This document shows positions 1 through 64,000 of a DNA stretch of 64,000 nt, piece after piece (the first letter of the stretch is position 1; each line of letters begins with the position of its first letter). The translations under genes and the position numbers were made by a program. The notes under the pieces are model-generated. The model did not search any database, was not told where the DNA came from, and saw only the letters and a program-made list of their open reading frames with translations. The stretch is from Verrucomicrobiota bacterium (GTDB lineage Bacteria; Verrucomicrobiota; Verrucomicrobiia; Opitutales; Seribacteraceae): assembly GCA_028343845.1 (NCBI GenBank), contig JAOLZO010000001.1:1-64000 (forward strand). Direction: 5' to 3'.

Positions 1-88
1 CTGACATCAGATAGACCACGTTCGGTTTTTCGGGTGTTGCCTGAGCAAGTATTGGAAGAGCAAGGAAATAGAAAGTCTTTCTAAGCAT
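1..88 (-). CDS. Sulfatase N-terminus, cut by the left edge
   Basis: Reading leftward from an ATG at 88, the strand encodes MLRKTFYFLALPILAQA, then TPEKPNVVYLMS, and runs off the edge. A short basic, hydrophobic leader ending in AQA, followed at once by (K)PNVVYLMS, is the usual opening of secreted S1-family sulfatases. In that family the next residues are normally the calcium-binding Asp-Asp pair. An in-frame ATG at 130 would add 14 polar residues in front of the signal peptide and is less likely. Family membership rests on only 29 residues; the formylglycine motif lies outside the window. Two further sulfatases (12207-13577 and 44291-45730) begin the same way, which supports the call. Confidence 0.6.
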   Translation of the reverse strand, partial: MLRKTFYFLALPILAQATPEKPNVVYLMS

Positions 89-184
89 ATTGCTACTAAT
101 CTGGTTTTTTAGGTTTTGGTCAAGTTGCATGGTAGCCCGGTTGAAGTTTGGAAGTGGAGGTTTTTTTAATTAAGCGGGGAATGA

Positions 185-1243
185 CTATGAGAGCAAGCGG
201 GAGGGAGCTTCTTCTTCGAGGTCAAGGGCGACCGCGATATTAAGAAAGGTCACTTCCCCCATGTTTCTACATTGTTCGAACCGTTCGTCCTTGTGCATGC
301 GGGCAAGCCCGGAGCGAAGTTGAGACAGTTTCTCATCGCTTGAGATGGTTTCTTCGCACATGCACTCCCTCAGGCTCTTTATGCGGGTGGGCGAGACGTT
401 GAAGCGCCGCTTGATCAAAGTTCTTTCTTCCCTTTGGTATTGATGACTGGTTTCCACGTTTATCAGGTTACTGCAGAGGTCGACAACGGGTAGGTTATTC
501 TTGAAGAACTGAGGGAGGTAGAAGGATCTTCTTCCCTCGTAGCATTGCTGATCGAAATCAATCGCTCTGACCCGGTATTGGTTTTGCTCGAAGTCCGGGG
601 TCATCTCCACGACGTAGTTATAAGCTCTCATGTCCCCAAGCAGGCGGACGAAGCAGCGTTCGTTGAACTTGATGAATTCCTTGGCGAGCCTTACTTCGTT
701 GAGATCCTCGCGGGAAAGGAAATTATTGATGAAGTCGTCTCCGGGCACCCCTATGATATGCTCTTCGACGAGCGTTTCTCGGTCGACGTGGAAGTTGATT
801 TCGTTGGGGGAAAGAAGTTGCTCGAGTTCCAATCCGTAGATACGGGAGGCATCCGCTTTCTTTACGTAAAAATAGTCGTGGTTGTCATTGTACTGATTGA
901 CGATTCTAACCCGGAAGGGCTTGGTGTTTCCAAACGTACAGTAGTCAACCCGATCGACGTAAAGATTGGGGAGGATTTTCTTGTCCCCGCCTGACCTTAA
1001 AAGAACGTAGATCTGCTTGAGGCCCTCGAAAATTTCACGCCCATAGTGTTGGTCGTAAACCATTGTTTGCCAAAGAGTGTCTTCGTTCATCTCATTCATG
1101 AGAGGATAGGAATCAACGGTTTGGAGCAGGTTGTCATAGCCTACCGGCAACGCCATTTCGCGTTTGTAGTGACCAAGGTACTCCCGCAAAAGCCCGCTTA
1201 CGGGGTAAATGATCTTTTTCTGCTGGATGTTATCCTTGGTCAC
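185..1243 (-). CDS. Unknown 352-residue protein with kinase-like motifs
   Basis: The product is a soluble protein with no signal peptide or membrane segment, and I do not recognise it by name. Near residues 205-235 it carries a GDMRAYNYVV segment and, after about 20 residues, a buried AIDFDQQ segment. This spacing resembles the catalytic loop (D...N) and metal-binding D of HipA-like or aminoglycoside-kinase-like phosphotransferases. That resemblance is inference from the motif only. No glycine-rich loop is obvious. The start is a GTG at 1243 with no clear ribosome site; it lies 63 bases downstream of bfr on the same strand, so it may be the last gene of the bfd-bfr transcript. A slightly longer start cannot be excluded. 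Confidence 0.65.
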   Translation of the reverse strand: MTKDNIQQKKIIYPVSGLLREYLGHYKREMALPVGYDNLLQTVDSYPLMNEMNEDTLWQTMVYDQHYGREIFEGLKQIYVLLRSGGDKKILPNLYVDRVDYCTFGNTKPFRVRIVNQYNDNHDYFYVKKADASRIYGLELEQLLSPNEINFHVDRETLVEEHIIGVPGDDFINNFLSREDLNEVRLAKEFIKFNERCFVRLLGDMRAYNYVVEMTPDFEQNQYRVRAIDFDQQCYEGRRSFYLPQFFKNNLPVVDLCSNLINVETSHQYQREERTLIKRRFNVSPTRIKSLRECMCEETISSDEKLSQLRSGLARMHKDERFEQCRNMGEVTFLNIAVALDLEEEAPSRLLS

Positions 1244-1306
1244 GACGAGGGGTCGGGGATGATCGATGTCCGAAGGAAATCCGGTTACCCAGGGCAGGGT
1301 TGTAGA

Positions 1307-1789
1307 TCAGTTCTGTTTGGCCTCGCCAATCTGCTGGGTGAGGTAGTTTTCCAAGCCAACCATTTTGATCAAGTCCAATTGAGCTTCGGCCCAATCGACG
1401 CTTTCTTCCGATTCGACTACCATCCGTTCCATCAATTCGCGACTTCCGGAATCCTTGTGCTCGATGCAAACCTGAATGGCCTCGTTGTAGGTCGATACGC
1501 CCTTTGATTCCATCGCCAAGTTAAGAGAGATTTGCTCTTCCGGGGATTTCCCCGAGTGGATGACGTCGTACCTCGCTATTTCGGGCACCCCGTCCAAGTA
1601 GAGGATACGATCAATGACTTCCTCGGCATGTTTCATTTCCTCTATGGACTCGGCGTAGTAATGCTGGGCGAGCTTGTTGAGCCCCCAATCCAAGCACATT
1701 TTTGAATGAATAAAGTACTGGTTGACTGCGGTGAGCTCAATGGTGAGACCTGCATTCAGACCTTCGATAACTGCGGGATTTCCTTTCAT
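1307..1789 (-). CDS. bfr: Bacterioferritin with an altered ferroxidase site
   Basis: This 160-residue protein has the full length of bacterioferritin, the 24-mer haem-containing iron-storage protein. Standard residues are present in exact register: E18, Y25, E51, M52 (the haem axial ligand), H54 and E94. The last helix reads VVESEESVDWAEAQLDLI, where the usual family sequence is DEEGHIDW. In register, the ligands normally at E127 and H130 are both serine. The second iron site should therefore be missing or changed, while the haem ligand is kept. Some bacteria build mixed shells from an active and an inactive bacterioferritin subunit, so this copy may depend on a partner elsewhere. It lies 57 bases after the bfd gene on the same strand. 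Confidence 0.93.
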   Translation of the reverse strand: MKGNPAVIEGLNAGLTIELTAVNQYFIHSKMCLDWGLNKLAQHYYAESIEEMKHAEEVIDRILYLDGVPEIARYDVIHSGKSPEEQISLNLAMESKGVSTYNEAIQVCIEHKDSGSRELMERMVVESEESVDWAEAQLDLIKMVGLENYLTQQIGEAKQN

Positions 1790-1846
1790 TAGAGCAATAT
1801 ACCCGCAGACCCTGCAAACTCAAGAGAAGAATGGATGAAAAGCGGG

Positions 1847-2131
1847 TTAAGCGCACTGGCATTGACACAACTTTGAGATGTGTCCGCATGCCGGGCAGAG
1901 GGCGCAGGGGCCGCACTGGGCAGGGAATCCTGCCAACAACCGTTCGACTCTGCAGGCGCATGCGCCACAACCGGAACTGGCATCCGTTAACTCTCTGACT
2001 TCCTCGCACGAGTCTGCCCCACCGGAATTAATCGCCATCCTGATGGTAGAGGCTTTTACCTTGAGGCAACTGCATATGACAGGATCCTCCTCCTGGGCAG
2101 CTCTTTTTGTCTCCTGTACGACTTGGTTCAT
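1847..2131 (-). CDS. bfd: Bacterioferritin-associated ferredoxin with Cys-rich tail
   Basis: The product is a Bfd-type [2Fe-2S] ferredoxin, which in characterised systems docks on bacterioferritin and reduces its haem to release iron. With the ATG at 2131 it has 94 residues. The cluster motif is C20-x-C22 and C55-x-x-C58, close to the C-x-C-x(31)-C-x-x-C spacing of the family. After the Bfd domain there is a 30-residue tail with seven more cysteines: C73xxC76xxC79xxC82, a GH, then CQCQC. The usual Bfd is about 64 residues and lacks this. The tail could hold another metal site; that is inference. A TTG five codons upstream is possible but has no ribosome site. It precedes bfr in the same direction. 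Confidence 0.85.
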   Translation of the reverse strand: MNQVVQETKRAAQEEDPVICSCLKVKASTIRMAINSGGADSCEEVRELTDASSGCGACACRVERLLAGFPAQCGPCALCPACGHISKLCQCQCA

Positions 2132-2179
2132 TGAAGATTGAAGCAATGACCGAATTTCTATCCGGACTCAAGCCCTTAT

Positions 2180-2194
2180 TGAGACTTATTCTCA
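2180..2194. promoter_or_regulatory. Fur-box-like palindrome upstream of bfd-bfr
   Basis: The sequence TGAGACTTATTCTCA has perfect 5-base arms (TGAGA/TCTCA) around CTTAT. It matches 11 of the 14 defined positions of the Fur 7-1-7 consensus TGATAATnATTATCA. It lies 48 bases before the bfd ATG, in the 230-base spacer between bfd and the divergent Kelch gene. Iron control of bfd-bfr fits established biology. Direct evidence for the regulator is lacking. Confidence 0.45.
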
Positions 2195-2361
2195 GATTGT
2201 TCTTGTAAGCTAGTTACCTTGGTCATAAAGAAAATTCGGTAGTAACCAAATTGTTGATCAATCGGTTGTCTGCGAGAGTGGAACTTCCAAGCGATAGGGT
2301 TTGGATTTTACGTTGAAAATGGATAACCTGATGGCAGCGTCGTTACGGAGAATTTTTATAA

Positions 2362-4572
2362 ATGAAATATAAAACAGTACAATCTTTCAGCATAGTAGGA
2401 TTCTTGTCCATTGCTAGTCTCGGATCATGGGGAGCGGAATCAAGTTTGAATAAACTGAAATTGCCGCTTCCGATAACGAGCTTCGGCGCCTGCAAGTCCG
2501 GTAATTTTCTTTATGTCTATGGCGGTCATACCGGAGATGCCCATGTCTATTCGGAAAAGACGCATTCTTCACATTTTGTGAGAACTGATTTCAAGAAAGG
2601 AACAGAGTGGGAAACCTTGCCTTTTAACCGGCCATTGCAGGGCTTCGGAATGGCTGCGTACAAGGGCAAGATCTATATTGCCGGAGGATCGCAGGCGACC
2701 AACCCGGAGGATGAAAGGTCCAACCTCAGTTCGGTTGCGGAAGTGTCGGTCTTCGATACGGAAAAGAAAAAATGGGGTAAGGCCACGCCTCTTCCCGAAC
2801 CCCGTTCATCTCATGAACTGGTTGTTCACAAGGGGAAACTATATGTTATCGGTGGCTGGAGCATGCAGGGAGGCAAGGGGGTGGACTGGCATCGTCATGG
2901 GTTGGTTGCGGACTTGTCCGAGAATCCTGTCAAATGGAACAAGCTACCTGAGACGAAGTGGAAGGTCCGTGCCAATTCAGCGGCCATCGTGAAAAACTCC
3001 CTTTTCGTAATCGGTGGATTGGATGACAATGGAACGAGCAATGCGGTGCGCAAGCTTGACCTGAAGTCCTTGAAATGGACCGAAGAGGCCCCTTTCCCCG
3101 GCGTCAACCGCTTGAAAGCGTTTGGAAGCGCAGCCTCCAACCTTGGCGGGCGACTGCTTGCCTGCGGATTTAGTTACCAACCTAGAATCTTCAATGATTC
3201 CAATTCATCGTGGTCCGACACCAAGACAAAGGTAGTGGGCAAGCGGTTCTTCCATCGGATGATCCCGCTGGATGGTAAAAAGGTCGCATTCATTGGTGGC
3301 GCAAATTTTGACGGACACATGGATTCATTGGAGGTTTTGGATTTTTCCCGTTCGTTCGCAAAGGGACAGAAGAGAAAGAAAAAAGGGGTGGATGCAGGAG
3401 GCAGTCAATGGAAAGGCTTTCGGGGCGATGGGAACAGTCATTCTCTGGCTCAGTCTCCCCCCCTTGAATGGTCCGATGAAAACAACCTTCATTGGAGAAA
3501 AAAGCTTACCGGCTACGGGCAGTCGACCCCGGTGGTTTTGGGGGATCGCATTTTTACCACTTCTACAAAAGGGGACGAGAGTGAGAAACTGCTGGTGCAT
3601 TGCCACCTGCTTTCGAGCGGGGAGTTGGCGTGGGAAAAGACTTATGTCTCTCCGGTCAAAATCAAGCGCAGTCAATACGTTTCCCAAGCCGCGCCCAGTC
3701 CGGTAGTCGACGAGAGGGCTGTCTATCTGTTTTTCGAGAGCGGACAACTTCTTGCCCTGGATCATCAGGGAGAAGAATTGTGGAAACGTTCCTTGACCGC
3801 AGAATACGGTCCGATGCTGGGCAATCACGGCATTGGCTCTTCGCTTTTCCAGTCGGAGGATGCTCTTGGTCTGCTCGTCGATCATTCGGGTCCTTCCTAT
3901 CTGCTTCGCATCGACAAGAATACGGGCAAAAACGTTTGGAGGAACGAGCGTCCGGAACGGGTTTCCTGGAGCACTCCGACCCTGGTTGAGTCTCAAGGCA
4001 AGGAAACCGTTTTCATAAGTTCCAACGGAAATGTCGAAGCCTATGACTTCCGGACCGGGAAGAAAATTTGGATGCGCGGTGGGGTTGAAGGCAACACCGT
4101 GGCCTCGCCTTCGTTCTCTGATGAATTGGTCATAGTCGGTTCTTCCAAACCTGGCCAAACCGCGGCCTTTGACAAAAACTCCAAGCCGGATGACAATGCG
4201 AGCGTCATTTGGATTGCGGAGGATGGAACGAGCAGTTTCGGTTCGCCTTTGGTCACTGCGAAATACCTCTACCTGGTCAACAGGGCAGGGGTTGCTACCT
4301 GTCATGACTTGAAGGATGGTAGAAAAAAGTGGAACCTCCGCTTGCCCGCTTCCTGCTGGGCTTCGCCCATGACATGCTCGGGCCGCGTTTATTTCTTTAC
4401 CAAGGACGGGGTCACCGTCGTGATCAAGGACGATGGCAGTGATGAGGTCTTGGCGCAGAACAAACTCTCGATCGAGGGGAGAATCTATGGGTTTGCGTCC
4501 ATCAACCACTCCTTTGTCATCCGCACGGGAAGCGAGCTGATTTGTGTGGGAAGTCAAGGAGCCCGGAAATAG
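2362..4572 (+). CDS. Secreted Kelch + PQQ-like double beta-propeller protein
   Basis: A 736-residue exported protein. Residues 1-25 form a signal peptide ending near SWGAES. Residues about 30-345 are Kelch repeats, with recurring YVYGG, IYIAGG, LYVIGGW, LFVIGGLDD and AFIGGANF strands. A basic linker (KRKKKG, about 356-361) joins them to a second propeller of PQQ-binding-like repeats from about 370 to the end, with recurrent PVV..R.Y and G...W patterns. Such propellers are common in PVC secretomes and often act in protein or glycan binding; no catalytic residues are evident. A GGAG at 2347-2350 lies 11 bases before the ATG, which supports the start. It is divergent from bfd-bfr. The exact substrate is unknown. 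Confidence 0.85.
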   Translation: MKYKTVQSFSIVGFLSIASLGSWGAESSLNKLKLPLPITSFGACKSGNFLYVYGGHTGDAHVYSEKTHSSHFVRTDFKKGTEWETLPFNRPLQGFGMAAYKGKIYIAGGSQATNPEDERSNLSSVAEVSVFDTEKKKWGKATPLPEPRSSHELVVHKGKLYVIGGWSMQGGKGVDWHRHGLVADLSENPVKWNKLPETKWKVRANSAAIVKNSLFVIGGLDDNGTSNAVRKLDLKSLKWTEEAPFPGVNRLKAFGSAASNLGGRLLACGFSYQPRIFNDSNSSWSDTKTKVVGKRFFHRMIPLDGKKVAFIGGANFDGHMDSLEVLDFSRSFAKGQKRKKKGVDAGGSQWKGFRGDGNSHSLAQSPPLEWSDENNLHWRKKLTGYGQSTPVVLGDRIFTTSTKGDESEKLLVHCHLLSSGELAWEKTYVSPVKIKRSQYVSQAAPSPVVDERAVYLFFESGQLLALDHQGEELWKRSLTAEYGPMLGNHGIGSSLFQSEDALGLLVDHSGPSYLLRIDKNTGKNVWRNERPERVSWSTPTLVESQGKETVFISSNGNVEAYDFRTGKKIWMRGGVEGNTVASPSFSDELVIVGSSKPGQTAAFDKNSKPDDNASVIWIAEDGTSSFGSPLVTAKYLYLVNRAGVATCHDLKDGRKKWNLRLPASCWASPMTCSGRVYFFTKDGVTVVIKDDGSDEVLAQNKLSIEGRIYGFASINHSFVIRTGSELICVGSQGARK

Positions 4573-4638
4573 TTTCCGCATGATTTTACATGCCTTGCGC
4601 CCATGAAATTTTGAGCGTTGAGATCAGGCTGATGTCGA

Positions 4639-5481
4639 ATGCAAAACTTTAGCGTATCCAAATCAGTTCTTGGATCAAGCATTGAGCTTTCCTTGACAGG
4701 TGATCTTGATGAAACCGAGTTGAGAGATATTAGCGACAAGTGTTTTGAGCAAATGCCCCGCATAGAAAAGATCATGAGCTTTCACGATGAGACCAGCGAG
4801 CTCTCGATGATCAACCGCATGGCTCACGAGAGCCCTGTGGAAATATCGCCGGAGATGTCAGATGTTTTGGGTTTGGGCCTGAGGTTAAGTACCTTGAGCG
4901 ATGGCTATTACGATCTTACGATCGGAGCCTGCCTTGTGGAAAACGAGCTTCTCCCCAAAATCTTTGAGGGGGATCGCAGTCAATCAACTTGGAGAGACTT
5001 GGTTTTGGAAGGAAGGAAGTTGACCTTCAATCAGCCGGCGGCAATTGACCTGGGGGGTATGATCAAAGGCTATTTGGTGGACGTGGTTGCCAACGCCTTA
5101 GGTGAAACCGTCGATTATTCCGTTAGCTTGGAGGGGCATCAGAGAACGAGGCCTTGGGCTCAGAAGAATGTGAGCATCCGAGTGCCTGACCCGGATTATT
5201 TTATATCATTGGAATGCCCTATGGAGGAGTCCGCCGTGGCAACGAGCGCACCCTGTTTTCATGACGGGTCCAATCCGATTTTTTGTCCTTATTCGCGTGA
5301 GCCGGTCCGCGCCTCTCATAGTGTTTCGGTATTCGCCGAGTCTTGTATGTTGGCGGATGCCTTGACTAAAGTAGCCTTTCTCGCCCCCTTGGCAAAGGAG
5401 ATAATGCGTGAAATGAAGGCGGTTGCGATCGTGATTGATGACCAAGGCGGGATTACGCCTTTTGAAGATTACACTCGCTGA
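4639..5481 (+). CDS. Divergent ApbE-like protein
   Basis: This 280-residue protein has the frame of ApbE, the FAD:protein FMN transferase. Recognisable blocks are SFHDETSELSMIN (47-59), AIDLGGMIKGYLVD (135-148), AVATSAPCF (199-207) and LADALTKVAFL (238-248), where the last Asp and Thr are metal ligands in the family. The usual N-x-GGDI block is degenerate (SVSLEGHQ, 161-168). There is no export signal, although most ApbE proteins are periplasmic lipoproteins, and the protein is shorter than the usual 330 residues. It may therefore act in the cytoplasm or have lost transferase activity. It follows the Kelch/PQQ gene by 66 bases on the same strand. No flavoprotein acceptor gene is nearby. Confidence 0.75.
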   Translation: MQNFSVSKSVLGSSIELSLTGDLDETELRDISDKCFEQMPRIEKIMSFHDETSELSMINRMAHESPVEISPEMSDVLGLGLRLSTLSDGYYDLTIGACLVENELLPKIFEGDRSQSTWRDLVLEGRKLTFNQPAAIDLGGMIKGYLVDVVANALGETVDYSVSLEGHQRTRPWAQKNVSIRVPDPDYFISLECPMEESAVATSAPCFHDGSNPIFCPYSREPVRASHSVSVFAESCMLADALTKVAFLAPLAKEIMREMKAVAIVIDDQGGITPFEDYTR

Positions 5482-5520
5482 ATTCATTTGCTCTCAGCGC
5501 GAGGTCGAATGCTTGAAGGA

Positions 5521-8082
5521 CTAGTTCTCTCTTAGTAAGTAGGCCGGCTTCATCTTAAGTACTTTTTTGGCCGCGAACTCGGCGGTAAGGACGGACAGGA
5601 TGACGACTGCCAAGGTGATGGCGCAAGGCAAGCCCCAGTGATAGCTCCAGACCCGGTCGAAAATTATTTCAGCAAAGACAAAGCTTACAAGAGCGCTCAA
5701 GGAAGTTCCAACGAGAGATGCGAAAAGTCCTAGCAGGCCGAATTCAATGCGAACTTGATTACGCAGGTCGGTGAAGGAAGCTCCGAGAACCTTCTGCAAG
5801 TTGAGCTCCCACCTGAGCTTGTGCGCTTTTTCACGGGAGACTGAAAAAAGTATGGTCAGTCCGGCAAGAATTGAAAGGCCGGCCATGACCTGAAGAGCCC
5901 AGGTCATTTGACGGACGATGGAGAGAATGGTTTGTCCGGTCCGTTCGACGTCGAGAATTGAAATCGTCGGGAATTCGCTGACAAGGGCATCTTGGATGGC
6001 TTCCTTTTCTCCCGAATCAATTTTGTTCAAGGTGCCGATGAAAGTCTTGGGAGCTTTTTCGATGACTCCGGGTTGCATTTGAACGAAGAAGTTCGGTTGA
6101 AAACTTGTCCATCGGACTCTTCGCAGGTTGACCACTTCGGACAGAATGGATACTCCTCCGATCTCGATTTCGATCTGGTCGCCCAAGTCGAGGTCGAGAG
6201 ATTCGGCGTACTTTTGCTCGACGGAGATTTCGACTGGCCGTGTAGAGTTCGGGTCGTATTCGGAGACGACCATGCGTCCGCGTAGGATTTCCTCGCTGTC
6301 GAGCAAACGGTCTCGGTAGCTCAGGTTGAAGCCACGTCTTCGGAATCTGTTCCTGCGTTGCTCGTCGGGATCAGTGGATTCGCGGTTACTGTCCACGACC
6401 TTTTCGTAGTCCACTCCTTTCACCTTCAGTAGCTTTCCCCGGACCCATGGGGTCAAATTGCTGAGGGGTTTTCCCTTTTCCTCGAGTAAGTTGACGAGCC
6501 TGTCGACTTGGTTTTCCTGAATGTCGAAAAGGAAAAGCTTGGGCAGTTTGCTCTCCGATTGGTTCAATCCGATTTCCTGTTCAAGGCTGTATTGGAATTG
6601 CGGGATCAAACTGAGAAGCAAAACCCCAATCCCCAAGGCTACGAAACCGGTGGTCGAACTGCTCGGGTTGCGGGCCAAAGACCGGGCTGCGAGTCGAAGG
6701 GGCAAGCGGGATTTGCCAAAGGCCCGGTTTATGACCTTCAACCCGAGCAGTCCTAGAATGAAAAGAACGCCTGCTGAAACGAGCAATGCGATGAAAAACA
6801 AATTGGCTAATTTCCATGAATCGGATTGGAGCACGGTCAACCCCCAAAAGGCAACGATTGCGGGGATGAAGAACAAAAAAGCTTTTCCTCCCGGTTGTGA
6901 ACCAGGCTGAGATGCTTCCTGGAAAAGGGCGAGTGGGTTAAGCCGGGAAAGTTTGCGCAGGCTGGGTAACGCGATGATCCAGCCTGCGAAAATGGCCACC
7001 AGAAAGGCCAAGCCCACGCTCTTCCACCCAAGGAATACCTTGATCTCGTCGGTCACTATGCCTTCGACCGCGACAGAAAGGACGGGAAGAAAAAGAAAGG
7101 CTGCGACCAAGGCTGGAAGAGCGGCCATGCTGCCAAGCAAAGTAAGTTGGAACAAGTAGGTCAGGGTTGCTTTGCTTCTGCTTGCTCCCAAGCTTACGAG
7201 GATCGCCACGTCGATAGTCCGTTTTATCAGGAAGGAATGAAAAAGATACCCACTCCCAAGGGTTGCAAGAAAGAGGGCGACGAGGGATACAAGGCTTAGG
7301 AAATCGGAAAGATAACGCAGCAGTCGGCCTGCCCGATGGCCAGCCTTTTGGTGGGTATAGACCCGGACTTCGGGCGAGGAGAGCTTGAGGGACAAGGCCT
7401 TTTCAATTTCGGCTTGGTCTGAGCCGGGTGGGAGCCGGATGAGTAGATTTCGGAATGCGGTGTTGCCTACTTGTAGCAAATTGGTTTCGTCCAGGAATGC
7501 CTTGCCGATAAAGACCTTGGGTGCCATCTCCGCAGCTTGAAACTGCAATCCGCTGTCTTTGATTACGAAGTCGGATATCCTGAATCCCGTTTTTCCGATC
7601 TTGATCTCTTCACCCAATCCTGCTCCTAGCTGACTTTCCAATTCGGGGTAGATCCACGCCAGCTTTCTTTTGTGAAGGAGCATTTCCTCTCCTCCGTTGG
7701 CCATGCCTTCGAGCTTGAGCCTGAAGGAGCCGTAGAAAGGAAAGCCCGGATCCATTGCGATGACCTTGACTAAGCGACTCTTGCCTTTGGGGCCTGCCGT
7801 CATGGAGAAAAAATCAACGACCTCGACTGTTTCGGCTTCCGTGGGCAAAAGCCTTTTCACTCCTTGCAATTCCTCCGGTGTGAGATCCCTCCTTGCTCGG
7901 ATGGCCAAGTCGGCGCCGAGCAACAATTTGGATTCCTCCCGGACTTTCTCATCGAGAGAGGATTTGAAGGAATCTACAGTAAGGAAACCGACTAGACCCA
8001 AGGCCAAGTTAACCACATAGAACAAGCAGAAAGACCGGTTGTTGCGGATTTCCCGCCATGCATTTCGAAAGGCGAAGGACAT
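5521..8082 (-). CDS. ABC transporter permease, YbbP/FtsX family
   Basis: An 853-residue inner-membrane protein of the MacB/FtsX superfamily. It has an N-terminal anchor (about 18-38), a large periplasmic region, and a first FtsX core with three segments (about 255-380). Two middle helices follow, then a second periplasmic region (about 510-710), a second FtsX core (about 725-845) and a C-terminal LLREN. This two-core arrangement is typical of the YbbP group. Its ATPase partner lies 6 bases upstream and a GDSL esterase precedes that. Members are thought to move or extract lipids or lipoproteins; the substrate here is not known. It ends 39 bases from the convergent apbE-like gene. Confidence 0.88.
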   Translation of the reverse strand: MSFAFRNAWREIRNNRSFCLFYVVNLALGLVGFLTVDSFKSSLDEKVREESKLLLGADLAIRARRDLTPEELQGVKRLLPTEAETVEVVDFFSMTAGPKGKSRLVKVIAMDPGFPFYGSFRLKLEGMANGGEEMLLHKRKLAWIYPELESQLGAGLGEEIKIGKTGFRISDFVIKDSGLQFQAAEMAPKVFIGKAFLDETNLLQVGNTAFRNLLIRLPPGSDQAEIEKALSLKLSSPEVRVYTHQKAGHRAGRLLRYLSDFLSLVSLVALFLATLGSGYLFHSFLIKRTIDVAILVSLGASRSKATLTYLFQLTLLGSMAALPALVAAFLFLPVLSVAVEGIVTDEIKVFLGWKSVGLAFLVAIFAGWIIALPSLRKLSRLNPLALFQEASQPGSQPGGKAFLFFIPAIVAFWGLTVLQSDSWKLANLFFIALLVSAGVLFILGLLGLKVINRAFGKSRLPLRLAARSLARNPSSSTTGFVALGIGVLLLSLIPQFQYSLEQEIGLNQSESKLPKLFLFDIQENQVDRLVNLLEEKGKPLSNLTPWVRGKLLKVKGVDYEKVVDSNRESTDPDEQRRNRFRRRGFNLSYRDRLLDSEEILRGRMVVSEYDPNSTRPVEISVEQKYAESLDLDLGDQIEIEIGGVSILSEVVNLRRVRWTSFQPNFFVQMQPGVIEKAPKTFIGTLNKIDSGEKEAIQDALVSEFPTISILDVERTGQTILSIVRQMTWALQVMAGLSILAGLTILFSVSREKAHKLRWELNLQKVLGASFTDLRNQVRIEFGLLGLFASLVGTSLSALVSFVFAEIIFDRVWSYHWGLPCAITLAVVILSVLTAEFAAKKVLKMKPAYLLREN

Positions 8083-8088
8083 AAGGGG

Positions 8089-8778
8089 CTAGTCTTGGTC
8101 GTTCGAGTCCATGGGCTTGAGACGTCCGTCAGCCAAAAGGAGCGTACGGTCGCAAGACTTTGCCAATTCGAGGTTGTGCGTCACAAGGATGAGGCTTTGC
8201 TCCCTTTTGCGGCAGAGCCCAAAGAGCAAGTCCATGATTTCCCGACCAGTCTTTTGATCGAGATTGCCGGATGGTTCGTCGGCCAGAATCAGATCCGGTT
8301 CGCTTACCATGGCCCGAGCGAGGGCAACGCGCTGGCATTCGCCGCCCGAGAGTTGCGATGGGAAATGGGCAAGGCGGTTGGATAGCCCAACTTGCTTGAG
8401 GGCCATTCTGGCTGGCTCGGCGAAGTTTCTTGATCCTTGTAGTTCCAGAGGGACTCCGACGTTTTCGACCGCGGTCAAGTTGCTCATGAGGTGGTATTGT
8501 TGGAATACGATCCCTAGGTTTTGCGAGCGAAACTTGCTCAGTTGGTCCTGACTCAGTTTGGCGAGATCTTCACCATTGACTTCGACTGTGCCGCTTTCGG
8601 GGTGATCCAGCCCGGCAAGCAAGGAGAGAAGGGTTGATTTCCCGCTCCCGCTTTGGCCGAGAATGGAAATGATTTCTCCTTGCTGAACCGTGAGATCAAG
8701 GCGGTTGAGAACCTCGATCCGTTGCGTTCCTTGATGAAAGGACTTGGAGATTTGCTTGAGTCGTAAGAGTGGATTCAT
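8089..8778 (-). CDS. ABC transporter ATP-binding protein, LolD/YbbA type
   Basis: A 229-residue ABC ATPase with Walker [10 protein letters not shown] (about 41-49), Q-loop VFQQYH, signature [14 protein letters not shown], Walker [13 protein letters not shown] and switch His VTHN. The sequence SGNLD after Walker B is typical of the LolD/MacB/YbbA branch, which pairs with FtsX-like permeases. The gene sits between a TesA-like esterase (9 bases upstream) and the YbbP-like permease (6 bases downstream), so the three are surely cotranscribed. There is no clear Shine-Dalgarno site before the ATG. Confidence 0.93.
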
Positions 8779-8787
8779 TGCGGTTGA

Positions 8788-9492
8788 TCAGTCGAGGGCG
8801 GACACAAGGCTTTCGTAAACGGTTTGGCAGAGAGCTTGGTGTCCCAGAGGATTGGGGTGTATGCGGTCGGGTAGATTCATCTCCGGGTTTCCACCGACTC
8901 CTTTCAACAGGAATGGGATGAATGGAATCTGGTGGTCTTTTGCTAATTGAGCAAAGGCCTGAGAAAAGGAATGGGCGTAGTCTTCGCCATAATTGGGGGG
9001 GATCTTCATGCCGGCAAGCATAGTTGGGATTTGGTTTTTTCTGGCCGCATGGAGGATTCGGTCGATGTTTTTCTTAATTTCCTTAACCGGGATCCCGCGC
9101 AACCCGTCGTTTCCTCCAAGAGCTAGGAGTAGATAATCAGGTTTTGCCTTGAGGAACCACTCGACCCGGGAAACCCCGCCACTGGTTGTAGCTCCGCTGA
9201 TTCCCCCGTTCACGACCTTGTAGCGCAGTTTGGTCCGGGGGCTCAGTTCCGCGTTAAGCTTTTCCTCCAAAAGGCTCGGATAGGCTTCTTCCGCCGAAAC
9301 CCCGAACCCTTCGGTGAGGGAATCACCGAGGATCAAAATACGGAAGGATGGATCGGCATCCTCTGTGGGTTTCGGATTCTCATGCCCTGATTTCTCCACA
9401 CCGGGATCGGTGCATGAATTGGCCAATCCAAGGAAACCGATCATGAAAAATGAAAGGGAAATCCGGAAGGATGTAGAGGTACGGTTTGTCAT
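8788..9492 (-). CDS. GDSL lipase/esterase, TesA-like
   Basis: A 234-residue SGNH hydrolase, probably a periplasmic lysophospholipase, thioesterase or arylesterase. Block I is ILGDSLTEGFGV with the nucleophile Ser, block III is LGGNDGLRG, and block V is DRIHPNPLGHQ with the catalytic Asp and His. The ATG at 9492 gives a hydrophobic leader ending FLGLANSC, so a lipid-modified Cys is possible although the box is not perfect. An upstream TTG at 9534 would put 14 polar residues ahead of the leader and is less likely. In E. coli tesA faces away from ybbA-ybbP; here all three share one direction and probably one transcript. Confidence 0.88.
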   Translation of the reverse strand: MTNRTSTSFRISLSFFMIGFLGLANSCTDPGVEKSGHENPKPTEDADPSFRILILGDSLTEGFGVSAEEAYPSLLEEKLNAELSPRTKLRYKVVNGGISGATTSGGVSRVEWFLKAKPDYLLLALGGNDGLRGIPVKEIKKNIDRILHAARKNQIPTMLAGMKIPPNYGEDYAHSFSQAFAQLAKDHQIPFIPFLLKGVGGNPEMNLPDRIHPNPLGHQALCQTVYESLVSALD

Positions 9493-9572
9493 TAAAGGAA
9501 AATACCGATTTATTGTATTCGCGTTCTTAGGCAACGAAGAACGATCTATTCTCCGCTTTTAAAACTAAAGTC

Positions 9573-9995
9573 ATGACTTATCTTCTGGAACTTCTCAACG
9601 AGCATGCTCTTGCTATCGATTTTGCCATGTTCGTGGTTATATGGCTTGTCCAGTTAATCGTCTACCCGGTTTTTCGTTATGTCGATGAAAGTCGTTTTGC
9701 TACCTGGCATCAGGGGTATTGCAATAAAATCAGTTTCTTCGTCCTTCCTTTGATGTTCGCTCAGTTGATCGAAGCGGCTAGCGCCTGTTTTTTCGAGGGA
9801 GGTGTTCTTGATTGGAGCAAAATGGGTGCAGTGCTGGGCGCATGGATCGTGACGTTTTTCGTTTCTGCGCCATGCCATCGAAGATTGTCTCAATCCGGAC
9901 AGGATCAGGATGTGATTGGTCACCTTATTTTTACCAATTGGATGAGAACCTTACTTTGGTCGGGTGTGCTCGTGATCTCATTTTTCAAATACTGA
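9573..9995 (+). CDS. Small four-helix membrane protein
   Basis: A 140-residue integral membrane protein with about four hydrophobic segments (near 14-34, 50-70, 82-100 and 120-138). Conserved-looking features are IVYPVFRYVDESRFATWHQ (30-48), PCHRRLSQ (about 99-106) and NWMRTLLW (120-127). I recall similar NWIRT-ending membrane proteins in several phyla, none with a known role. It is divergent from the tesA-like gene and overlaps the next small gene by one base (TGATG), so the two are translationally linked. Confidence 0.7.
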   Translation: MTYLLELLNEHALAIDFAMFVVIWLVQLIVYPVFRYVDESRFATWHQGYCNKISFFVLPLMFAQLIEAASACFFEGGVLDWSKMGAVLGAWIVTFFVSAPCHRRLSQSGQDQDVIGHLIFTNWMRTLLWSGVLVISFFKY

Positions 9996-10141
9996 TGAGC
10001 CCGAATTACAAAAGGGTGGAAAGCAAATTGTGCAAAAGATGTGGTCGCCCCTTTCAGAATCGAAAGAAATGGCGTTTGAGAGGGATTTGGGAACAGGTCT
10101 TGTATTGCTCGGACAAATGCAGGAGTCAGGGAGTAAAGTGA
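9995..10141 (+). CDS. 48-residue zinc-finger protein, DUF2256-like
   Basis: A small basic protein. It contains LCKRCGRPFQNRKKW, then IWEQVLYCSDKCR: a CxxC pair and a CxxxC pair joined by a basic, Trp-containing loop. This matches DUF2256, a family of 40-60 residue treble-clef-like proteins found in many bacteria and of unknown function. The ATG shares its A with the TGA of the preceding membrane-protein gene, which fixes the start and suggests coupled translation. The stop is the TGA at 10139-10141. Confidence 0.72.
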   Translation: MSPNYKRVESKLCKRCGRPFQNRKKWRLRGIWEQVLYCSDKCRSQGVK

Positions 10142-10190
10142 GCACACTAAAGACCAAACCGAGGGGGATGGAAAGGGGGTTGGGGTTTGC

Positions 10191-11195
10191 TCAGTCAATA
10201 TGGGAAAGTCCGCTTGCGATGTCCCTAGGAAGAAACTCCATCGCTCTTAAATCACGCAACCATTTGGGGGGTACGCCGGCATGCATCCCAACAATCGAAC
10301 CAACGACAACGCCGCGATGACAATTGTCACCACCAACCTTGGCATTGGACAGAATTGCGAGGCTGAAATCGTCTGCGTATTTCCAGGAAAAGTGAAGGGC
10401 CGCTGAAAATGCCTCGGGTAGATAGCAGGCGGTGCTAAGAATGTTCCCTACCACTTGCCTGTCGGGCATTGGCTCCCATCTCTTAAGTGATGAGAGTGGG
10501 ACGTTCGAGAGTCCAAGCTGCGATAGTAAAGTTTGAAAGTTTCCTCCATCTGCCAATCGAAGGAGGATTTGCGTGAGACTGCGGGCAGATTCCAAAGTGC
10601 TGGAATGGTCATGGGTACCGCGAACCAAGGTTTCGACTTCCCGAGGCATTGAATCTTTGTCCATCCCAATGTGTTCGAGCGCCGCAAGCATGGCAGGTAC
10701 AAGGCTTAGTCCGCCGATATGAAAGTCGCTTATCCCGCAACGAGCCAGGTCCAGTCCTTTGCCGAAATTGATGAAAAATGCACGGTGGTATTCCTCGACG
10801 TAGGTGTCGTTATGCCAACCCGGCGTAAGCATGACTTGAGCATACCGTTCTAGCCAAGAGGCAGGGTTGAATTCTCCCTCAGTAAGAATAAGACGGTACA
10901 GTTCGCAAGCGAGCTTGAGATTGAGAGTATTCTCTCCGGCTTTGAGAAACTGGTGGTAGTGAAGCCCCTTCTTTCCCCAATGAACTGCCTGATCGTGAAG
11001 AATATCATCTTTTGCACCCGTGCATTGGTACGACGAACGCCAAAGGATGCTGTCAGGATGGGGGTTTTTGGGGTGCAGGTAGTGATCGAAGTCTCCATAA
11101 TCACGATCCAAGGCATGAACGTCATAATACCAATGAACCGGCATGGACGCGGCGTCAGCGACTAGGGAACCGAGAAAGGCGGATTTAAGGTTCAT
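10191..11195 (-). CDS. ADP-ribosylglycohydrolase family protein
   Basis: A 334-residue protein of the DraG/ARH fold, which cleaves ADP-ribose from protein side chains or related compounds using two magnesium ions. The N-terminus has GSLVADAASMPVHWYYD (9-25) and the middle has RGTHDHSSTLESAR. The metal-binding C-terminal motif is GGDNCHRGVVVGSIVGMHAG (288-307). Classical DraG has GGDTDT here, so only the first Asp of the pair is kept, as in the J1-crystallin-like branch. True activity is therefore uncertain. It is divergent from the deacetylase-like gene, with promoters that overlap. It has no Shine-Dalgarno site and a minus-10-like box 6 bases before the ATG. Confidence 0.85.
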   Translation of the reverse strand: MNLKSAFLGSLVADAASMPVHWYYDVHALDRDYGDFDHYLHPKNPHPDSILWRSSYQCTGAKDDILHDQAVHWGKKGLHYHQFLKAGENTLNLKLACELYRLILTEGEFNPASWLERYAQVMLTPGWHNDTYVEEYHRAFFINFGKGLDLARCGISDFHIGGLSLVPAMLAALEHIGMDKDSMPREVETLVRGTHDHSSTLESARSLTQILLRLADGGNFQTLLSQLGLSNVPLSSLKRWEPMPDRQVVGNILSTACYLPEAFSAALHFSWKYADDFSLAILSNAKVGGDNCHRGVVVGSIVGMHAGVPPKWLRDLRAMEFLPRDIASGLSHID

Positions 11196-11201
11196 AATAA
11201 T

Positions 11202-11230
11202 TTTATATGGGCAAGGGCGGGGGTGGACAA
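11202..11230 (-). promoter_or_regulatory. Promoter of the ADP-ribosylglycohydrolase gene
   Basis: On the minus strand TTGTCC (11225-11230) and TATAAA (11202-11207) are separated by 17 bases. They match the sigma-70 consensus at 4/6 and 5/6 positions. Only 6 bases separate the minus-10 box from the ATG at 11195, so the mRNA should be leaderless or nearly so. The minus-35 box shares bases with that of the opposite promoter. Confidence 0.45.
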
Positions 11231-11251
11231 ACTATGAAATCAAAATAAAAT
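11224..11251 (+). promoter_or_regulatory. Promoter of the deacetylase-like gene
   Basis: TGGACA (11224-11229) and TAAAAT (11246-11251) are spaced by 16 bases, and each matches the sigma-70 consensus at 5/6 positions. The start codon is 12 bases after the minus-10 box, which leaves a leader of about 5 bases and no room for a Shine-Dalgarno site. Confidence 0.4.
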
Positions 11252-11263
11252 GAAAAATTAAAG

Positions 11264-12175
11264 ATGTCTTGTTTCCCCCTCTATTACCATCCTCTCTATT
11301 CCGAAGGATTGGATCGTTCGTCCCGCTTCCCGGTCGACCGGTACAGGTTGTTGGCTGACCGGTTGTCGGTTTTGGACCTCGATGGGAAAATCGATACGAA
11401 GCTTCCGAGGCTAGCGACCAGAGAAGAAATCCTGCTTGTTCACGATGAGGATTTCGTTGACCGGTTCCTTTCCGGAGCTCTCAGTGAAAAGGAAGTGCGG
11501 AGGATTGGACTCAGGCCTTGGAAAAAAGAAATCGTGCCCAGAACCTTGCGCCTGGTTGGCGGAGCTCTGGATGGGCTGGAGGACGTCCTAAGTGGTAAGC
11601 CTATTGCCGGAAATATGGCTGGAGGAACCCATCATGCCTTTCGGGCAGAGGGCTCGGGTTACTGTATCTTCAACGACTTGGCCATTTGCGCCGAGGTTGC
11701 CTTGGGCCGGACGGGTGTCAGTCGGATCCTCGTTTTGGACTTGGACGTGCATCAGGGAGACGGAACAGCTGAAATTTTTGCGGATGATGATCGGGTCTTC
11801 ACTCTTTCTCTCCACGGGAAGAACAACTTTCCGTTCAGGAAAAAAAGAAGCGATCTTGATCTCGGTTTTGAGGACGCAACGGAAGACGAGGAATACTTGT
11901 CCTCCCTTTCGCAAGTTCTCGAAAAAATGTCAGGGGAAAACTTTGACTTGGTGTTTTTCCAAGCGGGCGTGGATGGCTTGAAGAGCGATCAGCTCGGTCT
12001 TCTGCATTTAAGCAGAGAAGGGCTGAGGCGAAGGAATGAACAAGTCTTCGCGTGGCGAAAGAAATTTGATCTGCCCTTGCTCATTTTCATGGGTGGCGGA
12101 TACGCAAATCCGATTGATGATACGGTGGATGCGTTTTGCGACTTGTTTCTAGCGGCGGCCGAGGAATCTGTTTGA
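11264..12175 (+). CDS. Histone-deacetylase-like amidohydrolase, class IV type
   Basis: A 303-residue zinc hydrolase of the arginase/deacetylase fold. It is complete: HH at 123-124 in GGTHHAF, zinc ligands D161 and H163 in LDLDVHQGDG, the third Asp region QAGVDGLKSDQLG (233-245), and the catalytic Tyr280 in GGGY. The opening FPLYYHPLY and FPVDRYRLLADRL resembles the class IV (HDAC11-like) group, where bacterial members are common. Family reactions remove acyl groups from lysine or from small amines such as acetylpolyamines; the substrate here is unknown. It is divergent from an ADP-ribosylglycohydrolase and convergent with the downstream sulfatase gene. Confidence 0.92.
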   Translation: MSCFPLYYHPLYSEGLDRSSRFPVDRYRLLADRLSVLDLDGKIDTKLPRLATREEILLVHDEDFVDRFLSGALSEKEVRRIGLRPWKKEIVPRTLRLVGGALDGLEDVLSGKPIAGNMAGGTHHAFRAEGSGYCIFNDLAICAEVALGRTGVSRILVLDLDVHQGDGTAEIFADDDRVFTLSLHGKNNFPFRKKRSDLDLGFEDATEDEEYLSSLSQVLEKMSGENFDLVFFQAGVDGLKSDQLGLLHLSREGLRRRNEQVFAWRKKFDLPLLIFMGGGYANPIDDTVDAFCDLFLAAAEESV

Positions 12176-12206
12176 GTGGTTCTTGCGTAATCAGGCCTCG
12201 GAACGT

Positions 12207-13577
12207 TCAAAGTGAGCTTTTTCTTTTTTCGAAGAGCTTGCGCTGGGATTGCAATTCTTTTTCCATGGAGGAGACTTTTGCCAAGTTCTTGAACTGCTTG
12301 GGATCCTTGATCATATCGTAGAGTTCCTCGCTCCCGTCTTTATATTTCATGTAAGACCAGTTCGGGGTTCTCATGGAAATTCCACCACCCGCGAAAGAAA
12401 AGGCCGTCTTCTTCACCGAAGCCTTGGGGTTCTTCAAAATGGGCAAGAGGCTCGTGCCTTGAACGCTCTTGGGGATTGGCAATCCGGTGAGATCGCAGGC
12501 CGTTGGAAACATGTCGACCAACTCGACTATGGAGGAACTCTTTCCGGGCTTTTGCCCGGGGGTTTTCATGATGAGGGGCACGCGGGTCACTTCTTCCCTC
12601 AGGTTTCCCTTCTGCCAAAAATGGTGTTCGCCTAGCAGATAACCATGGTCGCTGGTGAATAATACGGCGGTGTTCTTGTCCAGTCCGAGAGCCTTGAGGG
12701 TCTTGAGTATCCGACCGACCTGCTCGTCCATAAAACTAACGGTTGCCAAGTAGCCTGCCCACATCCTCTTTTGGTTGTCGGGAAATTTATCGATCCCAAA
12801 GCGCTTCGAGTTGGAGTTGGAAATGCCTGCTTTGGGCATATCGTCCCAATCGTCTTTGGGAACGAAAGGAAGTTTCATCTCCTTGAAGGGATAGGGGGCG
12901 AAATACTGCTCGGGCGCAACGTTGGGATAGTGGGGGCGGACGAGCCCAGTTGCCAGAAAGAAGGGCTTGTCGCCTTCCTTGAAGCTCTTCAGCAGTTCGA
13001 CTGATTTGGTTGCGGCTTTCCAATCGGGTTGGTCGGACCCGTCACCAACGTAATCAACGGTGACGAACATCCGGTAAGGCATCCTGGTGGACTGGCGTCC
13101 CTTGAGCTCCGTGGTGAATTTGTTGAGGTTCAGGCAAGCATAGTTCCCAGGCGTGTGGGCCTCTTTCCCCGGCATGTTGTACTTGGCCGACCAGCAGGCG
13201 GGCACGTCGTCACCATCGGTCCCGGCAATGATGTCCCCCGGCACTCGCATATGGAAGATTTTGCCTACCCGGGTGCTTGAATACCCGTTTTTTTGAAAAT
13301 GCTCGCCCCAGGTGATTTCCTTCCCTCCCTGATGGCGCCCGCGCATGAAGCTTGCCCGGGAGGGGCGGCAAACCGTGCCTTGGCAATAGGCGTTTTGGAA
13401 GAGCGTTCCCTCCCTGGCCAATTGATCGATGTTGGGGGTGTCGGCCACCTTGCTTCCATAGCAGGCGAGTGCGTCTGCCTTGAGGTCGTCGGAAACGATA
13501 AGCAGTATGTTTTTGACTTTTGCCGGAGCACAGAGCCCTAGGCCGATTCCGAGACAAAGCAAGGTTGCTTTAGTCAT
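12207..13577 (-). CDS. Secreted sulfatase, iduronate-2-sulfatase-like
   Basis: A 456-residue S1-family sulfatase with a signal peptide (residues 1-20, ending APAK). The calcium ligands are SDDL (29-32) and the formylglycine motif is C70-RPSR, so it needs a formylglycine-generating enzyme. The later block FTSDHGYLLGEHHFWQKG (about 311-328) is typical of the iduronate-sulfatase-like subgroup acting on sulfated polysaccharides. The start overlaps the stop of the isomerase gene by 4 bases (ATGA), so translation is coupled. The three upstream genes, a sugar isomerase, a membrane protein and an oxidoreductase, suggest an operon for handling sulfated sugars. The sugar is not identifiable. Confidence 0.92.
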   Translation of the reverse strand: MTKATLLCLGIGLGLCAPAKVKNILLIVSDDLKADALACYGSKVADTPNIDQLAREGTLFQNAYCQGTVCRPSRASFMRGRHQGGKEITWGEHFQKNGYSSTRVGKIFHMRVPGDIIAGTDGDDVPACWSAKYNMPGKEAHTPGNYACLNLNKFTTELKGRQSTRMPYRMFVTVDYVGDGSDQPDWKAATKSVELLKSFKEGDKPFFLATGLVRPHYPNVAPEQYFAPYPFKEMKLPFVPKDDWDDMPKAGISNSNSKRFGIDKFPDNQKRMWAGYLATVSFMDEQVGRILKTLKALGLDKNTAVLFTSDHGYLLGEHHFWQKGNLREEVTRVPLIMKTPGQKPGKSSSIVELVDMFPTACDLTGLPIPKSVQGTSLLPILKNPKASVKKTAFSFAGGGISMRTPNWSYMKYKDGSEELYDMIKDPKQFKNLAKVSSMEKELQSQRKLFEKRKSSL

Positions 13578-14443
13578 GAATTGAGATGATTGAGGCTTTT
13601 CCGGATGCTCTGCAGGGGGGCAGGGGAGTGATCCTGCTCGACGTGACAGTGGTTGACTCCAAGCTTTTTCGCGGCGCGCATGATGGGTTCCATCGGGATC
13701 ATCCCATCTCCGATTTCATCAAACGCATCCTGCTCGAGCTTTCCGTAATTCGGGCAAGGGGTGCCTTTTTTCAAGTCCTTGAGGTGGAGTTGCGAAATAC
13801 GGGATCCAAGCTTGGTTACCATGGAAACCGGGTCCACTCCTCCAACCTTTACCCAGAACACGTCTACTTCGAAGTACATGTCCTTTGAGAAGGTCTCGAT
13901 GAATACGTCGTAGCCTGTCTTACCCTTGTTCATGGGCTTGAATTCGAACGCATGGTTGTGATAGGCAAGGCGGATGCCCGCTTGCTTGGCTTGGTCTGCT
14001 CCCTTGTTCAGCGCTTCGGCTGTTTTCTCATAAGCGGACAAGTCGGCACGGTCAATTTCGTGGAGATAGGGGACGACAAGGTCCGTCAGTTTGTGTTTGC
14101 TCGCAGTCTCGAGAATTTTCTCAAAGGGTTGAACGCCTTTTTTGTCAGGGTCAAGGAGTGAGTTCCAATCGAAATGAGAAGAATTGACTTTCATTCCCCG
14201 ATCGCGGGATTGCTTGATCAATTCGATGGCCTGGGGGGAAGGAAAGCCGTAGGGCTCGACTTGCTTGTAGCCGATTTGAGCTACCTCACGGATGGTCTTG
14301 CCCAAGTCTTGCTTGATCGGGTTGCGCAGGGTGTAGAGCTGGAGTCCGATCTGCTTAAGGTAGGGCAGTTCGGATTTGCGCGCGAATGAGGGAAGGCAGA
14401 GCGTTAATCCGCTTGCCCCGTAAATGAAGGATCGACGATTCAT
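13574..14443 (-). CDS. Sugar phosphate isomerase/epimerase-like protein, Tat signal
   Basis: A 289-residue xylose-isomerase-like TIM barrel. The ATG at 14443 gives MNRRSFIYGASGLTLCLPSFA, a twin-arginine export signal. An AGGAGG at 14458-14463 precedes it, and that same site would lie inside the gene if the TTG at 14470 were used. Barrel landmarks are IGLQLYTLR, YKQVEPYGF, LAYHNHAFEF, MYFEVDVFWVKVGG and SQLHLKDL, which supply the usual metal-binding Glu, Asp and His. Exported members occur often in Verrucomicrobiota and Planctomycetota sugar loci. The gene overlaps the sulfatase start by 4 bases. The substrate is unknown. Confidence 0.9.
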   Translation of the reverse strand: MNRRSFIYGASGLTLCLPSFARKSELPYLKQIGLQLYTLRNPIKQDLGKTIREVAQIGYKQVEPYGFPSPQAIELIKQSRDRGMKVNSSHFDWNSLLDPDKKGVQPFEKILETASKHKLTDLVVPYLHEIDRADLSAYEKTAEALNKGADQAKQAGIRLAYHNHAFEFKPMNKGKTGYDVFIETFSKDMYFEVDVFWVKVGGVDPVSMVTKLGSRISQLHLKDLKKGTPCPNYGKLEQDAFDEIGDGMIPMEPIMRAAKKLGVNHCHVEQDHSPAPLQSIRKSLNHLNS

Positions 14444-14485
14444 AGCTAGCTCGTATACCTCCTTTGCCAAGGGCTTGGCAAGAGA

Positions 14486-15151
14486 TCAATTCGGCTCTTT
14501 GGGTTCTTCCTGCGGAGCAGAAGAGGGTGGACTCTTTGGCGGGAAGCATGCGCTTTTGCATTTCCGAAAGAGTGACAGAAAGAACAGGAAGAAATGAAGG
14601 CAAGTGGGCAGGGCGGCGGAAACCCCCATGATCAGGCCGAAGTAAATGTTCTTCACGTTTTCCCTCCCGGTCGGATCCTGCAATGCCTGAACGGCCCGGT
14701 GGGTGTACTTGGATCCTCTCTGCGCGAATTGCTCAGGTACGCTTTCCCATAAACTGATCAGCCATCCTCCGAAGGTAAAGACGAAGAGAACCCAAAGAGT
14801 GGCAAGGATGGCGATGACAAGGTCGAGGGAAAGATGAAAGACGTATTCCGAAGTTTTGGTGGATGCGAGGGCTCTGCGGATGATCCAGATCGTGATGAAG
14901 AATGAAAGGCTGTCGAACAGGGCTCCCAATATGCCCACCGGGATCTGAAGCTTGACGTAGTGGGAGGCTTCATGGGTTTGCATATAGTAGGGGAATGCGG
15001 TGTAGATGGCCCACCAATAGCATGCTATGTTGAGTACGATGAAAAAAAGGAAGAGCAGAGGGAAGAAGACAAAGACGGACCCCCTCTTTCTTTCATAGAC
15101 GTCCAATACCTGATGAAGAGCGTCTCGCCAAGTTGCGATGACTCCTTTCAT
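14486..15151 (-). CDS. Membrane protein of unknown function
   Basis: A 221-residue inner-membrane protein with about four hydrophobic segments (about 25-48, 74-92, 108-130 and 170-192). It ends in a proline-, serine- and glutamate-rich cytoplasmic tail (PPKSPPSSAPQEEPKEPN). I recognise no family motif. An AGGA lies about 9 bases before the ATG. It sits 28 bases after the Gfo/Idh gene and 42 bases before the isomerase gene, so it is part of the same operon. Confidence 0.7.
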   Translation of the reverse strand: MKGVIATWRDALHQVLDVYERKRGSVFVFFPLLFLFFIVLNIACYWWAIYTAFPYYMQTHEASHYVKLQIPVGILGALFDSLSFFITIWIIRRALASTKTSEYVFHLSLDLVIAILATLWVLFVFTFGGWLISLWESVPEQFAQRGSKYTHRAVQALQDPTGRENVKNIYFGLIMGVSAALPTCLHFFLFFLSLFRKCKSACFPPKSPPSSAPQEEPKEPN

Positions 15152-15179
15152 TCCGGTAATCCTACCCTTACCGACCGTA

Positions 15180-16136
15180 TCAGAGGGAGACGTGTCTTTG
15201 CTCTTCGACGGACTGCTCGCAAGCTTCGATGATTTTCATGCACGTAATCGCGTCATTCAACGTGGATAGAGGTTGTTCGCCTTTCCCGATTACTTCCTCG
15301 AGAAAATGCTGCCCCATCGAACGGATGGTATAGGGATAGGCGGAATAAGTTTGGGAGTGAACGACGGCAGGCGTATTCTCAACCCAGTCACGATAGCTGT
15401 AGCGGGTTGCTCCCTTGGTTCCGATCACCTTGATCATGAATGTCCACGGGTCACCCGCATGGTCGTCCGATGCAAAGCTTGCGCACAAGTGTGAAAGAGA
15501 ATTGTTCTGCATTTGCAAGGTCACCATGGCGAGGTTTTCCTGGGGGACACTTCCGTCATTGATGGTCGCTTTCATGCAAGATGCCAGTTTGGGAGCACCT
15601 GCCAGATAGAGGGTGCAGTATGCATGGTGCGTAAGAATTTGCCGGATTACCCCAGGGTACCTGGAGGCCACTTCTTCGGGATGATGAATGTTGTAGAGGA
15701 CGTAAATTGACACGAGGTCTCCCAGTTTGCCGCTCTCGATCAGATCCTTGGCCCGCATTACGGAGGGTTCGTAAATATAGTTGTGTACGGGAGCGACTTG
15801 GACGCCTTGTCTCTCGGCCGCCTCTTTGATTTCCTCAATCTCATCAATGGTGACTGCGGTCGGTTTTTCCACCAGGACGTGTTTGCCTGCCTCTATGGCT
15901 TGCATGGCATAGGAATGGTGGGTTTCCATGTTGGTAAGGATGTAGACGACGTCCACCGCATCGATCAATTCCTCCGCACTATCGAAGACCTTGGTCCCGA
16001 AGAGCTCGGCTTTTTCCTCGGCCTTGGAACGCGTCCGGTTCCATATGCCCGTCAATTCGGCGTTTGCCGAAGCATTTACGCCTTCTCCATGCAGGTACGC
16101 AATATCTCCTGCTCCAATGAAACCTACTTTGATCAT
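15180..16136 (-). CDS. Gfo/Idh/MocA oxidoreductase
   Basis: A 318-residue NAD(P)-dependent dehydrogenase of the Gfo/Idh/MocA family. The Rossmann motif is GFIGAGDIAYLHG (5-17) and the family EKP motif is VLVEKPTAVT (about 89-98). The C-terminal half carries the alpha/beta substrate domain, with HNYIYEP and LTHHAYCTLYLAG in place of the usual catalytic H-x-x-D region. The enzyme probably oxidises or epimerises a sugar or cyclitol in the sulfatase operon. A promoter-like element lies just upstream, and it is divergent from ydbH. Confidence 0.92.
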   Translation of the reverse strand: MIKVGFIGAGDIAYLHGEGVNASANAELTGIWNRTRSKAEEKAELFGTKVFDSAEELIDAVDVVYILTNMETHHSYAMQAIEAGKHVLVEKPTAVTIDEIEEIKEAAERQGVQVAPVHNYIYEPSVMRAKDLIESGKLGDLVSIYVLYNIHHPEEVASRYPGVIRQILTHHAYCTLYLAGAPKLASCMKATINDGSVPQENLAMVTLQMQNNSLSHLCASFASDDHAGDPWTFMIKVIGTKGATRYSYRDWVENTPAVVHSQTYSAYPYTIRSMGQHFLEEVIGKGEQPLSTLNDAITCMKIIEACEQSVEEQRHVSL

Positions 16137-16144
16137 GTCTTGAG

Positions 16145-16173
16145 TTTATCTACTGAATACACCTTTTTTTCAA
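16145..16173 (-). promoter_or_regulatory. Promoter-like element before the Gfo/Idh operon
   Basis: On the minus strand TTGAAA (16168-16173, 5/6 to consensus) and GATAAA (16145-16150, 4/6) are spaced 17 bases apart. The minus-10-like box is 8 bases from the ATG at 16136, again implying a leader of only a few bases. Confidence 0.35.
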
Positions 16174-16251
16174 GTGTAACCAATGAAATTAGACTTTTGG
16201 CTTTCCAAGAAGGCTGAAGTTGCCATCTTTGCATCCACACTTGTTTAACCA

Positions 16252-18528
16252 ATGACTAGTTTCTGGAAAAAACTTAGAACCAAAAGAGTTCTGCTGACCT
16301 TTTTGATCGCCTCAGTCCTGATCATATTTCTTGTTTGGGTTTCCCTACCTTTTCTTTTGAACTGGGGGCTTTCCAAAATGGCCCGGGAATCGGGGTTTTC
16401 CGAGTTCGATGCGGAAGTGGAGCAAATTGATCCTTGGGGCACCCGCATTTCGAAGATCCAAATGCACAAGAAGCAGCAGATGAGCCTTGCTGTCGAACAG
16501 GTCAATCTGGTTTATGCGCCCGCATCCGTTGCCCAAGGCAAACTTGATGCCGTTTCCATGACCGGGCTTGAGTTGGATTTTCAGGCGGATGCCGAAACTT
16601 CTGCCGATCGCCCTGAAACCGATTCCCCTGAAAGTATGGAAGAGACATTGGCGCGATTTCTAGAGGCTCCTGATGTAACTCATTTGCGAATTCGAGACTC
16701 TAAGCTGAACGTGAACTGGAAGAAGCAAGGTTATCCGGTGGATTTTACGCTCAAGGGGGATTTTCATAATCAAATCGGAAGATTGATTCTGGATGGATTC
16801 CTTTCCGGTTTCCCATTCCGGTCGAAAGTCGATCTCGCGAGGGATGAAGGAAAAACCTACCTTACTGGAGAAGTCATTTTCCCGGATTTGAGCAAATCCA
16901 CCGATTTGATTGAATCGATCGATTCTTTAGGGCAACCGATTTCCGAAAGCTTGTCCCTGAAGGAAGGGGAGGTCGGATTGATGGGGTCGGCACGGGTTGA
17001 TGGTGATTCGTTCAAGGATCTTTTTCTGGAGCTTAATGCAAGCGCATTGAACTTGGAAGCGTCCGGATATGACCTGAACGTTTCCGAGGCGGTGTTGTTT
17101 CTGACACCTGAAACAATGGAAGAATGGAGCGCGAATTTTTATGCAAACTTGGGTTTTGACAATCAATTGCTGGCTAGGGGGCTGAAGGTCAGCGTCAAAG
17201 CTGAAGGTCCTGCTTACGAGTTAAGCGGATCGGTGAGCCAGTTGAAAACAACGGGCGATCTTCCGGTCTTGGAAATAACGGGGCTGCGCTTGCCTATACT
17301 CGATATCACCTTGCCGTTTGAAATTCCAATCGGACTGGAGAAGAAAATTTTCTTTGACGAGGTCTCTTACGACAACGGCTCGTTCACCATGATGGAAGGT
17401 AACGTTTCGGTCGAGGTGCCTGAAGAAGGTACGCTCGTCTCGCTCCTCCTGAGTCCGAGTGACGCTTCATTCGGAGAGATCGGCTTCGTCGGCTTTTCCT
17501 ACGAGGGACTGCTCGATTGGGAGGAGTTGCCCAAGATCTCGCGTAAGCAGGTTGTTACGGGAAGGCGTATCATGCTCGGGCTCGATGCGCTCCTTGAAAA
17601 CCTCGAACTTGCTTTCCGAATGGAAAGTATGGAGCGCATTCTCTTGGATATGCTTGCTTTCGATGCGAGTGGAGTATCCTATGAGCTCGACCCTGCGAAC
17701 CTTTTGGTCAAGGTGTCCCAGGATAATCCTGAGTCCCTGGTATTTGAATTCCGGGGTTCCACCTTTGGCTTTCCCGGTCAGGATATCCTGATTGAGGGAA
17801 TAAAGGGAGAAATTGAACTTGCTTCGATTGAACCTTTGGCGACCAAGGGTTCCCAAACGATTTCCTTTGACCGAATTGCGCTGGGGGATATGGAAACCGG
17901 AAAGGGGAGCTTTTCCTTTCGGCTTGAACCTGACGGGACAATCATTGTCGAGCGCGCCCAGGCAGGTTTGTGGGGAGGTGAAGTCGGACTGTTGGAAACC
18001 ACTTTTAATATGTATGGGGACGATTTCCGTTTGAATACGAGGGTTTCCGCCATCAATGGACAGCGGGTTGCCGATTTGCTTGCAAAAGAGGATATCAACA
18101 TTGACGGAAATTTTTCCGGAGACATCACTTTCTCGAACGAGGGAGGAAAATGGGACTTTTCAAATGGTCTGGTTCTTATGGATCCGTCGCCAAACGCCAG
18201 GCTTCGGTACAAATCCGAATCAGTCGTGCTCAACAGCTTGAAAAAGGGCAGCAAGGAATATGAGGAGATGAAATTGACGAATGAGGCAATGGAGAACTTG
18301 TCCCTTGAGACGATGCGGATTTTATTCAAGGCATTTGACGGCAAGCGCGAAGTAGTGATTTCCGTCCGGGGAAAGTCGGAAGTCGGGAATCGGGTCATCC
18401 ACCTGAACAACAACTTGAATTTCATTGCGGGCATCCGCCAACTAGTCGGCGCTTATTTTGACTTTAGCAACTTGGGGATCGACTTGGGTAACTTCGGGGT
18501 TGACCTGGAAAACTTCGACATCGACTGA
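16252..18528 (+). CDS. ydbH: YdbH-like intermembrane bridge protein
   Basis: A 758-residue protein anchored by one N-terminal helix (about 13-33), followed by long beta-rich sequence with the amphipathic repeats of AsmA-like proteins. The C-terminal 180 residues (DGNFSGDITFSNEGGKW, LRYKSESV, then VVISVRGKSEVGNRVIHLNNN) match the YdbH dicarboxylate-transport-named domain. In E. coli YdbH is one of three large AsmA-like proteins (with TamB and YhdP) that carry phospholipid toward the outer membrane, and it works with the lipoprotein YnbE. The next two genes here are ynbE-like and ydbL-like, so the call is firm. It heads a same-strand run that reaches lpxB. Confidence 0.85.
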   Translation: MTSFWKKLRTKRVLLTFLIASVLIIFLVWVSLPFLLNWGLSKMARESGFSEFDAEVEQIDPWGTRISKIQMHKKQQMSLAVEQVNLVYAPASVAQGKLDAVSMTGLELDFQADAETSADRPETDSPESMEETLARFLEAPDVTHLRIRDSKLNVNWKKQGYPVDFTLKGDFHNQIGRLILDGFLSGFPFRSKVDLARDEGKTYLTGEVIFPDLSKSTDLIESIDSLGQPISESLSLKEGEVGLMGSARVDGDSFKDLFLELNASALNLEASGYDLNVSEAVLFLTPETMEEWSANFYANLGFDNQLLARGLKVSVKAEGPAYELSGSVSQLKTTGDLPVLEITGLRLPILDITLPFEIPIGLEKKIFFDEVSYDNGSFTMMEGNVSVEVPEEGTLVSLLLSPSDASFGEIGFVGFSYEGLLDWEELPKISRKQVVTGRRIMLGLDALLENLELAFRMESMERILLDMLAFDASGVSYELDPANLLVKVSQDNPESLVFEFRGSTFGFPGQDILIEGIKGEIELASIEPLATKGSQTISFDRIALGDMETGKGSFSFRLEPDGTIIVERAQAGLWGGEVGLLETTFNMYGDDFRLNTRVSAINGQRVADLLAKEDINIDGNFSGDITFSNEGGKWDFSNGLVLMDPSPNARLRYKSESVVLNSLKKGSKEYEEMKLTNEAMENLSLETMRILFKAFDGKREVVISVRGKSEVGNRVIHLNNNLNFIAGIRQLVGAYFDFSNLGIDLGNFGVDLENFDID

Positions 18529-18616
18529 ATTCCCCCCCCCTCATTCCAAACTTCTTCTTCCAAATATTTTCAATACTCGGTTGCAAGTGGGCTCAAATTG
18601 GGCTTACTTTGTATTC

Positions 18617-18781
18617 ATGAACTATTTGCTTAGGATTTTCTCGGTTTTAACCCTTGTCGGGTTGTTTGGTTGTACTGCAATCAAGACTGAACATCATATC
18701 ACTCTGGATCATACCATAACCATAAAGATCGAAAAGGAAGTGGACGATTTCCTTGACGATCTCTACGAAGACGAAGAATAA
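18617..18781 (+). CDS. ynbE: YnbE-like outer-membrane lipoprotein
   Basis: A 54-residue lipoprotein. Residues 1-18 form the signal peptide with the lipobox LFGC (lipidated C19). The mature part contains ITIKIEKEVDDFL, like the IKVDKDVEAL segment of E. coli YnbE, and an acidic end. YnbE stacks on the C-terminus of YdbH to complete the bridge in the known system. The ATG at 18617 is chosen because it starts the signal peptide directly; an open frame extends upstream but has no sensible leader. It lies 88 bases after ydbH and 45 before ydbL. Confidence 0.82.
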   Translation: MNYLLRIFSVLTLVGLFGCTAIKTEHHITLDHTITIKIEKEVDDFLDDLYEDEE

Positions 18782-18826
18782 ACCGAACCAGCGAACAATA
18801 ACCTGATACCTAAAGATTGATTTGTC

Positions 18827-19198
18827 ATGAAAACCCAATTTCCACTCATCCTTTTATTCTCCCTAAGTTTTTTGCTCGTGCCTTTTGTCCAAGCTGACTC
18901 AAGCTTTGCGAGCACGATGAAGGAGCGTCTGCCCGAGGTAATCAAAGCCAAGGGCGAAGGCTCCGTGGGCGAGGGAGTTGATGGCCTTCTTCACATTCGA
19001 GCCGAGGAGGCATCCGCGGAGTTGGAGAAGATGGTAGCCTCGGAAAACAAGGATCGTGAGGCTCTCTTTGCAAACCTTGCCAAAAAGACAAAAGGTTCCA
19101 CCGCTGAGGCGGCCAAAATCTTCGCCAAGGCAATGATTGGAAAGGGTAAGAAAGGGCATTGGTTCCGAAGTTCTAAGGGAGCTTGGAAACAAAAGTAG
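18827..19198 (+). CDS. ydbL: YdbL-like periplasmic protein (DUF1318)
   Basis: A 123-residue protein with a signal peptide (1-23, cut near VQADS). The mature sequence keeps the YdbL pattern: GSVGEGVDGLLHI, then NKDREALFANLAKKT, and a final GHWFRSSKGAWKQK. In E. coli ydbL lies in the ydbH-ynbE-ydbL operon, and its product is thought to tune assembly of the YdbH-YnbE bridge. Gene order and spacing here match that operon. The 3' end overlaps the next reading frame by 16 bases. Confidence 0.82.
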   Translation: MKTQFPLILLFSLSFLLVPFVQADSSFASTMKERLPEVIKAKGEGSVGEGVDGLLHIRAEEASAELEKMVASENKDREALFANLAKKTKGSTAEAAKIFAKAMIGKGKKGHWFRSSKGAWKQK

Positions 19199-19731
19199 GA
19201 TATTTGCCAGGAGCAAGGCTGGTCCTTGCTTTTTGGATTTTGGTACTTTGTTCGTGCCAGCGAACCGAGCGGGTGCTTGAACATAATCAACCCGTGAAGG
19301 GGTTTGGGGGAATGGGCGACGACTCATTCCAATCTCTCTCCTTGAAAAGAAAGAACTTGGCCAAGGAAAAAAAGTACTTGGAAATGGAATTGCAGTGGCT
19401 CGTTCTTCGCCAAAAGCAGATTCAGGCAGAAATTGAATTAAGGCAGGCCCTGGAATTCGAGAATGCCCTTGCCCTCGAAATGGCTCGATATGGAGAGTTC
19501 GAAAAGAGGCTTCCTGGAGAAGAAGGATTTATTGATCCATCGCAAAGGAGAGCGTGGGAAACTCGGTTGCTCGGTCGGAAGCGTGAAAGTGATAAAGCCG
19601 CCGCCCGGGTGCGGTTGATCGCCCGTGACATGAAAGACTTGCTAGGGAAGGTGTCCCATCATGGTTTCATTCCGCCAACCAACCAATCAGAGAAGAGCAG
19701 TCAGCCTGTTTCCGATCCAGTCATTCCCTAG
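19183..19731 (+). CDS. Coiled-coil lipoprotein of the ydbHL operon
   Basis: A 182-residue protein if the TTG at 19183 is used, or 175 if a TTG at 19204 is used; the second lies just after GTAGGA and leaves a compact leader. The leader LVLAFWILVLCSC ends in a possible lipobox. From about residue 50 to 150 the protein is highly charged and helical (KRKNLAKEKKYLEMELQWL and so on), consistent with a coiled coil. The C-terminus is polar and disordered. I do not recognise the family. Its position between ydbL and the Lol-type genes suggests a periplasmic scaffold or chaperone role, which is inference. Confidence 0.65.
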   Translation: METKVGYLPGARLVLAFWILVLCSCQRTERVLEHNQPVKGFGGMGDDSFQSLSLKRKNLAKEKKYLEMELQWLVLRQKQIQAEIELRQALEFENALALEMARYGEFEKRLPGEEGFIDPSQRRAWETRLLGRKRESDKAAARVRLIARDMKDLLGKVSHHGFIPPTNQSEKSSQPVSDPVIP

Positions 19732-19776
19732 CTTTTTCGTTGTCCTATATTCGGGACTGAAGCAAAATGCGGGCGA

Positions 19777-20079
19777 ATGGAAATTGTCATCGAACGAATT
19801 CTAAGCCACCCGCTTCTCACTCTCGCCTTGGTTTTGTTGTGCATTCTCATGCTCTATGCCGTGCTCAAGAGACTGGTCAAGATGTTACTCTTTCTTGCAA
19901 TCGTGGGAGCCGCTTACTTCGGTTACGTGCAATTTCTTGAGGAAGATTATCCTTTGCCGGAATTTGACACGGGAGTTTTCGAGGGTTGGAAGGAAACCGT
20001 AGCCCCGCTGTTGCCCGATGACTGGAACGAAACTCTTTCTGATTTTAACGCAACGATGCCTGATGGCAACGGTACTTGA
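19777..20079 (+). CDS. Small two-helix membrane protein
   Basis: A 100-residue protein with a long hydrophobic hairpin (about 12-29 and 33-51) split by a short basic turn KRLVK. An acidic, aromatic C-terminal half follows (EEDYPLPEFDTGVFEGW, then DDWNETLSDFN). No family is recognised. It sits 45 bases after the coiled-coil lipoprotein and 48 before the permease in the same direction, so it belongs to the outer-membrane operon. It could be an accessory subunit of the ABC transporter. Confidence 0.6.
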   Translation: MEIVIERILSHPLLTLALVLLCILMLYAVLKRLVKMLLFLAIVGAAYFGYVQFLEEDYPLPEFDTGVFEGWKETVAPLLPDDWNETLSDFNATMPDGNGT

Positions 20080-20127
20080 TCGAATGAGCATTCATGGTTT
20101 GTTTTTCGGGGCTTCCAAAGTTGTGAC

Positions 20128-21741
20128 ATGAAGGTTCCCTGGCCGCTTTACTTGGCGTGGAAGCAACTGTTCCCTTCCCAGAGGAAGATGTCTTTCTTTT
20201 CTCTTTTGGCTATTGTCGGGGTGGCTCTCGGTGTGAACGTAATGATCGTGGTGATTGCTTTCATGCAAGGGTTTCAGAACAAATTCAGAAATGACATCAT
20301 CAATAACCAAGGCCACGCCAGGGCAGTTCCTTTGGCTCGGTATGCGGGTTGGAAGGAAATTCCAAAACTCATGCTGGATACCGAAGGAGTAAAAGCCGTT
20401 ACTCCTTATCTTCATGCGCAACTTCTTCTCCAAAGCGGAAACTATCACTCCATTCCCTTTGTCATTGGATTGAGACCGGAGGACGGAGATGAGGTTCTCC
20501 CCATAGGGGCTTTCCTCGAGCGGGGGATGACGAGGTTGCGGGCTGATGATGGGGAAGACGTAACGCCCTTGCCGACGATCGATGCCTTGGAGGATGAGGT
20601 TGTCTTTGTGAGTACTCAGGCGGCCAACCGATTGCGCGTTCGACCCGCTTCGGTTGTGCAAGTGTTTGAGGGGAACTCATCCCAGCGCAACCCTGCGTCA
20701 AGCGGAAGAGTGCGCGTTGCCCGGTTGGATCCATATGTTGAGACGGCGGAGTGGGAAATCCAATTCGATGGTCAAGGTTCTTGTGTCGCTCGTGAAAATA
20801 TTTCGGGGGATGAGTTCGCATGGGAATACGACAAGGGATCTTTGGATTTGGGCTTTGGGTATCCGGTGTTTGAAATTTCGAAAGGAGCGACTCCCTTCGC
20901 CGCCGGCGATCGATTCCTCTTTCAGGTATTCAAGGCGAACAAAATAGAAATCTATTCCCCGAGAATGATTGAGCAAGCGAAAGCGGATGAAATGGTTCCG
21001 CCCAAGGAAGTGCGGATCGGCGGTATCTTCGAGATGCCCTCTCAGGGATTTCAAATGGAAGCCTTGATAGGAACCATGCGATTTGTTGAAGATATGCGTG
21101 GAGAGGAGGGTGCTTGCGATGGCTTTTACTTGAAGTTTTCGGATTCGGTTGCCCGAAACGAAGGAAGCCTGAGGGCAAAGTGCCGGGAGTTGGAACTCCT
21201 TCTTGACGAGGATTGGGCGATTGTTCCTTGGTCCGTTGAAAATGCCTGGTTTTTCGAACTTCTCCAATTCGAGGAGACGCTGATGATCGTCATTATGGTT
21301 CCGATTGGCTTGGTGGCGGCCTTTGCCATTGCCATCGCGCTGATGACTACGGTTTTGAGGAAGATTAGGGAGATCGGTTTGCTAGTCGCGATGGGGGGGA
21401 GGCGTGTCTCCGTTGGCATGGTCTTCTGCCTGCAGGGATTTGTCATTGGTACGATCGGAGCCTTGGTGGGGTGTGGTTTGGCCATCCTTTTTATCCATTA
21501 CCGGGACGCGCTCATGACCTTTATCGTCGATCTGATCGTGGGGCAGGAAGGGCAGGTGGGGGTTACTCAATTTTACGACTTTCAAAGCTTGAGCATCGCT
21601 TATCCCTGGGAGTCTCCGGAAAGCATGTCGACCTTTCTTGTGTTCGCCCTTTTTGCCATAGGAGTTTCCACCATTGCCGGCTTGTTGCCTGCTTGGCGGG
21701 CGGCAAGGCTTAACCCTGCGGATGCGTTGAGGAATGAGTGA
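20128..21741 (+). CDS. Lipoprotein-release ABC permease, LolC/LolE type
   Basis: A 537-residue MacB/LolCE-type permease. It has an N-terminal helix (about 23-46, FFSLLAIVGVALGVNVMIVV) followed by a periplasmic domain of about 330 residues. Three C-terminal helices lie around 385-410, 435-460 and 505-525, and the protein ends in PAWRAARLNPADALRNE, the usual tail of this family. Only one permease is present rather than a LolC plus LolE pair, so a homodimer is likely. The start of the LolD gene lies inside its last codons (8-base overlap). In the known system LolCDE extracts lipoproteins from the inner membrane for outer-membrane delivery. Confidence 0.88.
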   Translation: MKVPWPLYLAWKQLFPSQRKMSFFSLLAIVGVALGVNVMIVVIAFMQGFQNKFRNDIINNQGHARAVPLARYAGWKEIPKLMLDTEGVKAVTPYLHAQLLLQSGNYHSIPFVIGLRPEDGDEVLPIGAFLERGMTRLRADDGEDVTPLPTIDALEDEVVFVSTQAANRLRVRPASVVQVFEGNSSQRNPASSGRVRVARLDPYVETAEWEIQFDGQGSCVARENISGDEFAWEYDKGSLDLGFGYPVFEISKGATPFAAGDRFLFQVFKANKIEIYSPRMIEQAKADEMVPPKEVRIGGIFEMPSQGFQMEALIGTMRFVEDMRGEEGACDGFYLKFSDSVARNEGSLRAKCRELELLLDEDWAIVPWSVENAWFFELLQFEETLMIVIMVPIGLVAAFAIAIALMTTVLRKIREIGLLVAMGGRRVSVGMVFCLQGFVIGTIGALVGCGLAILFIHYRDALMTFIVDLIVGQEGQVGVTQFYDFQSLSIAYPWESPESMSTFLVFALFAIGVSTIAGLLPAWRAARLNPADALRNE

Positions 21742-22432
21742 TCCCGGCCATACGATTGTTCTCGAAGCCCGAGGCTTGGCCAAAAGCTTTCAGCTTGGAG
21801 AGGCGAGCGTCGAGGTATTGTCCTGTGTGGACATTTCTCTGGAGGAGTCTTCATCCCTGAGTATTCAAGGAGAATCGGGTTGTGGTAAGACGACCTTGCT
21901 TAATTTGCTTGCCCGTTTGGAAATCGGAGATGCCGGGGAAATCTCTTGGGGCGGGCGGAAAATGATGGCGACCGATTCCTTCTCCTCCACCGAATCAATC
22001 CTCAGAACCAGATTCCTCGGAGTCGTTTATCAGGCTTATTACTTGATTCCCGAACTCAACGTATTGGAAAACGTGCTCATGGCTGCAAGGCTTGCCGGCG
22101 GACCCGATCAGGATTCGACCGACCGAGCCCGATCATTGCTATCCAAGATGGGGGTCGGGCAAAAAGAGAAGCAAGTGCCGTCGAAGTTGTCCGGAGGCGA
22201 ACGTCAGCGGGTGGCCATTGCCCGGGCATTGATCAATACACCGAAGGTTTTGCTCGCAGACGAACCGACGGGGAACCTGGACGAGCGGACCGGCGGGCAA
22301 GTGATGGATTTGCTCCTTAACGCCTGCGAGGAGGAGAATACCGGGTTGGTTTTGGTCACCCATAATGAGAGTTTCGCAAGGTCTGCAGATTCGAGAGTCA
22401 TTTTAAGCGAAGGGAAAACCCATCCGGGCTAA
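21734..22432 (+). CDS. lolD: Lipoprotein-release ABC ATPase, LolD type
   Basis: A 232-residue ABC ATPase with Walker A GESGCGKTT (about 45-53), Q-loop VYQAYYL, signature LSGGERQRVAIARA, Walker B LLADEPTGNLDE and switch VTHN. The TGNLD sequence after Walker B marks the LolD/MacB branch. The ATG overlaps the permease stop by 8 bases, so the two are made together. A second pair of this type lies at 5521-8778, and the two ATPases differ clearly in sequence. The lol assignment rests on family and on the outer-membrane context. Confidence 0.88.
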   Translation: MSDPGHTIVLEARGLAKSFQLGEASVEVLSCVDISLEESSSLSIQGESGCGKTTLLNLLARLEIGDAGEISWGGRKMMATDSFSSTESILRTRFLGVVYQAYYLIPELNVLENVLMAARLAGGPDQDSTDRARSLLSKMGVGQKEKQVPSKLSGGERQRVAIARALINTPKVLLADEPTGNLDERTGGQVMDLLLNACEEENTGLVLVTHNESFARSADSRVILSEGKTHPG

Positions 22433-22444
22433 ACCGGATAGTCA

Positions 22445-23380
22445 ATGGAACGTGAAATGAATAATACAATTAAATGCGGAGTCGCTGGCGTTGGCTACCT
22501 AGGCAAGCATCATGCGAGAATTTACAAATCCCTCGAAGGTTGTGACTTGGTCGGGGTTTACGAACCGAACGACGAGGCCGCTACCGGTATCTGCGAGGAA
22601 TATCAATGCCTCCGTTTTGACAGCTTGACTGAATTGGCCGATGCATGTGACGTCATTAGCGTAGTTTGTCCGACTGACAAGCACGCCGAGGTGGCCTTGC
22701 CCCTCATGGAGAAAGGATGTCATCTGCTGGTTGAGAAACCGCTTTGTGTTTCGGTGGCTGAGGCGGAATCCATGCTAGAACAGGCAAAGAAGTCAGGGAC
22801 GATCCTTCAGGTTGGCCATATCGAGCATTACAATCCCGTCATGGCCTTTTTGGAGGAACAAGTGGACTGTCCGAAGTACTTGACTGTTGAGAGGCTGGCG
22901 CCTTTTCAACCTCGAGGTACGGAAGTTGGGGTTGTGTTGGACTTGATGATTCACGATATCGGGATTGTCATGGCCTTGATTGCTTCCCCCATTCAGTCCG
23001 TTGATGCAATCGGAGTGCGGGTCCTTTCACCTACTGAAGACATTGCCAATGCTCGTCTTGTCTTTGAAAATGGATGCGTGGCCAATTTGAGCGCCAGCCG
23101 GGTCAGTGAGAAAAAGGCGAGGGAAATCAGGGTGTTTCAGGAAAGCGGGTATTTGTCCCTGGACTTCATGAACCAAAAGGGACACCTCATTCGAAAAAAC
23201 GAAGCTTCCTTGGAGAAAAGCGAGGTGCCAGTGGAGAAGGGGGAACCGCTCGCTCTCGAATTAGAGGCTTTTGTCGGATGCGTTCGCGAATCAAGTACCC
23301 CAAAGACGGATGGCGTTTTTGGGAAATCAGCCTTAGAAGTGGCCCTGTCCGTGACCAAGCAAATTCAATCGGCCTGGTGA
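22445..23380 (+). CDS. Gfo/Idh/MocA dehydrogenase next to lpxB, GnnA-like candidate
   Basis: A 311-residue dehydrogenase with the Rossmann motif GVAGVGYLGKHHARIY (about 11-26) and the EKP motif LLVEKPLCVS. The substrate-domain segments are VGHIEHYNPV and VVLDLMIHDIGIVMAL, where the Asp/His pair is the family catalytic region. It lies between lolD and lpxB, one base before lpxB. Gfo/Idh genes are known beside lpxB in several bacteria. In Leptospira and Acidithiobacillus the GnnA member oxidises UDP-GlcNAc at C3 so that GnnB can install an amino group for amide-linked lipid A. A GnnA role is inferred from this context; no gnnB is in the window. An in-frame ATG at 22457 is an alternative start. 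Confidence 0.85.
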   Translation: MEREMNNTIKCGVAGVGYLGKHHARIYKSLEGCDLVGVYEPNDEAATGICEEYQCLRFDSLTELADACDVISVVCPTDKHAEVALPLMEKGCHLLVEKPLCVSVAEAESMLEQAKKSGTILQVGHIEHYNPVMAFLEEQVDCPKYLTVERLAPFQPRGTEVGVVLDLMIHDIGIVMALIASPIQSVDAIGVRVLSPTEDIANARLVFENGCVANLSASRVSEKKAREIRVFQESGYLSLDFMNQKGHLIRKNEASLEKSEVPVEKGEPLALELEAFVGCVRESSTPKTDGVFGKSALEVALSVTKQIQSAW

Positions 23381-23381
23381 A

Positions 23382-24557
23382 TTGAAGAATCCCGAACCGT
23401 TTCCTTTCACTGAAATCGAGGAAGTCGATCTTTTGATCGTAGCCGGTGAAGCGTCCGGAGATGAGCATGCCTCCTTGTTGGCTAAGGATTTACTGGAAAG
23501 AGAGCCAGGCTTGTCCATTTCTGCCTTGGGCGGTCCCGGGCTTGAGGCGCAAGGAGCTTCCCTGCTCTTTAGCCTGGTAGATCATTCGGTCGTGGGGATT
23601 TTCGAAGTTTTGAAAAACTATGGCTTCTTCAAGAGCCTGTTTCGTCAGACTCTTGACTGGATAGAGGAAAAGAGACCCAAGGCTGTTCTTCTGGTCGATT
23701 ACCCGGGCTTCAACCTGAGATTGGCAACTGCCCTGAAGGAAAAGGGTCTTTCGGTCAAAGGAGGAGGCTCGATCAAAGTACTTCAGTACGTCAGTCCTCA
23801 GCTTTGGGCATGGAAACCAAAGAGGCGTTTCCTGATGGAAAAGGTTTTGGATGGATTGGCCGTCTTGTTTCCGTTCGAGCTCGATTGTTATCGTGACGTT
23901 GACTTGCCGGTTTCTTTCGTGGGGCATCCCTTTGCCCGTTCGGATTATCTTTCCCCCATTTCTTACGAAGCCTCGGGTCCCGTTGCCCTGCTTCCCGGAA
24001 GTCGGGTTCAACCGGTTCAGCGAATCTTGCCCTGCTTTTTGGATGCCTTCGATATTATGCTTCGAAGATTTCCTGATATTCACGGAGTGATTCCGGTTCC
24101 CGATTCGAAGATCCGGGCGGTTGTTGAGGAGTTGCTTGCCAACCGGAGGGAATCAAGGGACAGGCTTTCAATTCAGGATTGTCAATCAAGGTTTGAGGCC
24201 CGAGCCGCCTTGATGAGTTCAGGGACAATGTCACTTGCATGCGCCATCGCGGGGATTCCCGGAGCGGTTGCCTACCGCGCCCATCCATTGACTTACCTTC
24301 TTGGTCGTTTTTTGGTGAAGGTTCCCTACTTGGGCATGGCTAACCTGCTATTGCCGGAAAAGCCGCCCTATGAGGAGTTTTTGCAAGGAGAAGCAAACGG
24401 AAAGACACTTGCCTGCGCCATGGCTCCCTTTCTTGAGTCGGAAGGCAGTAGGGATCAATTCGAGGAATCGGCCTCTTTGCTTTCCGAGTCTTTGGCGCAG
24501 CCTGGCTCCTGCGGGTTGGCTGATTGGTTGATCAAAGAAGGTTGTTTGCTAGGTTGA
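23382..24557 (+). CDS. lpxB: Lipid-A-disaccharide synthase
   Basis: A 391-residue GT19 glycosyltransferase that joins UDP-diacylglucosamine and lipid X into the lipid A disaccharide at the inner membrane. Diagnostic blocks are VAGEASGDEHA (about 20-30), VVGIFEVLKNY, LVDYPGFNLRLA, KVLQYVSPQLWAWKPKR, FVGHPFARSDY, ALLPGSRVQPVQR, SSGTMSLACAIAG and LTYLLGRFLVKVPYLGMANLLLP. The start is a TTG one base after the preceding stop, so translation is probably coupled. The last 103 bases overlap the 3' end of hemA on the other strand. Presence of lpxB shows an LPS-bearing outer membrane. Confidence 0.94.
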   Translation: MKNPEPFPFTEIEEVDLLIVAGEASGDEHASLLAKDLLEREPGLSISALGGPGLEAQGASLLFSLVDHSVVGIFEVLKNYGFFKSLFRQTLDWIEEKRPKAVLLVDYPGFNLRLATALKEKGLSVKGGGSIKVLQYVSPQLWAWKPKRRFLMEKVLDGLAVLFPFELDCYRDVDLPVSFVGHPFARSDYLSPISYEASGPVALLPGSRVQPVQRILPCFLDAFDIMLRRFPDIHGVIPVPDSKIRAVVEELLANRRESRDRLSIQDCQSRFEARAALMSSGTMSLACAIAGIPGAVAYRAHPLTYLLGRFLVKVPYLGMANLLLPEKPPYEEFLQGEANGKTLACAMAPFLESEGSRDQFEESASLLSESLAQPGSCGLADWLIKEGCLLG

Positions 24558-25603
24558 TCGACCATTTGAGCCCAAAGCTTGAGGGCTCGGTTTGCAAGAG
24601 TTTCCCGGCATTGATCGACCTCAGCCATTCTTAGCTTGAGGTTTTCATTCGCGATGGCCGATACGTCATCCATGTTGTAGAGAAAAACGTTGTCGATCTT
24701 GGCCACTCGCTCATCGATGTTACGGGGTACCGAGGCATCGATGAGGAAGAGAGGCTTGGCTGGCCTTTTTTTCATCGAGTGCTTGACCTGATCAGCCGTA
24801 ATCATTCTTGTCCCACTCGAAGTCGAGGTGAGGATGACGTCGAATAAGTGGAGGGATTCTTGGAAACCATCGTATGCCATGGCGAACCCTCCGAATTTAT
24901 CAGCTAGCTCATCGGGTTTTCTTCGGCTCAAAGGACACCAATCGAAGGTTCTTCCGGTTACGGTTATCTCTTGGCATCCCCTTGATTGAAACGATTCCAT
25001 GGTGCTTTCGGCCACATCGCCGGCTCCTACGATGAGCAACCTGCAGTTTTCGACTTTGCCGAAAATTCTTCGAGCAAGGTCCGAGAGAACATTGCCCAAG
25101 TTCACCTGACCACGTGAAATGCCGGTGTTGGTCCTGGTCCATTTGGCGGTTTGAAAGCCCTTTTGGAATAAACGATTGAGGGTTTTTCCGGAAAGTTTTC
25201 GGTTGCAGGCATCTTCGTAGGCTTTCTTGACTTGGCCGAGAATCTCGGTCTCCCCGACCATTTGGGAGTCAATTCCCGAGGTTACCTCGAACAGATGACG
25301 AACCACTTCTTCTCCCTCTCGCTGGTAGAAGTGACGGTCCATAAAGCCTTTTTCCAGTTTTTGAAAATTGCTCAGGTAGTTTCGCACTTCATCTATCGGG
25401 GAGGTTCCGTTGCCTACGCCATAGATCTCCGTACGGTTGCAAGTGTTAAGCAAGAGGCATTCCTTCATTCCGGGGATGGATCGGAGCCCTTTGTAGAAGG
25501 GCTCGATTTTGTCCGCCGGCAGGCTGATCAATTCGCGTTCGACCAACGACGCAACCTTATGAGAGCTGCCAAGAAGGAAGAGCTTTGGATCTTCAGTTGG
25601 CAT
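24455..25603 (-). CDS. hemA: Glutamyl-tRNA reductase
   Basis: A 382-residue enzyme that makes glutamate-1-semialdehyde, the first committed step of C5-pathway haem synthesis. The catalytic Cys is C55 in LLNTCNRTEIYG, with SSHKVASL near the start, GIDSQMVGETEILGQVK, the NADPH-binding LLIVGAGDVAEST, and the dimer-arm region FLYNMDDVSAIANEN. The ATG at 25603 is chosen because it opens directly on the first beta strand; an open frame runs 55 codons further up through the neighbouring gene. The start overlaps the ccsA/hemX-like gene by 11 bases. The last 37 residues are polar and lie antisense to lpxB. Confidence 0.92.
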   Translation of the reverse strand: MPTEDPKLFLLGSSHKVASLVERELISLPADKIEPFYKGLRSIPGMKECLLLNTCNRTEIYGVGNGTSPIDEVRNYLSNFQKLEKGFMDRHFYQREGEEVVRHLFEVTSGIDSQMVGETEILGQVKKAYEDACNRKLSGKTLNRLFQKGFQTAKWTRTNTGISRGQVNLGNVLSDLARRIFGKVENCRLLIVGAGDVAESTMESFQSRGCQEITVTGRTFDWCPLSRRKPDELADKFGGFAMAYDGFQESLHLFDVILTSTSSGTRMITADQVKHSMKKRPAKPLFLIDASVPRNIDERVAKIDNVFLYNMDDVSAIANENLKLRMAEVDQCRETLANRALKLWAQMVDQPSKQPSLINQSANPQEPGCAKDSESKEADSSN

Positions 25604-26462
25604 CGTTGGTTTGAGTCGTGTCACCATCCTGCGCAGAGGGGGTACTGGACGAGCGAACGACCCCGAGTGATAAAATGGCAACGATAAAGAGACCGATGGA
25701 GACTTTGGCAAACTTTTGGCCAAAAAGCTTTTGACGGAAGTGAAGATACCACAAACTGCAATAGGCAAGCCAGAGTGCTATGGTGAGCCCCACTTTGGAA
25801 GCGCTTAATGAATCAGGTGAGCGCGTCCAGTCCAGGGATCCTACTACGATCGAGCAAGTCAGGAAAACCGAACCTACGAGCAAAAGCCTGGAACCGGCGA
25901 TTTCTAATTGCTGTATGGCGGGGAGGAAAGAGGCAAGCTCGCCGGTACGCTTATTTTGCAAGGCTTTGCGCTGAATCAGGTACATTACGCTGACGGTGGC
26001 AAGTAGCGCGAAGATTCCATAGCTGAAGATTGCCATCGATGCATGAAGTTCAACCCAGTGGTTGGAAAAAATCCCGTCGTAACCTTCCTGTTCCCAATAG
26101 GGCGTGTCGAAGGATGGCAAAATAAGGGTGGCTATGCCCCCAAAGGATGCCAAGCCTGCGGAAAAAGAACCGAGTAGATTCAGACGAAAGAGTACCCGGA
26201 TGATAAGATAGCCAAGTACGAGAGACCAAAGGATAAATTGAATGCGTTCCATCCCGTTTCCAAGAGGGCAACCTTTGACCAATTGCCCACGTAGGGCGAG
26301 TGCTTGAGTCTGGGCAAGGAAACCGGCAATGATAATGAGAAGCGGGGCGGTCGATGAAAGGAGTTTACTCGATTTGGAGACCAAAGCCAACCCGCTGACC
26401 AAACCGATCCCATAAAGGATGGTTGCCAACCAGAACAAGTCACGGCTTTCTTCCAAGTCCAT
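25593..26462 (-). CDS. CcsA/HemX-like cytochrome c assembly membrane protein
   Basis: A 289-residue integral membrane protein with about eight hydrophobic segments. Family landmarks are CPLGNGMERIQFILWSLVLG (about 65-84), where CcsA and HemX usually have P-x-x-x-x-E-x-x-x-F, and HWVELHASMAIFSYGIFAL (about 134-152) with a conserved His. Bacillus carries hemX between hemA and hemC, and the adjacency to hemA here is similar. It may help haem handling or control HemA level. The WWD haem motif of full CcsA proteins is not visible, so HemX-like is the better name. Confidence 0.8.
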   Translation of the reverse strand: MDLEESRDLFWLATILYGIGLVSGLALVSKSSKLLSSTAPLLIIIAGFLAQTQALALRGQLVKGCPLGNGMERIQFILWSLVLGYLIIRVLFRLNLLGSFSAGLASFGGIATLILPSFDTPYWEQEGYDGIFSNHWVELHASMAIFSYGIFALLATVSVMYLIQRKALQNKRTGELASFLPAIQQLEIAGSRLLLVGSVFLTCSIVVGSLDWTRSPDSLSASKVGLTIALWLAYCSLWYLHFRQKLFGQKFAKVSIGLFIVAILSLGVVRSSSTPSAQDGDTTQTNDAN

Positions 26463-26614
26463 CTACTCGAACGATCTTTCAGTCGTCTTTAAATGGTGGA
26501 TATATAGAGAGATAGATATCATGTCTATCTATGAGTTGGGATTAATTCTCACACCATATATCATATCCTTGAATGCCATTAAGTCAAAGAGGGAACGATG
26601 GCGAAAACGAATAT

Positions 26615-27946
26615 CTATTCCAAAGGATCGAGGCAATTCGGAAGGGGAGGGCCAGTCAGGTGGGAGCCTGAAAACACCAATCCCCGGTTGGATGAGTTCA
26701 GGTCATTTGCCGCCGATTTTCTTTTTCCGAAATCTTTATCCGGGAGGGGAATGGCCTTTTGCCAAGTCCTAAGCCGTTGAAAAACGGGTTTTCCCCGAAT
26801 GCCCAATAAGGACGAAAGGTTTTGCGAAACCTTTTTGAATATCAATGCTTCTTTTTCCTGGCTCAGTTCGGGGTTTCTTTCGCCGCCGACAAAGGTTGAT
26901 ACAAGAACTTTGTCGGCGGGCGCCCTGTTGGGGAAAAGGGTGCTCGAAAAAAGGCTTCCGAGGATGTCCATCTTTTCAATTTCAGGAACGAGGAACCCAA
27001 AGCCGTCGAGTGGATGAGATACGTCCTTTTTGTCAAAGCCTTGGTATACTATGCTGAGAGGGAAATGAGGGGCTTCCTGCAAGGTGGATATATTTTCGGT
27101 CTGGGCGACGTTTTCCCAACGTACCTTTCCGAGCTGATGGGAGGGGAGCGTACAAATTACTTCATCAAAAAGATCCTCCCACTCAGCTCCCGTGGAGTCG
27201 TGCGCAAATACTCGCCACTTACCGTTTTCTCCTGCGACTTGCGTTACCGTGTGATCTAAAATGAAATTTCCCTTGATGGCCATTTTCATACGGGTAGCTA
27301 ATTCCCCAAGGCCTGAAGGAAAGGAGATGAGCCGGGTTTTAGGCAACCTATTTGATTTCTCAAAACCGAACATCTTGCCCAAGAGAAGAGAGCGGTATTT
27401 TTTTTCGAGGGCATGAATGGAAGGGAAGGTATGACGCATGCAAAGAGTTTCGGGCTTTGCCGCATATATCCCGGCCAAAAACGGATTGGCTAGATACTCG
27501 AGGGCTTCCTTGCCTAGCCTACGGGTGATAAAGTCGGCGACAGATTCGTGGTCACTGTCTTTTCCCTTGAATAGAAAGGGTTCGAGCAAAAGCCTGAGTT
27601 TGCCTGAGCAAGTTAGAAAAGGGCTTGTGATAAACGACCCGATGCCTTGGGGCAATGCCACCAATTTCCCTTTGCGAACGATAAAGCGCTTGTTGGCTTT
27701 CGGATTGGCATCGATCGCATGTTCGAGGACACCGCATTCCTCGAGCATGCCTGCCGTCTTTCTGAGCCTTAGGCTCAAGGTATTGGGTCCGTAATCCATC
27801 AGGAAACCTTCACTTTCCTCGGATTCTACGACTCCTCCGACTCGTTTGGTCGAATCAATGATGGTAACCTTCCGCCCCTTGCGCTCCTTTTCCCAAGCTG
27901 CTGAGAGTCCGCAGATTCCGCTTCCTAGAATACAGGTCTTATTCAC
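26615..27946 (-). CDS. hemY: Protoporphyrinogen/coproporphyrinogen oxidase
   Basis: A 443-residue FAD-dependent oxidase that aromatises the porphyrinogen ring late in haem synthesis. The FAD-binding start CILGSGICGLSAAWEKERKG is followed by DSTKRVGGVVES, FLMDYGPNT and the C-terminal FAD contact RGLVFSGSHLTGPPLPNC. Whether it acts on copro- or protoporphyrinogen cannot be told from sequence. The GTG at 27946 is preferred because only four codons precede the first beta strand; a TTG at 28006 would add 20 residues of no family character. It leads hemY, ccsA/hemX-like and hemA in one direction, with a 152-base gap after it. Confidence 0.9.
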   Translation of the reverse strand: MNKTCILGSGICGLSAAWEKERKGRKVTIIDSTKRVGGVVESEESEGFLMDYGPNTLSLRLRKTAGMLEECGVLEHAIDANPKANKRFIVRKGKLVALPQGIGSFITSPFLTCSGKLRLLLEPFLFKGKDSDHESVADFITRRLGKEALEYLANPFLAGIYAAKPETLCMRHTFPSIHALEKKYRSLLLGKMFGFEKSNRLPKTRLISFPSGLGELATRMKMAIKGNFILDHTVTQVAGENGKWRVFAHDSTGAEWEDLFDEVICTLPSHQLGKVRWENVAQTENISTLQEAPHFPLSIVYQGFDKKDVSHPLDGFGFLVPEIEKMDILGSLFSSTLFPNRAPADKVLVSTFVGGERNPELSQEKEALIFKKVSQNLSSLLGIRGKPVFQRLRTWQKAIPLPDKDFGKRKSAANDLNSSNRGLVFSGSHLTGPPLPNCLDPLE

Positions 27947-28035
27947 TTTTCTTGTGGATGGCAGTCCGTTCGCAAGAATGAAAATCGAGCGGTTTGGGCT
28001 TGGCAAGTTAAAGAATGGGCGAAAGATGAAACCAT

Positions 28036-28254
28036 ATGGAAGAAATTGAAAATTGCCTGAAGGTGATCACGAATCCAGCGGACGCAGGTCCGGGAGATTT
28101 GTCGGGAGCGCTCCAAAAGCTCGATCAGGTCGTGAAACAAAGTCAGGATGACATTCACCCGCGATTAAGGCATTTTTTAGAGAACAGAAGCTACCAAAAG
28201 GCCCTGGTTTGGCTAGAAGGTGATACTCCGGAGAAAGGTGTTTGCGGAGGATGA
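28036..28254 (+). CDS. Small soluble protein, unknown
   Basis: A 72-residue mostly helical protein (NCLKVITNPADAG, then LENRSYQKALVWLEGD, ending KGVCGG). I do not recognise a named family. The C-terminal Gly-Val-Cys-Gly-Gly is notable, since a Cys-Gly-Gly end can be functional, but that is speculation. Its stop overlaps the start of the SUI1-like gene by ATGA, so the pair is translationally coupled. It is divergent from hemY. Confidence 0.65.
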   Translation: MEEIENCLKVITNPADAGPGDLSGALQKLDQVVKQSQDDIHPRLRHFLENRSYQKALVWLEGDTPEKGVCGG

Positions 28255-28667
28255 GCCGTAAGAATCGAGCAAAAGGGAAGCGGGAGGTTGCCACGAGCGA
28301 AGGCTTCGGGTTTTCCCCATTTGAGTCTCTTGAGCCGGAAGGTTTGCCACAGCCCCTTGCACCGCTTCCGGTTTCTGATCCCAAGCCCAAAAAGGTGAAT
28401 GAGCAAGAGCAGGTGGGCAAAGGGGATCGTCTGGAGATTCGTAGGGAGAAAAGCGGGAGGGGTGGGAAAACGGTCACCACGATTGCAGGTTTTCCGAAGA
28501 GAATCAACGCACCGATGCGAGCAACCTTGCTGAAGAGAATGAAAATGAAACTGGGAACGGGAGGGACTTGGGTTGGAGACTGCATGGAACTCCAGGGAGA
28601 CAAGAGAGAAGAAGTTTTTTCCTGGTTGAGCGCGCTGGGTTTTAAGCCAATATTTGCAGGCGGTTGA
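28251..28667 (+). CDS. SUI1/YciH-like translation initiation factor
   Basis: A 138-residue protein. Residues about 60-138 form an eIF1/SUI1 domain (GDRLEIRREKSGRGGKTVTT, then MKLGTGGTWVGDCMELQGDK and a final LGFKPIFAGG), like E. coli YciH, which checks initiation complexes in vitro. The N-terminal 55 residues are low in complexity, rich in Pro, Lys and Glu, and probably disordered. The ATG at 28251 overlaps the stop of the small upstream gene and sits directly behind GGAGG (28246-28250). That spacing is too short for normal initiation and points to coupled reinitiation. Confidence 0.88.
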   Translation: MSRKNRAKGKREVATSEGFGFSPFESLEPEGLPQPLAPLPVSDPKPKKVNEQEQVGKGDRLEIRREKSGRGGKTVTTIAGFPKRINAPMRATLLKRMKMKLGTGGTWVGDCMELQGDKREEVFSWLSALGFKPIFAGG

Positions 28668-28681
28668 GCCCGCAGATCAAA

Positions 28682-28996
28682 TCAGTTTGCAGTTTGCTTT
28701 TCCCCTTCTTGGGGGACTGAATCCTCGGTCTCTTCTTCTTTTTCTTCTTCTTTCTTCTGTTTTTCCGATTCGGAGAAGTCGTGATCCTCTATCGGCTCTT
28801 GGCTCATGACTTCGTTAATGTCCTGTTCCCACTCATTCTTTGCTTTGCGGAATTCGTTGACGCCTTTGCCCAGAGATCGAAAAAGTTCTGGTACTTTCTT
28901 TGCTCCGAAGAGAAGGAGGACGATTAGAAAGATAAGTATGATTTCCCCGCCGCCGAAGTTTCCGATGAAGGCAAGGTTATGTGTTGGAGTGATCAT
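28682..28996 (-). CDS. tatA: Sec-independent translocase subunit TatA
   Basis: A 104-residue twin-arginine translocase component. It has a short periplasmic N-terminus, one helix (about 18-34, EIILIFLIVLLLFGAKK), the hinge FGAKKVPEL, and an amphipathic helix FRSLGKGVNEFRKAKNEW. The tail is a long acidic and lysine stretch (SEKQKKEEEKEEETED). Lack of a longer second half argues for TatA or a TatA/E type rather than TatB. Tat substrates include the RR-signal isomerase at 13574-14443. It converges with the SUI1-like gene with only 14 bases between stops. Confidence 0.9.
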   Translation of the reverse strand: MITPTHNLAFIGNFGGGEIILIFLIVLLLFGAKKVPELFRSLGKGVNEFRKAKNEWEQDINEVMSQEPIEDHDFSESEKQKKEEEKEEETEDSVPQEGEKQTAN

Positions 28997-29005
28997 GGTG
29001 TTTGG

Positions 29006-29034
29006 AATATAGTCTTGAGGGATACTCTAGGCAA
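29006..29034 (-). promoter_or_regulatory. Promoter-like element before tatA
   Basis: On the minus strand TTGCCT (29029-29034, 4/6) and TATATT (29006-29011, 5/6) are spaced 17 bases apart. The minus-10 box ends 9 bases before the tatA ATG, leaving room for only a one- to three-base leader and no ribosome site. Confidence 0.4.
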
Positions 29035-29075
29035 CTTTTTTGTCCGCTTGTTCGTTCGGAAAAAAAAGAGGGTTC

Positions 29076-31157
29076 TTAGAGTCCGAGTTGTCTTAATGCT
29101 TCCGGTTTGGGCTTGTTTACAGAGCTTTGGTCGGCTTCGAAGAACCCATGCAGTTGGCGGATTCTGGTTGGGTGTCGCATCTTGCGCAAGGCCTTGGCCT
29201 CGATCTGCCTAATGCGTTCCCGGGTGACTTTGAATTGTTTTCCAACTTCTTCGAGCGTGCGGCTGTAACCATCTTTAAGGCCGAAGCGCAGGGAAAGAAC
29301 GTTACGTTCCCTTTCCGTCAAGGAATCAAGCACGTCGAGGATCTTTTCCCTCAGAAGAGAGTAGGCGGTCATGTCGTAGGGGTTTTCCGCCCCTTTGTCC
29401 TCAATGAAATCTCCAAAGTTCGTGTCGTCGCTGTCTCCAACCGGACTTTGCAGGGAGATCGGTTGTTGCGCCATCTTCATGATCCCCTGAACCTTGTCCA
29501 AGGGTAAACCCATCTCGATTGCAACCTCGTCCGGGGTAGGTTCATGACCTAATTCCTGAAGCAGTTGCTTTTGGATCTGCATCACCTTGTTCAAGGTCTC
29601 GATCATATGGACCGGGATACGTATCGTCCGAGCCTGATCGGCAATCGATCGGGTGATTGCCTGCCTGATCCACCAAGTTGCATAGGTCGAGAATTTGTAT
29701 CCCCTGCGGTACTCGAATTTTTCCACGGCCTTCATCAATCCCATGTTGCCTTCCTGGATAAGGTCGAGAAAGGATAGGCCCCGGTTGGTGTATTTTTTGG
29801 CAATTGAAATAACGAGCCTGAGGTTTGCCTCAACCATTTCCGTCTTCGCTCGATGGGCCTTGCGCATGAAAAGGCGAAGTTCGCGAATCAGCGAAATCAA
29901 TTCGTTCGGGTCCATTTGGAACTTGGTTCTAGCTACCTCTAGTTCCTTCTTGACCCGGTCCATTTTCACCCCTTTGCGCTTTACCTTTACCTCGTCCTTA
30001 CTTGCCAGTTCCTGGTTATGCAAGTTGCGGGCTATGTCCTTGATCTCGGGGTTTAGCTTTTGGATGAAATCTTCGAAAACCTTGAGCTTGAGACAGCATT
30101 TCTTGAAAATGGGCGCAAGGCTGGCCTCGTAGTTCCTGAACCGGGTGGTGGAACTCTTGCGCTGCGTATCGTTTTTAGCGCCTTCAATGCTTTTCCACGC
30201 ATTGTTAATCTTTCGGATTAGGTTTTCCAGAGCCACGACTTGCTTGGCCAAGCTCTTGAAATAGGTCTCGCGACTATCTATTTTCTTGTCCAGAACCACG
30301 CGGTCAAAGCGTTCTTCACGGGCTAGCAGTTTATTGCAGATTTCCAATTGGAAATCTGCGGTAAGGGAAACGGAGTAGATGATCTTCAGGGCAGAACTTT
30401 CAGCCGCTTCGATCCTTTTTGAAATGTCGACTTCCTGCTCTCTGGTCAAAAGGGGAACTTGTCCCATTTGCTTGAGATACATCCGTACGGGATCGTCAAG
30501 CATGTCGCTTTGGTTCGACCTTGCCGTTTCCTCTTCGGATTCCTCCTTCTTCTTCTTGAACTTTTCTACTTCCTTGGAATCAAGAAGTTTGATTTCCAAA
30601 TTATTGAAAATGGATATTACGTTTTGAAGCTCTTCCGGTTGGTTGGCGATTTCGGGAAGGGAGTTGTCGATGTCCTTGAAAGTCAGATAGCCTTGTTCTC
30701 TTGACAGGTGGATCAAGGCACGGACCTTTTCGGTGTCGTCATCGTTGAGGGCGTGAGGCTCGATAGTCTTGTCAACGGTCTTTGCCAATTCCTTGCTTGA
30801 AACTTTGGCTTTTTTCTTCGAGGTGACCGCAGGCTTCTTCGCCGAATTTTCTTTTTTAGCGGGTGCCTTCTTGGTTTTTGCAGAAGCTTTTGGACTGACT
30901 TCGGATGCTTTTGAAGGGGCCTTCTTCTTCGACTTGCGCTCCGTTGCCGGGGAAGCTTTCTTTTTCGCAACAGTCGCTGCAGGTTTTTTCTTCGTGCCAG
31001 CAGTACTTTTGGCGGTAACCACGGTTGATTTTTTCGCACCGGTCGCCTTTTTTGTCTTCGATGCAGGAGTCGCCCGGGTTTTAGCTGGGGCTTTCTTTGC
31101 GTTCGTTTTGGAGGCGGATACCTTGGCGGCGGTTTTACTTGCTTTAGTTTTGGGCAT
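29076..31157 (-). CDS. rpoD: Primary sigma factor RpoD with Lys/Ala-rich N-terminus
   Basis: A 693-residue sigma-70. Region 1.2 begins [17 protein letters not shown] (about 221-237). Region 2 is [36 protein letters not shown] and [10 protein letters not shown]. Region 4 is [15 protein letters not shown], then [17 protein letters not shown], which binds the minus-35 box. The first 125 residues are almost wholly Lys, Ala, Ser, Pro and Thr with repeated AKKAPAK-type units, like histone H1 tails. Region 1.1 (about 137-195) follows it. Ordinary primary sigma factors lack this extension. The gene follows dnaG by 14 bases, in the order dnaG-rpoD known from the macromolecular-synthesis operon. Confidence 0.95.
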
Positions 31158-31171
31158 GTGAGACGGAATCT

Positions 31172-33022
31172 TTAAGGGAATAGATCAGTTGGGGGGGGGG
31201 CACTAATGCTTTTTCTCAACTGAATCAGTTCTTGTCTAAGGTTTTGGGTGTTTTCAGGGGCGTTGTCTGGATTGCTTAAATGCTTGAGAAGAGACCGTTC
31301 TTTTTGCTTGGACGAGCGAATGAAAAGAGCGTGCAGGCATTCATTCGCCAGTTGGAGGAATGATTCCTCATCAATCTCCTTAACATCTTGGTATAGATGG
31401 TTTTGGAATGCGGTTCGTTCGTCGTCATCATCAATAAATTCTTCCATCCGATTGGGAGTGACAGGACCGTCAGCCTTGGTTTCCGCCAAAATCTTGGCAA
31501 GAACTCGTCCCGAAGGGATTTCAAGATCGAGCCAAGACGGATCGAATATATGGGCAAGCGGGCTTGCGACTCTGTCATCATGCAAAAGTACAAATAATAA
31601 ATCATCTTCAGCCGTTGTCAACTGCACAGAGCGAGAGGATGATGCTTCTTGGGTTGAACGCGCACGATCTCTGCCAGCAGTAAAAGGTCTTTGGTTTTGG
31701 GAAAATTGCTTGAAATCGCGTTTGACGTTCTCGATCGAAACACTGAGCACCTTGCTTAGCTCCTGGAGGTGGTCTTCGCGCTCGACGAAGGAATCTACCC
31801 CAGACAACGATTTGAAAATGAATTCGCTTATTTTCTTACGGTCGGAGGGGGTTGGGTTTTCAATATCCTGCAATTTGTAACGGAATGCGTATTCGATGGA
31901 TGAAATCCCCTGATCGAGCAACTCTTGAAGCCCAGACGTTCCCTGATCGAGCAAGATTTGGTCGGGATCGCTTCCCTCCGGCAAAGTTGAAAACCGTGAA
32001 CCTAGACCAGCCTTGAATAAAATGGGGATATACTCAAAGGCTGCTTTTTGACCAGCCGAGTCGCCATCGAGCAGGCAGGTTACCCCTCTCGGGTTGGATT
32101 TGCGCAATAGGTTTGCCTGAATATCTCCAAAAGCCGTTCCTTGTGGGGCTACCACTGTTTTGAACCCTTCCGCCCAACAACGTATGGCGTCAAGTTGACC
32201 CTCGACGAGAAGGAAATCGCTTTTCTCGTCGATTTCCTTGTTTGCCAAATCGTGGTTGAAGAGCAATTCGCCTTTCTTGAAGATATTGGTCTCCGGGGAG
32301 TTCACGTATTTCGGGGCCTTCTTATCCCCCCATTCCGGCGTTAGGGAAAGCTTGCGTGCGGTGAAGCCGCATACTCGCCCGATTTTCTCACGAATGGGAA
32401 TGATCAGCCGTCCGCAAAAGCGCGAAACGAATTCCCCTTGCTGAAGGTTCTTGTTGAACAAACCTGATTTTTCGAGAATTTCGGGCGGGACGTTTTTTTT
32501 GCGGAGGAATTTGGCCAATGCGAAACGATCGACGGGGGCATAGCCAATCTTGAACTCTTGCGCAGTCTCCATCGAGAATCGTCTTTCTTTCGTCCAATAA
32601 TCCAATGCCACCCGGCTTTCCTCTCCTTCGATGCGCAAGTTGTTCGAAAACCAGTCGGCAACCGTTTCATGAAGAGCGTAAAGTTCCGAGTTTATTGATT
32701 TTGCCCTGGGCGTGGAAGAACTGCCTTCTTCGAATCTCATCGGGATGTTGAATCGATCGGAGAGAAACTCAATCGCTTCGATGAAGGAAAGATTTTCCAT
32801 CTTTTGAACGAAGGTAATGGCGTCCCCCTTTTCTCCCGAGCTAAAACATTTGAAAAACCCTTTGTCGGGGTGGACGTAGAAAGAGGGTGTCTTTTCCTGA
32901 CTGAACGGGCTCAAGCCAACCCAACTCGATCCGCTCTTCTTGAGTTGAACGTAAGGACTGACCAGATCGTAAAGGTCGATCTTGTCCTTTAATTCATTTA
33001 CGAAGTCATGAGCCAGCGGCAT
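31172..33022 (-). CDS. dnaG: DNA primase lacking the usual zinc ligands
   Basis: A 616-residue DnaG, which makes RNA primers at the replication fork. The N-terminal domain keeps the zinc-ribbon fold sequence but reads [15 protein letters not shown] and [14 protein letters not shown]. Against the usual CPFH...CFGC this gives S38, S41, C59 and S62, so three of four zinc ligands are gone. The Toprim core is intact, with [10 protein letters not shown] and [10 protein letters not shown] supplying Glu and Asp-x-Asp. The C-terminal helicase-interaction part is divergent and Ser/Gln rich. A run of ten G at 31191-31200 lies in the last codons (proline run). It is followed by rpoD and preceded by a TPR lipoprotein gene 22 bases away. 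Confidence 0.93.
31191..31200. repeat. Homopolymer of ten G inside dnaG
   Basis: Ten consecutive G on the plus strand encode, on the minus strand, the APPPT end of DnaG eight codons before the stop. Slippage here would change only the last residues of the primase. It may also be a place for sequencing error. Confidence 0.9.
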
Positions 33023-33044
33023 GGAGTAGGAGATTGAGGTTGTT

Positions 33045-34517
33045 CTAGAGGTTTTGGATTTTGATCAGTTCCATCTTGGCTTGTTGACCGAGGGCGCTTT
33101 CTTCGGATGCAAGCTCGATCAGTTTCTGGTACAAAACTCCAGCCGTGACAGGCATTCTTTCGACGAGATGGTAGCGGCGGGCAAGTTGCCAAAGGATTTC
33201 CGTAGACTCGGGAAACCGATCGCGGGCTTTTTCCAATTCGATCAAGTATCGAGCTCCGCTCAAGGTTTCCCTTGCTATGCGAAGATATTCCATATGGATT
33301 TGCATATCCCTGGGGTTATGCCGAATGGCTTCCAAAATGGTCATTTCCGCTTCCTTGATCTCGCCCAATTGGAAATGGGCTTGCGAGGAAAGACGCCAAG
33401 CTTCGGAATTCGCCTGATCTTTCTTAATTGCATCCCGGGCAAAGAGCAGAGCACTCGTATAATTGCCCGTTACGAAGGCGGATCGTCCCTTCTCAAGGCT
33501 GTCGGGTTCGACGGGTTGGGCGAAGGCATCCGCCAAGCTCGTTCCGGGGTTCGGGGGCGGGGCTAGCGGTTCGTTTGCCGGTGTTTGAATTTGGTCAGTG
33601 CCAAGAGGGGCCGTCTTGGGACCTCTCGATATGACTGGTTCCTCCGCATCGTCATCGGGTTTCTTGAGCAATGCCTCGGCTAATTGGGTGATCGTCATTA
33701 CCTCAGGGGAAAGACCCCGGGCGAGTAGCTCGGGCGTTCTGCGCTTGCGCAGAAGCGCTGCCGCTCCTTCGCTCAAACCGCTTCCCTCGATTGTCTTGGG
33801 GTTGGATTTCTCAATCGCGAGAATCAATGCCTCGGCATTTTCTTCATCCCTGCTCGCCATCCTTATTCTCAGAAGCCCCAATAGAGGCCGGGGAGTTATG
33901 CCATCTTCCTTGCGGGCAGATTCCTTGTACCAGTGCTCGGACTGCGGAAGCAGTTTCTTTTCGAAAAACAGCTCCGCCATAATCAGGCAATCTTCATGCG
34001 TGATCAATTCAGTCACCTTGACGAATGCATTCAACGCTTCGGTGCTTTTGCCCGCTTGGGCTAACAACCTGGCTTGCACCAGCCAAGTGGCATTGTCATC
34101 CGGGTTGGACTTGAGGTACGCGGAGTAGCGTTCGCGAGCTGAATTCGCATCCCCCGATTGCTGGTAGGCGAGGGCAGCTTCCTTGAGCAGCTCTTCTCTG
34201 GCTCCGACCGAAAGCGCTTGATCGAAACGGAATGCAGATAACGCGAATTGTTCGGAGTCAAAAAGTGATCTGCCCAACTGAACGAGGACGTCAGGAGAGT
34301 TGGGGAATTGCTCGTTGTGCTTGCGCAAGAGTTCGATTGCTTCTTCAGGTTTTCCTTCAACACTCTTTGCTATGGCGTCGCTCAAGTCCGGACGGGCTTT
34401 GACAGCAGGGGATGTTGGTGGAGCCGTAGAGGGAGGGGTGTCATCCGGGCATCCCGAAAGTGCAAGCAAGGTTGACCCGAGGGTCGCTATTCGTAAACAT
34501 ATTTTCCCAAAGCGCAT
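33045..34517 (-). CDS. TPR-repeat lipoprotein
   Basis: A 490-residue protein with a lipoprotein signal peptide (LLALSGC, lipidated Cys near residue 23), a Pro/Thr linker and tetratricopeptide repeats from about 45 to 285. A Pro-rich gap follows (about 300-345), then a second TPR block to the end (ALLFARDAIKKDQANSEAWRL and more). TPR lipoproteins act as periplasmic scaffolds; no partner is evident. It is the first gene of a run with dnaG and rpoD (22- and 14-base gaps), an unusual partner for those genes. It is divergent from the DUF362-like gene. Confidence 0.85.
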   Translation of the reverse strand: MRFGKICLRIATLGSTLLALSGCPDDTPPSTAPPTSPAVKARPDLSDAIAKSVEGKPEEAIELLRKHNEQFPNSPDVLVQLGRSLFDSEQFALSAFRFDQALSVGAREELLKEAALAYQQSGDANSARERYSAYLKSNPDDNATWLVQARLLAQAGKSTEALNAFVKVTELITHEDCLIMAELFFEKKLLPQSEHWYKESARKEDGITPRPLLGLLRIRMASRDEENAEALILAIEKSNPKTIEGSGLSEGAAALLRKRRTPELLARGLSPEVMTITQLAEALLKKPDDDAEEPVISRGPKTAPLGTDQIQTPANEPLAPPPNPGTSLADAFAQPVEPDSLEKGRSAFVTGNYTSALLFARDAIKKDQANSEAWRLSSQAHFQLGEIKEAEMTILEAIRHNPRDMQIHMEYLRIARETLSGARYLIELEKARDRFPESTEILWQLARRYHLVERMPVTAGVLYQKLIELASEESALGQQAKMELIKIQNL

Positions 34518-34554
34518 GTATTGTTTTTTTCATTGGAAGGGCAAACGTCAAGCC

Positions 34555-35610
34555 ATGGTCTTCATTTTGGTTCATTCGTTTGCAATAATGGGGTTGTGTC
34601 CGGGTGTATTTTCGCAAGTCCCCGTTTCCCCCGATGGTGGGCTGAAAAAGGTCGTTTCCCCCGTGGATAAGCGTTTTTCGGGGGTTTTTAGAGCCAAAGT
34701 CGGACCCTCGGTCGCATCTTACCGGGAGGCCTTGGGCAAACTTGTTCCTTTCTCTGAAAAAAAGGGTGGATTCAAACTTTCCCCAGCCGTTATTCGCCGA
34801 ATCGGGATAAAGATCGAGACCTCGTGCGCTCCGGGCTTGCAGGTGTCCCCGGCCTTGGTCGATGCCTTGTTACTCTTTCTGAAAGATCGGGGATACCGGG
34901 AAAATCAGGTTTTTCTTGCCGATCAAGACCTGCATAACCTCAAGATGGCCGGGTTTGCAAAAGGTGGAAGCGCACCCCAAACCTATCGCGGATATCGGAT
35001 GTTTTGCTCCGCGGACAAAGGTTTTTTCGATCCCGATTGGTTTCATGACAGTGCGATGCCTCCAAGTCCGCATGACAGATCCCGGTTTTTTCTCCGTTTC
35101 CCATTGAAGAGGGAAAAGCGGCTCGAGGAGGAAAGAAAGAGCTATTTGCCCGCCCTCCTTTTTTTGGGAGACGTGCACTGGATCAATTTGGCTGTCGCGA
35201 TGGATAGCGTGAATATGGGCATTAACGGGTCGGCGACAAACTTGTCTCTTGGCTCGATCGACAATTATCAAAGGTTTCTCGAAAAACCTACCCTTGGACC
35301 GGCCGCGACTGCAGAAATTCTGGCCATTCCCGAAATTTGGCAAAAGCGCGTTTTTTCCATTGTCGATCTAAGCAAGTTTCAATTTGCAGGAGGACATTCC
35401 TTCGATGCCGAGTTCGTAGGCCGTGAACCCGTTTTACTATTCGGTGAAAACCCTTTTTCAGTTGATTTCTTTGCCCTTCAAACCCTGACTGAGGCCCGGA
35501 CGAAAAGGGGGCTAAAACCAAGAAAGCCGGAGGACGTCCTGATTTTCCGATATGCGCAGGAGCTTGGCTTGGGTGACGCGAAGGATGCCAAGCTGATTGA
35601 TCTGCCCTAG
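34555..35610 (+). CDS. Exported DUF362-like protein
   Basis: A 351-residue protein. The ATG at 34555 opens on a signal peptide (MVFILVHSFAIMGLCPGVFSQ). An ATG at 34516 would place a basic stretch in front and overlap the divergent TPR gene start. The sequence IGIKIETSCAPGLQVSPALVDALLLFL and the later INLAVAMDSVNMGINGSATNL, FLGDVHWIN resemble DUF362, a family of uncertain role sometimes linked to Fe-S proteins. No Cys clusters are present here. The stop TAG interlocks with the stop of the convergent isomerase gene (CTAG at 35607-35610). Confidence 0.65.
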   Translation: MVFILVHSFAIMGLCPGVFSQVPVSPDGGLKKVVSPVDKRFSGVFRAKVGPSVASYREALGKLVPFSEKKGGFKLSPAVIRRIGIKIETSCAPGLQVSPALVDALLLFLKDRGYRENQVFLADQDLHNLKMAGFAKGGSAPQTYRGYRMFCSADKGFFDPDWFHDSAMPPSPHDRSRFFLRFPLKREKRLEEERKSYLPALLFLGDVHWINLAVAMDSVNMGINGSATNLSLGSIDNYQRFLEKPTLGPAATAEILAIPEIWQKRVFSIVDLSKFQFAGGHSFDAEFVGREPVLLFGENPFSVDFFALQTLTEARTKRGLKPRKPEDVLIFRYAQELGLGDAKDAKLIDLP

Positions 35611-36425
35611 ACCTTGGTGAATTTCTCCCTCAGGTACTTCAGGCTTTGAGACGCGATCGTCTCGGGATCCGGACGATAGTCAAAAACTTCAACCGATACG
35701 AACCCCTCGTATCCTACTTCATGCAGGGTTTCGGCAATGGGGCTGAACTCGACGTCCCCGAATCCAGGCCCCCTCAAATTCGGGTCGTTGGCATGGAAGT
35801 GAGCAAGCTCGCTTTGGCTTTCGCGAATGATCGAGGGGATGTCTTTCTCTTCGTCGCTCATCGCCTTTACGTCCAGATGCAAGCGGAGTCCGGGGTGATC
35901 GACCTGACGGATCAAGCGAACGGTTTCTTCCGCGGTATTGAGAAAATTGGTTTCAGCGCGCCCCAAGGGCTCCATGGCTATGGTTACGCCACCCTCATGG
36001 GCAACTTCTGCAACCCCGCGAAGGATTTCGGCGGCCCGTGCCGAAGCATCCTCGTATTTCCAATCATCTTGCAGGTCTCGTTGCTTCGGGCTTCCCCAAA
36101 CCATTACGGTGCCTTGCATAGCCGCGCAAATTCTTGCCAGATGTTGGCCGAAGGCGAGAGTGTCTTTTCTGAGTAGTGGATCGTCCGTCGTCAGGTGTAA
36201 CCAGGCCGGCTTGACGAAGAGCCAATGAAGGCCCACGACTTCAAGCCCATGTTCGCGCACTGTTTTGCCCACCCGTTCGGCATCCGACTCGGATATGTCA
36301 CGAGGGTCTTCCTCGAGTGTGAAGGGCGCGATCTCCAAGCCGTCGTATCCGGTCTGCGCGACATGACGGCAGGTATCCTCAAGTGACCACCCCTGATAGG
36401 TTTCGTTGCAAATTGCGAATTTCAT
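35607..36425 (-). CDS. Sugar phosphate isomerase/epimerase
   Basis: A 272-residue xylose-isomerase-like TIM barrel without a signal peptide. The barrel strands are FAICNETYQGW, GYDGLEIAPFTLEE, GLHWLFVKP, TIAMEPLGRAETNFLN, GLRLHLDVKAMSDEE, AHFHANDPNLRGPG and GFVSVEVFDY. They supply the metal ligands Glu, Asp, His and Glu of this family. It resembles the 2-keto-myo-inositol dehydratase or hydroxypyruvate isomerase type. The ATG at 36425 is preferred over a GTG three codons upstream. The stop overlaps that of the DUF362-like gene by 3 bases. Confidence 0.9.
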   Translation of the reverse strand: MKFAICNETYQGWSLEDTCRHVAQTGYDGLEIAPFTLEEDPRDISESDAERVGKTVREHGLEVVGLHWLFVKPAWLHLTTDDPLLRKDTLAFGQHLARICAAMQGTVMVWGSPKQRDLQDDWKYEDASARAAEILRGVAEVAHEGGVTIAMEPLGRAETNFLNTAEETVRLIRQVDHPGLRLHLDVKAMSDEEKDIPSIIRESQSELAHFHANDPNLRGPGFGDVEFSPIAETLHEVGYEGFVSVEVFDYRPDPETIASQSLKYLREKFTKV

Positions 36426-36494
36426 GAGCAACACTCATGAGGCTGGTTCATTTGGGGACAAGTCTTTTCTTGCCCGCCCGTCCGGTTTGGTTTC

Positions 36495-37745
36495 ATGATC
36501 TCCGGGGTTATGAGAATCGCAGCCTGCCTCTTTCTTTGTCTGAATCTTCATGGGAATGATCTTTCCTGGCCGAATTGGCTGGGCCCCAATCATGACGGCT
36601 CATCGGATTCGTTTGCACTCCCTGTTCCAACCGATGGGAAGGATTATTCAATGGACTGGTCGATCAAGGTCGGACGCGGATGGGCTTCGCCAGTATGTGA
36701 TTCGAAGATTCTCATCCTTCATGAGCGGGATGGTGAAAGCGAATCGCTTCGGGCGCTGGACCCGTTGACGGGCAAGCAACGGTGGCGGTTTGCATACCGT
36801 TCGGGTTATCAGGACAGTTTCGGGATGGAGGATGGCCCTCGTTCCACCCCCGCCATTTCCGATGGAATCGTTGTGTCTCATGGACCGCAAGGCTTGGTCC
36901 ATGCAGTATCTGCAAAGGACGGAGCCTTGCGTTGGAAAGTGGACTTGGCCGAGAAGTTCTCTTCACCCAAAGGCTTTTTCGGACGTTGCTCGTCGCCTCT
37001 GGTAGTCGGGGAAAGGGTGATGTTTGACGTTGGTGGTCAAAATGCGGGCATGGTCGCGCTCGAGCTGAAAACCGGTAAGTTGGCATGGTCCTCCACCTCC
37101 TATGGAAACGATTATTCTTCGGCGGTTCCATTTGAGACAAACTCCGGACCCGTGGTCCTGTCCTTCATGCGGGAGGGCTTTTTGGCCTTGAATGCCAAGA
37201 CGGGCAAAGAGATCTTTTTCGAGCGTTTCCGTTCCCCGATCAATGCTTCCGTGAATGCCGCGAGTCCCTTGGTTGCCGGCAATCGGGTGCTTTTGTCTTC
37301 CTGCTATGAAGTCGGCGCGGGCTTTTGGGCTTACAAGGAAAGCTCAGCCGGAAAAGGCAGCTTCGATGCCATATGGAAAAAAAAGAACGCGCTTGATTGC
37401 CATTACTCCACTCCCGTTCAAAGGGATGGCTTTGCCTACGGCTTTCATGGCAGGCAGGAGCGAGGGCCGGTACTTCGATGCATAAGCCTGAAGGATGGCA
37501 AAGTTATGTGGGAGGCTCCCGCCATGGGGGCGGGGAACCTGCTCCGGGCAAAGGGCAAGTTGATCGTTCTTACCGAGGATGGGGAATTGATTGTTGCGGA
37601 CGCATCGCCCGACCGATTCCGGGTTCTTCATCGCCAGCAGATTCTTGGCACCGGTTCGCGAGCGCACTTTGCCTTGTCCAATGCCCGACTCTTTGCCCGG
37701 GATCAACGCAGGCTCGTTTGCCTGCGCTTGGATAAGTTCGAATAG
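36495..37745 (+). CDS. Secreted PQQ-like beta-propeller protein
   Basis: A 416-residue exported protein. The leader MRIAACLFLCLNLHGND (from the ATG at 36510; a second ATG lies at 36495) is followed by WPNWLGPNHDGSS, the typical opening of outer-membrane PQQ-like repeat proteins in this group. Several blades repeat ALDPLTGKQRWRF, ALELKTGKLAWSS, ALNAKTGKEIFF and CISLKDGKVMWEA. No quinoprotein catalytic residues are evident. Similar PVC proteins are common and uncharacterised. It ends 4 bases before the convergent dehydrogenase stop. Confidence 0.88.
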   Translation: MISGVMRIAACLFLCLNLHGNDLSWPNWLGPNHDGSSDSFALPVPTDGKDYSMDWSIKVGRGWASPVCDSKILILHERDGESESLRALDPLTGKQRWRFAYRSGYQDSFGMEDGPRSTPAISDGIVVSHGPQGLVHAVSAKDGALRWKVDLAEKFSSPKGFFGRCSSPLVVGERVMFDVGGQNAGMVALELKTGKLAWSSTSYGNDYSSAVPFETNSGPVVLSFMREGFLALNAKTGKEIFFERFRSPINASVNAASPLVAGNRVLLSSCYEVGAGFWAYKESSAGKGSFDAIWKKKNALDCHYSTPVQRDGFAYGFHGRQERGPVLRCISLKDGKVMWEAPAMGAGNLLRAKGKLIVLTEDGELIVADASPDRFRVLHRQQILGTGSRAHFALSNARLFARDQRRLVCLRLDKFE

Positions 37746-37749
37746 AGTA

Positions 37750-38706
37750 TCAGGCTTCGACTACGTTTCGCGGCTTTCCTTCGAGGAAGTAGCGAAGGTT
37801 GGAAACGGTTTCCTTCATCAGTCGTTTTCTCGCCGCAAGGGTGGCCCACGCGTAATGGGGGGTGATGAAGCAGTTTCTTGCCTTGATCAGCGGGTTTTCG
37901 GATGAGGGCGGTTCGGAGCTCAGTACGTCCAACCCTGCTCCTGCAATCATTCCGGACTCAAGGGCATCGGCGAGGGCCTGCTCATCAACGAGAGGACCCC
38001 GGGCGGTATTGATGAGGAAGGCGGTGTTCTTCATCCCTTTCAAACGTTCGGCGTTTACGCAATTCTCCGTTTCGGGAGTCAAGGGACAATGCAAGGAGAG
38101 TATGTCGCTTTGGGAGAATAATTCGTCCATCGGAAGAGCTTTCCCGTGAGCAGGGTCATCTTGGTCGAACGATCTCGAATGAATGAGGATGGACATGCCG
38201 AATGCCCGTCCCAAGCGGGCCACGGCTTGACCGATTTCACCATACCCTAGAATACCCAGTTGCTGGCCCTCCAATTCCTCGATTGCCTCGAGGCAATAAG
38301 AGAAATCGGGATGGCTGCTCCATTTTCCGTCACGAACGGAACCCGCATGTTCCTGAACCCGGTGGGTAAAGCGAAGAATATGGGCAAAGACCGCTTGCGC
38401 TACGGAGTTGGTGCTGTACGAAGGTACGTTTGTCACGGTGATCGATTTTTCCCGGCAACAGGGAAGGTCGACTACGTTATAACCGGTCGCAGTGACCCCG
38501 ACGTAACGAAGGTCGGGCAGCTCAGTCAGGGTTTCACGGGTGACGAGGGCCTTGTTGGTAATGATTACCTCAGCGCCGGAGCATCTTTCCTTAACCAAAT
38601 CGGGTGGCGTGCGTTCATATATCTTCAGTTCACCCAACTCCCCGAGATCGTCCCACGAGAGATCTCCGGGGTTGAGGGTCTGACCGTCCAAAATAACAAT
38701 CTTCAT
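37750..38706 (-). CDS. D-2-hydroxyacid dehydrogenase (glycerate dehydrogenase-like)
   Basis: A 318-residue NAD-dependent enzyme. The dinucleotide motif is LGILGYGEIGQAVARLG (about 150-166). The catalytic triad is visible: Arg in INTARGPLVDE (about 240), Glu in DVLSSEPP (about 269) and His in FITPHYAWA (about 288). The ITPHYAWA form is typical of hydroxypyruvate (glycerate) reductases. The start VILDGQTLNPGDLSWDDLGELG also matches glycerate dehydrogenase of the HprA group. It is the last gene of the sulfatase, propeller, S41 peptidase run. Confidence 0.92.
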   Translation of the reverse strand: MKIVILDGQTLNPGDLSWDDLGELGELKIYERTPPDLVKERCSGAEVIITNKALVTRETLTELPDLRYVGVTATGYNVVDLPCCREKSITVTNVPSYSTNSVAQAVFAHILRFTHRVQEHAGSVRDGKWSSHPDFSYCLEAIEELEGQQLGILGYGEIGQAVARLGRAFGMSILIHSRSFDQDDPAHGKALPMDELFSQSDILSLHCPLTPETENCVNAERLKGMKNTAFLINTARGPLVDEQALADALESGMIAGAGLDVLSSEPPSSENPLIKARNCFITPHYAWATLAARKRLMKETVSNLRYFLEGKPRNVVEA

Positions 38707-38768
38707 GGTTTGGCTTACAGGGAGTTTTTGACTAGCGACGGATTAAGGAGCACTTAACGGAAACGCTT

Positions 38769-40289
38769 CTAGGGGTTGGCTGCCTTTCTTGCAAGTTGCA
38801 TGGCGAATTTCATAACCGTATCTACGTTTGCAATCAGGTCTGCCTGGGTTTGGATCACTTTGTGGTCGGGTCGGATCCCACTTCCTTTGGGAAAAGTTTT
38901 TGCGCCCCGATAATTTTCATATTGGATCAGGGGGACTTCGAGCTGGCAACGCGTGTTGGGCAAATTGTACAGCACCATGTTGCCAGCCGTAAAGGTGGCG
39001 TAGCCTCCTCCGGTTTCCTCACCGATGAACGTGACGTTGTCGTTGTTGAGCAGGTAACTGCCCATCACCGTTCCGCCCGAGTGCGTCCAACCACTGATCA
39101 GGACGTAAACCTGTCCGTCAAACGCATTTTTCCGGGGGTTCCATCGGCGGTTTTTTTCATCGATCATCGTGAATCGTCCTGACTCTTCGGCCTTGAATTC
39201 TTTGGCGAAAATCTTCTCTAGCATCTTGGGGAATTGGTCGCGGGCCAAGTGTTCCTTGATCGGAATCTTCATGGTCATTGTTTCAGCCGATCTGAAGTCC
39301 CGAAAGGGTGTTTGGGCGAAGTAGGTGAAAAGTCGGGCGTCGTTGCCAACGTAACCACCATCGTTTTGCCTCAGGTCAAGGATTATGCATCGCAGGTCAT
39401 CGTCTTCCTCAATCTCTTTGAAGTTATTACGAAGAAAATCTTTGTATTTCTGCCTTCCCTTTTTGTTCAGGCCAAAATCAAAGGTGTTCATGCTGAACAG
39501 TGAAATGCCTTTTTCCAATGAGCCTAGTTTGTACTTTTTGCGTTTTCCGGTTTCCGAGTGTCTCTCAATCATGCGGGCTTCGAGTTTCTTTCCTGAAATT
39601 GCCGGGATTTGTTTTTGAATGATCTTCTCGGAACCAAAGGGAAGATAATCCACTCGGAAGGTTTCGTTTTGACCAAAAGAGAGGAAATGGCGGAGAGCGA
39701 AATCCCCAGCCAAAATATGGTATTTCATGGTGGCGTTGTATCCATCCGACCTGACCTGAGGAAGAAGTTTTGCCAAGACTTCTTTCATGGGAACTCCATT
39801 GATAGCGGTAATTTCCGAACCTAGCGGCAATTCGAGTCCGTCATGATCAAGGTAGGCTTTTTTCTCAAGGAAGATTAATGGCAAGGGGAATCGAAGAGCG
39901 CCTTTGAGCAGGGAATCCAAAAGCTTTTGAGGTAGGTCGAAATAGGTGTGTCCGCAGTAGACCTTCTCTACCAACGGAGCTACCTCCAGATAGAATTCAC
40001 GCAAGCTCATCGGCCGGTCGAATGTCTCTTCTATCTCTTCGAAACGGCGGTCGAATTCCTTCTTGGTGGTGTACAGATACAAGCCGGGGTGTCCTCCCTC
40101 AAGGGCTTGCCTGAGCACTTTTACGTCTTCCTTCAATTTGCCGGGGGCAAAGGTTTGTTGCAAGGAGGGGACGGGAAGAGACTTCTTCTTGCCCTTGGCT
40201 CCATGGGAATATCCTGTTGCGAAACAAGAAACAGCCAAGCAGAGCCAGGCCGTCAGTCGACCTAAAGCTAGCTTTTTCCTGCCTTCCAT
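38769..40289 (-). CDS. S41-family peptidase (exported)
   Basis: A 506-residue protein with a signal peptide (residues 10-30, LTAWLCLAVSCFATGYSHG). A tail-processing-protease-like core carries the nucleophile Ser404 in SGWTHSGGTVMGSYLL, then FIGEETGGGYATFTAG. An interdomain part with SEITAINGVPM (about 159-169) looks like a PDZ remnant. S41 enzymes cut protein C-termini in the periplasm, but this long branch is also found beside glycan loci with unknown targets. It lies 43 bases after the large propeller gene in the same direction. Confidence 0.88.
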   Translation of the reverse strand: MEGRKKLALGRLTAWLCLAVSCFATGYSHGAKGKKKSLPVPSLQQTFAPGKLKEDVKVLRQALEGGHPGLYLYTTKKEFDRRFEEIEETFDRPMSLREFYLEVAPLVEKVYCGHTYFDLPQKLLDSLLKGALRFPLPLIFLEKKAYLDHDGLELPLGSEITAINGVPMKEVLAKLLPQVRSDGYNATMKYHILAGDFALRHFLSFGQNETFRVDYLPFGSEKIIQKQIPAISGKKLEARMIERHSETGKRKKYKLGSLEKGISLFSMNTFDFGLNKKGRQKYKDFLRNNFKEIEEDDDLRCIILDLRQNDGGYVGNDARLFTYFAQTPFRDFRSAETMTMKIPIKEHLARDQFPKMLEKIFAKEFKAEESGRFTMIDEKNRRWNPRKNAFDGQVYVLISGWTHSGGTVMGSYLLNNDNVTFIGEETGGGYATFTAGNMVLYNLPNTRCQLEVPLIQYENYRGAKTFPKGSGIRPDHKVIQTQADLIANVDTVMKFAMQLARKAANP

Positions 40290-40332
40290 GCCAAGTCGAT
40301 GCCTTTGATCGCAGTTGGGGGAAGGGAGTCCG

Positions 40333-43300
40333 TTACTTCTGACCCTTCAGGCAGGTTATCGTTCCTTTCTCGGTAGATAGGAAGAGTTTTCCGTTGGCGG
40401 CGACGAGTCCATCCCAAGTCGGGAGGTAGCCCAGGTTGTACTTGGCTAGCGTTTCGCCGGTTTTTGTCGAAATGGCGAGGAGCACGGAACCTTGAGTGCC
40501 CGCGAGGGCTGCCTGTTGCTTGGCAAGGACTTCGTTTACCGAGGAGTCACGTGCCATGATCCGCTTAAAGGTCTCTTCCTCATCCATGACGTCGGGCGGT
40601 CCGGCCACGAAGACCACGTCCTCGGCCAATACCATTCCTCTGGCAAGGACCGGAACGTCGTGGGTCCAGTTGTGGGCAACCCCGCTTCCGCCCTTCTGAT
40701 TGCCACCTTTCTTGGGCTTCGAGACAAACCGGAATGCGCCTCCGAATTTCCCTTCCTCAGGCTTTGCTCCGTTTACGGTGGCCTGATGCTTCCCACTCGA
40801 AAGATCAGTTGCCTTTCCATCGTCGAATGAGCAAGCCAATACGCAGTTCTTTCCGATGGCTCTCTTTGGACCTGCATTCTCGACGACCTTCGAGAAAAAA
40901 GCCGGATCCATTTCACCGAAGTGGAGGCGAACTTCATCGATCAGTCCGGTGAAGTTGAATGGGCTGGCGTAGTTGCCTACAGCAGACAAGCTGTCCGCTC
41001 CGATATCGAGGCTTTGAATCGGATCGGAGCCAATCAGGGCAGGGGCTTCTCCCTTGGCGATCAGGCGTCCGTTCAAATAGAGCCTCATGGACTTGTCCTT
41101 GGAAAGAACCCCGGCGACATGGTGCCATTTCCCAACGATTCTCTCGCGCGAGCCTATGCTTGCCAGCTTGTCTGAGGCCCGGATGTGAAAGCGTGGACGG
41201 CCCTTTTCAATCGTTATGGCAAAACCGTCTCTCGGTCCGCCTCGGGCGACAATTACGCCGTCATTCTTTTCTGCTTTGATCCAAGCTTCGATCGCCAAGG
41301 CCTTGCCCATGGGGTTAAGGGTTTTCGGGATGCCGAAGGTGATCATTTGCGTCGGGGCGGAAGGTCCCCGGCGGTTGGTCGCGGGGCCGGCGCTTTCACT
41401 GCCCGAGGCTTGCTCCATGGGTGCGGAGAATAATTGATGCTCGATGGTTGTAGTCCATCGAAGGTATTGAGGCTTTCTTCCGAATCCGTAAACGGTGTCC
41501 TTGTCATGCACGAGGATTCGTCCTGACGGAGCGAACTTTCCCGCTTGGTAGTAGCCGCCGTGGCCACCTGCGAAGCTGCGCCCGTATACCCAATAGCTTC
41601 GATGAAACCAATCACCGTCCAGGAAACCGGTGGGAGAGAAAAGGTGTACGCCTTCTCCTTTCTGTACCGAACCTTGCGAGGCTGGGGTTCCGGAATGAGG
41701 CCCGATTCCAACTCGATTCCCATTGTGGTCAAACTTTTGGGAACGCATGTAGATGAAGTTCTCGTCGCAAGAGAGGACGTCGGTAAGCCCGACTGGCATA
41801 TTGAGGATTTGATGCCTTTCGGCCAAGTTCTTGCCAGTTTCAGGGTCGGTTTCATTGACTTCGGTCTGGACAAGGACCTTGCCCGTCTTCGCATCGAGCT
41901 TGTAAAAGCGAAGCCCGCCATCGAGGAAGTTGGAACGTCCGGATACGAAATAGGCGGCGCCTTCGCGAATCAGAATATTGCCCGAGACGGGCCAGACGGA
42001 CTCCAGTTGCTCGAAGGCCATGTGGCGAAGGTCTTCAGGGGCGGCCTGGAAACGCCAGGACAGAGCGCCGTCGGAAGCGCGCAAACTAGTCACGGTTCCG
42101 TCGGCGGATCCAAAAAGTACGGCACCTTCGTGGTAGGATGGGGGAGAGTCAATGCGCCCGCCGGCAACGTGTGTCCATAGGATTTTGCCGGTTGACGTAT
42201 CCAGGCAGTGAACGGCATGGGCGTCGATTTCAGCGACGAAAAGCTTGCCGTCTGCAACGATTACCGAACTCAAGCGGTCTCCGTCCCCAATTTCGGTTTC
42301 CCATGCCGGATCGAGTTCGGGCGAGACCCCCGCATTCGATTTACCACTGCGGTTGGTATTCCCCCGGTAGGTCGGCCAATCCGAGGGGTTGATCTTTTCC
42401 GGAGGGTTTGTCTTTCCATAGGCCGGTCCTTTTTCGAGCCGGTCATGATCCTTTTTCGGATCGGAACTCTTTCGGGGGGAGCCTTCCGGAGCGAGGGCAT
42501 TGAGTCCGAAAAGCTTGGCTTCGGGATAGCAGGCGCAGTTGTGGGGTGGGGCGTATACTAATCCATTGCAAGGCATGACTCCATAGAGACAACCTCCCCT
42601 CACCCAGTGGTTGAGGTCCCAGTGCGAGTTCTCGATGTCAACGAACTCAATTCCGGTGCGAGACGCGAGCAGGAAACGCTCCGTAGCCTTCGCAATATGG
42701 CACCGGTGGTGAAACCAGTAGGGATTCACCTTGGGTGGAAAACTTCTTTTTGTTTCGCCCGTCTTGAGATCGCGCCCCGTCCAGACTCCCGAGTCCTTGG
42801 TGCTGGTGATTGGAGCTGACCAAACTAGCCCGCCTATCACAAGAAGATCCTCGGGCGACTGGTAGCCACCGCGTTCGTGTGGCGAAGTCCAAAGGGTTTT
42901 TCCGGTGGTCGCTTCATAGGCGGTCATGGAACGATCTCCTCCTGCAAAGACGACAACGCCATCCACGACCACCAAACGAGGGCCAAAGTTGAATTGTACG
43001 CTGGACCGGCGAGCGCTGGGAGAGCCTTTCCATGCGACTTTTCCGGTTTTGATCTCGATCGCGGTTACGATCTTGCCATCGTGAAAGTACGCGCGCTCAC
43101 CATCAGAGGCGGGGGAAAGGGGTGCCACCGGACTCTCATGTTCCCATCGCTTCTTTCCCGTTTCGGCGTCGTAGCACATGAGGATTCGGGGTTTTTCATC
43201 CCAGACAAACTCTGTCCGTACGCGTCCTTGGTCGCCGACGTTATTCTTGGGCACGTAATCCTTCAGTTCGGATGCCCCTTTGTTGACAAGAGCCAGAAGA

Positions 43301-44229
43301 GATCCGCCTGCGACAAGGATTTCTTCGGAACCTTCGGAACCCTCGAAGGTGACCAAAGTCTTGCCCGAGGTTGCATCCAAAGCCGAAACTGCAGCAGTAA
43401 TTCCCATGGTGAAGTAAACGCGGTTGCCTTTTGACACGAGCCTGCGGGCCAGTTGGGTGGGTCCGCTCTTGAGAGGCCAAAGGTGGTGATGCCATTTCGG
43501 GATCTTTCGTTTCCAAAGGACGACTCCGTTAAATGCATCTCGGGCAATCAGCTTCCAGTCAGGGGGGAGCTGGATGGATACGCGGGAACCCTCGTCCATA
43601 ACGTAGAACAAGCGCCCCTTGGACGATGTCATGGCACTCATGCTGGCCATCCGGTCGTGGTGGCGGGACCAGCGCGGACTGCCTACCCACTGCAGGCGGC
43701 GCGGTGGACCCACCCGAGTGTCTTTGGCAACGGCGTTACCGTCCGCTCCGTGCAAGTAATGAGTCCATTCGTCGATATCTTTGGACCATTGCTTGTCGAT
43801 TCCTTTCCATTTGCCATCTTTCTTTTGGTAGGCTTTGCCCAGTGGAGTGAGCACCCGGTTGATTTCCTTTTGACTCACGTCGGAGCCTTCCTCGATCAAG
43901 AGCAAGTTCACTAAGTTGTCGATATAGGGCAATTGGCCGCCTTTCCATAAATCCGCCGCAATGGGGCCATAGGTTCCTGCTGCCTTTCGAATCTCTTTGC
44001 GCACGGTATCCAATTCGGATGTATCCGTCACGAGGGCTTGCACTTGAAAGCTTTCGTTCGGGCGCAGTTCGTTGGTGGCTGAGCCGTCCTTGCTTCCGAC
44101 ATGGGCGACAAACCCCCCTTTGATTCCAGATTCTTGCAATATGCGCGAAATTTCGGCTTTGGACGAACTTGCGATCAAGGCGACATTTGCACAGACCAAG
44201 AGCGTAGGAAAGAGAAGCAGTTTTTTCAT
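40333..44229 (-). CDS. Large secreted PQQ-propeller + LamG protein
   Basis: A 1298-residue exported protein with a signal peptide (1-25, ending SSSKAE). PQQ-like blades fill about 165-570 (ALDATSGKTLVTFEG, CYDAETGKKRWEHE, AYEATTGKTLWTS). A Pro-rich linker leads to the opening DWPTYRGNTNRSGKS and a second propeller (about 645-960). A LamG/concanavalin-like domain follows (about 980-1185; KWHHVAGVLSKDKSMRLYLNG, GLIDEVRLHFGEMD), then a last propeller segment. The design suggests a carbohydrate-binding surface protein. It sits between a sulfatase (61 bases upstream) and an S41 peptidase, probably cotranscribed. Confidence 0.87.
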   Translation of the reverse strand: MKKLLLFPTLLVCANVALIASSSKAEISRILQESGIKGGFVAHVGSKDGSATNELRPNESFQVQALVTDTSELDTVRKEIRKAAGTYGPIAADLWKGGQLPYIDNLVNLLLIEEGSDVSQKEINRVLTPLGKAYQKKDGKWKGIDKQWSKDIDEWTHYLHGADGNAVAKDTRVGPPRRLQWVGSPRWSRHHDRMASMSAMTSSKGRLFYVMDEGSRVSIQLPPDWKLIARDAFNGVVLWKRKIPKWHHHLWPLKSGPTQLARRLVSKGNRVYFTMGITAAVSALDATSGKTLVTFEGSEGSEEILVAGGSLLALVNKGASELKDYVPKNNVGDQGRVRTEFVWDEKPRILMCYDAETGKKRWEHESPVAPLSPASDGERAYFHDGKIVTAIEIKTGKVAWKGSPSARRSSVQFNFGPRLVVVDGVVVFAGGDRSMTAYEATTGKTLWTSPHERGGYQSPEDLLVIGGLVWSAPITSTKDSGVWTGRDLKTGETKRSFPPKVNPYWFHHRCHIAKATERFLLASRTGIEFVDIENSHWDLNHWVRGGCLYGVMPCNGLVYAPPHNCACYPEAKLFGLNALAPEGSPRKSSDPKKDHDRLEKGPAYGKTNPPEKINPSDWPTYRGNTNRSGKSNAGVSPELDPAWETEIGDGDRLSSVIVADGKLFVAEIDAHAVHCLDTSTGKILWTHVAGGRIDSPPSYHEGAVLFGSADGTVTSLRASDGALSWRFQAAPEDLRHMAFEQLESVWPVSGNILIREGAAYFVSGRSNFLDGGLRFYKLDAKTGKVLVQTEVNETDPETGKNLAERHQILNMPVGLTDVLSCDENFIYMRSQKFDHNGNRVGIGPHSGTPASQGSVQKGEGVHLFSPTGFLDGDWFHRSYWVYGRSFAGGHGGYYQAGKFAPSGRILVHDKDTVYGFGRKPQYLRWTTTIEHQLFSAPMEQASGSESAGPATNRRGPSAPTQMITFGIPKTLNPMGKALAIEAWIKAEKNDGVIVARGGPRDGFAITIEKGRPRFHIRASDKLASIGSRERIVGKWHHVAGVLSKDKSMRLYLNGRLIAKGEAPALIGSDPIQSLDIGADSLSAVGNYASPFNFTGLIDEVRLHFGEMDPAFFSKVVENAGPKRAIGKNCVLACSFDDGKATDLSSGKHQATVNGAKPEEGKFGGAFRFVSKPKKGGNQKGGSGVAHNWTHDVPVLARGMVLAEDVVFVAGPPDVMDEEETFKRIMARDSSVNEVLAKQQAALAGTQGSVLLAISTKTGETLAKYNLGYLPTWDGLVAANGKLFLSTEKGTITCLKGQK

Positions 44230-44290
44230 GACTTAGGTATTTTGCCCGAAAAGCAGGTAATCGTCTTCCGAATAGATCGGAGGAGATTCT

Positions 44291-45730
44291 TTACTTTTTC
44301 GCTAGTTTGGGGAAAGCTTTGCTCAAGTCGAGCTTGTCGCCCATTTTGTTTTGTAACTTCAATAGTTTGGGAAATAACTTCCCAATGGTTTTCTTGCCTC
44401 CGGGGGTGGCGGCCAAGTCGTTCTTTTCCTCAGGGTCCTTGTCCAAGTCGTAAACCCGGATGATGGGAACGTCCGGGTAGGCGATCAACTTTACGTTCTT
44501 AACCGTGATCGAACGCTGGGCGCTCAAGTAAGCGCCGTATATTTCATTGTAGGGGGATTTTTTCGAGTCTCCGCGGGCCAAGGGCAGGATGTCATTGAAT
44601 TCGACGTGCTTGGGTTTCTCCATTCCGGCAAGGGCGAGTGAAGTGGCCATCACGTCCTGCAGGTAGATGGGTGCCTCGACTTGTTTCCCTTTGGGAATCC
44701 CCGGGCCCTGGACGATGAAGGGAACGCGGGTGCTGTGTTCGTAGAGGTTTTGCTTTCCGAGCAAGCCGTGGTGACCGACCCCCAATCCGTGATCTGCGGA
44801 GTAAAAGACATAAGTGCTTTCGGCCATTCCCGATTTCTCCAACGCGTCCAGAATTAGCCCGATCTGGACGTCCATGTGGGTAATGATTGCGTAGTATTCC
44901 TGGCGGTTCACTTTGATGGCATGCTCGGTCCGAGGCATCGGAGCGAGTTTCTCGTCCCTGAGACTATGCGGGCAACGGATCTTGTCCTTATAGGGATACA
45001 TCGGGAGGAAATTGGATGGAACTTTGATCCGGCTCAGGGGATACTTGTCGATGAATTCCTTGGGGGCTTGGCGGGGGTCATGAGGGGCGTTGAAGGCGAC
45101 GTAGGCGAAGAAAGGATTCTTGTCGACATGCTTCTTCGCTTCGTCCAGAAAATAGATCGCATCTTCGGCCACAATTTCGCTCCAGTGCCTGCCGCCTTTC
45201 CAAAAGCCTTCGAATTTGGGGTCGTAAGGACTCCACGGATCCGGTTTTCCCGCTAGTGGACGGTTGTATCCGGCAGGCGTCTGGTTGGGCATTCCCCCGC
45301 GCACGTTACGGGTAACGTCGAAGCATTTCTCGGCGCTTGCCCGGACATGCCATTTGCCAGTCATGTAAGTTTTGTATCCGGCGCTCTTCATGTTTTCGGA
45401 CCAGAAGCGCCCGTCGGCCCGTTCTGCCTCCGCTTTTTTAGATGCCTGCTCGGCCCGCCAAATGAAGCGTCCCGTGTTGAGCATGTGACGGCTGGCCACG
45501 CAAACCGCGCCGCTCCAGGAACCCATGTTGTAGGCCCGCGTGAAGCTGGTGCCCGACTTCATCAGCCGGTCGAGGTTGGGGGTTTCGATATCAGTTATTC
45601 CGAGCTGTCCGATGGTCTCGTAGCACTGGTCGTCGGCAAAGATGAAGAGAACGTTTGGTTTCTTTGCGGCATGGAGGCAGCACGCGTAGGCGATGGCTGA
45701 CGCGAAGATGAGGGCTTTCGGGGGAATCAT
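44291..45730 (-). CDS. Secreted sulfatase
   Basis: A 479-residue S1 sulfatase. The ATG at 45730 starts MIPPKALIFASAIAYACC, a signal peptide; a TTG at 45748 is less likely. The formylglycine motif is C77-VASR in SGAVCVASRHMLNTGR, the CxASR form. Calcium ligands are IFADDQ (about 31-36). The block FYSADHGLGVGHHGLLGKQN holds the usual Asp-His, and a YDLDKDPEEKNDLA segment ends the protein, as in many marine sulfatases. It heads the run to the large propeller, the S41 peptidase and the dehydrogenase. The substrate is unknown. Confidence 0.93.
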   Translation of the reverse strand: MIPPKALIFASAIAYACCLHAAKKPNVLFIFADDQCYETIGQLGITDIETPNLDRLMKSGTSFTRAYNMGSWSGAVCVASRHMLNTGRFIWRAEQASKKAEAERADGRFWSENMKSAGYKTYMTGKWHVRASAEKCFDVTRNVRGGMPNQTPAGYNRPLAGKPDPWSPYDPKFEGFWKGGRHWSEIVAEDAIYFLDEAKKHVDKNPFFAYVAFNAPHDPRQAPKEFIDKYPLSRIKVPSNFLPMYPYKDKIRCPHSLRDEKLAPMPRTEHAIKVNRQEYYAIITHMDVQIGLILDALEKSGMAESTYVFYSADHGLGVGHHGLLGKQNLYEHSTRVPFIVQGPGIPKGKQVEAPIYLQDVMATSLALAGMEKPKHVEFNDILPLARGDSKKSPYNEIYGAYLSAQRSITVKNVKLIAYPDVPIIRVYDLDKDPEEKNDLAATPGGKKTIGKLFPKLLKLQNKMGDKLDLSKAFPKLAKK

Positions 45731-45849
45731 TTCCCCATGCTTGGGCAATAATCGATTTCTGGCAAGTTTGGATCGCGTGCGGATGCCTGATTTTTAGTTA
45801 TCGCTTCTACCCGCGAAATGCGAATGGGATATTCGCCTGGGCAGGAAAC

Positions 45850-45872
45850 AAAAAAGCCCGCTTGCGCGAGCT
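45850..45872 (-). terminator. Rho-independent terminator, GCAA tetraloop
   Basis: On the minus strand AGCUCGC pairs with GCGGGCU around a GCAA loop (7 base pairs with one U-G), followed by six T at 45855-45850. It lies 31 bases past the stop of the 222-residue gene (45903-46571) and before the sulfatase gene. Confidence 0.75.
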
Positions 45873-45902
45873 CTTGAAATATGAGTCGAATATGGAGGGA
45901 AA

Positions 45903-46571
45903 TTATTTTCTGCAATCGTGCATCACCCGGAGCCAAATTTCGCGCAGGTCGTGCATGCGCATATTCGTTTCCTTGAGGTATTCCTCAAAGACTCCTTTGT
46001 CCTGATGGGAGAAGAGCCGGTTGATCCGCAAGGACTCGTTCAAGGCGGCATGGGCTTTCTTAAGGTGGCATACCGCAAGCAGATAGTCGCCTAAATCCAA
46101 GCTGTTTGCAGCGAGAAAACAATGCCGCTCTCCATCTGACAGGCTTGCGCAATAACCCCAAGCCAAGCGGGCTTCGGGTTGTACCCGGTTGTGGCGCATG
46201 AGGTGTTCCCATGCATTCCTCAGGTAAGCATACAGCGCAGTGGTGGAAATGTAGATTGGATGCCGGTGGATCGTGTAGGGATCCATTTGGCGAACTTCAT
46301 CGATGTCGAGTGGTTTGAGTTGCTTCATTTGCTCCTCGTCGAGCTCGATGTCGTCGATGGATGCCCAATCTTCGTTCTGCCAACCCATGATGCTGGCAAT
46401 TGCGTCCAGTCGGTCAGGCTCGTTCTTAGTCTTGTTGTATGCGGAAATGAAACGGGAGACTTCCTTGTCTGACTTGCGCAAAAACTTTTGCCAATCCGCT
46501 TCGTTCCATGCAATGTCCCCACTATCCTCCCATTCTCCTTCGTTATTACTATCGAATTCGTATTGGCTCAT
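45903..46571 (-). CDS. Unknown 222-residue acidic protein
   Basis: A soluble, largely helical protein rich in Trp, Asp and Glu at its N-terminus (SGDIAWNEADWQKFLRKSD). The middle has IMGWQNEDWASIDDIELDEE, then DPYTIHRHPIYISTTALYAYLR; the C-terminus holds DLGDYLLAVCHLKKAHAALNES. I recognise no family and no catalytic motif. It is a single-gene unit: a hairpin terminator follows it, and it is divergent from the acylphosphatase gene. Confidence 0.68.
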   Translation of the reverse strand: MSQYEFDSNNEGEWEDSGDIAWNEADWQKFLRKSDKEVSRFISAYNKTKNEPDRLDAIASIMGWQNEDWASIDDIELDEEQMKQLKPLDIDEVRQMDPYTIHRHPIYISTTALYAYLRNAWEHLMRHNRVQPEARLAWGYCASLSDGERHCFLAANSLDLGDYLLAVCHLKKAHAALNESLRINRLFSHQDKGVFEEYLKETNMRMHDLREIWLRVMHDCRK

Positions 46572-46685
46572 TGCTGTGCTTGTGCGTTAGGGATTGAAGT
46601 GTTATAGGGAACAAAGAACTTTTCTCTCGTAGCTCGACCAAGGTCAAATAGTTTTTTTCAAAAAGCTGAATGGAATTCATGAATA

Positions 46686-46976
46686 ATGATGCAAAAAAGG
46701 CAGGAAACTAGAATTCGCGTTGTTTATTCGGGCCGGGTTCAGGGGGTGGGGTTTCGTTGGCAGGTAAGCCAAATGGCAAAGAATTTCGCAGTGACCGGAT
46801 TCGTCCGTAACCTGGAGGATGGAACGGTTGAGCTTTTGGTGGAGGGAAATTTGGGTGTGGCGCGTGGAATGATTGAAGCCGTTGATAAAAAGTTAAAGGA
46901 CTTTTGGGTATCGAAAGTTGAAGATGAAAGGACGGGCGATCCGCATCACGCAGGCTTCTCAATCGACTATCTTTGA
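46686..46976 (+). CDS. acyP: Acylphosphatase
   Basis: A 96-residue enzyme that hydrolyses acyl phosphates. The phosphate loop is [15 protein letters not shown] (about 12-26) with the catalytic Arg, and the catalytic Asn is in [17 protein letters not shown] (about 38-54). Both signatures are complete. The next codon is also ATG, so the first residue is uncertain by one. The 3' end overlaps the convergent cyclase-like gene by 18 bases. Confidence 0.94.
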
Positions 46977-48152
46977 GGGCAGGCACCGATTCAAGCTGAG
47001 AAGTGCCATGGCTGTGCCGTACTGTTGATGATAATCGTAAAATGGGAAATCCCACCATGAACCGTCCTTTTCCTGAAGAGGAAGGAGAATCGATGCGAGT
47101 GATTGTTGGTACGCCGGCTGGTCTTTGGCATTCAGCGCCTTGATGCAAAAAGAGGCGTACAGGTGACCGTAGTAAAAGAAGTAGCCGGCGACCGCAGCCC
47201 ATGATTCATGAGGGACGGGACGCTTGCGTCCCATGTCGAGCCAACCGTTTCGCTTGATCAGGCGGTCCAGGCAGAGCTTGTGTACTTCGTCGGAAATGCT
47301 TTTTTCGCCCCAAAGCTGAAGCGCGATGTTGCAGGCATGCGATCGCCCGAGGCTACCTGCCGGTCTGTTGATTCCTCGGCGTGGCTTGTACTTCAGGTAT
47401 TCCCCGTACAAGTAGCTGTGGTCCGGCAACCTCTGTCTGTGTATGGCCGCAATGGCTCGGTCAGTCAGTCTCTTTGGTATTTCAATCCCCCGTTCCTGAG
47501 CTTCCTTCAAGGCGACAAGTCCCGTTGCATTGACAAACGAGATTGAGGATCCCGAGGGTTGCTTGGTCTGCAGGTTGAAATCGTAGTAACCCCATCCACC
47601 ATCCACAGATTCGTATTTTTGAAGCATTTTGACTTGGTGATCCATCACCTCCTCAATTCTTTTTCTCTTTTCCGATTCCTTTGTCCATGCATGCATCCGA
47701 GCGAGGGCTTGCAATCCGTAGGAATGCGCCCAAACGTTGTAAATTGCCATCTGGGAGGCTCGCCGCAGGTTGGGCAGATTTTCCAAGAGGTTTTCCTCAG
47801 CCTTTTGAATCGTGCTCAGGTACTCTTCTTCCTCGCTTTTGTTTTCGATGAGCGCGGAGATGCAAAGCGCCGTGACGGCAAGCCGGAAAGCCCGGTGCGA
47901 GCCTGGGACTGGTGCGAAAATATTGAGGCCTTTCGTTTGTCGCGCCGAGCCCCATGAACCGTCCTTGTTCTGGATTTTCTTTAGGAATTCGCATCCCAGT
48001 TGGATTGATTTCCTGATTTCCTGTTGCGAGGGCAGGGGAGGGGCAGAGCGATTTCCATCCTCCGCCCGGAGAAGGTTTACTCCGGGAAGAACAAAAAGAA
48101 GAGTCCCTGTGAATATTCTCTTCAGCAGGGAACAATGTGGCCTGTCTTTCAA
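46959..48152 (-). CDS. Secreted terpene-cyclase-fold (alpha/alpha toroid) protein
   Basis: A 397-residue protein with a signal-like leader (about 10-30) and repeats of the prenyltransferase/squalene-cyclase kind: [14 protein letters not shown] (about 55-68), [13 protein letters not shown] and [16 protein letters not shown]. These are QW-like motifs of an alpha/alpha barrel. The DxDD motif of squalene-hopene cyclase is absent, so cyclase chemistry is unlikely; such secreted proteins are common in PVC bacteria and unassigned. The start is a TTG that overlaps the adaptor stop (TTGA), so translation is coupled. It overlaps the acylphosphatase gene by 18 bases. Confidence 0.8.
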
Positions 48153-49675
48153 GACTTCGGTTTTTCGGAAAGTACTTTGGTACCCAAACGGAGTCCCTTG
48201 AGAATTTCAACCCGGTCACCGAATCTTTTACCAATCTCTACCTTCTTTTTTTTCGGTTTCCCGTTTTTGGAGGGTAGGTAGACGAATTTGGAGTCGGGAT
48301 CGGCATCCTCGCCAAAGACTGTGGATGAAGGCAAAGTGAGTGCGTCAGGCTTTTCGTAGACTACGAGCTTGAGGCTGCAAAGGGTGCCCGGGAGCGGGTT
48401 CTTCTCTCCATCCGGGATCGTGACTTCTACGGTAAGGTCGTAGAGTCCGGGATTGATCGGGATTTCGCCGATCTGAGTCAGGCAGGCTTCGAGCTTTTCT
48501 TTGGTCTTTGTCAATCTCTCGATCTTGCCTTTCATTCCGGCATGCAAGTCATCCAGGTATTTTTCCGGGAGTTGAATCCGCACTTGCGTTCTTTTGTTCG
48601 GAGAGATGGTGAGGAATTCTTCATGCGGTTTGATTATTCCTGCCTTGCGAAGCTTTGGTTCGAGGCTTGTCGTACCAGACCATTTCCCTCTCTTGAAGGT
48701 TCCCCAGTAAAGAATGCCATTGACCGGGGAACGCGGGCTCATTTGCTTGGCGTCAAATTCCAGCTCAGTCTTGATTTTCATAAGCTTCGCTCTTTCCTCC
48801 TCCAACTTTTGCAATTCGAGCTTCTTTTTCTTTAATTCGACGGGCAGGACCTTGCGGATCGTGGACATTGACAACTTTTTCCGGTCGTAGGAATCTTGCA
48901 CGGCGACCACTTCTCGCGGGACCACGACGTCATTGAACTCCTGATTTTTCTTGATGGCTCCCTCGAGCAAAAATTTTGCCCGGTCGACTTGATTTTGCGT
49001 TCTTTGCAGAATGATCTCCTCGGTTTCCTCCGTCAGGTCATCCGCTTCATACATCTTTTTCAATTGGTTAAGCTCTTCGGTCGCATAGGCAAGGCTGTCA
49101 CGGTATGACTTGAGGGACATGGCCGCGGATTTTTTCTTATAGGGAAGGTCGATTTCCTTGAAACGCTCGAAGTCTTGACGGACATAGTTCTCCACCCGGT
49201 CGAGTTCCTTTTTTTCCATTGGAGCCAAGGTCTCGGCTAGTTTGACTTCGGAAGTGAGAATTTGCCTGTCCAAATCGATCATGGACAAGTCCGAATTGAG
49301 CAAGTTCAGGCGTTGCTTTATCTTTTCCTCTTCAAACTGGAGCAAGAGATCACCCTTTTTTACCTTTCTGCCCTGAACGGGTGGTTCGGTAACTTTGAGC
49401 TCCCCCCAGTTCTTTGTGGAAATGGAGACCGGGATGGCATCCGGGTCCTCGAAATATCCCTTGAGGGAAAGCTCAAGGCGAATGTACTTCTTTTTTACCT
49501 CGGTGGTCTCGGGCTTTTCCTTTACCTCCTTCTTTTCCTCTTGCCCTCCTTTCTTTTCCGCTTTCGTTGCATTGTCGTCTTCATCCTTGCACGCAGATGA
49601 TGAATCAGCATGAAGGCTTGCTGCCCAAGATCCGGAGATCAAAAGCACCGTGAGTAATAGCATTCCAGTTTTCAT
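48149..49675 (-). CDS. HlyD/RND-type periplasmic adaptor-like protein
   Basis: A 508-residue protein. The ATG at 49675 opens on a clear signal peptide (MKTGMLLLTVLLISGSWAAS). A Lys/Glu-rich stretch is followed by a lipoyl-like half (ELKVTEPPVQGRKVKKGDLL), a long coiled coil (about 130-310), then the second lipoyl half (RSPVNGILYWG) and a beta-barrel region (RVQIRLPEKYLDDLHAGMKG). This is the plan of HlyD or MacA-type membrane fusion proteins. No ABC or RND pump gene is adjacent. It is translationally coupled to a secreted cyclase-fold protein instead. Confidence 0.82.
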   Translation of the reverse strand: MKTGMLLLTVLLISGSWAASLHADSSSACKDEDDNATKAEKKGGQEEKKEVKEKPETTEVKKKYIRLELSLKGYFEDPDAIPVSISTKNWGELKVTEPPVQGRKVKKGDLLLQFEEEKIKQRLNLLNSDLSMIDLDRQILTSEVKLAETLAPMEKKELDRVENYVRQDFERFKEIDLPYKKKSAAMSLKSYRDSLAYATEELNQLKKMYEADDLTEETEEIILQRTQNQVDRAKFLLEGAIKKNQEFNDVVVPREVVAVQDSYDRKKLSMSTIRKVLPVELKKKKLELQKLEEERAKLMKIKTELEFDAKQMSPRSPVNGILYWGTFKRGKWSGTTSLEPKLRKAGIIKPHEEFLTISPNKRTQVRIQLPEKYLDDLHAGMKGKIERLTKTKEKLEACLTQIGEIPINPGLYDLTVEVTIPDGEKNPLPGTLCSLKLVVYEKPDALTLPSSTVFGEDADPDSKFVYLPSKNGKPKKKKVEIGKRFGDRVEILKGLRLGTKVLSEKPKS

Positions 49676-49738
49676 AATTCTCAACGAGTCCATATCGGTT
49701 TTGCGTTTGGGCAAGGATAAAAAAATCCTGCGGTTTTG

Positions 49739-51016
49739 CTAGTTGGAGGAATCAGCAAGCCTTGACAGGCTCGAGTCGCTCGGTAGTTGGAAGGCCCGCA
49801 GACCGAATGTATGCAGGGAGGCGAGCAAGTGGTCGAATATGTCCCCTTGTATCCCTTCGTAGTGAACCCAGCGGGTATCCTTCACGAAAACGTAAATTTC
49901 TATGGGGACTCCCTTCTCGGTCGGAGCAAGTTGGCGGACGAGAAAAGTCATGTCTTCCTTGTGTATCGAAGGGTTTGCCCCCAGGTATGCGAGGCAGTAG
50001 GCCCGGAAGGTTCCGATGTTAGTGAGGTTTCTTTGATTGAGGCAGAACCCTTCGTTCGGTAAGTCATCCTCCTCATTCGGACCGATTTCTTCGAGCTTTG
50101 CATTCAGGTAATCCTTCAATAGAGAGATCTTTTTGAGTTCGGTCAAATCGGACTCGCCGAGGAACTTGATGCTTGAAAGATCGATGAAAAGGCTACGCTT
50201 GATTCTTCTTCCTCCCGATTCGCTCATTCCTCGCCAATTTTTGAAGGCATCGGAAACCAGTGCGTGGGCAGGAATGGAAGTAATGGTTTTGTCCCAGTTT
50301 TGGACCTTTACCGTTGTGAGGGAGACCTCAATGACGTCACCATCCGCTCCATATTTGGGCATTTCTATCCAGTCTCCATGGCGAACCATGTTATTTACCG
50401 ATAGCTGAATCCCTGCGACCAATCCCAAAATAGCATCTTTGAAGACAAGGAGAAGAACGGCGGTAAGAGCGCCCAAACCAGAGAAGAAATAGAGGGGAGA
50501 CTTATCCAGCAAGATCGACAGGATAAAGATGACCCCCGAGGAATTGATGATGATCTTGACCGCTTGGCAGACCCCCTTGAGAGGCAACTTGCTTGAAAGC
50601 TCGCTATGCTGATAAAGCTTGAGCCCGGTGTTGATTACGGCGTCGATGACCCACAGCCCGATGAAGACGAGGTAGAGGTTGACCAAAGTCTCGATCAGGG
50701 AAGTGAAGGTGGGAGATTTTGCGAATGCAAGGGCGCTGAGGGTACTGATGATGAAGGCGGGGGCGAGATGGGAGACCCGGTGAAAGAATTTCTCCTCGAT
50801 TAGATACTTCCCTATTTTCGTCTTTGTTTTTTCGGTTAAGGTCCGGATGAACTTAAGTACGAACCTTTTAACCAGAAAATTCGAAAGCCAAGCGACGAGA
50901 AGGATGGCAACGGTCGCAAGAGCAAGATATGCGACCGATGAATTCTCCTCGCTCAATTGAAGCCGGTCACCAAGAAAATCAAGAAGCTTTTCCTTGAAAT
51001 CAAAAATCATATTCAT
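49739..51016 (-). CDS. MscS-family mechanosensitive channel, YbdG-like
   Basis: A 425-residue membrane protein with about five transmembrane helices (about 29-48, 68-84, 92-115, 145-165 and 172-190). The pore helix ends LLVFKDAILGLVAGIQLS, then NMVRHGDWIEMPKYGADGDVIEVSLTTVKVQNWD. This is the beta-domain signature of the long MscS branch with YbdG/MscM, including VEV and IPAHAL. It senses osmotic membrane stretch. The ATG at 51016 is preferred over a TTG at 51028, which lies in the terminator region. Confidence 0.93.
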   Translation of the reverse strand: MNMIFDFKEKLLDFLGDRLQLSEENSSVAYLALATVAILLVAWLSNFLVKRFVLKFIRTLTEKTKTKIGKYLIEEKFFHRVSHLAPAFIISTLSALAFAKSPTFTSLIETLVNLYLVFIGLWVIDAVINTGLKLYQHSELSSKLPLKGVCQAVKIIINSSGVIFILSILLDKSPLYFFSGLGALTAVLLLVFKDAILGLVAGIQLSVNNMVRHGDWIEMPKYGADGDVIEVSLTTVKVQNWDKTITSIPAHALVSDAFKNWRGMSESGGRRIKRSLFIDLSSIKFLGESDLTELKKISLLKDYLNAKLEEIGPNEEDDLPNEGFCLNQRNLTNIGTFRAYCLAYLGANPSIHKEDMTFLVRQLAPTEKGVPIEIYVFVKDTRWVHYEGIQGDIFDHLLASLHTFGLRAFQLPSDSSLSRLADSSN

Positions 51017-51025
51017 ATCGAGAAA

Positions 51026-51051
51026 CAAAAAGTGACCCCAAAGGAGTCACT
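51026..51051 (-). terminator. Rho-independent terminator
   Basis: On the minus strand AGTGACTCC pairs with GGGGTCACT around TTT (9 base pairs with one G-U), then TTTTT. It ends the coiled-coil gene 51087-51878 and lies just before the MscS gene start. Confidence 0.75.
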
Positions 51052-51086
51052 GTAAAAAGTTGAATGGAAAAGAACCGTTCCGGAAA

Positions 51087-51878
51087 TTACGATACCTGAT
51101 CGACCTCGAGAGGGAAACTGATTTTGTTCCCGTTTCGGGCGATCATGCGCAAGATTGCCTGCATGCCCTTGTTCAGCAAGTATTCTGGCTCGAGCCCGAG
51201 TTCTTTGGCACATTCTTCCAAACTCGAGGCAGTCACTTCCGCGCAAAGTTCCAAGTTGCTTTCAATCGTTGCCTGTGGCTCTTCTTCGGTTGCTATTCTG
51301 GAAGACGATTCGGCTTCGATCGGGTCTCCGGTTTCGATTCGGTTCGATGGGGTTTTCATAAGTACGGGGGTAGGGGATTCTTGCAGGGATGACCCGAGTT
51401 CGGGAGTCCCTTCAAAGTTTGAGTCAGGTTCTTCAACTGGTTCGCTAACCGATGAAATGGTTTCATCTGCACTTTGGAATTCAGGACTGTTTGCTGCTTC
51501 CTCGGAAGACTCTCCCGAATCTTCGTTAGAAAAATCTCCGTTCAGCTTGCGACCAAGTTTCTCAAGGTACTCTTCCTGCTCCAAAGCCTCCAATCGTTCC
51601 TGAGCAACCTCCAGTTTTTCATCAACGGAGGAAATCGTATCTTCCAATTCATTCACTTGATCGTCAACCAAATCGGCAGAAACCTTCAAGCCATCCTGCA
51701 ACGAGGAAATACGTTTGTCCAAGGCATCTTTCTGGGCGTTCACCTCCTCAATCAGTACACTTGTCTCGTCTCGCTTGCGAGCAACCTTGAGCTTTCCCTC
51801 CAACTCATTCTTTTGCTTGGACAACTCGCCAATCGCCCAAGTTAACGAAGAAACTTTCCCATCTGATTTGGTATCCAT
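51087..51878 (-). CDS. Coiled-coil protein, unknown
   Basis: A 263-residue soluble protein. Residues about 15-115 are a coiled coil (KQKNELEGKLKVARK, LEDTISSVDEKLEVAQER). A long acidic, Ser/Glu/Pro-rich linker follows (about 115-205). The C-terminus is a small helical module (SSLEECAKELGLEPEYLLN, KGMQAILRMIARNG) that may bind a partner. No family is recognised. It stands between the glycan cluster (70 bases upstream) and a terminator, so it may be the last gene of that long minus-strand run. Confidence 0.7.
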   Translation of the reverse strand: MDTKSDGKVSSLTWAIGELSKQKNELEGKLKVARKRDETSVLIEEVNAQKDALDKRISSLQDGLKVSADLVDDQVNELEDTISSVDEKLEVAQERLEALEQEEYLEKLGRKLNGDFSNEDSGESSEEAANSPEFQSADETISSVSEPVEEPDSNFEGTPELGSSLQESPTPVLMKTPSNRIETGDPIEAESSSRIATEEEPQATIESNLELCAEVTASSLEECAKELGLEPEYLLNKGMQAILRMIARNGNKISFPLEVDQVS

Positions 51879-51948
51879 ATATCTATTAGAGTTTTCTACA
51901 GGTAGAACCTGTTCTTAGGCAATCATTTTTGAATGTCAGGAGGAACTT

Positions 51949-52971
51949 TCACGAATCATTAGCTTTCTCAATCTCGCTGATTCTGTTTAGTATTTTCACC
52001 TTGGCTTGAGGAGATCCGTATCGTTTGGATAAATGTTCCCGGGCTGAAACTGTCACTCTTTCTTTTTGTTCGGGTGTCAGTGCAAGGAATTGCAAAAGTG
52101 CCTTCTTAACTTCATCGGGTGATGAAAAGGCGCATTTTTGTCCTTCGGCATAGAACTTTGGGTCGCTTGAGTAGGGTTGCAGCATCTCCTCGTGCTCGAT
52201 TCGAACAAAGTTGTTTTCCTGAAGCAGGCTTGTGTGCCCTCCCCAGAAATTTGCGCAGACCGGAAGTCCTGACATGATCGCCTCTGCAACGGGAAGGCCC
52301 AGACCCTCTCCGAGGCTGGCACTTACGAAGCAATCGTGGCGTCGATATTCTGACAAAAGTCTTTCCCTCTCCCACCCTTCCTTGATTACGGTTATATCTT
52401 TCCTAGGGCTGTCCCAAGGACAACCAGGGGAAGTCTTGATCGTAAGGTGGGCCTGGTCGGGGTTGGGGAACGCCTTGAGGTATCCATGGATCAACAGGTG
52501 GTTGCCTTTCCTGAAATGAGGTTCGCCGACGAAGAGGAAACTGGGTTTGCCCTCTATCTTCCAATCATCCTTGGGGACGAAATTCTCTTGATCCAAAGAT
52601 GGAGGAAGAAGAAAAGGGGTAGCCTTAAGCCCTCCTCTGACAAGCACTTCACGGATATGATCGGTCGAAGCCCAAATCTCGTCAAACTCATTGAGATAAC
52701 CAATCCACTCATGGGGATATTCGCTCCATTCATGCAGCGGCATCGCCACGTTGTGGCACCCGGTTATCGGTACGAAACCCTCTCCCAAAGTGTTGTGCAA
52801 AACTATAGCCCCCCTGCAATCAAGAGCTTTTCTTTCCTCTTTTGTTTGAGGCGAAGGCAAGTGTATGACCTCGCGTCCGCCGCTTAAGCAGCGCTCGTAC
52901 AGGTTACCCAAAATGTGGTAGCTTCCACGGAACTGATCGGAGAGAATGATTACTTTCAATCGCTTAGGCAT
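51949..52971 (-). CDS. GT4-family glycosyltransferase
   Basis: A 340-residue GT-B glycosyltransferase. The start MPKRLKVIILSDQFRG at 52971 is chosen because it opens the first Rossmann strand; an open frame extends 56 codons upstream with no family sequence. The nucleotide-sugar half holds FLFVGEPHFRKGNHLLIHGYL, then CFVSASLGEGLGLPVAEAIMSG, the E-x(7)-E retaining motif. It overlaps the preceding GT4 gene by 16 bases. It probably transfers one sugar in a surface polysaccharide; donor and acceptor are unknown. Confidence 0.9.
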   Translation of the reverse strand: MPKRLKVIILSDQFRGSYHILGNLYERCLSGGREVIHLPSPQTKEERKALDCRGAIVLHNTLGEGFVPITGCHNVAMPLHEWSEYPHEWIGYLNEFDEIWASTDHIREVLVRGGLKATPFLLPPSLDQENFVPKDDWKIEGKPSFLFVGEPHFRKGNHLLIHGYLKAFPNPDQAHLTIKTSPGCPWDSPRKDITVIKEGWERERLLSEYRRHDCFVSASLGEGLGLPVAEAIMSGLPVCANFWGGHTSLLQENNFVRIEHEEMLQPYSSDPKFYAEGQKCAFSSPDEVKKALLQFLALTPEQKERVTVSAREHLSKRYGSPQAKVKILNRISEIEKANDS

Positions 52972-54632
52972 GAGGAGATAACATGAATGGTCTCTTTGGC
53001 GGTTTTTTCCCAAGTGTAGGTTGCGGAATTCCTTAACCCAAGGGCAATCAGTTCTTTTCTTCGGGATGGATTCGATGAGATTTCGGACATCAAATGAGCT
53101 ATTTCGTCGACGCTTTTGGGATTGCAGCAAAGGGCGCAATCCTTTGCGATCTCTGAGAGAGAACTGGTATCCGAAGTGATCACAGGGGTTCCGCAGGCCA
53201 TGGCTTCCAAAACGGGAAGCCCGAACCCCTCGTAAAGTGAAGGATAAAGAAATGCGATCGCGCCCCGATAAGCCTCCACCAAGCTATCGTCGTCCAGAAA
53301 CCCTGTAATGAAGATGGATTCCTTGTACTTACTGCGTTCGTAGGCCTCGTTTAAGGCTCGGTTCTTCCAACCTTTTTTTCCAACCAGCAGGAGCGCGGGC
53401 CTGATCGATTTTTCCCTTTCCATGTATAGCTCATAAGCCTTGATCGTCCGCACGAGATTTTTACGGGGTTCGAGGGTTGAAACGGAAAGGAAATAAGGCC
53501 TTCCATTCGTGAGGTCCGATGATGCCTGAGTCTTTCCCAAATCAGGGGTCTGGGTGAATATTGAGTTGGGTGCCAGGTGAACCACCTCAACCTTGGATTC
53601 CTCGATTTCGTAGTAGTGGATGACATCCTTCTTGGTTGAGTGGGAGTCGGCAATGACTTTATCGGCTGCCCGGGCGCTTTCGCGCAGAGTCGTCCTGAAG
53701 AATTCGATGGTCGCCGGGTTGGCGAACCATTCGGGATGAACGAGAGGGATAAGGTCGTGAATCGTCAAAACGCCTCCCGCATTTCTTTTCTCGGGAATCG
53801 GGTAGTAAGGGCTGAAAATGACATCCGAGCCCTCGAGGAAGGAACTTAGGCCCAAAAGGTTTCCGGCTCGCCGATGGTCATTGAGCGGAAGGGACAAGGG
53901 TATCTTGGTGACGCCATCGGGAACGGACGCTTCCCTGCAGCCGATGGCCCGAATGTCTGTACCCGCAAGCAGGGAAGGCATGGTTTTGAGCAACTCATTC
54001 GCGTAGCGGTTAATGCCTGTCTGAGCCTTTTCCCCGAATACACGACAATCAAAAAGTAGACATGGCCTTTCCGTTGATTGAGTAGTCGTGTGGCTTGGGG
54101 GGAATTCCCTTTCCGTCCACTCATCGATTTTCGAGATTGAGTTAAGCGCCGCGGAGCATTCACCTGGCGATAATAGATAAATCCTCCCGTCATGGTCGAT
54201 GAAGCGGATCGTCGACTCGGTCTCTGCAAAAAGCAAAAGTTCCAGGATGTTCTCAACCGCCAACAAACTTTTCTGATTGATGTGGAAGAAAACCGAGTCG
54301 AACTTTTTCTCAAATACTTCCTGCCACCAGCTCGGATTGGAGGTCCATTTCAAAAGCCCGTCCTCGGGGTATTTGATCAAGTCCAGGGAATCGAACTTTT
54401 TTTCGGAGAGTTCATCAATCAGGTGCTCGCTCGCAAGCACTGCCAAGCTCGAGTCTTGGGAGGTTTGCCTGAGGACATAAATGAGCTCGCGGATGCTGTT
54501 TGCGCTTCCGGTGCCAAGGACAAGCCCGTTGTCGTATTCTCCGAAAGAGTCGGTCTCATGACCCTCGATTGAAAGAGAGTCCCAGAGGCGGTAAACCAAG
54601 GCCTTGGAGGAATCCGTGTCTTGCGGAGGCAT
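52956..54632 (-). CDS. GT4-family glycosyltransferase with extra N-terminal domain
   Basis: A 558-residue protein. The C-terminal 365 residues form a GT4 enzyme of the mannosyltransferase type: FDCRVFGEKAQTGINRYANE, VLTIHDLIPLVHPEWF, FLSVSTLEPRKNLVRTIKAY and FLYPSLYEGFGLPVLEAMAC with the E-x(7)-E pair. The first 190 residues are a separate domain, with SANSIRELIYVLR and STIRFIDHDGRIYLLSPGE, and I do not recognise it. The ATG at 54632 lies one base after the stop of the upstream gene. It is inferred to build a surface glycan. Confidence 0.88.
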   Translation of the reverse strand: MPPQDTDSSKALVYRLWDSLSIEGHETDSFGEYDNGLVLGTGSANSIRELIYVLRQTSQDSSLAVLASEHLIDELSEKKFDSLDLIKYPEDGLLKWTSNPSWWQEVFEKKFDSVFFHINQKSLLAVENILELLLFAETESTIRFIDHDGRIYLLSPGECSAALNSISKIDEWTEREFPPSHTTTQSTERPCLLFDCRVFGEKAQTGINRYANELLKTMPSLLAGTDIRAIGCREASVPDGVTKIPLSLPLNDHRRAGNLLGLSSFLEGSDVIFSPYYPIPEKRNAGGVLTIHDLIPLVHPEWFANPATIEFFRTTLRESARAADKVIADSHSTKKDVIHYYEIEESKVEVVHLAPNSIFTQTPDLGKTQASSDLTNGRPYFLSVSTLEPRKNLVRTIKAYELYMEREKSIRPALLLVGKKGWKNRALNEAYERSKYKESIFITGFLDDDSLVEAYRGAIAFLYPSLYEGFGLPVLEAMACGTPVITSDTSSLSEIAKDCALCCNPKSVDEIAHLMSEISSNPSRRKELIALGLRNSATYTWEKTAKETIHVISSCLSD

Positions 54633-54633
54633 A

Positions 54634-56568
54634 CTATGGGACGTGTAGGGCAAGAAAGTCTTTCGTTGGTTTTAAGCCAAGCTTTTCCAGGCTTTCCGAA
54701 ACTTGACGGTAATGCATCGTGCAAATAAGAACGAACGCGGATTCACCTCCTTCTAGAATCTCGGGGCTGAACACAGGCAGCCCGAGTACTTGATCGTCGA
54801 TTTTCTCCGAGCGGTCAATGAAACCTTGGGGGAACTCCTTTAGTAAATCCATCGCGGCCTTCACCTTTTGTCCCGCAACTCCCGCTCCCCAAAGAAAAAT
54901 GGGTCTGGAATTCGATTTTTCAAGTGCCTTTCCAATCTGTCGGGAGAGTTTGAGTTCGGGATGAATGATCCTTGGCTTGGATTTGATGATCCGCTCAACC
55001 TCAACCAAGAGCCGTTCTTGAATTGTTAGATTCTGGGCAAGCAGAAGCCTTTCCCATGGAGGAGAAACTTCCTTTTCCTCGGTGGGCAGGCTCTCGTCAA
55101 TCAACGCGCGTATCCGGGCAAGCTTCTCTCGTGCCTCCGGATGCGGTTCCATTTCAGACACATGGGCGAGATAATTGAAGACGCGCTGACGCTCGATTCC
55201 GTAGCGGACCGCCATGGACCAAGAGTCGTGCGCTCCCGAGAAACTCTTTCCCGTCCACTTCATCAACCCGTTCCATAGGTGAAGCCAGGGATCGGTCGGG
55301 TAGGCGTGAAGAAATTGGATGATGCAACCTTGATGAAACAGGTCGTCCGAACCGGCTATTTCTTTGTCTGCCGCCAGGGCATCTGCGTTTTGCATACTTT
55401 CCATAGACGTGCGCAGCGGCTTGGCGAAATCCCCGATTGATTCGATGAGCAACCGGGCTCCGCTCTGGCTCGTCGAACCTTGGGATGACGAAACCTCTAC
55501 CCTTGTCGGTGGTTTGGCTTCCTTCGGCCTGCTCAAAATTTTTGCGTAGAGTTTCTCGAACCTGTCGGCGGAAATTTCCGGATCAAAGTGCTTTCGGGCA
55601 TAGGCTGCGGCGTTCTTACCGAGGCGCTCTCTTTCAGCTGGGTGATGATACAGGTGCTCCATGGCGAGCCGATAATCCTTTTCATTGTCAACAAGGAGTC
55701 CGGTTTCCTCATGTTGAATCAGGAAGGGTACTCCTCCATGAGGGGAACTGACTATGGGCAAACCCGCCCACATTACCTCCTGCAAGTTCAACTCGGCTGC
55801 GGCGAAAGTGTTTTCATTAAGTGGATACCCGTAGACGTCCATTTCCGAAATCACTTCTGCAATGTCCTCGACGTAGCCGAAAAAACGAAACCGATCCCCC
55901 ATCCCCTGTTTTATGGACTGGTCCTTTAGTTCACCTAGGGAGCGACCTTGTCCGCAGACAAGAAACCTGACTTCGGGAATATCCAAGCTTTTGCACATGG
56001 CCAGGTAATCTCGGTGCATCTTCGCATAATCTATCGTACCAATGTAACCGATGTTGAAACCTTCGTGTTCTTTTTTTCGAAGGTTCCTGAGGCGACCGAA
56101 ATTGGCCGGTATGTGAATGAATTCCTTCTTGCTGGGATTGGATAGGTTCTTAACGGAGGGAAGTTCCATGGAGTAGGGCGAGCAGGCCACGAAGTGATCC
56201 ACCTTTGCCAGAAGATCCTCTGATATTACGTGCGGAGGAGCGTCTCCCGTGACTACAGACCAAAGAACCAACCGAGAGGGTGGGAGCGCTCGTGACAACA
56301 AATTTGCCGTTTCCGGGGTGTTCCACCAGTCGACTTGGACGATGTCCGCCTGCGCCATCAATTCATCGAGCTGCTCAGGGTTTGGCGCGTTAATGATGGG
56401 AAATGCTTCCTTCTCGAAAGATTGAGCTGTTTCGGGTTCGGCCTTTGCCAGTGAGACGAATAAGTGGCTGGAAGATCCCCGCAGCTGCAGCTGCCGGGCT
56501 ATGTTCAAGGGAGATGCGGTTCCCCCTCCCCGAGATATTCTCGGAACCAAGTGAACAACGGAGATCAT
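54634..56568 (-). CDS. GT4 glycosyltransferase fused to a Rossmann-like C-terminal module
   Basis: A 644-residue protein. Residues about 1-355 are a GT4 glycosyltransferase (VHLVPRISRGGGTASPLNIA, FNIGYIGTIDYAKMHRDY, FLVCGQGRSLGEL, NENTFAAAELNLQEVMWAG, YARKHFDPE). After a Ser-rich linker a helical region (about 410-540, with FHQGCIIQFLHAYPTDPWLH) leads to a small Rossmann-like domain (PIFLWGAGVAGQKVKAAMDLL to the end). That last part resembles sugar-binding or epimerase-like domains seen at the end of surface-glycan enzymes. Its role is unknown. Confidence 0.87.
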   Translation of the reverse strand: MISVVHLVPRISRGGGTASPLNIARQLQLRGSSSHLFVSLAKAEPETAQSFEKEAFPIINAPNPEQLDELMAQADIVQVDWWNTPETANLLSRALPPSRLVLWSVVTGDAPPHVISEDLLAKVDHFVACSPYSMELPSVKNLSNPSKKEFIHIPANFGRLRNLRKKEHEGFNIGYIGTIDYAKMHRDYLAMCKSLDIPEVRFLVCGQGRSLGELKDQSIKQGMGDRFRFFGYVEDIAEVISEMDVYGYPLNENTFAAAELNLQEVMWAGLPIVSSPHGGVPFLIQHEETGLLVDNEKDYRLAMEHLYHHPAERERLGKNAAAYARKHFDPEISADRFEKLYAKILSRPKEAKPPTRVEVSSSQGSTSQSGARLLIESIGDFAKPLRTSMESMQNADALAADKEIAGSDDLFHQGCIIQFLHAYPTDPWLHLWNGLMKWTGKSFSGAHDSWSMAVRYGIERQRVFNYLAHVSEMEPHPEAREKLARIRALIDESLPTEEKEVSPPWERLLLAQNLTIQERLLVEVERIIKSKPRIIHPELKLSRQIGKALEKSNSRPIFLWGAGVAGQKVKAAMDLLKEFPQGFIDRSEKIDDQVLGLPVFSPEILEGGESAFVLICTMHYRQVSESLEKLGLKPTKDFLALHVP

Positions 56569-56581
56569 TGTGCGGGCTGAC

Positions 56582-57499
56582 TCAGGTCTTGACGATCAGA
56601 GCGGTGTTTGGCGTAAGCTTTACGAGAGGGTAGTTCAGTCCCTTCTCAATGGAAAATTCCTCATAGGCTTTTCGTACTCCGTCCCAGTAATCGTAGTCGT
56701 CGAGAATGACCCTGGCTCCCGGACTAAGGAGAGGAAAGAGGTTTTCGAGGACGCATAGAGTCGATTCGTACCAATCGCAGTCGATGTGTATGAAGGCAAT
56801 TTGAGCGATTTCATCAACGTGGGCTCCGAGCGTCTCCTCAAACAATCCGGGGATAGGCTTGACGAAGGATTCGGAACCGACTTTACGGCAAGCCTCGAGC
56901 AATGATTCCATAGGTGCGGAGCAGGTCCCTTTTCCCCAGCATGAACTTTGAGCATCCTGCCCATCCGCACGGTCTTCGGAACCAGGGGCGGGCATGCCGC
57001 TAAAGGTGTCGAAAGAATAGCAACGGCGGTTTGGAGAATCAGATTCGGCAATCAAGGCTCCCAGAAGGGCGCTTGACCCTCCTGCCGCTACGCCGCATTC
57101 GACGAAATTCCCAGGAATGTTTTCCCGGAGAACGGCATTAGCGTTTTCGAAGAGATTGAGCAAATGCCTCATTGGCATCATAGTATGAAAACTAAGTTTC
57201 GATGCGATTGCCTGGAATTTCGGGGACTCGCAATAGGCTTCAAGGTCAACCGAAGGGAAGAGTTCATTGTAGAGCAACTCCGCTTCCTCATTCTTTGGGT
57301 TAAGTCTCAGTTCCTCCTTGAGGCATTCTCTGGCCGTACCTTCGTATTTCTTGCCCAGTGCCAGAAAGCACTTTGCTCTCAGGAAGTCAGTGCCCATTGG
57401 TGTATTTGCCAAACTTTTCAGCTCAGCGAGGACTTTCATCGCATCCTCGATCAATCCTCTCTCCAAAAGTTCGCGAGCCTTTGGCAAAAGCTCATTCAT
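56582..57499 (-). CDS. TylF/MycF-type O-methyltransferase with TPR-like N-terminus
   Basis: A 305-residue protein. Residues 1-80 are two TPR-like helical pairs (ARELLERGLIEDAMKVLAEL). The rest is a macrocin-O-methyltransferase-type (TylF) domain: GNFVECGVAAGGSSALLGAL (SAM loop), YSFDTFSGMPAP, AFIHIDCDWYESTLCVLENL with the metal-binding Asp, then VILDDYDYWDGVRKA. Family members methylate sugar hydroxyls with a divalent metal. It overlaps the previous gene by 4 bases (ATGA). Confidence 0.9.
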   Translation of the reverse strand: MNELLPKARELLERGLIEDAMKVLAELKSLANTPMGTDFLRAKCFLALGKKYEGTARECLKEELRLNPKNEEAELLYNELFPSVDLEAYCESPKFQAIASKLSFHTMMPMRHLLNLFENANAVLRENIPGNFVECGVAAGGSSALLGALIAESDSPNRRCYSFDTFSGMPAPGSEDRADGQDAQSSCWGKGTCSAPMESLLEACRKVGSESFVKPIPGLFEETLGAHVDEIAQIAFIHIDCDWYESTLCVLENLFPLLSPGARVILDDYDYWDGVRKAYEEFSIEKGLNYPLVKLTPNTALIVKT

Positions 57500-58551
57500 C
57501 CTCTTGAGGGGTCATCCACCCCGGGGTTCTCTCCCGGTATATATTCCCATGACATTTCGTCCTTGGGCCGAATCTTCCAGCCGATCAATTCGGCAACCTG
57601 TTGTTCGGGAATCTTATTTTTCGAGCCCAATACCTCGTTAGACCATTCCTTGATCTGATTAGAATTTTCTATATCGGAGAAAAGAAAGGGATATCTTTCC
57701 CTGAGAACTTCAATCTTTTGCTCCTCATCAACGATATCAATTAGATGAGGGTATTTTTCGTAAATGGGAGTGCTTAGATAATCTTCCCTCGGGCGGTTGT
57801 GTCCCTTCCCGTAATAAGAAACTTTGCATCCGGAAAATCCTGCATAAGGAACGTGCGAACCCATTGCATTGGTTGCCACGTATTCGAACTGGCAGAAGAG
57901 ATTCCGCATTCGCTGGAGGGCAAAGGCGTCATGCAACCAGGCCCCCGTTACCCATGGAATGGCAGCATTTTCATAAATATCCAAGTAATTGTTTTTTTGC
58001 ACGCAAAAGCCTCCTATACAAGCAACGACGGTGGAGAAACGCTCCCTTAGTTCATTTGCACTGTATGGGGTGCTCAAAGCCTTGCTACCTTCATAGTTCA
58101 CATTGTTTTCCTTAACTGAATGCTCGGGGATTATTAGAAGGCTGTTGGGGATTCTATCGACGGTCGGCTCTTTGGTGTAGATGAAGGGGAGCCCTACGGC
58201 CTTTGAGTGTTGATAGCCGTGTTGTTTAAGGAAAATCTCTTGTTCTAGACTTGAGACTAGGTTAGGCACCTCCTTGGGTTCACAGCAAACCGTCGCATCC
58301 TCTAGGGCCAGAAGCTCAATTTGAGTCAATGGATACCGGCACCAACCATGTAGCCAAGATGCTCTTGTGTAGGGAATATCTGACAGTCCAAGGCTTCTTG
58401 CGATGTTGTTGCTGGCACCGTAGTAATCTATTTCAGCACTTGCCAATCGGCTAAATTCGATAGGAGGAAGATGCTGGACTATATTCTCAACCTGACGTGA
58501 CAATTCGGGGTGCAGAGTCGATTGAGGGAGCTGCCCGCCTTCTTCAATCAT
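57496..58551 (-). CDS. Unknown protein of the glycan cluster, possibly GT-B-like
   Basis: A 351-residue soluble protein. The opening IEFSRLASAEIDYYGASNNIARSLGL, the strand GLPFIYTKEP, then SLLIIPEHSVKENN and TVVACIGGFCVQKN resemble a two-Rossmann (GT-B-like) glycosyltransferase. The segment NAMGSHVPYAGFSGCKVSYYG fits a nucleotide-sugar-binding turn. I do not place it in a named family. Its end overlaps the TylF gene (ATGA). The role is inferred from its position. Confidence 0.6.
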   Translation of the reverse strand: MIEEGGQLPQSTLHPELSRQVENIVQHLPPIEFSRLASAEIDYYGASNNIARSLGLSDIPYTRASWLHGWCRYPLTQIELLALEDATVCCEPKEVPNLVSSLEQEIFLKQHGYQHSKAVGLPFIYTKEPTVDRIPNSLLIIPEHSVKENNVNYEGSKALSTPYSANELRERFSTVVACIGGFCVQKNNYLDIYENAAIPWVTGAWLHDAFALQRMRNLFCQFEYVATNAMGSHVPYAGFSGCKVSYYGKGHNRPREDYLSTPIYEKYPHLIDIVDEEQKIEVLRERYPFLFSDIENSNQIKEWSNEVLGSKNKIPEQQVAELIGWKIRPKDEMSWEYIPGENPGVDDPSRG

Positions 58552-58587
58552 TGGGTTGGGTGGGATAGGCTAGCGGCATTAGAAATT

Positions 58588-60774
58588 TTAATCTGAGATG
58601 AAAATAGAGATGATTTCAGTCAATTCCCCTCTGCTCTTCTCGGGAAAAGGATTCACTTCGCCAAAATCTTGATAATTGAGATAGTCAAAGAAAAGGTTAT
58701 TGCCTATTTTCATGGCGTTTTCCTCAATCTCCGATGATTGCAAGGCCTTTGCCAAGACCACAAGACCAAGGGGAAAGGTTGTAAAGAGCGGTGCGAGTTT
58801 GGAGACATGTTGTTTCTCCTCAATCATTTCCTTAAAAGTTTCAATTACGGCTTCGGGTTTTCCGCAGAGGGTAAAAAGGACTATTTTATAAAATCGCGTA
58901 TGTAGGTCAAAGGGCCGGAAGTCCAGTACTTCAGACTCCATTTGATCCATTGCGGAGAGGATGGGTTCCGACTTGTTGGTGGAGAAATATGAAAGAAGCA
59001 GATAGTGCAAAATATATTTGAATGAAGTCTTGCCTTCGGAAACCAGTTTTTGGGTGAGCTCGAACGCTTTTGTAGTTTCTCCCAATGCACAGGGAAGTAA
59101 TGGTGAATGTTTATTGTCATTAAATTCTTTTAGAGAATCGGGAAATAGATCTACGAATTGCTTCAAAAAGTCCTGAGCATTGTCCCTGTAAGACGGGAGA
59201 ATCAGCTCTTGCTGAGAGGCATCACAGGCGGCGAGGGCCAAGTTGGGAAATTGTTTTTCCATTCCGGAGAAACTGTTCTTGTCCAAGTTGTTTTTCTGAT
59301 CCAGCAAGGATAGTTTCGCCTTCCAAATATGGCCCTTGAGGGCAAATTCCAGGTCTCCTGCGATCAATTTGTCGCAGAACGTTCCCGCGACTTTCAAATT
59401 TTCGTTACGAACGTTTTCATCCTTGGTCATGAGGCAAGAATGATATAGCAGTTCTCCGAGTCGAAGGGCATGTACTGAAGTTGTAGCGTTGTCGCATGCC
59501 TGCCACCATTTGGAGGGGTTTACCCTCATCAGGGCATTGAACAAGCTGGTGACCGATGCTGCATTCGGAAGTTCCAGAACTTGGCGAGCAAAAGCAGGGT
59601 TGACGAACGCCTTCTCTGAAGCGATCGGTTCGGTTTCCAAAATGGCTTCAAGGGAACTGATCCCTGCGGGATGTAATAACGAAGCGCTTTCAATCAAGCG
59701 GTCTGTGGAGATGCTTACGAATGGGAAACCCTTGCGCTGGACTTTGAAGTGAAGCAGTTTTTCCCACGAAATGGCTTGGTGAATGGAAGCGAGTCGGGAG
59801 CCTTTGCCTTGGGGTTCCGACAACTCGAGCTTTTCTTCAAGAGGCGGCAAAAGGCTATCGGTTGAAAATTGCGAAAGGATTTCCCTTGCACAGGCAGGGG
59901 ATGGAGGAAAGCCCTTGCCTAGAATCTGCAGGATTTGAGCCCGAATGGACTGCTTTCTATTTTCATGACCTAGTGACGGCTCTTCCCCTTGAAAATCACA
60001 AAGAAAGTTTCTTAGCGGGCTTTCATGGGTGTTTTTTGGGTTTAATAGCTTCTGGTTATTGGAAGCTATTTTGCAGAACAAGCCAAATTGAGGATAATGC
60101 AATAGGCTGTAAATTGCTTCATAGTTTCCGAAAGTTTCGCAAATTTCCTCATAATCAGTACCGTCCGAATGACGAACAAATCTGAACTGGTCGAAATCCT
60201 GCAAAACAGGAAGGTATTTTATAAGCGTGGAAAGGCGTTCGTCGGAAGGGTTATCCACATCACCGTAAACGATCAGCGTGCTGCCTTCGTTTTGTGTTTT
60301 GGACTCACCCGGGGATGTTATACAAGGGGGTAGATATAATGAGTTTCTACAGAAATATTCCAAGTCGTCGGAGGATAACCCGGCTGGCATTTCATCAGGA
60401 AGGATTTCGGAAATAATCCCGTTTGCATTGCCTGACCGACAGGCAAGGATTTGCTCTTTCCAGTCCTGCTCAATTGGGCCGCAGAGGGCTCCAAAGGATT
60501 TTCCGGCAATCTGCGGAAGGGCGAGGGTGGCGGGCTCCAAGGCAAGGAGGATTAATTCAGGATCGTCGAAATCGATTGCGGTAACGAAGTCATCCTCGGC
60601 GGGCGCAACACCTTTTGCCTCTAGCAGGTGCTTAATACTTTCTTTGGTGGGGGAATCTTCCGTGAGCAAGATCTTGCCTTTGTATTTTTGAATAAGAGCG
60701 AGAGCCAAGTCCGGCCATCCCAGGAAGCCTACTGGCTTTAGGGATTTTGCTGTGACAAAAAGTTTATGGCTCAT
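58588..60774 (-). CDS. 728-residue orphan protein in the glycan cluster
   Basis: A large soluble protein with no signal peptide, starting at the ATG 60774 (a TTG two codons earlier is possible). The N-terminal 260 residues are alpha/beta (LFVTAKSLKPVGFLGWPDLA, ILLTEDSPTKESIKHLLEAKG, TLIVYGDVDNPSDERLSTLI) and could be a degenerate GT-B-like fold. From about residue 300 to the end it is mostly helical, resembling a TPR-like solenoid (LALAACDASQQELILPSYRDN, ILHYLLLSYFSTNKSEPILSA). No catalytic motif or family name is recognised. It is one of the largest genes of unknown function in the window. Confidence 0.75.
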   Translation of the reverse strand: MSHKLFVTAKSLKPVGFLGWPDLALALIQKYKGKILLTEDSPTKESIKHLLEAKGVAPAEDDFVTAIDFDDPELILLALEPATLALPQIAGKSFGALCGPIEQDWKEQILACRSGNANGIISEILPDEMPAGLSSDDLEYFCRNSLYLPPCITSPGESKTQNEGSTLIVYGDVDNPSDERLSTLIKYLPVLQDFDQFRFVRHSDGTDYEEICETFGNYEAIYSLLHYPQFGLFCKIASNNQKLLNPKNTHESPLRNFLCDFQGEEPSLGHENRKQSIRAQILQILGKGFPPSPACAREILSQFSTDSLLPPLEEKLELSEPQGKGSRLASIHQAISWEKLLHFKVQRKGFPFVSISTDRLIESASLLHPAGISSLEAILETEPIASEKAFVNPAFARQVLELPNAASVTSLFNALMRVNPSKWWQACDNATTSVHALRLGELLYHSCLMTKDENVRNENLKVAGTFCDKLIAGDLEFALKGHIWKAKLSLLDQKNNLDKNSFSGMEKQFPNLALAACDASQQELILPSYRDNAQDFLKQFVDLFPDSLKEFNDNKHSPLLPCALGETTKAFELTQKLVSEGKTSFKYILHYLLLSYFSTNKSEPILSAMDQMESEVLDFRPFDLHTRFYKIVLFTLCGKPEAVIETFKEMIEEKQHVSKLAPLFTTFPLGLVVLAKALQSSEIEENAMKIGNNLFFDYLNYQDFGEVNPFPEKSRGELTEIISIFISD

Positions 60775-60958
60775 AACCAAGCGTATCGTTGATCAGGTTT
60801 AAGCAAAGGAAGTGGCTGAGTAATCCCCTCGGTTGTGAAGGGGGAAATTGGATTTAAGTATTTTGATGAAATATATCTGACTCGAGAAGGTCTCCTTTTA
60901 GGAAAGAGTAAGTATAGCCGAGGATCTGTATGGGAAAAAGGTTTTTCTCAAGCACTTG

Positions 60959-62338
60959 CTACGAATTGAGGGGACCATCGAAAAGGATGCGCCTGGTCCT
61001 CTTGTTCATCAGGAATACAAGCCTTCCCAGTGGATAGAAAATTGGCAAAACAAGATAGTAGGTAAGGCGTTTTGCGAATTCGGTTGGGCTTTGCCGAAAC
61101 CCGTGGAGGAGCCAGTTTAAGTGAGGGATCTCTCCCTGCAAGGGAAAGAGCATGCGCATCCAGATCGATGCTTCGTTATTGATTAATGGAGCATCTGAGG
61201 TGAAGTCGTACCCGTAAGTTTCGATTTCGTGGCGAAAAAAGTATTCCAACAGATAGAGTTCATTTTTCGATAGACGCTTTTTCCACCTTTCAGTTACATA
61301 GGAATTGGGTCCGGTTACTTTGCTTGAAATCTCGTCCGGGTCGTTTTGCAAAGGTCCGCTGTTCTTGGTCTGGTAGCGGTTGCTGTATCCTCCCGTACCT
61401 TTCCATTCATGCCCCAACATGGTGGGGAGATAGTCGGGTTGATCCCAATTTGCGTTGTAGCTGATTTGCAGGTTTTGGGACAATTTCTTCATGGTTGGTT
61501 TAAACCGCAGGTTAAGATCTTCATTCCAGACTGTAAGGAAGAGTCCGGGTTTTTGTGATTTCTTGTTTTCGATGGCCCGAAAAGTTTGGATAAAGTAAAG
61601 TATCCAGAAGGCGAAAACGAATGGTCCGCTCATCGATAGGCGACAGTCTATTAAGTCTTTCACCTTTGCGAATATATGAAAGGAGTCGAGGGCATACATG
61701 TTTCCAAGTTGATTGACAAACTGATGATTGGAGGACGCAAACCCTGCCCTTGGATCACGAACGAGATGAATGAACTTGGCGTTTGGGGAGTCTTTGATTG
61801 CATGTTCGATAACTCGTCCGCTGAATCCACTGAAAACGTTTTCCGTTCTTAGGGAAATTGAGTCCGTGAGGATCAGGAATTTGATTTCCTCCATTTTTCT
61901 TCCAAGTGCCTTGGCTATGGCGAAATAAGATGCAAAGATGACTTCTTTTGCGGAAACGGAATCCTTGCTCAAGATAAGCTGATCGAAAATTGCCCTGACC
62001 TTCCGCCGGTCGATCGCAGTTTCCGGGTTTCCGCCAAAGCGGTATACCAGCTCATGGTCCGCATCACTTAATTCGTGATAGAAGAACCTAAAGTAGGACG
62101 TTTTCGTCCAGAAGGCTTGCGCTTTGCGGGAATCAACCTCTTCAGTGTCTCCAAATTCCGTAATGAAATAAGAGGTGCAGTAATGAATCCAAGGAATGGA
62201 AAGTACCTCCGGATGTTCGTCGAATAAGGTCTGGAAGAATCCATTGCCCGCCCGTCCCGCATGGTCTATAAGATATAGGGGGCGAACCTTCTTGAAAAAG
62301 TCCCTGAACTCCTCAAGTTCCGCACTTTTTTCACTCAT
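60959..62338 (-). CDS. Sulfotransferase
   Basis: A 459-residue PAPS-dependent sulfotransferase. The 5'-phosphosulfate loop is YLIDHAGRAGNGFFQTLFDE (22-41) and the 3'-phosphate region is KFIHLVRDPRAGFASSNHQ (about 195-215). The length exceeds the usual 280-350 because of an extended C-terminal half (HEIETYGYDF, then basic hydrophobic IFYPLGRLVFLMNKRTRR). It probably adds sulfate to a sugar of the surface glycan. Its ATG overlaps the stop of the upstream small gene (TAATG). Confidence 0.85.
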   Translation of the reverse strand: MSEKSAELEEFRDFFKKVRPLYLIDHAGRAGNGFFQTLFDEHPEVLSIPWIHYCTSYFITEFGDTEEVDSRKAQAFWTKTSYFRFFYHELSDADHELVYRFGGNPETAIDRRKVRAIFDQLILSKDSVSAKEVIFASYFAIAKALGRKMEEIKFLILTDSISLRTENVFSGFSGRVIEHAIKDSPNAKFIHLVRDPRAGFASSNHQFVNQLGNMYALDSFHIFAKVKDLIDCRLSMSGPFVFAFWILYFIQTFRAIENKKSQKPGLFLTVWNEDLNLRFKPTMKKLSQNLQISYNANWDQPDYLPTMLGHEWKGTGGYSNRYQTKNSGPLQNDPDEISSKVTGPNSYVTERWKKRLSKNELYLLEYFFRHEIETYGYDFTSDAPLINNEASIWMRMLFPLQGEIPHLNWLLHGFRQSPTEFAKRLTYYLVLPIFYPLGRLVFLMNKRTRRILFDGPLNS

Positions 62339-62601
62339 TATGTTTTTTTTGCATCAAGAACATATAGGTTGCAGAACTGGTGGGGGAAGAGCCGGATCAG
62401 AACTTTCTGGAAAAGGTTTCCAAGTGGGGACAAAAGATAGCCATCTCGTCGCCCTAGGATTGCATCAAAGGCCTTGTGCCCTTTTGCCCGAAAAAATCTC
62501 GATTTGTAAAGCAGATGCATATTTTCGACAGGCCTGATTTTCGTAACTGAAAACCCTTCCTTCTGAAAAGCCTGAGCAAACTCCCCTGAACTGAGGTTCA
62601 T
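62338..62601 (-). pseudogene. Methyltransferase C-terminal fragment (87 residues)
   Basis: The product reads FAQAFQKEGFSVTKI, then RRDGYLLSPLGNLFQKVLIR and ends FCNLYVLDAKK. This looks like the last helix and last beta strand of a class I SAM methyltransferase, without the SAM-binding part. It lies in the same reading frame as the upstream methyltransferase, parted only by that gene's TGA and 19 more codons before this ATG. Those codons (FTSRDRKSELKFHK) also read like protein. Its own stop overlaps the sulfotransferase ATG (TAATG), so it may still be translated. It may be a remnant of a second methyltransferase or a small real gene. Confidence 0.5.
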
Positions 62602-62658
62602 CTTGTGGAACTTCAGCTCAGATTTTCGATCACGAGAGGTGAAGTTGTTGTTTGCTAT

Positions 62659-63681
62659 TCAGTTTGGTTTTTTCTCGATGACAATCCTGACTTCACCCTC
62701 GGGTCCCAATATCCAAGAACCGTATTTTTCACCTATGTATCTTGTCGGTTTGTCAAAAATCGAAGGGCCGTCGGCTTCTTTGAAAGTCATGGGATGAATA
62801 TCATTGAGAGTCTTAACGATATCGGAGGTCAAATGGTAAGTTCTGGGAGCCAGGCAATTATCCAAGTAGGTGGAGACAAGACCTTCCCGGAGATTCATTT
62901 GAGTAAGAACCTCTTTTATGAATTTCGTATCAATTTCAGAAAGGGAATCTCTTATCCGGTCGTAAATCGGCCAGTAGTTGCCTCTGTCTCCATAAAGATA
63001 AATCCATAGCACACCCGATTGGTCAGAGGTTATTCGATAGTGTTCCTTCAACCCTTCGATTGGAGCAAGGGTGTGATGCAATACCCCATTTGTCGCGACA
63101 AAGTCAAAGGATCCAGCCTCCCATTTGGAAAGATCGGTTATGTCGGCATTGACGATTTCTACATTTTTGATTTCAAGTTCGAATAATGCATGTTCGAAGT
63201 ACGACAAGCTGCTTCCTCCTATGTCGGCCGCGATGACTTTTGAGGCACCAAGGCGAGACATCGCAACCGAGAGTCGCCCAATTCCGCAACCACCATCAAA
63301 ACAGGTTTTACCATCAAAGAAAGCCTCGTCAAATCCAGAATCACGGAGTCTGCTTTCAACCAAGTTGACCGAGTGCATAAAGGTTTCTTTGGAAAAGGTT
63401 GTCCAGGCTTCTTCAAAAAGCTCTTCCGTATGATCTTTATCAGCCTTATTTTTATTTTGATGAACTTCGACTAGGTGTTCCTCCAAATCCAACACTGATT
63501 GCAGAAATGCAACTTGTACTGCGAAGCTATCCTCCAAAGCTATTTCAGGATCTTTTTGAGGCTGCATAATTACATCTTCGAGAGTTTTCATAAGCATTAC
63601 GGTACTTTGAATACCAAAGTGCTTTGATTTGCTTTTGAGCGTTTTATCTAGAAGAGCGAAAAAGTTTTCCAGTGATTCCAT
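62659..63681 (-). CDS. Class I SAM-dependent methyltransferase
   Basis: A 340-residue methyltransferase. Motif I is CFDGGCGIGRLSVAMSRLG (about 129-147), motif II is VIAADIGGSSLSYFEH, and motif IV is GSFDFVATNGVLHHTLAPIE. The C-terminal half continues to TFKEADGPSIFDKPTRYIGE and a final strand VRIVIEKKPN, so it appears complete. The N-terminal 105 residues are helical and not part of the core. It leads the glycan cluster in this direction. In-frame sequence continues past its TGA into a fragment that looks like a second methyltransferase C-terminus. Confidence 0.87.
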   Translation of the reverse strand: MESLENFFALLDKTLKSKSKHFGIQSTVMLMKTLEDVIMQPQKDPEIALEDSFAVQVAFLQSVLDLEEHLVEVHQNKNKADKDHTEELFEEAWTTFSKETFMHSVNLVESRLRDSGFDEAFFDGKTCFDGGCGIGRLSVAMSRLGASKVIAADIGGSSLSYFEHALFELEIKNVEIVNADITDLSKWEAGSFDFVATNGVLHHTLAPIEGLKEHYRITSDQSGVLWIYLYGDRGNYWPIYDRIRDSLSEIDTKFIKEVLTQMNLREGLVSTYLDNCLAPRTYHLTSDIVKTLNDIHPMTFKEADGPSIFDKPTRYIGEKYGSWILGPEGEVRIVIEKKPN

Positions 63682-63900
63682 GTTATTATTTTGTTGTTAA
63701 ATGCAATTATGATCCAGGTGTAAGAACTCAGCCACCACTCCATTAATTAGTAAGTTTGATCAGCGGTTTTGTACGGTCTTTCCGGAAGCCACATGATGGG
63801 CAAGGATTGAAAGCTCAGGATGTCAGAGGAATTCCGTCACACCGTAATTCCACACTACAAAAATCTCCAAGGGTGAGGCAATCAACTATAATTGCCTTCA
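63682..63900. other. Spacer upstream of the glycan cluster
   Basis: This 219-base stretch holds no open frame I can support on either strand. It includes an A/T-rich block next to the methyltransferase start (63682-63720) that could carry the cluster promoter, but no convincing minus-35/minus-10 pair was found. I saw no repeats or attachment site. Confidence 0.6.
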
Positions 63901-63999
63901 TTATGGGTTGCCTGTGGCGGTAGAACTTTGCGCAGATTCCCATGCCCTAAGTTCTTCCAAGTTTTTCCATACTTTCAGGAACGCCAATCCCACTAATTC
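63901..63999 (-). CDS. Possible C-terminus of a gene entering from the right edge
   Basis: On the minus strand the frame ending in the TAA at 63901-63903 is open to the window edge. It reads ELVGLAFLKVWKNLEELRA and continues to a polar end of about 32 residues. The amphipathic, Lys/Glu/Leu-rich character looks like a helical protein tail. The length is too short to name a family, and it may be a chance frame. Confidence 0.3.
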   Translation of the reverse strand, partial: ELVGLAFLKVWKNLEELRAWESAQSSTATGNP

Positions 64000-64000
64000 C

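Follow-up and report, generated by a model that had tools for sequence, protein, structure and literature searches.

Most of what is known about how diderm bacteria balance the delivery of phospholipids, lipoproteins and lipid A to their outer membrane comes from Escherichia coli. YdbL is a helper of YdbH-YnbE phospholipid transport. The ydbH-ynbE-ydbL locus of E. coli and its intermembrane-bridge function are described in PMC8593681 and PMC12977461, which together with PMC11784454 also provide the roles of YdbH/YnbE and of LolF/LolD; in the last of these, LolDF is given as the most common exporter form among Gracilicutes. The Hook and Pad roles are taken from PMC10865981, and the gnnA-gnnB/lpx genes offer the corresponding comparison for lipid A. 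A lineage with all three supplies in one block, and with an exporter altered near the chaperone-docking site, offers a natural test of whether the three require matched dosage.

Such a block was located in the window, the whole stretch of DNA analysed here (64,000 nucleotides; positions 1-64,000 of contig JAOLZO010000001.1, assembly GCA_028343845.1), which derives from a member of the Verrucomicrobiota (Opitutales, Seribacteraceae), a family of uncultured bacteria. Nine genes are encoded on the plus strand in the order ydbH, ynbE, ydbL, P4, P5, a LolF-like permease gene, lolD, a Gfo/Idh gene and lpxB. All nine reading frames were found at the coordinates given in a first-pass annotation, the gene identities of which were supported, as was its description of a one-direction arrangement with short gaps and overlaps (88, 45, -16, 45, 48, -8, 12 and 1 nt from stop to next start, 5' to 3'). 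The block is bounded upstream by a divergent Gfo gene (15180-16136, minus strand) and downstream by a convergent hemA (24455-25768, minus strand). We regard it, with a probability of roughly 0.6, as one co-regulated outer-membrane lipid operon that includes a LolDF-type exporter with family-specific accessories.

The divergent head region (16137..16251), between the minus-strand gene and ydbH, is the likely site of the block promoter. Short conserved stretches were seen in this region when 10 family loci were aligned, although one of these overlapped only partly; a consensus promoter scan returned no site there, and its sole plus-strand promoter-like site lay inside gfo. Promoter-like sites were fewer than in shuffled sequences (3 vs 5.9) and terminator-like sites occurred at about the shuffled rate (14 vs 12.4), so the scan does not decide for or against internal starts or stops. 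The terminator-like site with the longest stem (10 pairs, plus strand, 19209-19233) falls where P4 begins and might weaken a single transcript, although sites of this kind are no more frequent than in shuffled sequence. That the block forms one transcript is plausible. The short gaps and overlaps, and the position of the lone plus-strand promoter-like site, count in favour of the operon reading.

Close relatives keep the exact gene order, a search for which had been proposed earlier as a check. P4 aside, 24 of the 37 family genomes had the complete order and another seven agreed up to the contig ends, with the other six being assemblies in which neither lpxB nor ydbH was found (the 36 family genomes within a 273-genome sample are those listed). 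As far as the loci reach, order and strand were fixed in 35/35 family loci of relatives and in 34/34 named loci; the arrangement is more than chance. A possible but unlikely alternative is that the genes are plain neighbours, two housekeeping units joined by chance and retained through slow rearrangement, with P4 and P5 as orphans at the junction and only transcription shared. The flanks are kept too, as this would have it: wherever a family locus extends far enough, lpxB is followed by hemA and ccs, and in many loci the gene before ydbH is the divergent Gfo gene. Against it, the order is held down to about 25% YdbH identity.

The whole block was not seen in 20 other-family genomes of the order (one per family), hence the joining of the modules belongs to one family. 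In this sample lpxB was present in 19 of the 20 genomes, and lolF-lolD-gfo-lpxB formed one cluster in six, five of which had a lysS-type gene before lolF (checked with Pfam in L062 only). The remaining variants comprised one lolD-gfo-lpxB set running into a contig end, one cluster lacking gfo, five genomes with only gfo and lpxB together, and six with lpxB without these partners. The ydbH-ynbE-ydbL genes formed a separate trio in both loci read (L114 and L115). Furthermore, a ydbL-type gene was not found within 30 kb of a lolF-type gene in any of the 62 genomes from outside the family for which the positions of both were listed (77 non-family DUF1318 genomes minus 15 without a listed permease place), 47 of which have the two genes on different contigs, where a few could adjoin across a gap. 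The first-pass claim that these parts are usually scattered is too simple, given the partial clusters elsewhere; by its own refuting condition, a break-up in relatives, the block is broken up outside the family. In the ancestor of this single Opitutales family, the trio would have been placed upstream of the older lolF-lolD-gfo-lpxB cluster, and the products of the block would work in parallel, with pathway functions that we infer from the gene families.

The first gene, ydbH (16252..18528), encodes a YdbH-like AsmA-superfamily bridge protein of 758 aa with one N-terminal hydrophobic stretch (residues 8-41), matching PF11739 (6.6e-17; 62.1 bits vs a Pfam cut-off of 26.3). The small YnbE-like lipoprotein encoded directly after it (ynbE, 18617..18781; 54 aa) lies between ydbH and ydbL, a position that recurs across family loci as well as in the trios L114 and L115, and has a lipoprotein-like N-terminal signal ending in LFGC, which is not a strict lipobox. 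The third gene, ydbL (18827..19198), encodes a DUF1318 protein with a signal-like N-terminus (PF07027, 1.3e-20; 74.1 bits vs a cut-off of 27). Gene content and order match the E. coli locus, with YdbH and DUF1318 above the Pfam cut-offs. Unlike that locus, the trio here is joined to lolF-lolD-gfo-lpxB with P4 and P5 in between, YnbE falls under its cut-off (PF13617, 14.7 bits vs 25.8), and the best profile stretch of YdbH is limited to residues 500-722. YdbH and YnbE, with YdbL as helper, would move phospholipids out of the inner membrane and into the outer one. No TamB was found above cut-off in the 37 family genomes, one of which (G019) gave a sub-cut-off match; an argument from this for YdbH as sole bridge was dropped, given that TamB passed the cut-off in just 4 of the 20 other-family genomes.

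The permease gene (20128..21741; 537 aa) adjoins lolD (21734..22432) with an 8-nt overlap. The best NCBIfam model of the permease was TIGR02212 lolCE (9.1e-49; 166.5 bits, next model 93.4), and the name 'LolF-like' is used because this score lies under the naming cut-off of 362.45. Its closest solved sequences were LolF (9w37 first), the best Foldseek matches of its model (pLDDT 73.2, pTM 0.57) were LolE/LolC (9rld_E first, 7.4e-22), and the modelled protein has a LolC/E fold. For the LolD-like ATPase, TIGR02211 was the best of 194 families (9.9e-63; 211.6 bits, cut-off 307.75), followed by YbbA at 193.5 bits. The FtsX and ABC_tran domains of the pair scored 35.8 and 107.9 bits (Pfam cut-offs 25.5 and 25). 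As both proteins fall under their NCBIfam cut-offs, with LolD ahead of YbbA by 18 bits, and a big periplasmic insertion could suit another substrate, it is conceivable, though very unlikely, that the permease is another FtsX/MacB-type lipid exporter and the block a lipid-export operon. Contrary to this, the best models, nearest solved sequences and best folds are all of the Lol type, the lolF-lolD pair is present, a separate YbbA-YbbP-like set lies in the window at 5521-8778, and, of the 30 family genomes in which anything matched at E <= 1e-30, 29 had the block lolF as their sole match (three of the 30 end at contig ends, and G017 has two block copies). As in LolDF exporters, there is a single permease paired with LolD, which would extract outer-membrane lipoproteins, YnbE and P4 being expected among them.

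It differs from LolDF exporters in a beta domain (residues 172-270; 20641..20937), a periplasmic insert of about 100 residues placed by alignment with short homologues and with LolF, the latter showing ~110 extra residues between positions 137 and 187 of LolF; a further difference is P5 upstream. The permeases of other families have a form of ~410 aa, and the long form is confined to the family, in that, among the matches listed, other-family ones start at model position 251-271. The beta domain was not seen in same-order relatives outside the family, and an insert search of 387 phylum genomes returned only its own genome and one borderline match (G340, 2.4e-4), judged to be chance, as it fell in a 242-aa hydrophobic frame on a 3.2 kb locus with no LolF-type permease by eye. 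No Pfam family matched the domain above cut-off. Its model, a confident one (pLDDT 89.6, pTM 0.82), weakly resembled the fold of domains in FlgL, hook-filament junction chains and Wzc (21 top Foldseek matches; probability 0.98-1.00, query TM 0.46-0.57, E-values 0.003 or weaker); here, by contrast, the domain is inserted in an ABC permease.

Right after the insert comes the stretch that aligns with the Hook of E. coli LolC, at which LolA docks. This, together with the weak likeness to envelope-assembly domains and the family-specific parts standing between the two modules, might suggest a complex in which P4 and/or P5 tie LolF-LolD, via the beta domain, to YdbH-YnbE for direct lipoprotein or lipid passage, a reading we consider very doubtful. 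Equally doubtful is its fuller form, a single trans-envelope station in which LolF, by way of the FlgL/Wzc-like domain, P5 and P4, would hand over lipoproteins without or beyond free LolA while spatially coupled to the bridge. LolA models PF03548 and PF19574 matched none of the 37 family genomes, as such a complex might predict; however, they matched only 2 and 4, respectively, of all 57 relatives, and because detection with them fails across most of the order this absence of matches decides nothing, and the argument from it for a LolA-free route was rejected. One of the LolA-model matches (L116) adjoins a frame resembling a ketosynthase by eye. Moreover, the Hook-like loop after the insert aligns with that of the short homologues and has invariant residues P278, M280, E288, P291 and P292, which argues that LolA-like docking is probably kept.

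Between the modules, P4 (19183..19731) encodes a predicted lipoprotein with an LCSC lipobox and 157 residues after the Cys, in which two long proline-free stretches on either side of a turn are read as a putative helical hairpin. P5 (19777..20079) encodes a membrane protein with two hydrophobic helices, a basic loop between them, an acidic tail (-10 over the last 45 residues) and a conserved YPLP motif. Neither window protein matched a Pfam family above cut-off. Among 15 P5 members, matches to a viral membrane protein (5/15, best 7e-5) and DUF4131 (8/15) were judged to be chance because of the hydrophobic helices. A match to P4 within a 494-aa frame (G157, 9.5e-4) was also judged to be chance. 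In the 273-genome sample, P5 was found in 29 of the 36 listed family genomes and in none of 237 other genomes of the order, and it was present wherever ydbL and lolF were both readable (29/29 named loci, 25/25 loci of relatives). P4 was absent from seven family genomes forming one clade, in which the remaining block was intact, and a different lipoprotein-like frame occupied its position in L196. Both proteins are under protein-level selection, with dN/dS values across four close pairs of 0.22-0.38 for P4 and 0.06-0.09 for P5, the latter comparable to LolF (0.07-0.11); a fifth, distant pair (window/L168) was left out of these ranges (dS >1.5 or undefined in 8/9 genes).

Three features are special to the family: P5, the beta domain and P4, which one subclade has lost. 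With every family trait on one branch, their co-occurrence counts as a single event and is no proof of function alone, which, like the undisturbed loss of P4, would agree with the genes being plain neighbours; set against that are the LolF-like constraint on P5, its presence in every readable locus and the gain of a whole domain by the permease on the same branch. The dispensability of P4 also speaks against the bridge-exporter complex. In a distance-correlation test (plain p-distances, 24/25 taxa, P4 left out), the residuals of P5 correlated with those of the LolF core (0.46) and insert (0.36), in line with a P5-LolF partnership, and did not track YdbH (0.08) or YdbL (-0.21), again contrary to that complex, to which the highest residual correlation of all pairs, YdbH with LolD (0.58), would lend some weight; the test is weak, because P5 also tracks the flanking hemA (0.39) and because that top pair is YdbH-LolD. 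Returning to the operon reading, we infer an accessory role in the LolF-LolD exporter for P5 and for the beta domain, since both are confined to the family, P5 lies directly before lolF and the domain is near the LolA docking site; they are small, testable candidates for this role in a LolDF exporter. P4 would be a dispensable lipoprotein of the outer membrane, either a cargo or a helper.

The last two genes would contribute to lipid A synthesis, LpxB directly and the Gfo enzyme via a UDP-GlcNAc 3-keto sugar. The Gfo/Idh/MocA oxidoreductase (22445..23380; GFO_IDH_MocA 99.2 bits, cut-off 24) probably belongs to the UDP-GlcNAc 3-dehydrogenase (GnnA-like) subfamily, as suggested by NF040723 (1.8e-65; 221.4 bits against the cut-off of 450 of this archaeal model, next model 84 bits) and by its closest PDB chain, 7bvj (198.3 bits, next 62.5). 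Unlike in the gnnA-gnnB/lpx genes, no GnnB-type aminotransferase was found in the block, nor in one lpxA region of this genome (L218), where the scan covered 10 of the 14 frames, and lpxA lies away from the block. The lipid-A-disaccharide synthase LpxB (23382..24557) exceeded the cut-offs of both TIGR00215 (197.2 bits vs 190.25) and PF02684 (240.1 bits vs 22.6), and is the only copy found in the genome (63.7% complete). As in the gnnA-gnnB/lpx genes, a GnnA-like Gfo/Idh gene adjoins lpxB, an association also observed in other Opitutales families.

The first-pass annotation had proposed a nine-gene, single-strand block at window positions 16252-24557, and a check of the reading frames confirmed that all nine genes lie there on the plus strand. 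Their products belong to the YdbH, YnbE (weakly matched) and DUF1318/YdbL families, followed by the predicted lipoprotein P4 (19183-19731) and the membrane protein P5 (19777-20079), neither of a known family, a LolC/E-type permease (20128-21741), a LolD-type ATPase, a Gfo/Idh oxidoreductase and LpxB, with successive intergenic gaps of 88, 45, -16, 45, 48, -8, 12 and 1 nt. Since the block is bounded upstream by a divergent gene and downstream, with an overlap, by the convergent hemA, a single transcript of approximately 8.3 kb would be the simplest layout, and the block is probably one operon. Promoter-like and terminator-like sites were no commoner in a consensus scan than in shuffles; the sole plus-strand promoter-like site was inside gfo, and the terminator-like site with the longest stem (10 pairs; 19209-19233) fell where P4 begins. 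When ten loci of the family were aligned, short segments of the head region upstream of ydbH proved conserved. In many family loci a second Gfo/Idh enzyme (15180-16136, minus strand), 79-95% identical across loci and conserved above most block genes, is divergent from ydbH, and a 221-aa membrane protein lacking a Pfam match (14486-15151, minus strand; 69-86% identical) adjoins the block.

Conservation was assessed in 57 genomes, namely that of the window and its relatives, 37 of which belong to the host family and 20 to other families of the Opitutales. lpxB was present in 50 and the YdbH family (E <= 0.001) in 25, and the neighbourhoods of lpxB matches and stray ydbH matches were searched with the window proteins. 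P4 aside, the ydbH-to-lpxB order was present on one contig in 24 of the 37 family genomes, including G023, where lpxB is split into two frames, and G032, where it runs into the contig end. A further seven matched the block order as far as their contig ends, and neither block end was found in six (assemblies 57-89% complete). A separate scan of named genome records retrieved 34 loci, from Opitutia, Opitutae, Opitutales or Verrucomicrobia bacteria; order and strand were kept in all 34 and in all 35 of the relatives' family loci, as far as each locus reaches. The two sets overlap, since many of their contigs are identical in length. The block is real and old within its family. One bin (G017) held two complete divergent copies on different contigs (L060, L108), most likely reflecting a mixed bin.

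Conservation of the exact order held within the family but not outside it. Among the 20 other-family genomes, lolF-lolD-gfo-lpxB formed one cluster in six, lolD-gfo-lpxB reached a contig end in one, the cluster lacked gfo in one, just gfo and lpxB were together in five, lpxB was apart from the cluster genes in six, and lpxB was not found in one. A lysS-type gene preceded lolF in five of these loci (by clustering; one confirmed by Pfam), and ydbH-ynbE-ydbL formed a stand-alone trio in two loci (L114 and L115). In a set of 273 Opitutales genomes, DUF1318 was detected in 29 of the 36 listed for the family and in 77 of the other 237. For the 62 of these 77 with a listed permease place, no DUF1318 gene was seen within 30 kb of the permease, the closest being 31.9 kb away, and the two were on different contigs in 47. 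The block is accordingly best read as two older units joined at the family level, rather than a general arrangement. No description of such a block was found among open-licence papers on YdbH or lolC/lolD/lpxB in Verrucomicrobiota.

The permease is LolF-like: its nearest solved sequences were LolF entries and its top folds LolE/LolC, with a score under the lolCE naming cut-off. Relative to LolF, it carries approximately 110 extra residues between LolF positions 137 and 187, an insert (residues 172-270) absent from the short homologues aligned with it. Among the matches listed for the order, the full-length permease model was matched solely by family members (27 of the 30 family genomes with a match; the other three partial). 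The listed matches from other families all started at model position 251-271, mostly in frames of approximately 410-460 aa, and frames of 504-568 aa in G179, G052, G126 and G247 still left the insert part unmatched. Modelled alone, the insert gave seven strands with high confidence (pLDDT 89.6, pTM 0.82) and a weak likeness to FlgL, hook-filament junction chains and Wzc (best E 0.003, with no match reaching 0.001); no Pfam family matched it over the cut-off, and no PDB sequence matched it with an E-value below 1.5. In 387 genomes of the phylum it was matched only in the window's own genome, apart from one borderline match judged to be chance.

The loop after the insert aligned, in a provisional register, with residues 167-179 of E. 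coli LolC, which make up its Hook. P278, M280, E288, P291 and P292 are invariant in this loop within the family, and retention of these residues suggests that LolA-like docking is kept. The Hook is the essential LolA-docking element, with Pad residues 163, 181 and 182, according to sections of PMC10865981. Elsewhere in the window (5521-9534, minus strand), three consecutive genes encode an 853-aa FtsX/MacB-type permease, an ATPase of the ABC type and an esterase of the GDSL family, resembling the ybbP-ybbA-tesA set of E. coli.

P5 was present in 29 of the 36 genomes listed for the family, in none of 237 other Opitutales genomes, and wherever ydbL and lolF were both readable (29/29 named loci, 25/25 relatives). 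It evolves as a protein, with dN/dS of 0.06-0.09 in four close pairs versus 0.07-0.11 for the permease. Two hydrophobic helices flank a basic loop and are followed by an acidic tail, and a YPLP motif is conserved; by the positive-inside rule both ends would face the periplasm. P4 and P5 had been put forward as possible new parts of the YdbH bridge or the ABC machine; for P5, distances correlated with those of the permease core (0.46) and insert (0.36) rather than YdbH (0.08). This points only weakly to the permease and away from YdbH, because P5 with flanking hemA gave 0.39 and the largest value in the test was YdbH with LolD (0.58). The most plausible role for P5 and the insert is that of accessories to the LolF-LolD exporter.

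Of the 36 genomes listed for the family, 24 gave a P4 match; among the 237 others there was none, one borderline match aside. It was missing from seven family genomes, and ydbL and P5 were 98-119 nt apart in seven named loci without it. Since the seven genomes form one side of a branch of the permease tree (support 100/99), P4 was probably lost once. It evolves as a protein (dN/dS 0.22-0.38, four close pairs), and its LCSC lipobox precedes a putative helical hairpin, in which a PGEEGF-type turn lies between two stretches free of proline. We consider P4 best read as a lipoprotein cargo or helper. In L196, whose branch in the permease tree is much longer than any other, P4's place (9103-9708) is taken by a lipoprotein-like frame that contains a long charged stretch and has no P4-profile match.

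In E. coli, YhdP, TamB and YdbH are mutually redundant, yet lipid homeostasis of the outer membrane requires them as a group, and YnbE is an interaction partner of YdbH, as stated in portions of PMC8593681 and PMC12977461; LolF-LolD is the commonest architecture in Gracilicutes according to part of PMC11784454. YnbE and P4, being predicted lipoproteins, are likely cargo of the neighbouring LolF-LolD exporter, and encoding lipoprotein cargo beside its own exporter offers a simple reason for co-regulation. A putative physical coupling of the YdbH bridge and the exporter is possible. The Gfo enzyme was nearest to a UDP-GlcNAc 3-dehydrogenase model and PDB chain 7bvj, and could catalyse the GnnA step towards GlcN3N lipid A outlined in passages of PMC5644692 and PMC8036547; this assignment is tentative because no GnnB was found in the block or, for one lpxA region of the window's genome, among the 10 frames scanned out of 14. 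Two LpxA-type genes occurred in eight of ten family genomes searched (L218, L220, L221; L216, L217), the second alone being found in the window's own, incomplete genome. The first follows a gene of LpxC/FabZ size, and the second, 28-33% identical, is near infC, 3-dehydroquinate synthase and an SRP-receptor-like GTPase.
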